Below, piece by piece: positions 1 to 36,260 of a DNA stretch of 36,260 nt. Source of the stretch: Rhodospirillales bacterium (GTDB lineage: Bacteria > Pseudomonadota > Alphaproteobacteria > Rhodospirillales > Magnetospirillaceae); assembly GCA_014379805.1 (NCBI GenBank), contig JACMLB010000312.1:1-36260 (forward strand), read 5' to 3'. The position numbers and the translations under genes were made by a program. How positions within the stretch are numbered: the first letter of the stretch is position 1; each line of letters begins with the position of its first letter. Below the pieces are notes generated by a model. It was not told where the DNA came from, ran no database searches, and was given only the letters and a program-made list of their open reading frames with translations.

Positions 1-1
1 A

Positions 2-253
2 AAATCCGGCAATTGCGACCCCATCAACATCGCCAGCGGCCAGGGCACCAGCGTGCGTGAGCTGGTGACAGGGGTGCTGGCGGCCAGCAGCCACCAACCC
101 GAGATCGTCTTCGACCCCAGCCGCCCCACCGCCATTCCCATCCGCCTGATGGACATCGCCAAGGCCCGCCGGCTGCTGGGTTTTGCCCCCACCATCTCGC
201 TGGCGGACGGCTTGGCCGATACCGTGCAGTGGTTCCGCGAGGCCCATCCATGA
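2..253 (+). CDS. NAD-dependent epimerase/dehydratase, C-terminal part (truncated by window start)
   Basis: Open frame from base 2 reads KSGNCDPINIASGQGTSVRELVTGVLAASSHQPEIVFDPSRPTAIPIRLMDIAKARRLLGFAPTISLADGLADTVQWF, a typical SDR sugar epimerase C-terminus. Confidence 0.8.
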   Translation, partial: KSGNCDPINIASGQGTSVRELVTGVLAASSHQPEIVFDPSRPTAIPIRLMDIAKARRLLGFAPTISLADGLADTVQWFREAHP

Positions 254-822
254 CCCGCCGCCTGTCCCCCTGGCGCACCCTGGCCCGGCGCGAGTTGTTC
301 CGCACGCCGCGCATGATTGTGTTCACCGAGCGGGTGGAACTGCCCGATGGCCGCATCGTCGAGGATTACGATCAGGTGGAGATGGCCAGCTTCGCCATCA
401 TCCTGGCCCAGACCGAAACCGGCGCGGTGGTGTGCGAGCGCCAGTACAAGCACGGCCTACGTCAGGTCAGCCTGACCCTGCCCGGCGGCCAAATCGAAAC
501 GGGCGAGGAACCCCTGGCCGCCGCCCGGCGGGAGTTGCTGGAAGAAACCGGCTATGCCTGCGTCAGCCTGACCGCCATCGGCAGCTTCCGCACCCATGCC
601 AATCACGGCGGCGCCACCGTGTACTATTTCCACGGCCAGGGCGCCCGCCAAGTTCAGGCGCCGAATTCCGGCGATCTGGAAGAAATGATCATCGAAACCC
701 TGCCGCCGGCCGGCCTGCTGGAGGCCATCCGCCAGGGCGAATTCATGGTGGTGGCCGATCTGGCCGCCGTGCTGATGGCCTTGCTGAAAACCACAGGCCT
801 GAAGGGAGCGGACCATGCTTAA
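250..822 (+). CDS. NUDIX hydrolase
   Basis: Nudix box GGQIETGEEPLAAARRELLEETGY; ATG overlaps the upstream stop (ATGA). Confidence 0.9.
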   Translation: MTRRLSPWRTLARRELFRTPRMIVFTERVELPDGRIVEDYDQVEMASFAIILAQTETGAVVCERQYKHGLRQVSLTLPGGQIETGEEPLAAARRELLEETGYACVSLTAIGSFRTHANHGGATVYYFHGQGARQVQAPNSGDLEEMIIETLPPAGLLEAIRQGEFMVVADLAAVLMALLKTTGLKGADHA

Positions 823-1540
823 GACCGGAACCCGTGCCTTCGTCCATCATATGACGACCCTGCTCGATCCCACGGTGCTGGCGGATGTAGTCCGCCATTT
901 CGACGCCGTGGAGACCGAACGGCAGGCCCAAGTGGTGCAGGACCATGAAGCGGGGCGGGTGCGCATCGGCGCCTCCACCGACGCCTTCCGCCAGGACCCG
1001 CGCTGGTACGATCCGTGGCGGGCCATCTCGCCCGAGACCATCGACCGCATGCGCCCCTACACTTGGCTGCTCTACCCGGTGATGGTGCGCCACATCACCG
1101 CCGCCGGCCATCTGGTGCCGTGGCACCAGGACATCGCTTATGTGCGCCGCATGGCGCGGGTCCACCAGCGGGTCATCACCTGCTTCGTCCCGCTGGAACC
1201 CAATCCCGCCCAAGCCGCCAGCCTGGAATTCGCCACCGGCGACTTCCCCGCCCTTGATCACGTGCCATGGGACGACCACGGCGTCGGCATCGCCGGTGCC
1301 CCGTTCCCCCATACCATCCATTTCCCGCTGGCCTTCGGCGACGCCCTGGTGTTCGGCGACCACACCCCCCACCGCACCATCCCCGCCCCCGACGGGTCCA
1401 TCGACCGCCGTTCGTTCGAATACCGCGCGGTGATCCCCGCCGAAGCGCTGGATGACAAGGACTATTTCGACCTCGAACGCGGCTGCATGGTGCGCCGGAC
1501 AGCCGGGCGGCTGGCATTCCAGGAGATGTGCACGCCATGA
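815..1540 (+). CDS. Phytanoyl-CoA dioxygenase (PhyH)-like 2OG/Fe(II) oxygenase
   Basis: HxD motif in WHQDIAY and distal His in GDHTPHRT; PhyH-like length and layout. Confidence 0.7.
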   Translation: MLKTGTRAFVHHMTTLLDPTVLADVVRHFDAVETERQAQVVQDHEAGRVRIGASTDAFRQDPRWYDPWRAISPETIDRMRPYTWLLYPVMVRHITAAGHLVPWHQDIAYVRRMARVHQRVITCFVPLEPNPAQAASLEFATGDFPALDHVPWDDHGVGIAGAPFPHTIHFPLAFGDALVFGDHTPHRTIPAPDGSIDRRSFEYRAVIPAEALDDKDYFDLERGCMVRRTAGRLAFQEMCTP

Positions 1541-2448
1541 TACCCGAAAGCCCAGGCATCGACCGTTTCCAGGAATTGATGGCCCAGAGCGGCGGCACCG
1601 ACCCGCTGTTGCGGCTGATTGCCGCCATCAACGGCTGGAAACCCGCCCCGCGCGACCTGCCGCCCCATATGGTGGAGGGCTTCTCCATGGGCGGTCAGGT
1701 GGCCATCCGGGATTATTTCCGCGACGACACCTTTATCAAGCTGGAGGGCAGCGGGGCCGACGCGCGGGTGTGCATCGATCTGAATTCCATGATCTATACC
1801 CGCCAGCAGGTGGACCACATCATCGGCTTGGTCAAACGCGGCTGGTACTTCCATTACGGCCAGACCGACATCTGGCTGTATGAAGCGCTGAAGCATCATC
1901 CCATCACCGGCAAGACAGTGGCCATCATCGGTTCGGCCTGCCCGGTTTACGAGGGCATGTGCCTGGCCTATGGCGGCACGCCGCTGACGGTGGAATATCA
2001 GGTGCGCGTCACCGACGACGACCGCCTGCGCTTCATCTCGCCCGATCAGTTCGCTGCCGCAGGGCCGCGGGTGGAGGCGGCGTTCTCGGTCTCGTCGTTC
2101 GAACATGACGGCCTGGGCCGTTACGGCGACCCGCTGGACCATGATGGCGACCTCAAGGCCATGGCGGCGCTGACCCGGCAGATGGCGCCGGATGGGCTGT
2201 TGTACCTGACCGTGCCGTTCCAGCACGACGCGGTGATCTGGAACGTCAACCGCCACTATGGCCCCATCCGCCTGCCCCATTTGATCCGCGACTGGACGCT
2301 GGTGGCCGTTTACGGTCCGCCCGAGGGATTGTTCCTATCCCTGGACCCGCTGGTCATCCATGCGCAGGCCTGGGCGCGCCACTTCGATGAGGTGGGACCG
2401 GGCGTGGCGCCGGAATGGGTGCTGGTGCTGAGAAACGACAAGGCATGA
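1537..2448 (+). CDS. DUF268 family protein (copy 1)
   Basis: SSFEHDGLGRYGDPLDHDGDLKAMAAL...LTVPFQHDAVIWNVNRHYGPIRL matches the DUF268 signature; paralog of 25726..26628. Confidence 0.8.
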   Translation: MIPESPGIDRFQELMAQSGGTDPLLRLIAAINGWKPAPRDLPPHMVEGFSMGGQVAIRDYFRDDTFIKLEGSGADARVCIDLNSMIYTRQQVDHIIGLVKRGWYFHYGQTDIWLYEALKHHPITGKTVAIIGSACPVYEGMCLAYGGTPLTVEYQVRVTDDDRLRFISPDQFAAAGPRVEAAFSVSSFEHDGLGRYGDPLDHDGDLKAMAALTRQMAPDGLLYLTVPFQHDAVIWNVNRHYGPIRLPHLIRDWTLVAVYGPPEGLFLSLDPLVIHAQAWARHFDEVGPGVAPEWVLVLRNDKA

Positions 2449-3569
2449 GCCAGCCTCTGGTTTCCATCATCATGTTCTGCAAAAACCGCCGCCAGACCAT
2501 CGGCCGGGCCGTGGAGAGCCTCCTGGCGCAGACTTACGGCCGAGTGGAAATCGTCGTCCAGGACGGCGCCTCCACCGACGGCACCCTGGACATCCTGCGA
2601 TCCTATGGCAGCGCCATCGAATTGGTGTCCCAGCCCGACAGCGGCAATAACGAGGCCTTCCTGAAGGCGCTGCAGCGGTGCCGCGGCACCTATGTGGGCA
2701 GTTGCCTGTCCGATGAGGAATTGCTGCCCGATGCGGTCGAACGGGTGGTGGCCCATATGGAAGCCCACCCCCAGGTGGACGCCATGACGGGCGACGCCGA
2801 CATCATCGACCTTGATGGCAAGATCACCGGCGAACATATCAGCGGCCCATTTTCCCTGATGCCCTATCTGACCGGCCAATACTGCCCTTATTTCGTCTCC
2901 AGCTTTTTCCGCCGCCAAGCCTTGGTGGATGTGGGCGTCATGGGCGACGATTGGCATCCCCATTGTATTGAATTCGAAATTTGGTGCCGGCTTGGGATGA
3001 ATTGCGTGATCGACTACGTGCCGGGCAAGTTCGGCCGCTACGGCATCCATCCCCAGCAACTCAGCAATCTGACGAGTGACATTGACACCCATATGGACGC
3101 CCGCACCCAGGTGATCGAGCGGATGTTCGCGGCGGAGGGCTTTTTCTCCGGCGCGGACGGTGACTGCCTGGAATTGAAACTGAACATCCTGGCCCGCCAG
3201 TCCGCCATGCAATACACCCACATGAAGGTGATCGGTATGCATGAGGGGGCCACGCGCTATTGGGGATTGTTCCGTGACCAGGCCCATCAACTTGCCCGCC
3301 ATCTGGCCCGCCAGGACGGCCTTGTCTATGACGAGGCACGAGTCGAAGCGACCATCATGAACTCGCCTGAATGGCTGTTCATGCCCGAGGCCAAAGCTTC
3401 GCTCGCCCAGATCCTCGCCGCTCCCGCCCTGGCGCGTCCGGAAACCCCTCCCCGGCGGTTGCGGCTGCCGCCGTTGGCGCCCGCGCTTTATCGGGTCGCC
3501 GGACGGGAGTTCTCCCGCAACGGCCAATCGGCCAAGGCCGAGGAATGCCGCCGCTGTGCCGGTGATTAA
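2445..3569 (+). CDS. Glycosyltransferase family 2
   Basis: PLVSIIMFCKNRRQTIGRAVESLLAQTYGRVEIVVQDGASTDGTLDIL; GT-A fold N-terminus; ATGA overlap with DUF268. Confidence 0.9.
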   Translation: MSQPLVSIIMFCKNRRQTIGRAVESLLAQTYGRVEIVVQDGASTDGTLDILRSYGSAIELVSQPDSGNNEAFLKALQRCRGTYVGSCLSDEELLPDAVERVVAHMEAHPQVDAMTGDADIIDLDGKITGEHISGPFSLMPYLTGQYCPYFVSSFFRRQALVDVGVMGDDWHPHCIEFEIWCRLGMNCVIDYVPGKFGRYGIHPQQLSNLTSDIDTHMDARTQVIERMFAAEGFFSGADGDCLELKLNILARQSAMQYTHMKVIGMHEGATRYWGLFRDQAHQLARHLARQDGLVYDEARVEATIMNSPEWLFMPEAKASLAQILAAPALARPETPPRRLRLPPLAPALYRVAGREFSRNGQSAKAEECRRCAGD

Positions 3570-5236
3570 CGGTTAAGCGGCGGCGGGCCGGCGGCGGAAT
3601 CGTCTTCGCGGACAAACAGGGAGCCGAACCACGCCAAATGCGGGTTGATCACCAGCCGCTCCGGCACGGCCGGACGGTTCCCCACCGCATCCCTCCCCCG
3701 GCGAAGCAGAATATTCAGGCCCACCAGTTCCGCCAGCATGGCCTCGACCACATGAAGATCGAGGCCGAGACATTTCGCCATGGCGCCGGCATCCAGGGTC
3801 AACGCCCCGGTGTTGCGCTCCAGATGGCACAGGGCCAAGTCCAGAACCTTCTGCGCCTCGACAGCATGGGGCAGCGTCCAAAGCGCCTCGCGCACCGCCA
3901 GCAGATGCTTGGGACTGACCATGTGGTAACCCCACACCGCAGACGCGGCGGAAGCGGCGGGCAAACCGGCCTGGATCAGGCTGAGCGCCTGCTCATCACG
4001 GGCGCAATAGTCCAGAATGCGGTCCAGATACGGGCCGGTCCCCGTGGTCTTGCGCCATTCCGCCGCCGGCTTTTGCGCCTGCTCCAGCAACGGCCCGATC
4101 TGAGCCACCGCTTGGGCGATGGCGGCGGCAATGGACTCGGCGGTGTATTCGGTGAAGGCCACCATGGCCGCGCCATGGTCACGCGCACTGGCGGCGATGG
4201 CCGAGCCATCGCGAGTGACCACGGCTTTGCCGAAGGCGACCGCCTCGTGATAAACGCCGGAAATCTGATCGTATTCCGGGGCATAGGCGGCCAGAATGAT
4301 CTCCGCCGCGCCCAAGACGTCGTGATAGCCGAAGATGGAGAGCGGCCCTTTGAGCAGCGTCACCATGTCGGGATGGGACTGGGCCAGCGCGTCCAGTTCG
4401 TGGGCGATAGGCTGCAACTCCACGGCCGGGCCGCCGCCTGGGCCGTAGCCGTAAACCTGGATTTCGAACCGCACCGGAATTTGATCGTCGATCAATCGGC
4501 GGATAATGGCCGGCAGCAGGTGAAAGCCCTTGCGCACCACCGCATTGCCAAGCACGGCCACACTCGTCCGCTGCCCGGGTTGCGGCGCCCGGCCGCACCG
4601 TTCCACCAGGAATTCCGACGGCTGGGCGATGGGCACCGGATCGACCGGGCGCTGGGCCAGACGGACATATTCATCCAGAGCGGAATTGGTCACCAGGGTG
4701 ATCCAATCCCGCGCCGGGCTGGCGTTGAGGGCGTTGAAACCGGCGCGATAGAGCATGCGCAGGGTGTGGACCAACAGCGGATCGTCCACGCCGAAGGGAT
4801 CGAAACTGAACGACAGCACCACGCGCGGACGCCAATCCACCGGAACACTGGCCAGCCATTGGGCGAAGCTGACGATGATGCGCTCACTGGCCGTGGGCAC
4901 GATCAATATGTCACCTGCCGAGACCCGGGATGTCAGACGGGCAAGATCGACGAGGAAGCACTTGCCGACCTGGTCGAAATTTTCCACCTCACCCGACAGC
5001 GGATCCTGTGACGTGCCGAAATAGGTGCCCAGGATGAAAAAGGGAACGACCTCCACCGGGAAGGCATCGATGACCTGTTGGCTAACCTCGCGGTTGGCGT
5101 AGACCACGCAAGGCAAGCCGCGGCGCCGGCATTCCTCGACCAGCAGGTACGAGACATTGAAGTAATGCCCCATCATGTCCCGCAGGCCCGGCTCGATGAT
5201 GATGATGCGCTTGCCGCCGGTCGCCATAATCCCCAT
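3566..5236 (-). CDS. Glycosyltransferase (GT4/GT1-like) with an extra C-terminal domain
   Basis: IIIIEPGLRDMMGHYFNVSYLLVEECRRRG; VAVLGNAVVRKGFHLLPAIIRRL; EYDQISGVYHEAVAFGKAVVTRDGSAI. The C-terminal 110 aa look winged-helix-like. Confidence 0.75.
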   Translation of the reverse strand: MGIMATGGKRIIIIEPGLRDMMGHYFNVSYLLVEECRRRGLPCVVYANREVSQQVIDAFPVEVVPFFILGTYFGTSQDPLSGEVENFDQVGKCFLVDLARLTSRVSAGDILIVPTASERIIVSFAQWLASVPVDWRPRVVLSFSFDPFGVDDPLLVHTLRMLYRAGFNALNASPARDWITLVTNSALDEYVRLAQRPVDPVPIAQPSEFLVERCGRAPQPGQRTSVAVLGNAVVRKGFHLLPAIIRRLIDDQIPVRFEIQVYGYGPGGGPAVELQPIAHELDALAQSHPDMVTLLKGPLSIFGYHDVLGAAEIILAAYAPEYDQISGVYHEAVAFGKAVVTRDGSAIAASARDHGAAMVAFTEYTAESIAAAIAQAVAQIGPLLEQAQKPAAEWRKTTGTGPYLDRILDYCARDEQALSLIQAGLPAASAASAVWGYHMVSPKHLLAVREALWTLPHAVEAQKVLDLALCHLERNTGALTLDAGAMAKCLGLDLHVVEAMLAELVGLNILLRRGRDAVGNRPAVPERLVINPHLAWFGSLFVREDDSAAGPPPLNR

Positions 5237-5240
5237 TCCT

Positions 5241-5999
5241 TTATTTTATCAAGCCACGGCGCCTTAATTGCCGCCTGTTCAGCTTGTCGCGCCAACGGTT
5301 GATCAGACGCCACAACGCCGGGCGGGGCAAATGGACTGCGCGCACCCCCTGTTCCAGCGCCATGCGGCAATCGGACCAGGGATGATCCCCCACATGGACG
5401 ATGCCCTCGGGCGCCACGTTTTCCTGTTGGCTGATATATACATACATCAGCCCCGCGCGCTTCGTCACGCCGGCATCACTGCTGGCATGGATGCGCCGGA
5501 TGCCGTGGCCGGGCAGGAAATGATCCAGCAGCACGGCCACATGGGCTGCGGACAAGGGAGTATCGCTGGTGGCGACCATGGGCACGCCCACATCCGCGAG
5601 CACGCGCATCAAGGCCAGATTGGGCGACAATCTGGTCTTCTCATAGGCCAATTCGGCATCCACCAACACCGGCACACAGGCGGCATCGAGGCCCAGCCGA
5701 GCGCATATATCAGCCAGGATGGCGGTAAAGCGCACCTCGCCCGCCTCACCCGTCCGCACGCAATCATAGGCCGCCTTGGTCAGCGACAGCCGCGCAGCCA
5801 ACAACGCGTCTGCGTCGCAAGAGGGGAAGCCATGACGGCGCAAGGCGGCCTCCTGCCAACGGGCGGCCTCGGCGAACCGCACCAGTTCCGGCTTGGTGGT
5901 CCGCAGCAGCAGGGTGTCGAACACGTCCACCGAGAGCAGAAGAGTCGGGCGCGCGCCCATGGCGCCCTCCAGGCGGTGGCGGATGGCGGCTTCCCTCAT
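5241..5999 (-). CDS. HAD superfamily hydrolase
   Basis: Motif I LLSVDVFDTLLLRTTKPE, motif II VATSDTPLS, motif IV HVGDHPWSD; start overlaps the upstream stop (ATGA at 5999-5996). Confidence 0.85.
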   Translation of the reverse strand: MREAAIRHRLEGAMGARPTLLLSVDVFDTLLLRTTKPELVRFAEAARWQEAALRRHGFPSCDADALLAARLSLTKAAYDCVRTGEAGEVRFTAILADICARLGLDAACVPVLVDAELAYEKTRLSPNLALMRVLADVGVPMVATSDTPLSAAHVAVLLDHFLPGHGIRRIHASSDAGVTKRAGLMYVYISQQENVAPEGIVHVGDHPWSDCRMALEQGVRAVHLPRPALWRLINRWRDKLNRRQLRRRGLIK

Positions 6000-7633
6000 G
6001 GCGTCAGCAAGGCCAGTTCGCGCCCATAGCCGGGATGGGCGGTGTAGATGCGCAGGGGCACAAGGTCCCGGAGGCGCCGCCACAATTCCAGCCAATGCTG
6101 AGTGGCGATGATGACCGTATCGCCGGCCTGCAACTCAGGCACCCAGGCGGCGAGCGGGCGGACAGGGTGGCCATCCAACGTGCCGTCCTGGAAATCATCC
6201 ATGAACCCCACAAGGTCCGCCCGGCGATTGCCGGCCAATGCGGCAGCCACCCGGCGCCCGCCCTCCCGCGCGCCGAAAATCCATATCCGGCCGGTCATTT
6301 GCGCTATGTCGTGGATGGGGCAATCGCAAACAAGGCGCAACGTCAGCGCCACCGGTGCGGCCGAGGCGAGGCGCCAGTCCACATTCAGATCGTCGCCCAT
6401 TCCAGCATCGAACGCAATGCCGACCCGCCACAAGCAATCGCCGCTCTTGGGCGTCACCTCCACACGGGCGATGTCGCCATGGTCATTGCCAAGGACAAAC
6501 GTGCCGGACCAATCCGGCGCAACATAGGCTTCGATCATGCCGTCGCGGCCTGCCGGCAGGCGGCCCGTGGCAATCCGGCTCTCGGCCAATCGGTCGCCGT
6601 AATCCAACCGGACGTCCAGCCGGCACGTGGAGGAAACGGGCGAGGCTGACAGCCATCGCTCGCAGAAGGCAGGCGTTGCGGTCAAATCCTTCGCCGGTTC
6701 GCCCCGACAACGGTCATGCAGCTCCGCGACGTTGGGCAACAGGCGTTCCAGCGAGAAGTCGCGGTTGAAGATGGCATGGGCGGCGGCGGCACGTTCGGCG
6801 GCTTCACCGGGATTGGCCCTGATCCAGGCAAGATGCCTGTCGATCTGCCAAGCGATGGCGCTTGGCGGCGCGGTGCTGTCCAGCCTGAGCACGGTGTCGC
6901 CGAAATGGCGGCGGATGAACGGCACGTCGCCCATGATACCCAAGGCCCCGGCTGCTGCCACCTCGAAAATACGGTTCGTGGGCAAATCGTCGGCGGTGAA
7001 ATCCAGACGGTCCAGACCCAGACCGGTTCCACAGCGGCGGTAGATTTCGAGAACACTGTGGCCATCGAACGGCACCGCGCCGCCATAGGCCGCCGATTCC
7101 ACATGGGTCCAGCTTTCCGGCGGGCCGAAAAAGCGCACATCGCCCCGCCGCGCCAGGGCGCGGAACAGGTCATAGCTGCGCCAGCCGTCCCAATTGGTGC
7201 CCACATAGGCGAGCAGCGGGGCGGGAGGCAGCGGCCCCGAAGACTCGGTGGAATAGATGGTATTGGTAAAGTGCGCGGTCTGCGGCGGCTGTCCGCAAAA
7301 GGCCAAATTCAAATCGGTCAGCCAGTTCCGCAGGCTGGATGAAACGGTCAGATAGCCGTCATAGCCGAGGATCCGCGCGATAGCCTCACGTGATTGCGCA
7401 TACCACGGCAAAGGCGCCATAATCACGCCGTAGGTCGGGTAGGATGTTGTCTTTCCCTCGTGGTGGGACAGGCAAAGCACAAAATCGGGATCGAAGAGGG
7501 AAATGTCGGCTTTGTGAACGACCACCTTGGCCGCCCAACCCAGCCGGCCAGCGGCAACCGCCATCCGTTCCGCGGATTCGGCTTCCGCCTTACCTGGGAA
7601 GGAATGATGGATTGCGATCTTCAATCTCGTCAT
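5996..7633 (-). CDS. CgeB-like glycosyltransferase with C-terminal Rossmann-like domain
   Basis: LPTNRIFEVAAAGALGIMGDVPFIRRHFGD (Glyco_trans_1_2/CgeB type), then GRIWIFGAREGGRRVAAAL...LVGFMDD...DTVIIATQHW. Confidence 0.75.
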   Translation of the reverse strand: MTRLKIAIHHSFPGKAEAESAERMAVAAGRLGWAAKVVVHKADISLFDPDFVLCLSHHEGKTTSYPTYGVIMAPLPWYAQSREAIARILGYDGYLTVSSSLRNWLTDLNLAFCGQPPQTAHFTNTIYSTESSGPLPPAPLLAYVGTNWDGWRSYDLFRALARRGDVRFFGPPESWTHVESAAYGGAVPFDGHSVLEIYRRCGTGLGLDRLDFTADDLPTNRIFEVAAAGALGIMGDVPFIRRHFGDTVLRLDSTAPPSAIAWQIDRHLAWIRANPGEAAERAAAAHAIFNRDFSLERLLPNVAELHDRCRGEPAKDLTATPAFCERWLSASPVSSTCRLDVRLDYGDRLAESRIATGRLPAGRDGMIEAYVAPDWSGTFVLGNDHGDIARVEVTPKSGDCLWRVGIAFDAGMGDDLNVDWRLASAAPVALTLRLVCDCPIHDIAQMTGRIWIFGAREGGRRVAAALAGNRRADLVGFMDDFQDGTLDGHPVRPLAAWVPELQAGDTVIIATQHWLELWRRLRDLVPLRIYTAHPGYGRELALLTP

Positions 7634-7662
7634 CCTAATTAATATGCGTATTTATTCGGTGG

Positions 7663-7695
7663 CGCTTGGGTCAGTGTAGCCCGACGACCCAGGCG
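7663..7695. promoter_or_regulatory. Inverted repeat CGCTTGGGTC-N13-GACCCAGGCG in divergent intergenic region
   Basis: 10-bp arms with one wobble mismatch, flanked by AT-rich TAATTAATATGCGTATTTATT on the left and the RBS of 7712 on the right. Confidence 0.5.
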
Positions 7696-7711
7696 AAAAA
7701 AGGATGCAGTG

Positions 7712-8644
7712 ATGACGCCGTCTCGGGGGAAATATACGGTTGAAGACTTCTTGGCAGCCTTCGGCGCCGACGCAGGCGACCGCGATTTAATCGCCGCCGA
7801 GGCCGGTGCCTACGATTTCTCCTATTCCCGCCTGAGCCAGACCGAACGCGATGCGGTCATCCTGGGCATCCTGGAGCGGCTGGACAGCTTCACCCAAGTG
7901 GGTGCGGGCCGCGCCGGCATCTGGGAAAGTGCCTGGTCCGATGTGGCCAAGCGTTATGCCGACAGCGGCGACGATCTGGCCTCGCTGGACCCGCCCTTCA
8001 TGGGCGCCACGCCGGTTCTGCGCCTGGGCGGCGATTACGCCCGCCCCGACATGGCCGCCTTTGAAACCCATTGGTTCCGGGTGCTGCGCCGTTGGCTCTT
8101 GAACAAATATCTGGTGGGCGCGCGCCGGGTCTGCGAATTCGGCTGCGGCAGCGGCTTCAATCTGGTGACCCTGGCGCAAATGTCGCCGGCGACTGAACTG
8201 GTGGGCCTGGATTGGTCGCAATCGGTGGTAGATTTGATGAACCGCATCGGCCGCGGGCACGGCTTCAACCTGACCGGCCGGCGTTTTGACTTCTTCAACC
8301 CCGACCCGGATTTCGCCTTCGGCGGCGCCACCGATGTGGCCATGACGTTCTGTGCCCTGGAACAGACCGGCGACCGGTTTGGGACCTTCGTGGACTGGTT
8401 GATGGCGCGCAAACCCGGCCTTGTCGTCAGCATGGAACCGGCACTGGAGCACTACGACAATTCCACCCTGTTCGACCATCTGGCGGTGCGTTACCACACC
8501 GGACGTAAATATTTGAACGGCTATTATACCCGCATTCAGGAATTGGAAGCGGCAGACCAAGCCGAAATCCTGGTGCGCCGCCGGCTGGGCTTCGGCTCGC
8601 TGTACCATGAGGGGTACTCACTGCTGATCTGGCGCCCCAAGTAA
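7712..8644 (+). CDS. Class I SAM-dependent methyltransferase
   Basis: Motif I VCEFGCGSGFNLVTLAQM...LVGLDWSQSVVDLM; AAAGGA RBS ahead of ATG 7712. Confidence 0.85.
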   Translation: MTPSRGKYTVEDFLAAFGADAGDRDLIAAEAGAYDFSYSRLSQTERDAVILGILERLDSFTQVGAGRAGIWESAWSDVAKRYADSGDDLASLDPPFMGATPVLRLGGDYARPDMAAFETHWFRVLRRWLLNKYLVGARRVCEFGCGSGFNLVTLAQMSPATELVGLDWSQSVVDLMNRIGRGHGFNLTGRRFDFFNPDPDFAFGGATDVAMTFCALEQTGDRFGTFVDWLMARKPGLVVSMEPALEHYDNSTLFDHLAVRYHTGRKYLNGYYTRIQELEAADQAEILVRRRLGFGSLYHEGYSLLIWRPK

Positions 8645-8655
8645 GTAGAAGAACC

Positions 8656-8675
8656 GTCTCGCAAGAATGCGGGAT
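8656..8675. repeat. Short intercistronic palindrome (stem GTCTCGCA / loop AGAA / TGCGGGAT)
   Basis: 8-bp stem including G-T wobbles between the methyltransferase stop and the radical SAM RBS. Confidence 0.5.
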
Positions 8676-8696
8676 GACAACAGGGAGAAACCTGAA

Positions 8697-9884
8697 ATGA
8701 AGGTCTTCGTAAAGGGCCTGAACACCTGCCCGCAGCGCAACCAGAAAATGGATCAGTACCTGACGTTCCTACGCGGCAACGGCCATGACATCGTTGCCAC
8801 TGCGGAGGAGAGTGACAGCATCCTGGTCTGGACCTGCGGCTTCCGCGGCGACGTGCGCGACAACAGCCTGGAGCAATTGTCAGCGTACAATGCCGACCAC
8901 AAAGGCAAGGTTATCGCCACCGGCTGCCTGCCGCAGATTTCGCCCACCCTGCTGGCCGAAACCTTCGACGGCGACATCGTCGCCTGGACCGACGAGGCCG
9001 TGGAGATGGAGCGCCGTTTCGGCACCGGCAAGTTGAGTCTTGCCGAGGCGGAGAGCATCTATACCAAAGCTGCGCTGTGCACGGATGCCGCCCAATTCCG
9101 CAGCGACAACCCGGAAGCGGACGCCATCTTCCATGATCAGTTCCTGCAGCTGATGATCGCCGAGGGCTGCCCGTTCAAATGCACCTATTGTTCGGAACGT
9201 CTGGCCTTCCCCCGCTTCCGCAGCTTTCCCGAACAGGATCTGATCGATGCCGCCGTCGCCAAAATGGGCGAGACCGGCCATTACGACCTGATGCTGATCG
9301 CCGATTGCCTGGGTGAATACGGCAAGGATACCGGCACCAGCTTGGCCAAGCTGGTCCGCCGGCTGGCGGAAATAGAACCGCGCATGCGGGCCGCCTTCAG
9401 CAATTTCCACCCCTTAGACTTTTTCGAAGATTTGGACAATTACCTCGCTTTGATCCGCACCGGCCACATCCACCACCTGAACCTGCCCATTCAATCGGCC
9501 AATGACCGGGTGCTGAAATTGATGGCCCGGCAGTACAGCAAGGCGCAGATCGAACATTGCTTCGGCCGGCTCAACCAGTTGGGCTTCACGGAATTCGATA
9601 CCCACGTGATCGTCGGCTTCCCCGGCGAGACCGATGAAGAATTTGAGGAAACGGTGGATTTCCTGCTGACCTACCGCCCCAAACACGTATTGCTCAGCCA
9701 GTTCATGGATTGCGAAGATGCCGCCGCCGGACGCCTGCCCGGCAAGGTGACGCCCGAAATCATGCGGCGGCGCAGCGACATGGCCGAAGCCCGCCTGCGC
9801 GAAGCCGGCATCTTGTGTAACAATGAAGGCAGCGAACTGATCCAGGAGCGGCTGCGCCGGCTCAATCAGGCCAGCCAGCTGTGA
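8697..9884 (+). CDS. Methylthiotransferase-like radical SAM protein without TRAM domain
   Basis: N-terminal MTTase Cys set (GLNTCPQRN, VWTCGFRG, ATGCLPQ) and radical SAM GCPFKCTYC; ends shortly after the core. Good RBS (AGGGAG) before ATG 8697. Confidence 0.85.
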   Translation: MKVFVKGLNTCPQRNQKMDQYLTFLRGNGHDIVATAEESDSILVWTCGFRGDVRDNSLEQLSAYNADHKGKVIATGCLPQISPTLLAETFDGDIVAWTDEAVEMERRFGTGKLSLAEAESIYTKAALCTDAAQFRSDNPEADAIFHDQFLQLMIAEGCPFKCTYCSERLAFPRFRSFPEQDLIDAAVAKMGETGHYDLMLIADCLGEYGKDTGTSLAKLVRRLAEIEPRMRAAFSNFHPLDFFEDLDNYLALIRTGHIHHLNLPIQSANDRVLKLMARQYSKAQIEHCFGRLNQLGFTEFDTHVIVGFPGETDEEFEETVDFLLTYRPKHVLLSQFMDCEDAAAGRLPGKVTPEIMRRRSDMAEARLREAGILCNNEGSELIQERLRRLNQASQL

Positions 9885-11221
9885 CACCTGCGGCAACGGC
9901 CTTTACCGAGGGAAACCGCCTGCGCGACCTGGGCCACCCGGCCCAGGCCGCCGCGCTGTATCGGCGCGCCCTCGCCGCCGATCCGGCCCATGTGGAAGCC
10001 CACCGCAACCTGCTGCTGAGCCTGCTGTTCTCGCCCGAATCCCACAATGCCGAACGTTTCGCCGAACATCGGCGCTTCGCCGAAAATTTCGCGCCCGCTG
10101 CCGTGGCGGCCCATGACAACTGCCCCGATCCCCACCGGCGCCTGCGCATCGGCTACCTGTCGTGCCATTTCGCCGGCAATCCGGTGGGACGCGCCGTTGA
10201 ACCGCTGTTCACCCATTGCGACCGCAAGGCCTTCGCCCCGTTCTGCTACGCCGAGCTGGACCGCCCCGATGGCCTGAGCGCCCGCTTCCGCTCCCTGGCC
10301 GAGGGCTGGCGCGCCATCGATGGCCTGAGCGACGCCCAGGTGACCCAGGCAATCCGTGACGACGGCATCGATATTCTTGTCTGTCTGGCCGGCCATCTGG
10401 ACCGCAACCGCCCCCTGGTGGCGGCTTACCGCCCCGCCCCCATCCAAATCAGCTATCACGACGCCGCCACCAGCGGGCTGGACGCCATGGATTACCTGCT
10501 GACCGATGGGGTGCTGTCGCCCCGGGACGTCAGCGAGCGCTTCACCGAACGCCTAATACGGCTACCGGTGCTGGCCTATATGGCCCCGCCGGCGGGCGCC
10601 CCCGAATGCGGCACGCGCGCCGCCGGCCCACTAATGTTCGGCTGCTTCAACGCCCCGGCAAAGCTATCGCCCCCGACGCTGGAGGCGTGGGCGGCACTGC
10701 TGCACCGGGTTCCCCATTCGCGCCTGCTGCTGCGTTTCCGCGATGCCTTCGCCGATCCGGCGCTACGCCGACAATTGCACGATTTCTTCGCCGGACGCGG
10801 CATTGGCGCAGACCGGCTGGACCTGCGCGGCGACTGTGGCGCGGACCACCCGTTGGCCATTTACCGCGAGGTGGACATCACCTTGGACCCCCATCCCTTC
10901 TCAGGCTCCACCGTGACATTCGAGTCCCTGTGGATGGGCGTTCCGGTGGTGAGCTGGCCCGGTGATGCCATGGTCGGGCGGTGGTCGGCGGCGCTGCTGG
11001 GCGCCGTCGGATTGCGCGACCTCATCGCCTCCGGAGCCGAAGATTACGTGGCGCGCGCCGCCGCCCTGGCGGCCCAATCGGAGCGACGGGACGCCTTGCG
11101 CGCCGATCTGCGCCCGCGCATTGCCGCGTCATCCCTGTGCGACGGTCCCGCCAAGACCCGCCAAATCGAACGGCTTTACCGCGCCTTCTGGCGCCGCTGG
11201 TGCAACGAGCGTACTGTCTGA
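9881..11221 (+). CDS. SPINDLY/OGT-type glycosyltransferase (GT41) with minimal TPR
   Basis: TPR-like GNRLRDLGHPAQAAALYRRALAADPAHVEAHRNL, then RRLRIGYLSCHF...DDGIDILVCLAGHLDRNR...PAPIQISYHDAATSGLDAMDYLLTD; GTG start in GTGA overlap. Confidence 0.85.
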   Translation: MTPAATAFTEGNRLRDLGHPAQAAALYRRALAADPAHVEAHRNLLLSLLFSPESHNAERFAEHRRFAENFAPAAVAAHDNCPDPHRRLRIGYLSCHFAGNPVGRAVEPLFTHCDRKAFAPFCYAELDRPDGLSARFRSLAEGWRAIDGLSDAQVTQAIRDDGIDILVCLAGHLDRNRPLVAAYRPAPIQISYHDAATSGLDAMDYLLTDGVLSPRDVSERFTERLIRLPVLAYMAPPAGAPECGTRAAGPLMFGCFNAPAKLSPPTLEAWAALLHRVPHSRLLLRFRDAFADPALRRQLHDFFAGRGIGADRLDLRGDCGADHPLAIYREVDITLDPHPFSGSTVTFESLWMGVPVVSWPGDAMVGRWSAALLGAVGLRDLIASGAEDYVARAAALAAQSERRDALRADLRPRIAASSLCDGPAKTRQIERLYRAFWRRWCNERTV

Positions 11222-11224
11222 GCC

Positions 11225-13207
11225 ATGATCCGGGAGCCAGTGATGGAAGAAACTTTCACGGTTGGTCTGGTGCAGATCAACAACAGCTTTTCCGGCCAGA
11301 GCTATCTGCCGTATTCGGTGGCCTGCCTGGAAGGATATGTGCGCCGCCATGCCGCCGCGCCGTCCCGCTACCGCTTCCTGCTGCCGGTCTACAAACGGGT
11401 GCCGGTGCACCAGGCGGTCAGCCAGTTGATGGACGCCGATCTGGTGGCGTTCAGCACCTATGTGTGGAACGGGCGCATCTCGCTGGAAATCGCGCGGCGC
11501 CTGAAGGCGGCCAAGCCGGGCATCATCATCGTCTTCGGCGGCCCCCACGTCCCCGATGCCACCGAGGCCTTCCTGCGCAGCCACCCCTTCATCGACGTGG
11601 CGGTAAACGGCGAGGGCGAGCAGGCGTTTTTGAACCTGCTGGAGGCCATGCCCAAGGGCGAGTGGGGCGGCATCCCCGGACTCAGCCGCATCGACGCCCA
11701 GGGGCGCTTTATCCAGAACCCCAAGGGCTCGCGTCTGCGCGATCTGGCCGACCTGCCCTCGCCCTTCCTGGAGGATTTGTTCACCCCGCTGATGCAGGCT
11801 AATCCGGATGAAAGCTGGATCGGGCTATGGGAAACCAATCGCGGCTGCCCGTTCCAATGCACCTATTGCGACTGGGGCTCGGCCACGGCAGCCAAGCTGG
11901 GCAAGTTCGAAATGGACCGCCTGCTGGCCGAGGCCGAATGGTTCTCGCGCCACCGCATCGAGTTCATCTTCTGCTGCGACGCCAATTTCGGCATCCTGCC
12001 CCGCGACATCGATCTGGCCGAATGCGTCGCCAAGCTGAAACGGGAAACCGGCTTCCCCAAGGCGCTGTCGGTGCAAAACACCAAGAACGCCACTGAACGC
12101 GCCTATGCCACCCAGAAGATCCTGTCCGATGCCGGCCTGTCCAAGGGCGTGGCGCTGTCCATGCAAACCTTGGATACCGGAGTGCTGAAGGCCATCAAGC
12201 GCGACAACATCTCGCTGGATACCTATCTTGAACTCCAGCGCCGCTTTACCCGCGACCGGGTCGAGACCTTTTCCGACCTGATCCTGGGCCTGCCCGGCGA
12301 GACCTACGAATCCTTTATCGCCGGTATCGACACGCTGATCACCACCGGCCAGCACAACCGCATCCAATTCAACAATCTGTCCATCCTGCCCAACGCCGAG
12401 ATGGCCGTTCCGGTCTATATGGCCGAACACGGCCTGGTCACCATCGACAGCGAAATCATCAACATCCACGGCTCCCGCATTACCGGCAAGGACGACGTGG
12501 CAGAAGTACAGCAATTAGTAATCGCCACCGCCAGCCTGCCACGGGATGACTGGCGCCGGGTCCGCGCGGTCAGTTCCATGACCGCCTTCCTGCATTTCAA
12601 CAAGCTGTTCCAGATCCCCTTGATCCTGGCCCACGAACTGTCCGGCCTGCCCTACCGCACCATGATCGAGGCGTTCATGGGGGCCGAGGCCGAACGTTAT
12701 CCGCTGCTGGCCGAGATCCGCGATTTCTTCCTGGAGGAGGCGGCCACCATCCAGCAGGGCGGGCCGGAATATCACTATTCCGAGGAATGGCTGGGCATCC
12801 ACTGGCCGGCGGACGAATACATGTTCATCAAGCTGGCCGCCGAGAACCAGTTGGACCGCTTCTATGACGAGGCGCGCCGCCTGTTGTTCACCCTGGCCGA
12901 CGATTTGCCCGCCGGCCCGCTGGAAGACGGTGTGCGGCTGAACCGGGCGTTGATCAAGCAGCCCTTCGTGACGGACGACATCACCATCACCTTGGGCCAC
13001 GACGTGCGCTCGTTCTGGAACGCCGTGCGCCAAGGCGATAGCGAGCCATTGCGCCAAGGGCCGGTGACGGTGGCCATCGACCGGTCGTCGTCCTATTACG
13101 GCGACCTGCAGGACTGGTGCCGGGAAGTGGTGTGGTGGGGCAACAAGAAGGGTGCCTATCTCTACACCAACCAAGTGGTGGAAAAGCAATTGGCCGGCCA
13201 TTTCTAG
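11225..13207 (+). CDS. B12-binding-domain radical SAM protein (copy 1)
   Basis: N-terminal B12-binding-like fold (LVAFSTYVWN...IIIVFGGPHVPDATEAFL...VNGEGEQAF) and radical SAM CPFQCTYCDWG. Confidence 0.88.
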   Translation: MIREPVMEETFTVGLVQINNSFSGQSYLPYSVACLEGYVRRHAAAPSRYRFLLPVYKRVPVHQAVSQLMDADLVAFSTYVWNGRISLEIARRLKAAKPGIIIVFGGPHVPDATEAFLRSHPFIDVAVNGEGEQAFLNLLEAMPKGEWGGIPGLSRIDAQGRFIQNPKGSRLRDLADLPSPFLEDLFTPLMQANPDESWIGLWETNRGCPFQCTYCDWGSATAAKLGKFEMDRLLAEAEWFSRHRIEFIFCCDANFGILPRDIDLAECVAKLKRETGFPKALSVQNTKNATERAYATQKILSDAGLSKGVALSMQTLDTGVLKAIKRDNISLDTYLELQRRFTRDRVETFSDLILGLPGETYESFIAGIDTLITTGQHNRIQFNNLSILPNAEMAVPVYMAEHGLVTIDSEIINIHGSRITGKDDVAEVQQLVIATASLPRDDWRRVRAVSSMTAFLHFNKLFQIPLILAHELSGLPYRTMIEAFMGAEAERYPLLAEIRDFFLEEAATIQQGGPEYHYSEEWLGIHWPADEYMFIKLAAENQLDRFYDEARRLLFTLADDLPAGPLEDGVRLNRALIKQPFVTDDITITLGHDVRSFWNAVRQGDSEPLRQGPVTVAIDRSSSYYGDLQDWCREVVWWGNKKGAYLYTNQVVEKQLAGHF

Positions 13208-13208
13208 C

Positions 13209-14183
13209 ATGCGGACCAATCCCCTGGGCCGCACAGGCCTGACCGTCTCGGCCATCGGTTTCGGCGCCTGGGGCATCGGCGGCCATACCGAGGGCGGCGG
13301 CCGGTCCTACGGCAGCACCGAGGACAGCGTCTCGGTGGCGGCGCTGGAGGCAGCCTTCGATGCCGGCGTCACTTACTACGACACCGCGCCGCTTTATGGC
13401 CTGGGCCACAGCGAGGAATTGATCGGCGCCACCTTCCACGGCGCGCGGCGCGACCGCGTGGTGATCGCCACCAAGGTCGGCTATGGCGACTTCACCACGC
13501 CACCCGATTTCACCCCTGCGGGCATCCGGCACTCGGTGGAGGCCAGCCTGCGCCGGCTGCGCAGCGAGCGCATCGACCTGCTGCAATTGCATGATTGCGA
13601 TCCCGGCCATCTGGCCGCTCACCCCGATATCCTCGACACTTTGCAGACACTGCGCCAGGAAGGCCGCATCGCCGCCATCGGCGCCAGCGTCAAAAGCCCG
13701 GCGGACGCCCTGGGATTGCTGCAAGACAGCGTGGTTCAGGTCATCCAGGCCAATTTCCACATGCTCGATCTGCGGGCGCTGGATTGCGGCCTATTGGCAT
13801 TGGCCGAGGCCCAGGGCGCGGCCATTGTCGCCCGCACGCCGCTGTGTTTCGGCTTCCTGACCGGCCGGCTGACCGGCGACGAGGTCTTTGCCGCCGACGA
13901 CCACCGCTCGCGCTGGCCGCGCAGCCAGTTGCGCGCCTGGGCCGAGTCCGCCCGCACCCTGCTGGAAATCGGCGAACCCGGTGACGACGGCACCTCCACG
14001 GCATTGCGCTTCGTGTTGTCATTCCCCGCAGTGGCAACGACCATTCCCGGCATGCTGAACCCTGCCCAGGTGGCCGAGAACACGGTAGCCGGCAAATGCC
14101 CGGCCTTGCCCCCCGCCGCCCTGGCCGAGGCCTTACGCCGCAGTCACGCTTTGGCTGACCGGCTGAAAGGGAACAGCCCATGA
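13209..14183 (+). CDS. Aldo/keto reductase
   Basis: MRTNPLGRTGLTVSAIGFGAWGIGG...FDAGVTYYDTAPLYGLGHSEELIG...RIDLLQLHD. Confidence 0.92.
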   Translation: MRTNPLGRTGLTVSAIGFGAWGIGGHTEGGGRSYGSTEDSVSVAALEAAFDAGVTYYDTAPLYGLGHSEELIGATFHGARRDRVVIATKVGYGDFTTPPDFTPAGIRHSVEASLRRLRSERIDLLQLHDCDPGHLAAHPDILDTLQTLRQEGRIAAIGASVKSPADALGLLQDSVVQVIQANFHMLDLRALDCGLLALAEAQGAAIVARTPLCFGFLTGRLTGDEVFAADDHRSRWPRSQLRAWAESARTLLEIGEPGDDGTSTALRFVLSFPAVATTIPGMLNPAQVAENTVAGKCPALPPAALAEALRRSHALADRLKGNSP

Positions 14184-14914
14184 GCGACGGATTGCGCGAG
14201 ATCGACGTGGTCGTGCTGGCCGGCGGGCTGGGCACCCGCCTGCAAGGGGTGCTGGGCGATGTGCCCAAGGTGCTGGCCCCCATCCATGGCCGCCCGTTCC
14301 TGGACCATCTGGTGGACTGGCTGGCCGGCTTCGGCGCCCGCCGCGTGGTGCTGTGCCTGGGCCATCTGGCCGACAAGGTGGTGGCCCATGTGGCGAGCCG
14401 CCCTAATCCGCTGGACATCGTCCCCGTGATCGAGCCCCAGCCCCTGGGCACCGCCGGGGCGCTGCGGCTGGCGCGGCCGCAATTGACCAGCGATCCGGTG
14501 CTGGTGATGAACGGCGACACTTGGCTGGAGGTGGATCTGGCCGCCTTCGCCCAACGCCACCTGGCGGCGGGTTCCTTGGTTTCGCTACTCTGTGTCCAGG
14601 TAGAGTCCGCCGCGCGCTACGGCAGGGTCGAGGTGGATGACCGCAATCACGTGACCCGCTTCGTGGAAAAGGACCCGGATCATACCGGCCCCGGCATGGT
14701 CAGCGCGGGCATCGCGCTGTTCGCCGTCCAATTGCTGGACCGGCTGGAAGTCATGCCGGGGCCGTCGCTGGAGCGCGACGTCCTGCAACAATTGCCGCCG
14801 GGCAGCATCCGCGCCGATCTGGTTCCCGGCGCCTTCATCGACATCGGCACCCCGGACAGCCTGCGGGCGGCGCCGGAGGTGATCCCGGAGATCAAGCCAT
14901 GCGCGTCCTGGTAA
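14180..14914 (+). CDS. Sugar-1-phosphate nucleotidyltransferase (HddC/mannose-1-P guanylyltransferase-like)
   Basis: VVVLAGGLGTRLQGVLGDVPKVLAPIHGRPFLDHLVDWL; ATGA overlap. Confidence 0.85.
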   Translation: MSDGLREIDVVVLAGGLGTRLQGVLGDVPKVLAPIHGRPFLDHLVDWLAGFGARRVVLCLGHLADKVVAHVASRPNPLDIVPVIEPQPLGTAGALRLARPQLTSDPVLVMNGDTWLEVDLAAFAQRHLAAGSLVSLLCVQVESAARYGRVEVDDRNHVTRFVEKDPDHTGPGMVSAGIALFAVQLLDRLEVMPGPSLERDVLQQLPPGSIRADLVPGAFIDIGTPDSLRAAPEVIPEIKPCASW

Positions 14915-15942
14915 CCGGCCATCTCGGCTATGTTGGCCCCATCGTGCTGCGCCAGCTTAAAGAGGCCGGCCATTGGGTCGCCGGCCTGGATTGCGGCTAT
15001 TTCCGCGACTGCACCGATGCCCATGCCGCCCTGACCCGCCCCGACCGCGAATGGATCGCCGACATCCGCGACATGGGCGCCGAAGTGGTGCGGGGAATGG
15101 ACGCCGTCATCCATCTGGCCGGCCTGTCCAATGACCCGATGGGTCAGTTGGACCCCGGGTTGACGGCGGCCATCAACCACCGCGCCACCATCCGCCTGGC
15201 ACGGATGGCCCAAGACGAGGGCGTGGGGCGCTTCATCTTCGCCTCCTCGTGCAGCCTTTACGGCGCCTCGGGCGATGCCGCCCGCCCGCTGGACGAGGAT
15301 GCTCCGTTGGCCCCGGTCAGCGCCTATGCCCGGTCCAAGGCCGATTGCGAGACCGATCTGGCGGCGCTGGCCACCGGCGGGTTCGCCCCCTTTTCCCTGC
15401 GCTTCGCCACCGCCTATGGGCTCAGCCCACGCATGCGCCTGGATCTGGTGCTCAACAATCTGACCTCGTGGGCGCGGGCCACCGGGGTGGTGCGGGTCAT
15501 GTCGGACGGCACGCCGTGGCGCCCCCTGGTTCATATCGAGGACATGGCCCAGGCCATGCTGTGCGCCCTGACCGCCCCGGTGGGCGAACGGCGCGCCTTC
15601 AATGTGGGCCGCGACGACGACAATTTGCGGGTGGCGGAAATCGCCGACATCGTCAGCCGCCAAATTCCCGGCAGCCGGGTCGAGATCACCGGCGATGCCG
15701 GCGGCGATCCGCGATCCTATCGGGTGGATTTCAGCCGCGTCAGCCAAGGTCTGCCCGGCTTCGCCCCCCGCTGGTCGGTGACCGCCGGCTGCGAGCAGAT
15801 CGATCGCTGGCTGTGCGACCGCAAGCTATCCACCGCCCATATTCAATCGCGCCACTTCGTCAGGCTGGGACAATTGCAGCATTTACGCAAAGGCGGCGTC
15901 ATCGATGACGGATTGCGGCTGATGGATGTATTGGCATGCTGA
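14899..15942 (+). CDS. NAD-dependent sugar epimerase/dehydratase (extended SDR)
   Basis: MRVLVTGHLGYVG Rossmann motif; ASSCSLYGASG and YARSK (YxxxK). Confidence 0.9.
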   Translation: MRVLVTGHLGYVGPIVLRQLKEAGHWVAGLDCGYFRDCTDAHAALTRPDREWIADIRDMGAEVVRGMDAVIHLAGLSNDPMGQLDPGLTAAINHRATIRLARMAQDEGVGRFIFASSCSLYGASGDAARPLDEDAPLAPVSAYARSKADCETDLAALATGGFAPFSLRFATAYGLSPRMRLDLVLNNLTSWARATGVVRVMSDGTPWRPLVHIEDMAQAMLCALTAPVGERRAFNVGRDDDNLRVAEIADIVSRQIPGSRVEITGDAGGDPRSYRVDFSRVSQGLPGFAPRWSVTAGCEQIDRWLCDRKLSTAHIQSRHFVRLGQLQHLRKGGVIDDGLRLMDVLAC

Positions 15943-17939
15943 TCTATCTGGCCGACCCCATTCACACCTATATGGGAACGAAGGACACGTCCTTCATTCC
16001 CCTGGGCGTCCTGAACATCGCCGCCTATGCCAAGCTGCAATTGGGCGACCGGATCGAGATCGAGGTGTTCAAATTCCCCGAGCGCATCCTGGACGCCATC
16101 GATCGGCGCCCGCCCGATGTGATCGGCGTGTCCAACTATGTCTGGAACTACCACCTCAGCAAGACGATCCTGGCCCATGCCAGGAAATACAATGCCGACG
16201 TGGTCACCGTCATGGGCGGCCCGAACGCCACCCTCACCGCAAGCTCCATGGCACGCTTCCTGGCTGATGGCGTGGTTGATTTCTACGTCCAGGACAATGT
16301 TCTTGGCGGCGAGAAGCCCTTTGTCAGCCTGATCTCGGCACTGATGTCCGGACGGTCAGGCCTGCCTAAACACAAGGATCTGCATGGCGTCACCTTCCTG
16401 GACCGCGACACCGGCACGATCCGCGAGATCAAAGCCAATGTCGCGGACGACACCCTGGAATGGCTGCCCTCGCCCTTCGAGATGGGTCTGGTGGATGAGT
16501 TTTTCGACGACGGCCTGAGGGCCATGATTTCCACCAACCGGAACTGTCCGTTCCAATGCACCTTCTGCGTCTGGGGCAACGCGTCCAAAGTGCTGCACTC
16601 CAGCGTGGCGCGGGTGATCGCCGACCTTGATTATTGCAGCACCCATGCGAAGCAGGGCCTGCTGATGATTACCGACGCCAATTACGGGCTGTTCAAGACC
16701 CGTGATCTGGAGATCGCCCGGCATATCAGGAAACTGCATCACGAACGCCAATGGCCCACCTCCATCGTCGTCAATTGGGGGCAGGTACGCTCGGAAACCG
16801 CCGTCGAGGTGGCGGATGAACTGAAAGGCATTACGCTTCTACGGCAATCCTCGCAATCCATGAACGAGGACGTGCTTAAGGCTATCAATCGGAAAAATAT
16901 CCCCGATTCCCAGTGGCGCCATGTTGCCGAGGAATGCCGTCGGGCCGGAATTGAATCATTCGCTGAGCTTATCGTCATGCTTCCCGGCGAAACCCTGGAA
17001 ACATATTTGGATGGCCTGCGTTATTTCTTCAACCTGGGGTTCAGCTGCATCAATACCAATCAGTGCCAGATTCTCGAAGGTGCTGAGATCAACACCTCCG
17101 AGCACCGCGAAAAATATGGGGTGAGGACGGCTTGGCGTCTGCTGGAGGGCGCCTACGGTGTCTACGGCGACTATGTCTGCCTGGAAGCCGAGGAAGTCGT
17201 CATTGAAACCAAGGACTTCACCTTCGACCAAAACGTCAAGGTCCGCATGCTCAACTGGTTGATCCAGATGAGCTGGACGCTGAAGCGGCATGACCTCATC
17301 GTCAAATACGTTCAAGAAAACGGCGTCAACCCGGTCGATTTCTTCCTGGCGGTCATTGCCAACGGGGATTGCGCACCGGAAGGTTTCCGCCAGATCATCC
17401 GGGACTTTGACAAGGATGCCCGCGAAGAACTGTTCCCGACCTATGACGCCCTTCATGGGCATTATTGCCAGGAAGATCGGCTGAGCAGCCTTTCCGAGGA
17501 CGGGTTCAAGAAGCTCAATACATTTTATTCGGGCATCGCCCTTGAACTCAACGATGATATTTTGACGTTCTATCGTGAGATTGCCCGAAAACTGCTGCCG
17601 GACCTTCCCGCCGGTGTGCTGTCGGATTGCGCGGACTTCCTTACAGCGCGCAGCCTGACCGTGGAGGACCTCATCACAACAGGCGACATCGCCCATAAGA
17701 AGAAGCGTTTCGCCCATGATTGGGTGAGCTGGGACCGCGACGTCGAGCGCCGCCCCATCGCCGCCTTCCGCAGCGAAGTGGGGCACACTTTCACCTTCAC
17801 CGCCGGCGAGGACCAGAAGACGGCGATCCGGGCTTTTGTCGCCGCCATGTCCGACAAGGGGCGGAACTACAAGATGAAGAAGCTTTGCGAGCCCTATTAC
17901 GGCATCCGCAAAGAGTACCTGAATTACGTAATCGCCTGA
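15936..17939 (+). CDS. B12-binding-domain radical SAM protein (copy 2)
   Basis: VIGVSNYVWNYHLSK...VVTVMGGPNATL; CPFQCTFCVWGNASK; same domain order as 11225..13207. Confidence 0.87.
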   Translation: MLIYLADPIHTYMGTKDTSFIPLGVLNIAAYAKLQLGDRIEIEVFKFPERILDAIDRRPPDVIGVSNYVWNYHLSKTILAHARKYNADVVTVMGGPNATLTASSMARFLADGVVDFYVQDNVLGGEKPFVSLISALMSGRSGLPKHKDLHGVTFLDRDTGTIREIKANVADDTLEWLPSPFEMGLVDEFFDDGLRAMISTNRNCPFQCTFCVWGNASKVLHSSVARVIADLDYCSTHAKQGLLMITDANYGLFKTRDLEIARHIRKLHHERQWPTSIVVNWGQVRSETAVEVADELKGITLLRQSSQSMNEDVLKAINRKNIPDSQWRHVAEECRRAGIESFAELIVMLPGETLETYLDGLRYFFNLGFSCINTNQCQILEGAEINTSEHREKYGVRTAWRLLEGAYGVYGDYVCLEAEEVVIETKDFTFDQNVKVRMLNWLIQMSWTLKRHDLIVKYVQENGVNPVDFFLAVIANGDCAPEGFRQIIRDFDKDAREELFPTYDALHGHYCQEDRLSSLSEDGFKKLNTFYSGIALELNDDILTFYREIARKLLPDLPAGVLSDCADFLTARSLTVEDLITTGDIAHKKKRFAHDWVSWDRDVERRPIAAFRSEVGHTFTFTAGEDQKTAIRAFVAAMSDKGRNYKMKKLCEPYYGIRKEYLNYVIA

Positions 17940-18907
17940 TCCTTGCGTCCGATCAGGGTGAAGTGGTTGGGCGACAGCCCGAAATGCTCCACCGCCATGC
18001 GGTCGTAGACATCAATCACGCGGGCCAACCGTTCGACGGTGGCCTCGTCGCCGCGGATGCCGCCCAGCAGGCGGTAGATGAAGGAATGACCATTACGTTC
18101 TTCCGCGATGCGGAACCGGCTGGTTATGGCGGCGATCATCTCGGCGCCGTCGGCTTCCAGATCGTGGGGCGACTGGCCTTCGGGCTCATTGATATCGCGT
18201 TCGTGAACGTATTCCGCCTGAACCGCGCGGACATAGGCCAGGAACTCGGGATCGCCCGCCGCCGCCGGAGGCTCGGCCGGATCGTGCCAATGGCCGGTCG
18301 CCGCCAGCAACGTGCGGATCAGCGCCACCTGGGCCGCATCCTTCGCGGCGAAGCGCTCGTGGCAGGGCTCGTGGCACAGCAGCCAACCGCCCGGCGGCAG
18401 CAACGTCCAGGCCCGCTCGACCACCGCCGGCACGTCGGGCATGTGGTGCAGCGACATGGAAAACAGCACCACGTCGAAATCACCCTCGGCCTCGTGGAAC
18501 GGCTGCAACCGGTAATCCAAGGAACCGAAGCCCTGGGTGAACGGGTTCTCGGCCAGCATGCGCCGGGCCACGTCGATATTGGCGGCGGAGATGTCGATGG
18601 CGGTAACATGATGGCCGGCGCGGGCCAGTTCCAGCGAGACGTAGCCGGCGCCGCAGCCCACGTCGAGGATGCGGCATCCCGGCCCCACATGGCGGGCCAG
18701 CAGGTCGAGATAGGCATCGACGATGCGGCCGAGATACAACCGGATAAATAGGGGATCGCGCCAGAAACTCTTATAGAAATGATCGCAGCGCACGGCGCGG
18801 CGCAGATCGGGGATGAAGCCGGCAGCCACCCGCTCGGTGATGCGGTGGTCGAAGGCGGCGGCTTCCGCTTGCAGATTGCCGACATTCATGGGTGAGTGCT
18901 GCGCCAT
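17924..18907 (-). CDS. Class I SAM-dependent methyltransferase
   Basis: GCRILDVGCGAGYVSLELARAGHHVTAIDISAANIDVARR; VVLFSMSLHHMPD. Start chosen at MAQHSPMNVG. Confidence 0.85.
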   Translation of the reverse strand: MAQHSPMNVGNLQAEAAAFDHRITERVAAGFIPDLRRAVRCDHFYKSFWRDPLFIRLYLGRIVDAYLDLLARHVGPGCRILDVGCGAGYVSLELARAGHHVTAIDISAANIDVARRMLAENPFTQGFGSLDYRLQPFHEAEGDFDVVLFSMSLHHMPDVPAVVERAWTLLPPGGWLLCHEPCHERFAAKDAAQVALIRTLLAATGHWHDPAEPPAAAGDPEFLAYVRAVQAEYVHERDINEPEGQSPHDLEADGAEMIAAITSRFRIAEERNGHSFIYRLLGGIRGDEATVERLARVIDVYDRMAVEHFGLSPNHFTLIGRKDQAIT

Positions 18908-19008
18908 TGGTCCTCCGCATCGACCGGTCAATAATAGGTGTTGTGCCCAACGGCTGAAACGAAAACAATCGTCGTCGGTAAAAATCACCATCGGTAAAGG
19001 GGGAGCCA
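18908..19008. promoter_or_regulatory. Divergent intergenic/promoter region with direct repeat TCGGTAAA x2
   Basis: Between divergent methyltransferase and rfbF; TCGGTAAA at 18975 and 18991 (16-bp spacing). Confidence 0.35.
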
Positions 19009-19818
19009 ATGGGCGAAGAAATCGCCTTGCCGCCGGGAATGCAGGCGGTCATCCTATGCGGCGGCCAAGGGACGCGGCTGCGCGAGGAAACCGAATTCAA
19101 GCCCAAGCCCATGGTGTCCATCGGCCCCCATCCGATCCTGTGGCACATCATGCGTCACTACGCGTCCTTCGCCGTGAAGGATTTCATTCTTTGCCTGGGC
19201 TACAAAGGCGAGATCATCCGCGATTACTTCCTGAACTATCGTGCCCATACCCAGGACGTTTATCTGGACCTTGGCCAAGGCACCGTCGAGGCGCTGCCGC
19301 GCGAGATCAGCGAGCCGATCGATTGGCGCGTGATGCTGACTAACACCGGGCTGGACACCATGACCGGCCGCCGCGTGCTGACCGCTTTGGAGCATGTGGA
19401 GGGCGAAACGTTCTTCGCCACCTATGGCGACGGCGTCGCCAACGTGGATTTGTCCGCATTACTTGCCCATCACCGCTGCATGGGCAAGCTTGCCACCGTT
19501 ACCGCCGTCCATCCCGCCGCCCGCTTCGGCGAGATGAGCCTGCGGGATGGTCTGGTCACCAGCTTCACCGAAAAGCCCCAGGTGGCTGAAGGCTGGATCA
19601 ATGGCGGCTTTTTCGTTTTCGAAAAACGCGCCTTCGCCGATCTGCCGGCACGCGACGATCTGATCCTGGAGACCGACGTGCTGGAACGCCTGGCCGCCAA
19701 CGGACAACTGGCCGTGCATCGCCATGAAGGGTTCTGGCAATGCATGGATACCTTCCGGGAAATGCAATTGCTGAACACCCTATGGTCCCAAGGAAGAGCG
19801 CCCTGGAAAACATGGTGA
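19009..19818 (+). CDS. rfbF: Glucose-1-phosphate cytidylyltransferase
   Basis: MQAVILCGGQGTRLREETEFKPKPMVSIGPHPILWHIMRHYASF...FFATYGDGVANVDLSALLAHH...EGFWQCMDTFREMQLLN; near full-length RfbF pattern. Confidence 0.92.
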   Translation: MGEEIALPPGMQAVILCGGQGTRLREETEFKPKPMVSIGPHPILWHIMRHYASFAVKDFILCLGYKGEIIRDYFLNYRAHTQDVYLDLGQGTVEALPREISEPIDWRVMLTNTGLDTMTGRRVLTALEHVEGETFFATYGDGVANVDLSALLAHHRCMGKLATVTAVHPAARFGEMSLRDGLVTSFTEKPQVAEGWINGGFFVFEKRAFADLPARDDLILETDVLERLAANGQLAVHRHEGFWQCMDTFREMQLLNTLWSQGRAPWKTW

Positions 19819-20966
19819 CCCCTCTGCTTTCGATCATCATCCCCACCTGTAACCGCGCCCACCTGCTTGCCCCAACCCTGACGGCCCTGACCCAGGTGGA
19901 TTTGCTGCTGGAGGTCTGCGTCTCGGACAATGCGTCGGAGGATGCCACGCAACAGGTGCTGGCCTCGTTTGCCAGCGCCTTCGCCGCTCTGCGCGTCATC
20001 CGCCAGCCCCACCGGCTGACGCTGATCGCCAACCATCAGGCGGCCATGCGCCTAGCCTGCACCCCCTATATGCTGGTCATCGGCGACGACGATGCCATTT
20101 GCCCCCAAGCCCTGCTTCACGTCATCGGGCTGTTGGAGAGCGATCCCAGCCTGTCGGCAGTCTACGGCAGCTTCGACATCCGTGACCTGGAGACCGGCGC
20201 CCATCGGGCATTCCGCCGCCCCACAGATCAGCAATTGCGGTGTACCCAGGCCGATCGCCACCGCCTGTTCGCCAACGCGTTCATGATGGAATGCGTGGTG
20301 GCGCGCACCGCCATCGTCCAGCGCTATTTCGCTCACAGCGGCCGGCGCCATCCGCTGGGCTGGCTATTCCTGGACGCCCTGATCCGCCACGGGGACATCC
20401 TGCTGAGCCCCGAAGTGCTGGTGGTCAAAGCGGATTTCGCCGACCGCCAGGGCTATCGCAATTATGAACGCTGGTTTCAGGACTTGGTCCATTTGGACGC
20501 AGAGGCCTTCTTCGCCCGCGATGACGAGCCTATGGCGGGCCGGGATCCGGCGGCGGACAAGGTGGCGCAATTCCTGTCCATCAGTGCCCATTCGGCGGTG
20601 AGCCACGGCCATACCCTATGGGCGGCCCATTTCCTGGAACGCCTGAACGTCCTGCAATCCCCGCACTGGCCAACGGATCTGGCGGGGGCAAACTTGACCG
20701 AGGCCTGCCTGACCGCGCGCATGGCCCAATTGGCCGCCGATTGGGACGCCACCCGTCTGGTGGTGGAAGCAGTCGATCCCCTGCCGGCCTTGGCGGCACG
20801 AGTACCCGGCGTGACAATCGCCACGCTTGACCAGATGACGCCCGAAGACGTCGTCGTCGTCGCCCGTGCCTCGAGCCTGGACGCCCTAGCCGGCAGAATC
20901 GCGCCGGGCCGTTGCGCCGCACTGGACGATCTCGCCGCCGACCTCCATTGGGGGAGCGGGGCATGA
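19812..20966 (+). CDS. Glycosyltransferase family 2
   Basis: PLLSIIIPTCNRAHLLAPTLTALTQV...VSDNASEDATQQVL...YMLVIGDDDAICPQALL. Confidence 0.88.
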   Translation: MVTPLLSIIIPTCNRAHLLAPTLTALTQVDLLLEVCVSDNASEDATQQVLASFASAFAALRVIRQPHRLTLIANHQAAMRLACTPYMLVIGDDDAICPQALLHVIGLLESDPSLSAVYGSFDIRDLETGAHRAFRRPTDQQLRCTQADRHRLFANAFMMECVVARTAIVQRYFAHSGRRHPLGWLFLDALIRHGDILLSPEVLVVKADFADRQGYRNYERWFQDLVHLDAEAFFARDDEPMAGRDPAADKVAQFLSISAHSAVSHGHTLWAAHFLERLNVLQSPHWPTDLAGANLTEACLTARMAQLAADWDATRLVVEAVDPLPALAARVPGVTIATLDQMTPEDVVVVARASSLDALAGRIAPGRCAALDDLAADLHWGSGA

Positions 20967-21913
20967 CGGTGTTTCACTGCGTCATCGGCGCTGGCTATGC
21001 CCGCCCCTATTCCCGCACCGTGCCCGCCGCGTTGCGGCGCTGCGCCAGCCCGTTCATCCTGCTATCGCGCGAGGGGGAGCAAGTAAACCCTGAGGCTTTG
21101 GACGAGGCCGTCGCCACCCTTGAGGGCAACCCCGCCGCCATGGCCGCGCTGGGCGGCCTAGGCGACGGCTTGGTGGGCGACGCGCACGGGCTTTTCCACC
21201 TGTTCACCCGCCATCTGGTCCTGCCGGCCATGCTGGTGCGGCGCGAGGCCTGCCATCGTGCCCTGCTCCCCATGCCCGTGGGCCTGCCGGACCAGTGGCG
21301 CAGCTTGGCCGGTCTGGCCCGGCTGGGTCCCATCGCCCTGGCCTGCGCTCCCCTGTGCCGCCCCATGGCGCCATGGCAGCGATTGGGCCGGCTGGAGGAG
21401 ATTGAGGATTTGGACGATTTCCTCGCCGACCAGCAATCCTTCGCCGCCCTTGCCAGCCGCTTGGAAACCGGCCCGAGCATGGACCATTGGCGGCAGGCCT
21501 TGGACCAGCAGCGCGCCGCCGGGCTGGTGCTGGCCGCCGAGGCATGCCGCGCCGCCGGTACATTGGCCCTGGCCGAGGACATGCTGGCCCGTGCCAAAGT
21601 CTGGGCGCCCGCCACCCTGCCGCCGCAAGACAATGAGGACCACTGCCGCATGGCCCTGGATTTGGTGGCTCGGCTGGCGCCCCAACTGGGCGAACAAATC
21701 CGTCAGGTAATGATCGAGGATTCCCTGGCTGCCCTGGTTCCCGCCATGGGCGTGCCCATGCGCCTTGCCCCCAGCGGTGAGATGGCGGCCCATCCGCCCA
21801 ATTCCAGCACCGTCCTGGTCTTCGACCGTGCCGCCACCGCCCAAGAGCGCCGCCGCCGCACGGGCGGTGTCTGGGCAGGGTTCCAATTCGCGCTGGAGGA
21901 TCTGACATGGTGA
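20963..21913 (+). CDS. Hypothetical protein, possibly a degenerate GT2-like protein
   Basis: SPFILLSREGEQVNPEALDEAVATLEGNPAAMAALGG lines up by eye with the GT2 neighbour's TPYMLVIGDDDAICPQALLHVIGLLESDPSLSAVYGS, but the acidic DxD-type motif is absent. Confidence 0.6.
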   Translation: MTVFHCVIGAGYARPYSRTVPAALRRCASPFILLSREGEQVNPEALDEAVATLEGNPAAMAALGGLGDGLVGDAHGLFHLFTRHLVLPAMLVRREACHRALLPMPVGLPDQWRSLAGLARLGPIALACAPLCRPMAPWQRLGRLEEIEDLDDFLADQQSFAALASRLETGPSMDHWRQALDQQRAAGLVLAAEACRAAGTLALAEDMLARAKVWAPATLPPQDNEDHCRMALDLVARLAPQLGEQIRQVMIEDSLAALVPAMGVPMRLAPSGEMAAHPPNSSTVLVFDRAATAQERRRRTGGVWAGFQFALEDLTW

Positions 21914-23136
21914 CCGCACTGGGCTGCCGTTGCTGCGGCGGGAACGATTTTCTGCCGGTGGTGGATTTGGGCCAACTCCCCCTGGCCAACCGCCTTCCCC
22001 GTACGGCGGAGGAGATCGAAGCGCGCTATCCGCTGGCGGCGGTGGCCTGCCGCACCTGCCGGCTGGTGCAACTGACCCACGCCGTGCCGCCCGCCCTGGT
22101 TTTCGCCGACTACCCCTATTTCTCGTCCTATTCGTCGTCCTGGGTGGAGCACGCCCGCCGCTACGCCGAATCCGCAACGGGGAAACTGGGTCTCACCGCC
22201 GCCAGCCGGGTGATTGAGGTGGCCAGCAACGACGGCTACCTGCTGCGGCACTTCCAGGCGCAAGGCATCCCGATGCTGGGGATCGAACCCTCCGACACGG
22301 TTGCCGCCGCCGCCACTGCCGCCGGCATTCCCACCCGTGTGCAATTTTTCGGCCGCCATACGGCCCTGTCCCTGCACGCCGAGGGACTGACCGCCGATCT
22401 GCTGGTGGCCAACAACGTGCTGGCCCATGTCCCCGATTTGCACGATTTCGTCGCCGGCCTCGCCGTCCTTTTGGCGCCACAAGGGGTGGCGACGCTGGAA
22501 TTCCCCCATCTGCTGCGGCTGGTCGCGGACGTGCAGTTCGACACCATCTATCACGAACACTATTCCTATTTCTCGCTGCTGGCCGCCGAGCGGGTCTTGT
22601 CCACGCATGGGCTGGCGGTGTTCGACGTGGAGCAACTGCCCACCCATGGTGGCTCGCTGCGCCTGTGGGTGCAGCACCGGACGGCCAGCCATCCGCAAGG
22701 TGCCGGTCTGGCCCGCCTGCGCGAGGATGAGCGCCTTGCCGGCCTGCACACCGACGCCTTCTACGAAAATTTCAGCCGCCAGGTCGCCGGCTGCATGGCC
22801 GGCCTGCGGACCTATCTGACCCAAGCCCGGCAAGACGGCCGCCGGGTTGCCGCCTATGGCGCCGCCGCCAAGGGAGCCACCTTGCTGGGGTGCTGCGGCG
22901 CCGGGCCGGACACCATCGCCTTCGTCGCCGATCTCAACCCGGCCAAACAGGGCCGCTTTCTACCCGGTACCGGCATCCCCATCGTGTCCCCCGAACATTT
23001 GATGGCGGCGCAGCCCGACGACGTGCTGATTCTGCCCTGGAATCTGGCCCGCGAGATCAGCGGCCAATTGGCCGGCATCCGCGCCTGGGGCGGACGGCTG
23101 ATGGTGCCGCTGCCCGACGTGCAGGTGCTGCCATGA
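21907..23136 (+). CDS. NDP-hexose C-methyltransferase-like SAM methyltransferase
   Basis: N-terminal zinc-type Cys (CRCCGG...CRTCRLVQL), VIEVASNDGYLLRHFQ, YHEHYSYFSLLAAERV, C-terminal VAAYGAAAKGATLL; the architecture of TylCIII/TcaB9-type enzymes. Confidence 0.85.
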   Translation: MVTALGCRCCGGNDFLPVVDLGQLPLANRLPRTAEEIEARYPLAAVACRTCRLVQLTHAVPPALVFADYPYFSSYSSSWVEHARRYAESATGKLGLTAASRVIEVASNDGYLLRHFQAQGIPMLGIEPSDTVAAAATAAGIPTRVQFFGRHTALSLHAEGLTADLLVANNVLAHVPDLHDFVAGLAVLLAPQGVATLEFPHLLRLVADVQFDTIYHEHYSYFSLLAAERVLSTHGLAVFDVEQLPTHGGSLRLWVQHRTASHPQGAGLARLREDERLAGLHTDAFYENFSRQVAGCMAGLRTYLTQARQDGRRVAAYGAAAKGATLLGCCGAGPDTIAFVADLNPAKQGRFLPGTGIPIVSPEHLMAAQPDDVLILPWNLAREISGQLAGIRAWGGRLMVPLPDVQVLP

Positions 23137-23663
23137 TCTTCCACCCCATGGAACTGGACGGCGTGCTGCTGGTGGAAACGCCGATCCACGGCGACGAGCG
23201 CGGCACCTTCACCCGCACCTTCTGCCGCAAGAGCTTCGCCGCGCACGGACTGGAACTGCCCAACGAGCAATGGAGCGTGTCGGGCAACCCGTTGCGCGGC
23301 ACCTTGCGCGGCCTGCATTACCAGGCCGACCCCCATGGCGAAACCAAGTTGGTGCGCTGCGCCCGGGGCGCTGCATTCCACGCGGCGGTGGATATGCGCC
23401 CGCACTCGCCCAACTTGGGCCGCCATGTAACGGTGGAATTACGACCCGAACGGCCAATCATGCTGTACGTTCCGCGCGGCTTCGCCCACGGCTTCTTGAC
23501 GCTGGCGGACGACACGGAAATAGTATATGGAATTACTCCAGAATACATGGCCGATGCTGCCCGCGGTTTGCTGTGGAACGACCCTGATATCGGCATAAGC
23601 TGGCCGTTTCCACCTCTAATCATCTCCGAGCGTGACACTCGGCTACCCCGCCTGTGGCCCTAA
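23133..23663 (+). CDS. rfbC: dTDP-4-dehydrorhamnose 3,5-epimerase family protein (RmlC/RfbC-like)
   Basis: DERGTFTRTFCRKSF, LRGLHYQADPHGETKLVRC, YVPRGFAHGFLTL. Confidence 0.88.
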   Translation: MIFHPMELDGVLLVETPIHGDERGTFTRTFCRKSFAAHGLELPNEQWSVSGNPLRGTLRGLHYQADPHGETKLVRCARGAAFHAAVDMRPHSPNLGRHVTVELRPERPIMLYVPRGFAHGFLTLADDTEIVYGITPEYMADAARGLLWNDPDIGISWPFPPLIISERDTRLPRLWP

Positions 23664-23665
23664 AA

Positions 23666-24847
23666 ATGGAGCGCTCCATGCCCAGCGTCTATTTCGCCCC
23701 CGACGAGATGTGCACCATGCTCAAGCTGGAGGTGCGCCGTATCTACGACTACTTCCTCGCCAATGGCTGGACCGCCGCCGCCACGCCTGAGGAAGCCGAC
23801 AAGGTCATCGCCCCAACCTGCGCCGGTTGGGACAAGCTTGAGACCAACTCGCTCAATATGTTGGCCGCGCTGGCGCCCATGGCGGACAAGGTGGTCGCAC
23901 TGGGCTGCGTCAACACCATGAACTCCAAAGCCATGGCCAAGGTGCATAAGGGCGCCACCATCGCCTCGGTGGCGCTGGACCAGGCCGCCGGGCTGATCCC
24001 CGACGCCAAAGTGGCGCTGGCCGACATCCCCGAGCCCTCCACCTTCCGCTCGAAAGAGGATTATCGGCTTTACGACCTCAGCAAGCGTTTCGTCAACGTG
24101 GCCTTCGGCTGCGCCTTTACCTGCGCCTATTGCCCGCACAAGGTGGGCATCGGCCCGCGTAAAAGCCGCAGCCTCGACAGCATCGTCGATCAGGTCCGTC
24201 AGTTGATGACCGAAGGGGTGCGCATCGTGGTGCTGACCGGCATGGAAACCGGCCTCTACGGCCGGGAAATCGGCACCAATTACGTCGCCATGCTGCGCGA
24301 GGTGCTGGCCGCCGGTGACACCTTCCAAATCCACGTTGCCCAATTCCACCCTTCGGGCATCCGCCAATTCGAGGACGATTTCGCCGAACTGTTCGGCAAT
24401 GCGCGCGTCACCGACGTCCAGATTCCCATCCAGACCACCAGCGCCCGGTTGCTGAAGTTGATGAGCCGCCCGCCCTTGCCCGACGGCTTCGGCGACGTCA
24501 TGCGCCGGGTCAAGGCGGCCAATCCCAAGGTGATCCTGCGCACCGACATCATTGTCGGCTATCCCGGCGAGACCGAGGAAGAACTGAGCCACACCCTGGA
24601 CTTCGTCGAGGACATTTTCGACGAAGTGGCGGTGTACGGCTTTGAGATGAAGGCCGGATTACCGGCGGAACAATTGGCCCACATGGCCATCCCCGATGAT
24701 GAAATCGCCCGCCGCAAGGCATGGGCCACCCAGATGATCACCGCCAAGGGCTGTTTGGCCCATGGCGGACAGCAGGCCGATCTCGATCTGGTAGCGCTGG
24801 AGGAGTTGAAGCAGAACATGCGTCGCAGCAAGAGCCAATTGGCATGA
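23666..24847 (+). CDS. Methylthiotransferase-like radical SAM protein without TRAM domain (copy 2)
   Basis: Three N-terminal Cys (DEMCTMLK, PTCAGWD, LGCVNT), radical SAM GCAFTCAYC, RTDIIVGYPGETEEEL; no TRAM-length tail. Start could also be 23678. Confidence 0.82.
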   Translation: MERSMPSVYFAPDEMCTMLKLEVRRIYDYFLANGWTAAATPEEADKVIAPTCAGWDKLETNSLNMLAALAPMADKVVALGCVNTMNSKAMAKVHKGATIASVALDQAAGLIPDAKVALADIPEPSTFRSKEDYRLYDLSKRFVNVAFGCAFTCAYCPHKVGIGPRKSRSLDSIVDQVRQLMTEGVRIVVLTGMETGLYGREIGTNYVAMLREVLAAGDTFQIHVAQFHPSGIRQFEDDFAELFGNARVTDVQIPIQTTSARLLKLMSRPPLPDGFGDVMRRVKAANPKVILRTDIIVGYPGETEEELSHTLDFVEDIFDEVAVYGFEMKAGLPAEQLAHMAIPDDEIARRKAWATQMITAKGCLAHGGQQADLDLVALEELKQNMRRSKSQLA

Positions 24848-25629
24848 CCGGAGCCTGGCCCAAAAAGGTGGCGGTGGACTTCGCCGCCGCCACCGTGACC
24901 GTCGAGGACGAAACCGGCGAACACACGCTGCCCATGGCCTCGGCCGAGGCATTCGATGCGGTGGCGGCGGCCTATCTGCGCTGCGGCTGGGACACCAAAT
25001 ATGTCTATGGTTTCAGTTGGATGGGCCGGCCTGTGATCCAACTGCCCGACGATCTGATCCGCCTGCAAGAGGTGATCTATGCGGTCAAACCCGATCTGAT
25101 CGTCGAGGTGGGCGTGGCCCATGGCGGTTCGCTGGTGTTCCATGCCGGCCTGTGCCGCGCCATGGGACGGGGCCGGGTGGTGGGCGTGGATATCGAGATT
25201 CGTCCCCATAACCGCAGCGCCATCGAAGCCCACGAACTGGCCGACCTCATCACCCTGATCGAGGGCAATTCCATCGCCGCCGACACCATTGCCGCCGTGC
25301 ACGCCCTGGTGCGGCCGGGCGAGCGCGTGCTGGTGGTGCTGGACGGCCACCACACCCTTGACCATGTGCTGGCCGAACTGGACGCCTATTCACCGCTGGT
25401 GAGTCCGGGCTCCTATATCATCGCCATGGACGGCATCATGCGCCATCTGGTCGGCGCGCCGCGCAGCCGGCCCGGATGGGCCACCGACAACCCCTCCGAG
25501 GCCGCACGCCGGTTCGCCGCCGACCATCCGGATTTCGATCTGGTGGAACCGGAACCGCCCTTCAATGAAGGCATGGTCACTGCCCGCGTCTCCTACGGCG
25601 TGGACGCCTTCCTGCTGCGGTGCCCCTAA
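24844..25629 (+). CDS. CmcI/cephalosporin-hydroxylase-like SAM-dependent methyltransferase fold protein
   Basis: LIVEVGVAHGGSLVFHAGLCRAMGRGRVVGVDIEIRPHNRSAI...VLVVLDGHHTLDHVLAELDAYSPLVSPGSYIIAMD. Confidence 0.75.
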   Translation: MTGAWPKKVAVDFAAATVTVEDETGEHTLPMASAEAFDAVAAAYLRCGWDTKYVYGFSWMGRPVIQLPDDLIRLQEVIYAVKPDLIVEVGVAHGGSLVFHAGLCRAMGRGRVVGVDIEIRPHNRSAIEAHELADLITLIEGNSIAADTIAAVHALVRPGERVLVVLDGHHTLDHVLAELDAYSPLVSPGSYIIAMDGIMRHLVGAPRSRPGWATDNPSEAARRFAADHPDFDLVEPEPPFNEGMVTARVSYGVDAFLLRCP

Positions 25630-25725
25630 CCGCTAACGGCTAATTAACGCCTCCCCCACGACAATAACAATTATGTCGGCGCGACATCCCGCTTGCGCAA
25701 CAGCTGCTAGATTGAGACCGAGGCC

Positions 25726-26628
25726 ATGAATATCAACTTTGACAAACTGACCCAGTCAGGCCAATTCGGCTCCGGACGCGATCCGGCCTATCTTGCCAAC
25801 CTGTTTCTGCGGCTGGTCCGTGACCTGCGCACCTGCACCACGCCGCCCCGGGAGATCCCCGCCGACCAGCGCGACGCCTTCACCATGAACGGCGAGATGG
25901 AGGTCCGCGAGATATGGCGCGACGATACCATCCTGCGCATCGTCAGCGAGCGCGACCCGGCCGAATTGGCAAAGCTGAGCCTGCTGGTCTATGAGCGCGC
26001 CTATGTGGATTCGCTGGTGGCCATGGTCAGGAAAAGCCTGACGTTCCAGTATGGCGTCACTGACCGCTGGCTCTACGCCGCCCTGAAGAATTTCCCGGTA
26101 AGAGACACCGACGTCGCCATCCTGGGCTCGGGATCGCCGGTTTACGAATCCATCACCTTGGCCCATGGCGGCCGGCCTCTGACCGTCGAATACCAGCCGC
26201 GCATTTCGGACCATCCCGACCTGACCTTCATGAGCCCCGACGAGTTCGTGCGTTCGGGTCAGAAAGTGGATGCCGCGTTGTCGATCTCAAGCTTCGAGCA
26301 TGACGGACTGGGCCGCTATGGCGATCCGCTGGACCCCAACGGCGATTTGAAAGCCATGGCCAATCTGAAATCTCAGATGAAGCCTGGTGGCAAGCTGTTC
26401 CTGGCGGTGCCCAACGGCAAAGACGTGTTGATGTGGAACGTCAACCGGATCTATGGCGCCAAGCGCATGCCCATGCTGGTGGATGGCTGGCGCTGTGTGG
26501 CAGCATACGGCCCGCCGCCCGGCGTGCTGACGTCGCTTGATCCGTTCGTGATCGACGAAGACGCATGGAACAACTATTTCGCAACCGACGAATCGTGCCC
26601 GCACTGGCTGTTCGTTCTCGAGGCCTAA
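25726..26628 (+). CDS. DUF268 family protein (copy 2)
   Basis: SSFEHDGLGRYGDPLDPNGDLKAMANL...WNVNRIYGAKRMP; strong similarity by eye to 1537..2448. Confidence 0.8.
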   Translation: MNINFDKLTQSGQFGSGRDPAYLANLFLRLVRDLRTCTTPPREIPADQRDAFTMNGEMEVREIWRDDTILRIVSERDPAELAKLSLLVYERAYVDSLVAMVRKSLTFQYGVTDRWLYAALKNFPVRDTDVAILGSGSPVYESITLAHGGRPLTVEYQPRISDHPDLTFMSPDEFVRSGQKVDAALSISSFEHDGLGRYGDPLDPNGDLKAMANLKSQMKPGGKLFLAVPNGKDVLMWNVNRIYGAKRMPMLVDGWRCVAAYGPPPGVLTSLDPFVIDEDAWNNYFATDESCPHWLFVLEA

Positions 26629-26631
26629 CAG

Positions 26632-27450
26632 ATGACCAGGCAATATTTCAACCTGCTCTCCACCGGGAGGACCGCAACCCACTGGATCGCCAATGCGATC
26701 AGCCTGCACCCACGGGCTTTCTGTGCCCACGGCCCCGATCTCGAACCGTTTCGCTCGGACGAGACGGAGAAGCAGCGCACGTCCCGCCATCACAGGGATT
26801 CCGCCAAGGTCGCGGCCATGACCCTTGATGACTATTTCGACCTGTTGGAAACCCGCGACTTCGACGTTTACGGGCTTATCCACGGCATCGGCGTGGACCC
26901 GGCCCAATTGCCCAACTTCCGCCGTCGCTATTTTGTCGCCGCCGTGACCCGAGAACCCATCGTCCGGTTGCGCAGCTTCATTGCCCGCTGGCAATACGAA
27001 GCCGAAGCGTTACCGGAATGGCATGAACAGACGGGGCCGTGGTTGGCTGGGCATTACGCATCCTGCGTCCAAGCGGGAATGACGATGCCGCCGCAAGACC
27101 AACTCAGCTTCACCGATTTGCTGTTCATCGGCGCCGCATGGTGGATGACCGTCAACGACCCCTTGCACAACCGGGGAGTACCGATCTTCCGTTGCGAGGA
27201 TCTGGGTGACCGTCAAGGCTTCGCCAAGCTTTTCACGGCCATTACCCAGGGCCGCCTGGAAGCCGATGCGGATTACCTGGACGCGGTTATGGCCCTGCCC
27301 CGCCAGGACCAGCGCGCCCTCGGCCCGGACTCGGCACGGGCGGAATTTGCGTCCTGGACAAGCTGGCAGCAAAAATTGCTGGGCGATCTGTTGGACCTGT
27401 TCCGGCTGCGGCCGGCCTACCGGGACCTTAACTACGACATGAATTTCTAG
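26632..27450 (+). CDS. Sulfotransferase-like P-loop protein
   Basis: N-terminal LLSTGRTATHWIANAIS (5'-PSB-like) and AVTREPIVRLRSFIARW (3'-PB-like). Confidence 0.55.
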   Translation: MTRQYFNLLSTGRTATHWIANAISLHPRAFCAHGPDLEPFRSDETEKQRTSRHHRDSAKVAAMTLDDYFDLLETRDFDVYGLIHGIGVDPAQLPNFRRRYFVAAVTREPIVRLRSFIARWQYEAEALPEWHEQTGPWLAGHYASCVQAGMTMPPQDQLSFTDLLFIGAAWWMTVNDPLHNRGVPIFRCEDLGDRQGFAKLFTAITQGRLEADADYLDAVMALPRQDQRALGPDSARAEFASWTSWQQKLLGDLLDLFRLRPAYRDLNYDMNF

Positions 27451-27469
27451 GCCCTTGGAGAAAGTTGGG

Positions 27470-29770
27470 ATGGAGGCGGTGTTCCGGCTGATCCAGGCAG
27501 GTGACCTGAAGACGGCCAAGGCAGAACTGAAACGCCAATTGGCCAGCCATCCCACGGATTCCCAACGGGTGCGCCTGCTGGGCAAAATCGTGTTTCACCA
27601 GGGCGATATGGCCGGCGGTATCAAATTGCTGCGCCGCGCCTGCGCCTTGGCCCCGGACATGGCCGATTTCCATTATGAACTGGGCGTCATGTTGCTGACC
27701 CAGGGACAATGGAACACAGCCGCCGAGTCGTTCCGCCAGGCGTTGACGCTGGCCCCCACCCACATCGACAGCCTTTACAACTACGCCTGGGTGTTGCGTC
27801 AGCAGGGGCAGGCAGACGAGGCCGCGAATGTTCTGCGCCGTTTGCTGAAAGACCAGCCCGGCCATGCCCAAGGCTGGTTCAACCTTGCCAATATCCTAGG
27901 TGAAGCCGGCGATTTGGAGGGTGCCGCCCAGGCCTATGAGAATGCGCTGGCGGCGGCGCCAAACCATACCGGAGCGCTCAACAATCTGGGCGACATCCGC
28001 CACCGGCAGGGCCGCGCCGAGGACGCCCTGCAATGCTACGCCCGCGCCCTGGCCGTAGACCCCGATCTGACCGCCTCCGCCAACAATATGGGCAACGCGC
28101 TGACCGCCCTGGGGCGCGCCGACGAGGCCGTGCCGGTCTATGAAACCATGCTGGCCCGCCATCCCGGCGACGCCAAACTGCTGTACAATCTCGCTTTAGC
28201 CCTGGTGGAATTGCGGCACCTGGATGCCGCCGCCCAACGGCTGGAGCAGACGGTCGCCGCCGCCCCTCACATGGCGGAAGCGTGGAATGCCTTAGGCAGC
28301 ATCCAGATGGGGCGGGACGAGCCGGCAGCCGCAGAGCGGGCATTGTCGCGCGCCTTGGCGCTACGGCCTGAATTTGCCGATGCGTACAGCAATTTGGGCA
28401 AGCTCCACAGTTTGAGCGGACGCACCCACGAGGGCTGCGACTGCTTCCGCCATGCCTTGGCATTGGAGCCCGACAATGCCGCCATTCACAGCAATTACCT
28501 GTTCCTGCTGCGCCACATGCCCGAGGTTGAGCCCGAGCAGGTCTTCGAGGAGCATCGCCGTTTTGGTGAGCGTCAGGAAGCGCTGGCAACCGAGCTTGCC
28601 AAGCCCGAAATCAGCAAACTCACCGATGGCTACCGTCGCCTGCGCATCGGCTATGTGTCACCGGATTTTTGCCAGCATGCGGTGATGATGCTGTTCCTGC
28701 CCGTGCTGGAACGCCACGACCACCAGAATTTCGAAATCTTCTGTTATCACACCAGCACGCGGGTGGACGCCGTCACCCGCCGCGTCGCCGAACTGGCCGA
28801 TCAATGGCGCCCCATCGCCCATCTGTCCGCCGATGCCGCCGCCACGCTGATCCGCAACGACGGCATTGATATCCTGATCGATCTGGCCGGTCACAGCGCC
28901 CGCAACGGTCTGCCCATTTTCGCCCGCAAGCCCGCCTACCTTCAGGCCACTTGGCTGGGTTATCCCGGCACCACCGGCTTGACCCGCATGGATTACCGCA
29001 TGACCGATGGCGGTGCCGACTGGCCGCCGGGGCGCAACGACCGTTTCTATACCGAGGGACTTGTCTTCCTGAAGATCGCCGCCGTCTTCCGCCCCCCGCC
29101 TCACGCGCCGGCGGTGCAGCCGCTGCCCATGTTGACCGGGATCAAGCCGCGGCTCGGCGCCTTCAACAAAGTCACCAAACTGAACGATCGGGTGATCGCG
29201 GTGTGGAGCCGCATCCTGCAAAGGGTTCCCAACGCCGAGTTGTTCATGGTCATGCCCGGTGGCGAACAGCCTAGCGTGGCCGAGGACATGCGCCAACGCT
29301 TCGCCCGCCACGGCATCCATGGCGAACGTCTGGTCATCAGCGGATTGCTGCCGCTGGACCGCTTCATGGATCTGGTCGCCAGCGTGGACTTGGCGCTGGA
29401 CCCCTTCCCCTATTGCGGTGGCAGCACCAGCATGATCACCCTATGGCTCGGCGTGGCCATGATCAGCCGCCATGGCGAGGACGCCGCGTCATCCACCGGC
29501 CACCGGCTGCTGAATGGCCTGGGCCTAGGTGAATTAGCTGCCCCCGATGACGATGCCTATGTGTCCATCGCCTGCGAGTTGATCGCCGACCCCGCCCGCC
29601 TGAGCCGTCTGCGCACCGGGCTGCGCCCATTGCTACAGGCCTCGCCCCTGCTTGACGAAGACGCGCTGGTCAAGGACGTGGAACGCAATTACCGGGGGTG
29701 GTGGCTGGGCATGTGCGCCGCCCGGGACCGCAGCCGGACGGCGGCGCTGGCGCCACAGGCGATCCCATGA
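27470..29770 (+). CDS. TPR-rich SPINDLY/OGT-type glycosyltransferase (GT41)
   Basis: Many tandem TPRs (e.g. ALNNLGDIRHRQGRAEDALQCYARALAVDPDL) and C-terminal RLRIGYVSPDFCQHAV...NDGIDILIDLAGHSARNGLPIFARKPAYLQATWLGYPGTTG. Confidence 0.9.
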   Translation: MEAVFRLIQAGDLKTAKAELKRQLASHPTDSQRVRLLGKIVFHQGDMAGGIKLLRRACALAPDMADFHYELGVMLLTQGQWNTAAESFRQALTLAPTHIDSLYNYAWVLRQQGQADEAANVLRRLLKDQPGHAQGWFNLANILGEAGDLEGAAQAYENALAAAPNHTGALNNLGDIRHRQGRAEDALQCYARALAVDPDLTASANNMGNALTALGRADEAVPVYETMLARHPGDAKLLYNLALALVELRHLDAAAQRLEQTVAAAPHMAEAWNALGSIQMGRDEPAAAERALSRALALRPEFADAYSNLGKLHSLSGRTHEGCDCFRHALALEPDNAAIHSNYLFLLRHMPEVEPEQVFEEHRRFGERQEALATELAKPEISKLTDGYRRLRIGYVSPDFCQHAVMMLFLPVLERHDHQNFEIFCYHTSTRVDAVTRRVAELADQWRPIAHLSADAAATLIRNDGIDILIDLAGHSARNGLPIFARKPAYLQATWLGYPGTTGLTRMDYRMTDGGADWPPGRNDRFYTEGLVFLKIAAVFRPPPHAPAVQPLPMLTGIKPRLGAFNKVTKLNDRVIAVWSRILQRVPNAELFMVMPGGEQPSVAEDMRQRFARHGIHGERLVISGLLPLDRFMDLVASVDLALDPFPYCGGSTSMITLWLGVAMISRHGEDAASSTGHRLLNGLGLGELAAPDDDAYVSIACELIADPARLSRLRTGLRPLLQASPLLDEDALVKDVERNYRGWWLGMCAARDRSRTAALAPQAIP

Positions 29771-32370
29771 GACATCTGCTCTCCGTCGCCGATCTGCCCG
29801 CGGACCAGCCCTTGTTCATTCTGGGCGCCGGTGCCGGCGGCGAAATCGTGTGGGATGAACTGGAGCGCCACGGCCTGACGCCCGCCGGCATCATCGACGA
29901 TGTGGTCACGGGCACTCTGCGCCATTTGACCATCCAAAGCTCGGCCGACTTCGCCGCACGATACCCGCCGCAGACCCTGATCCTGATCGCCAGCCAGCAT
30001 TGGCGCGCCATCGGCCGCACCTTGCGCAAGCGGGGCCTTATTAATGTGCTGGACGCCTCGCCCCTCATTCGGTCGGCCCGGGACGCCAAGGCGGCAACCG
30101 CCGCCCAGGCCGAGCTGGCCGCGCTGGAGAGCGCCGCCGGTGTAAGGGTCGAGGACATCCTGAAACTGGTGCCGAAGACCGAGCACGAACAGGCGCTCGA
30201 CGAGCAAATGGCCGCCCTGAACAACGGCCACCCGGTTCCCTTCGTCATCCTCGGCAGCGGCGAGGCGGCATGGTGCGCACGCATGCTGCTGCGCCGCTAC
30301 GGCTTCCTGCATCTGGTCAGTTTCGTCCACGGAACCAATGCGAACTTTGTGGATTTGGTGGATGTGTGTCCCACCGAAACCTTCCTGGCCGAAGAGAACC
30401 CGGCCCACGCCCCCGTGCTGTTCTGCGCCGACCCTGACTGGGCCGAATTGGCACCGCGCTTCCAAGCCCGCGGCTTTACCCGCGTAATCGACGTTTACCC
30501 CCTTCTGGACCACCGCCCGCCCGCTCGGCCTGCCCCGCCACGGACCAGCTTGGGCATGGAGATGGTGGTGGCGGAAACCGCCATGGCAGCACTTCGGCAA
30601 AGCCACGCGGAGATCGTCGGTTGGTGCCCTCCCGGCACCCAATTGACGACCGATGCCGCCACCCGTGCATTGGCGATTTTGCGTGAGCGCCCCGAAATCC
30701 ACGCCGTCATTGGCGATACCGCGTTCACTCTGGTGGAGTTGCTGTGCCACGGCCGCCAGCCCAACTGCGCCTTTTTTCGCCGCCAAACATGGGACGATTC
30801 GTCGGATTTCGCCCTTTGGTGCAGTCTCGCCACCGAAAGCAAGATCGCCACCCTGCCCGGCCTTTGCCTGCCGATCTGGCGGCCTGCCGTGGAAAACTTT
30901 CCCACCCGCGCTGCGGCCCTTGGCGCCTTGTTCGCCCATACCGGCTTCCTTGTGGGCAAAGATCGCCTGTGGCGCCAGTGCCTGATACGGCAACACGCCC
31001 TGTGCCGCCAGTTGGAGGGCCTGCCCGAGCCCGGAGCGGCGGTCTATGATCAAGTGGCGCGCATCTACGAGCAACGGGGTCAGATCGACGAAGCCTTGAC
31101 GGTCTGGGATGCTGCGCGGCAGTTCAAGGATGCCACCTTGGACGGGCTGGCCTGCCAAGCCTTCCTCAAGCACCCCGACGCGACCAATGAACAGCAGATG
31201 GAGCGGCAAATGGCGTGGGCGCGAACCCACGCGCCCGCGCCGTACCGGCCCATGACCGTCGCTGCCGCCCCCAAACGCCCGATCCGGGTGGGCTATGCCT
31301 GCGCCTTTTCCTCGGCGCCTTATTTCAATTTCCAGGTCCTCCCCATCGTCGCGAAACATGACCGCGACCGCTTCCACGCGTTCTGCTATTTGGACCGCGC
31401 CACCGCACAGGCCTGTGCCGCCGCCCCGACGGTGCGCGCAGTCGCCGGCCTGGACGATGCCGCCTTTGCCCGCCAGATACGCAGCGACGGCATCGACATT
31501 CTGGTGGAGCTTACCGGCTTCAGCCCCGGCCACCGCTACGGCGCCATGGCCGAACGCTGCGCCCCGGTGCAGATTTCCTATGTGAACCATACCGGCACCT
31601 GCGGAACCGCTAATGTGGATTACTGCCTCGCCGACGGCATTGCTGCGCCGCCTGGGTTGGACCCGTTTTATACCGAGACCATTTATCGGCTTCCCGGATC
31701 GTTCTTCTGCTTCGATTTCACTGGCGATCCCTTTCCACCGGTGCCCCCCCCGCCGGTGCTGGAATCGGGATGCGTCACCTTCGGCTGTTTCGCCTCGGGA
31801 TCGAAAATCAATGATTGCCTGATCGCGCTTTGGGCCGAATTGCTGCGGCAAAGTCCGGGCAGCCGGCTGCTGTTATGCAATGAGGGCCTGACCCCACCGG
31901 CAAACCGCGCATTCCTTGCGCAACGCTTCGCCCGCCACGGCATTGCCTCCGGCCAACTGGACCTACGCCCCGGCACCGACCGCAGCAGCATCAAGCGGCT
32001 TTACTCCCAGGTGGATATCAGCCTGGACACGTGGCCCTATTGCGGTGGCAACACCATCGCCGAGTCGCTCATGTCCGGCGTGCCGGTAGTGACGCTGACC
32101 GGCACCACCTTCGCCTCACGCTACGGGGCGTCGCTGCTGGCCGCAAGCGGCGGACATGATCTGGTGGCGCATGACCCGGCGGAATATGTGGCCAACGCGG
32201 TGGCTTTGGCCGGCGACCATCGGATGCTGGGCGAATTGCGCACAAGTCGAAGAGAAGCCATGCAGCAATTTGGTTTCAGCGATTCCGCCGCCTTCGCCGC
32301 CAAGCTGGAGGCCGCCTACGAGGCTATGCTGACCCGCATTCAGGCTCTTGACGCCACCAGCCCCGTATGA
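29767..32370 (+). CDS. Multidomain protein: two Rossmann-like modules, degenerate GT2-like segment, GT41 (SPINDLY/OGT) catalytic domain
   Basis: LFILGAGAGGEIVWDELERHG; VPFVILGSGEAAWCARMLLRRYG; IVGWCPPGTQLTTDAATRALAILRERPEIHAVIGD; then IRVGYACAFSSAPYFNF...SDGIDILVELTGFSPGHRYGAMAERCAPVQISYVNHTGTCG...YCGGNTIAESLMSGVPVVTL. Confidence 0.75.
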   Translation: MRHLLSVADLPADQPLFILGAGAGGEIVWDELERHGLTPAGIIDDVVTGTLRHLTIQSSADFAARYPPQTLILIASQHWRAIGRTLRKRGLINVLDASPLIRSARDAKAATAAQAELAALESAAGVRVEDILKLVPKTEHEQALDEQMAALNNGHPVPFVILGSGEAAWCARMLLRRYGFLHLVSFVHGTNANFVDLVDVCPTETFLAEENPAHAPVLFCADPDWAELAPRFQARGFTRVIDVYPLLDHRPPARPAPPRTSLGMEMVVAETAMAALRQSHAEIVGWCPPGTQLTTDAATRALAILRERPEIHAVIGDTAFTLVELLCHGRQPNCAFFRRQTWDDSSDFALWCSLATESKIATLPGLCLPIWRPAVENFPTRAAALGALFAHTGFLVGKDRLWRQCLIRQHALCRQLEGLPEPGAAVYDQVARIYEQRGQIDEALTVWDAARQFKDATLDGLACQAFLKHPDATNEQQMERQMAWARTHAPAPYRPMTVAAAPKRPIRVGYACAFSSAPYFNFQVLPIVAKHDRDRFHAFCYLDRATAQACAAAPTVRAVAGLDDAAFARQIRSDGIDILVELTGFSPGHRYGAMAERCAPVQISYVNHTGTCGTANVDYCLADGIAAPPGLDPFYTETIYRLPGSFFCFDFTGDPFPPVPPPPVLESGCVTFGCFASGSKINDCLIALWAELLRQSPGSRLLLCNEGLTPPANRAFLAQRFARHGIASGQLDLRPGTDRSSIKRLYSQVDISLDTWPYCGGNTIAESLMSGVPVVTLTGTTFASRYGASLLAASGGHDLVAHDPAEYVANAVALAGDHRMLGELRTSRREAMQQFGFSDSAAFAAKLEAAYEAMLTRIQALDATSPV

Positions 32371-32401
32371 TTTTGTCGAATATCCGGCAGGTGGAGAAGT
32401 A

Positions 32402-33484
32402 ATGAACGGAGACGGCAAAATGGCGCATTCAATTTTAGAGCGGAAGCCCGCAGTGGATACCAAGACTTCAGCGCCACACCGCTCGCCTGGTTTTTTCACG
32501 TCCCGCACGCCTTTTCGCATCTCCTTCTTCGGCGGTGGCACCGATTATCCTCAATGGTATCGAAACGAGGGCGGTGCGGTACTGTCAACCTCCATCGACA
32601 AGTATTGCTATATCAGTGGCCGCTGGCTGCCGCCCTTCTTCCCCACGAGCTACCGTATCGTGTGGAGCCATATCGAAACCGTCACAAGCGTCTCCGAGAT
32701 TTTGCATCCGGCGGTCCGCCACTGCCTGCGCATGTTCGATTTCGCCGACAACCCCGGGCTTGAACTTCATCACCAGAGCGATTTGCCCGCCCGCACCGGC
32801 GTGGGCAGTTCGTCGGCCTTTGCCGTCGGCCTGATCCGCATCCTGACCGCGTTGCGCTGCGAAACCATGGACAAGTCCGATCTGTACCTGAAGGCCATCG
32901 AGCTGGAGCAGGATTGGATCAAGGACGCAGTGGGCTCGCAGGATCAGGTCGCCACAGCGGTGGGCGGCCTCAACGTCATCCGCTTCGGCCATGACGGCGC
33001 CATCTCGGTCCAACCCGTGCGCATCACCGAATCCCGCCGGCGCGCCTTGGAAAGCCGGCTGATGATGGTCTATACTGGCCTCAGCCGCGCCGGCCCGGAA
33101 CTGGCCCAGCGCATCATCGACAATCTGCCCCAGCGCACCGCCAATCTGCACCGCATGCACGCCATGGTGGACGAGGCGGCGGCCCTGCTGGAAGGCGATG
33201 GCGATCTGGACGATTTCGGCCGCATGCTGGACGAAACCTGGCGGCTGAAGCGGTCCCTGGCCGACCAGATCAGCAACGACCGCATTGATGCCATCTACGC
33301 CGCCGCCAAACAGGCCGGCGCCATCGGCGGCAAGCTGCTGGGCGCGGGCTCGTCCGGATTCCTGCTGTTCTACGTGCGACCCGAATACCAGGATTCCGTC
33401 CGCCAAGCCACCCACCCGCTGCTGGAAGTGCCGTTCCAATTCGACACCCAGGGCAGCGTCATCATGAACAGCGAGTGGCGGTGA
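32402..33484 (+). CDS. GHMP kinase, HddA-like (heptose/sugar kinase)
   Basis: FTSRTPFRISFFGGGTDYPQWYRNEGGAVLSTSIDKYCYI; LPARTGVGSSSAFAVGLI; GGKLLGAGSSGFLLFY. GGAGAAGTA ahead of ATG 32402. Confidence 0.88.
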   Translation: MNGDGKMAHSILERKPAVDTKTSAPHRSPGFFTSRTPFRISFFGGGTDYPQWYRNEGGAVLSTSIDKYCYISGRWLPPFFPTSYRIVWSHIETVTSVSEILHPAVRHCLRMFDFADNPGLELHHQSDLPARTGVGSSSAFAVGLIRILTALRCETMDKSDLYLKAIELEQDWIKDAVGSQDQVATAVGGLNVIRFGHDGAISVQPVRITESRRRALESRLMMVYTGLSRAGPELAQRIIDNLPQRTANLHRMHAMVDEAAALLEGDGDLDDFGRMLDETWRLKRSLADQISNDRIDAIYAAAKQAGAIGGKLLGAGSSGFLLFYVRPEYQDSVRQATHPLLEVPFQFDTQGSVIMNSEWR

Positions 33485-34000
33485 TTACGCCAACCCGGCA
33501 TCCCGCATGGAAATGATGGGATTGCGGTGCGGCCAGAAGATGTTCACTTCCGGGTCGTCCCACAGCACGGTGAACTGGCGCGCCCGGTCGTAGCTGGTGG
33601 TCTGCTTGTAATGGAAGATGGCGGTTTCGCTGAGGACCAGATGGCCGTTGCCAAATTTGGGCGGAACCAGCACCTGCAGGCGGTTCTTGTCCGACAGGGT
33701 GAAGGACTCCCATTTGCGGTATTGCGGCGAGTCGGGGTCCATGTTGACCACCACGAAATAGAACTTGCCGTGCAGGCACGAGATCAGCTTCCAGGTGGCA
33801 TCGTCGCCGTGGATACCGCGCAGCACGTTCTGCGACGACACGGAAATGTCATCCTGGATGAAGCTAGCAGTGATGCCAGCCTCGCGGTAGATGGCTTCGT
33901 TGTAGATTTCGATGTATTCGCCACGGAAATCTTCGAAATTGGTCGGCGGCTCGATCACCAGAACGCCGTCCAGCTTACCCTTGGTCACTGATAAACCCAT
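33485..34000 (-). CDS. dTDP-4-dehydrorhamnose 3,5-epimerase family protein (second RmlC-like cupin)
   Basis: DFRGEYIEIYNEAIYREAGI, FIQDDISVSSQNVLRGIHGDDATWKLISCLHGKFYFVVVNMD, LVPPKFGNGHLVL. Confidence 0.85.
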   Translation of the reverse strand: MGLSVTKGKLDGVLVIEPPTNFEDFRGEYIEIYNEAIYREAGITASFIQDDISVSSQNVLRGIHGDDATWKLISCLHGKFYFVVVNMDPDSPQYRKWESFTLSDKNRLQVLVPPKFGNGHLVLSETAIFHYKQTTSYDRARQFTVLWDDPEVNIFWPHRNPIISMRDAGLA

Positions 34001-34012
34001 TGAACCATCCCC

Positions 34013-35428
34013 TTATTTAGTGACCGACCAGCCCATGTGGCGGTTGTACCAATCGCCATGGACGCTTAGCAACAGCGGCCACAATTCCTTGGGCACCATC
34101 TCGGTCAAAGGCGACAGGCATTCCACATGGCTGTGGAACAGATTGTCGCGCATGCTGCGCGATTCCTGGTGCCGGCGATAGAGGAACAGGATTTCCGGCA
34201 GCACTTCCAACCGGTAGCCGCGCACCACCGTCAGCATGAGGAAGCGAAAATCCTCGAATGACGAGCGCGCCGAACCTTGGAAGCCGCCCAAAGCCTGAAA
34301 CATGGTGCTTCGGTACAGCGCGTTGCAATCGCCCAGGCAATTGACCATGGCAGCCAGGGCTAGCGACGCCCCCACCGGCGTCCAATCCACCCCGCACAAT
34401 GGGTACAGCGGATCGGGACCGGGCAATTGCGCCACCGCCCCCGGCCCCACATCGGTTTCGGGATGATGGCCGGGAATGCAGGTGATGACGTCGGCATCCG
34501 AGGCCATGGCGGCGCAGGCGAAGCGCTCAATCTCATGGGCCAGGGCCAAATTGTCGTCATCCATGAACATCAGATAGCTGCCCCGCGCCATGGCGGCGGC
34601 AGCGTTACGCGCCGCCGACACACCGGCATTGGCTTGGCGGATGATGGTCCAGCCACGGGTTTGGAACAATTCCTCCATGCCAGCCAGACACTCGGCCACG
34701 GCGGGATCGGTGCTGCCGTCATCCACCAGGATGACTTCGAAATGGGCGTAGGTCTGACGCAGCAGGGATCGGATCGCCTGGGTCAGCAAGGCCGGGCGGT
34801 TATGGGTGGCCATGCATACCGAGATGAACGGCGGCGGCGGCGGCGGCTCCGGCACGGGACGCAGGCAATTCAGCATCTGCCCCACGGACAAGCCGTGTCC
34901 CACCAGCACTGTGGCGGGCAGCGCCCAGCCGGCCTTGGCGCACCATTCGGGGAAAGTGACATTAGGACTGACCAGCACATCCGCCCGCGCCACGGTCTGG
35001 CGTTCGATGAAATCCAGTTCGATGTCGGTGCGGCCCTGGGGAAAGCGGCAAGCCGCCTCCAGGGCAAAGGCGTGGCTAGACCCGGCCCGCACCGCCAGCA
35101 CGGTGCGCCGGAACGCCAGCCCCAGCCCCTTGGCAACGGTACTGTAATAGCCCTCCCCAAAGCGTCCGGCGAACACCACCACATCAAAATCCTGCTGCAC
35201 CAGCCAATGATAGGCGCACAGCGAGACCAGCGGCGTGAAGCCGTGTTGCGGGGCGAATTGGCTGCGCAGATGGGTGCGAGTCACGCCGGGCGGAACCTCG
35301 CCGGGGGTTTCCGCGAGATCGAGCACCACCGCCCCATCCGGCAATCCCACCCACAGCCCGGCCTCGGGCACCGAGCTATCGGTGACCACGCACAAGCGCA
35401 CATCCCGCCCCGCCACGGCATCGGACAC
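34013..35428 (-). CDS. Glycosyltransferase: N-terminal GT4-type Rossmann-like half joined to a C-terminal GT2 domain (start uncertain, frame open to 35623)
   Basis: C-terminal FISVCMATHNRPALLTQAIRSLLRQTYAHFEVILVDDGSTDPAV...YLMFMDDDNLAL; N-terminal DVVVFAGRFGEGYYSTVAKGLGLAFRRTVLAVRAGSSHAF. No ATG between 35623 and the conserved region; GTG 35428 is a candidate start. Confidence 0.75.
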   Translation of the reverse strand: MSDAVAGRDVRLCVVTDSSVPEAGLWVGLPDGAVVLDLAETPGEVPPGVTRTHLRSQFAPQHGFTPLVSLCAYHWLVQQDFDVVVFAGRFGEGYYSTVAKGLGLAFRRTVLAVRAGSSHAFALEAACRFPQGRTDIELDFIERQTVARADVLVSPNVTFPEWCAKAGWALPATVLVGHGLSVGQMLNCLRPVPEPPPPPPFISVCMATHNRPALLTQAIRSLLRQTYAHFEVILVDDGSTDPAVAECLAGMEELFQTRGWTIIRQANAGVSAARNAAAAMARGSYLMFMDDDNLALAHEIERFACAAMASDADVITCIPGHHPETDVGPGAVAQLPGPDPLYPLCGVDWTPVGASLALAAMVNCLGDCNALYRSTMFQALGGFQGSARSSFEDFRFLMLTVVRGYRLEVLPEILFLYRRHQESRSMRDNLFHSHVECLSPLTEMVPKELWPLLLSVHGDWYNRHMGWSVTK

Positions 35429-35501
35429 GTCCTGCGGGTGCGGGCAGTCGGACGGGGTATAGGGAAGTTGGGTAAAAATGGGCGCGCGCTCCTGTCTTGG
35501 G

Positions 35502-35945
35502 CTAAATCCAGCGGTCCTCGGGCGACGGTGCGTCCAGCCGGATGGGCCGGTTGACCAATTGCTCGCGGATTTCGTCGCCGGTGGGCAGGCTACTGACGAA
35601 TTCGATGCGGCGCGGCACCTCATGGCCGGCGCGGCGGGTGGCGATCAGAGCCTGAAGCTCACGGGCGAAGGACACGTCACCGTTCTGCCCCGCCGCCGGC
35701 ACCACGAAGGCCTTGATCTCGCCCTAAGCCACCGCCAGTACGGCGGCGGCAGCCACCTTGGGGTGCCAAGTCAGAGCAGCCTGGATTTCATCCAGCGACA
35801 CAAGCAGACCGTCCACCAGGACGATGCCGTCTTCCAGCGCCAGGGGCTCGGGCCACAGATAGCCGCCCAGATCGCGGATGCCCAACTGACCACATCCAAC
35901 CAAGAATGGCAATGCCGCAATCGCCAATCCAAATGACTTCCACAT
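35502..35945 (-). pseudogene. C-terminal fragment of an acyl-CoA ligase/ANL-superfamily enzyme, interrupted by in-frame TAG
   Basis: Same frame on both sides of a TAG at 35724-35726: DLGGYLWPEPLALEDGIVLVDGLLVSLDEIQAALTWHPKVAAAAVLAVA*GEIKAFVVPAAGQNGDVSFARELQALIATRRAGHEVPRRIEFVSSLPTGDEIREQL. Confidence 0.65.
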
Positions 35946-36010
35946 AGCCCGTCATCCCGTGTTTTCAGGTTTGGTGACGATGGTGATATTAACGTTGGCG
36001 CAGCCGCGTA

Positions 36011-36059
36011 GATCGAAGATCGAAGATCGAAGATCGAAGATCGAAGATCGAAGATCGAA
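36011..36059. repeat. Tandem repeat, 7 perfect copies of GATCGAA
   Basis: Direct reading of gatcgaa x7. Confidence 0.97.
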
Positions 36060-36155
36060 CCGCTGGCGGGGCTATCGAGCATGTCGTCGTTAGCCATTCC
36101 TGCGTTGTACAGGCTGACCAACTAACCGATGGTTAATACCAAGTCCCATTGATCC

Positions 36156-36260
36156 TCACCCATGCGCCCATTGGCGCAGCCCGATGGACATGATGGTCCA
36201 AGGCTGATCGACAAGCTTGTTCCAGGCGTAGCAACAGTGGTCCACGATGTTGTCGTATGA
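36156..36260 (-). mobile_element. C-terminal end of an IS630-family-like transposase (truncated by window end)
   Basis: Minus frame reads SYDNIVDHCCYAWNKLVDQPWTIMSIGLRQWAHG*, typical of IS630-type transposase C-termini. Confidence 0.6.

Follow-up and report, generated by a model that had tools for sequence, protein, structure and literature searches.

A TRAM-less methylthiotransferase-like radical SAM enzyme, with a second TRAM-less paralog, in a glycan cluster of a Rhodospirillales bacterium

Methylthiotransferases (MTTases) of the MiaB/RimO/MtaB family are three-domain proteins in which the C-terminal domain, TRAM, comprises about 60 residues. The established scheme for these enzymes involves two SAM molecules and two clusters (PMC10702137, PMC5352715), and the known substrates are tRNA A37 and ribosomal protein S12 only (PMC10702137). 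Methylthio groups are also found on other molecules: a 5-deoxy-5-methylthio-xylofuranose caps the lipoarabinomannan of Mycobacterium tuberculosis (PMC10675199), and ANME-1 archaea contain a methylthiolated F430 for which the responsible enzyme is unidentified (PMC10702137). Our literature searches, which were thin on subscription journals, returned nothing on a TRAM-less or a sugar-directed methylthiotransferase. The methylthio group of the lipoarabinomannan cap is not known to come from a radical SAM methylthiotransferase. Here, we describe a TRAM-less MTTase-like protein, together with a second TRAM-less paralog (paralog 2), encoded in a 36,260-nucleotide stretch of a Rhodospirillales contig (JACMLB010000312.1), which is referred to as the window.

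The focal gene (8697–9884, + strand) encodes a 395-residue MTTase-like radical SAM enzyme, as assigned by Pfam, alignment and an AlphaFold2 (AF2) model. Its reading frame is open to 9884 from an in-frame ATG at 8667, which would give 405 residues; a start at 8697 (MKVFVKGLN) is more probable, since the alignment to all seven orthologs begins at MKV[FY][IV]KG, and residues are numbered here with M1 = 8697. Pfam searches identified Radical_SAM (E = 3.1e-20) and UPF0004 (4.9e-09; 36.6 bits vs a cut-off of 27) and returned no match to TRAM at E values up to 10, in agreement with the domain content proposed in an initial annotation of this DNA. The B12-binding domain PF02310 likewise had no Pfam match in the protein, the N-terminus being UPF0004. 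The focal protein resembles RimO (4jc0) in the three Cys of UPF0004, the radical SAM core and a full-length fold match, and shares the two-cluster architecture and fold of MiaB, MtaB and e-MtaB (PDB 7mjv, 9a6d); RimO 4jc0 (1.2e-25, best) and MiaB 7mjv are its closest PDB entries by sequence. However, RimO carries a TRAM domain and modifies S12, the other three differ from the focal protein in TRAM as well, and the family scores fall well short of the curated thresholds. The best NCBIfam match, TIGR00089 (MiaB/RimO family), reached 181.3 bits, below its cut-off of 251, and the MiaB, MtaB, RimO and e-MtaB equivalog models gave 101–151 bits vs cut-offs of 315–357 (RimO, 146 vs 357).

The motifs LNTC, VWTC, ATGC and GCPFKCTYC that the initial annotation had quoted are all present, and its placement of the three N-terminal Cys as in MiaB/RimO was borne out by alignment with RimO 4jc0 and MiaB 7mjv, in which the CxxxCxxC Cys matched too. 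The predicted ligands are Cys11, Cys47 and Cys77 in UPF0004, and Cys158, Cys162 and Cys165 in the CX3CX2C motif. All six are invariant in the 42 sequences aligned, which comprise 8 focal-family proteins, 3 of the paralog-2 family and 31 canonical MTTases (MiaB, RimO, MtaB and e-MtaB). The UPF0004 Cys are spaced C-X35-C-X29-C, with a second gap slightly short of the C-X35-36-C-X32-33-C of canonical MTTases (PMC5352715), and position 204, a conserved D/N in canonical MTTases, is C or S in the focal family. Given these two deviations, the chemistry of the family could have drifted.

Between the GFPGE motif and the C-terminus, we counted 89 residues in the focal protein and 86–90 across the eight focal-family proteins, compared to 95–106 in the paralog-2 family and 123–151 in canonical MTTases, so that the tail is about 40 residues short of room for TRAM in all orthologs. 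The AF2 model (pLDDT 87.8, pTM 0.85) places a helix-strand-helix at the C-terminus and contains no beta-barrel. In a Foldseek search of the PDB with this model, the best eight matches were all MTTases (MtaB, MiaB and RimO), aligned over nearly the whole chain. We rejected the missing Pfam match as sole proof of TRAM loss, because the organism's own MtaB, a true MTTase, goes undetected by the Pfam TRAM model as well, and therefore argue the loss from tail length and the AF2 model. The short tail, the barrel-free model and the lack of a Pfam match all agree with the claim of the initial annotation that this protein has no C-terminal TRAM domain.

The seven orthologs are 36–70% identical to the focal protein and have a common architecture, with frames of 391–412 residues. 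Two come from Rhodospirillales MAGs (70% and 66% identical over the alignment), four from Magnetococcales MAGs (36–51%), and one (47%) from a MAG labelled 'Candidatus Methanoperedens' (locus L031, contig JAQUQX010000007.1), in which it lies with a full sugar cluster. This archaeal record could reflect horizontal transfer or mis-binning; a UPF0004 search found no other MTTase in the MAG. Canonical MTTases are present in all seven bacterial carrier genomes. The focal gene is rare in the phylum, with a match at 1e-30 in 4 of 398 other genomes, and none of 12 congeners has a match at 1e-25, a distribution that fits a gene of an accessory pathway and not one of tRNA modification. A first class-wide search had recovered chiefly RimO and other full-length MTTases, plus an ortholog of paralog 2. 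No relatives of the focal protein were found in the viral contigs searched, and the plasmids searched gave RimO-like or weak matches only.

Phylogenies were computed in IQ-TREE (LG+C20) with and without paralog 2. MiaB, MtaB, RimO and archaeal e-MtaB each formed a supported clade of their own, named from tree position and, for MiaB and MtaB, also from TIGR01574 and TIGR01579 searches. The focal family formed one clade (100/100 support) on a long stem outside these four, and this clade was retained when the second long branch, paralog 2, was left out. The comparison with MiaB/RimO/MtaB for which the initial annotation had called thus puts the focal protein inside none of their clades, nor in e-MtaB. 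A sister grouping of the two TRAM-less families (86/75) is not claimed, as the program warned of long-branch joining. The window's genome also carries a separate MiaB (503.9 bits vs a cut-off of 355.3) and a separate MtaB (430.4 vs 357.05). The separate clade and the organism's own MiaB and MtaB exclude a placement in a tRNA-modifying clade combined with the lack of a second MiaB. Because the protein is MTTase-like on present evidence, yet lacks TRAM and scores below the curated cut-offs, the focal family is most fittingly treated as a new subfamily within the MTTase superfamily.

Paralog 2, which the initial annotation did not mention, is a second TRAM-less UPF0004 and radical SAM enzyme (23654–24847, + strand; 397 residues from a GTG, with orthologs suggesting a start near 23678). 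It is 25% identical to the focal protein and keeps all six Cys. Its own small family is distinct from the focal one, and orthologs were recovered from two further genomes, G051 (locus L024) and G375 (L068). In L024, the ortholog adjoins a glucose-1-phosphate cytidylyltransferase that is 47% identical to the RfbF of the window (19009–19818, +; 316.3 bits, above the curated cut-off of 300.25). In L068, it lies near a B12-radical SAM gene and near homologs of the window's CmcI/rhamnosyl O-methyltransferase-like gene (24721–25629, +; 65%) and of a methyltransferase (60%). The AF2 model of paralog 2 is of low confidence (pLDDT 69.5), and the terminal barrel is absent from it. TRAM may have been lost twice over, once in each TRAM-less family.

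The focal gene sits in a tight same-strand run of eight genes (7709–17939). A SAM methyltransferase-fold protein (7709–8644, +) is encoded directly upstream and co-directionally, and the start of a GT41-like TPR glycosyltransferase gene (9881–11221, +) overlaps the focal stop codon. These are followed by a B12-binding radical SAM protein resembling the KedN5 family (11225–13207, +; 269 bits vs a family cut-off of 700), an aldo/keto reductase (13152–14183, +), a sugar-1-phosphate nucleotidyltransferase similar to HddC and mannose-1-P guanylyltransferase (14180–14914, +), an NAD-dependent sugar epimerase/dehydratase of the SDR type (14899–15942, +) and a second B12-binding radical SAM protein (15936–17939, +; 26% identical to the first; 154 bits vs 700). 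KedN5-type C-methyltransferases are, like the proposed role of the focal protein, radical SAM enzymes of small-molecule tailoring, but they carry a B12-binding domain where the focal protein has UPF0004; the two KedN5-like proteins of the window are probably sugar C-methyltransferases. Further along, the window encodes a sugar C-methyltransferase (Methyltransf_13/14; 21907–23136, +), an RmlC-like nucleotide-sugar 3,5-epimerase (22890–23663, +), an HddA-like GHMP sugar kinase (32348–33484, +; 122 bits, under the 600-bit equivalog cut-off) and another RmlC-like epimerase (33488–34000, − strand). Three GT41 (OGT-like) homologs are present in total (9881–11221, 27455–29770 and 29698–32370), one of them with many TPR repeats. 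Two DUF268 genes (1528–2448 and 25726–26628) flank the cluster at two sides, and their 47% mutual identity suggests a duplication; at the left end of the window, a NUDIX hydrolase gene (229–819) overlaps that of a weak PhyH-type dioxygenase (815–1540).

We compared this neighborhood with those of the seven orthologs (loci L027–L033), counting genes within each fetched stretch. A B12-binding radical SAM gene is present in seven of the eight loci (the window, L027, L028, L029, L031, L032 and L033), a Methyltransf_24/TylF-type O-methyltransferase gene in six, a split transketolase in five and an HddA-like kinase gene in four. Orthologs of the KedN5-like protein at 11225–13207 are encoded next to the focal gene in L027 (74% identical), L028 (71%) and L031 (50%), and in L027 a homolog of the aldo/keto reductase (63–64%) lies beside the KedN5-like gene. 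Homologs of the HddA-like kinase occur in L030, L031 and L033 (50–53%), and the RmlC-like epimerase at 33488–34000 is 65% identical to one in L030. The glycan-cluster setting described for the window therefore recurs around distant orthologs. Across whole genomes, the co-occurrence of the focal and KedN5-like genes (the latter in one of four focal-positive genomes and in 5 of 398 overall) was too weak outside the common loci and was dropped as evidence.

The split transketolase is located at 1546–3371 in L028, 6812–8456 in L031, 2372–3995 in L033, 7339–8986 in L030 and about 11190–13019 in L027, and in the sugar clusters of these five loci it is accompanied by an O-methyltransferase; the transketolase pair is not found in the window. 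Together, the two activities may serve to assemble a sugar that is branched or extended by two carbons. In both L030 and L031, the two transketolase genes (N, then C) are followed by an SDR gene and then, immediately, by the focal gene; an SDR gene is also nearby in L027. L031 additionally carries GmhA-like, GmhB and GDP-mannose-dehydratase-like genes. The kinases, transketolases, GmhA/GmhB and related neighbors are together suggestive of an activated heptose or a sugar related to it, the exact sugar being a guess because the kinase scores sit below the HddA equivalog cut-off.

Building on the fold, cluster ligands, TRAM loss, clade and gene context, all as read from sequence and prediction, we infer sulfur transfer, methyl transfer and a sugar substrate for the focal enzyme. 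On balance, and by a slight tilt of the evidence, we favor a radical SAM member of the MTTase superfamily that has lost TRAM and now serves in the tailoring of nucleotide sugars or glycans, with sulfur insertion. In such a reaction, the CxxxCxxC cluster would cleave SAM to yield a 5'-deoxyadenosyl radical, and this radical would abstract a hydrogen atom from one of the carbons in a sugar intermediate. The UPF0004 [4Fe-4S] cluster on Cys11, Cys47 and Cys77 would carry sulfur or methylsulfide, and its capture by the carbon radical would produce a C-SCH3 (or C-SH) sugar. The substrate would most plausibly be a GDP-heptose-type or otherwise branched sugar in the focal branch and a CDP-sugar for the second paralog, and both pathways would also use B12-radical SAM enzymes and O-methyltransferases. 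A sugar substrate would be without precedent, because the substrates known for MTTases are limited to tRNA A37 and S12. More tentatively, and at somewhat less than even confidence, two separate TRAM-less MTTase families may install sulfur on activated sugars through radical C-S bond formation, giving rise to thio or methylthio sugars of surface glycans. The sugar modification suggested in the initial annotation thus gains partial support from the absence of TRAM, the separate clade, the separate MiaB and MtaB and the recurring glycan context; the reaction may be methylthiolation, sulfuration or another one, and the substrate a nucleotide sugar, a lipid-linked sugar, a finished glycan or a protein.

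Several features would also be compatible with a focal enzyme that acts on a sugar and leaves no sulfur behind, through dehydration, oxidation, epimerisation or C-C chemistry, which we consider a serious, if rather unlikely, alternative. The auxiliary cluster would then bind or electronically assist the substrate, as in MoaA and TYW1, perhaps with the neighboring SDR as a partner, and auxiliary clusters with three Cys ligands are able to function in substrate binding (PMC5352715). The recurring SDR gene next to or near the focal gene and the deviating Cys spacing and residue 204 are consistent with such a role. AprD4 (PDB 6fd2), a radical SAM diol dehydratase that acts on the sugar moiety of aminoglycosides, is among the structural neighbors (TM 0.63), but the fold match is remote, with 12% identity, and AprD4 gave no profile match at E values up to 1. 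The nearest relatives by sequence and fold, moreover, are all sulfur-inserting MTTases, and the auxiliary Cys lie within the UPF0004 domain and not in a MoaA-type C-terminal motif, which argues for sulfur insertion.

We regard as improbable a RimO-like enzyme without TRAM that has a protein or peptide as its target, such as a surface or flagellar glycoprotein, alongside the GT41-like glycosyltransferases. The RimO fold does act on protein side chains (PMC10702137), and one of the three GT41-like genes of the window overlaps the focal stop codon. However, most ortholog loci share sugar-metabolism genes with the window but no GT41-like ones, and casual, non-systematic inspection of the loci turned up neither a conserved small ORF nor a precursor. 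A divergent tRNA or ribosome MTTase that lies in a glycan cluster by chance, with its RNA recognized by the other two domains, is very improbable: although non-TRAM domains contribute to tRNA recognition (PMC10702137), the genome encodes a MiaB and an MtaB above cut-off, the focal clade lies outside every tRNA and S12 clade, and the gene is patchily distributed and keeps its sugar-gene context in distant taxa. A degenerating pseudo-enzyme, as the rarity of the gene and the lack of matches in congeners might suggest, is hardly credible in view of open frames of 391–412 residues, six invariant Cys and 36–70% identity across orders and phyla.

If the more tentative reading, with radical C-S bond formation by both TRAM-less families, is true, they would be the first MTTases with a small-molecule substrate and would provide a radical route to sulfur sugars. 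Sugar-directed activity would bring carbohydrates within the reach of C-H sulfur insertion, would show how the MTTase fold is retargeted upon TRAM loss, and would predict sulfur-bearing sugars on the surfaces of Rhodospirillales and Magnetococcales. The TRAM-less enzymes are, in addition, compact natural variants for studying the division of work between the two clusters.
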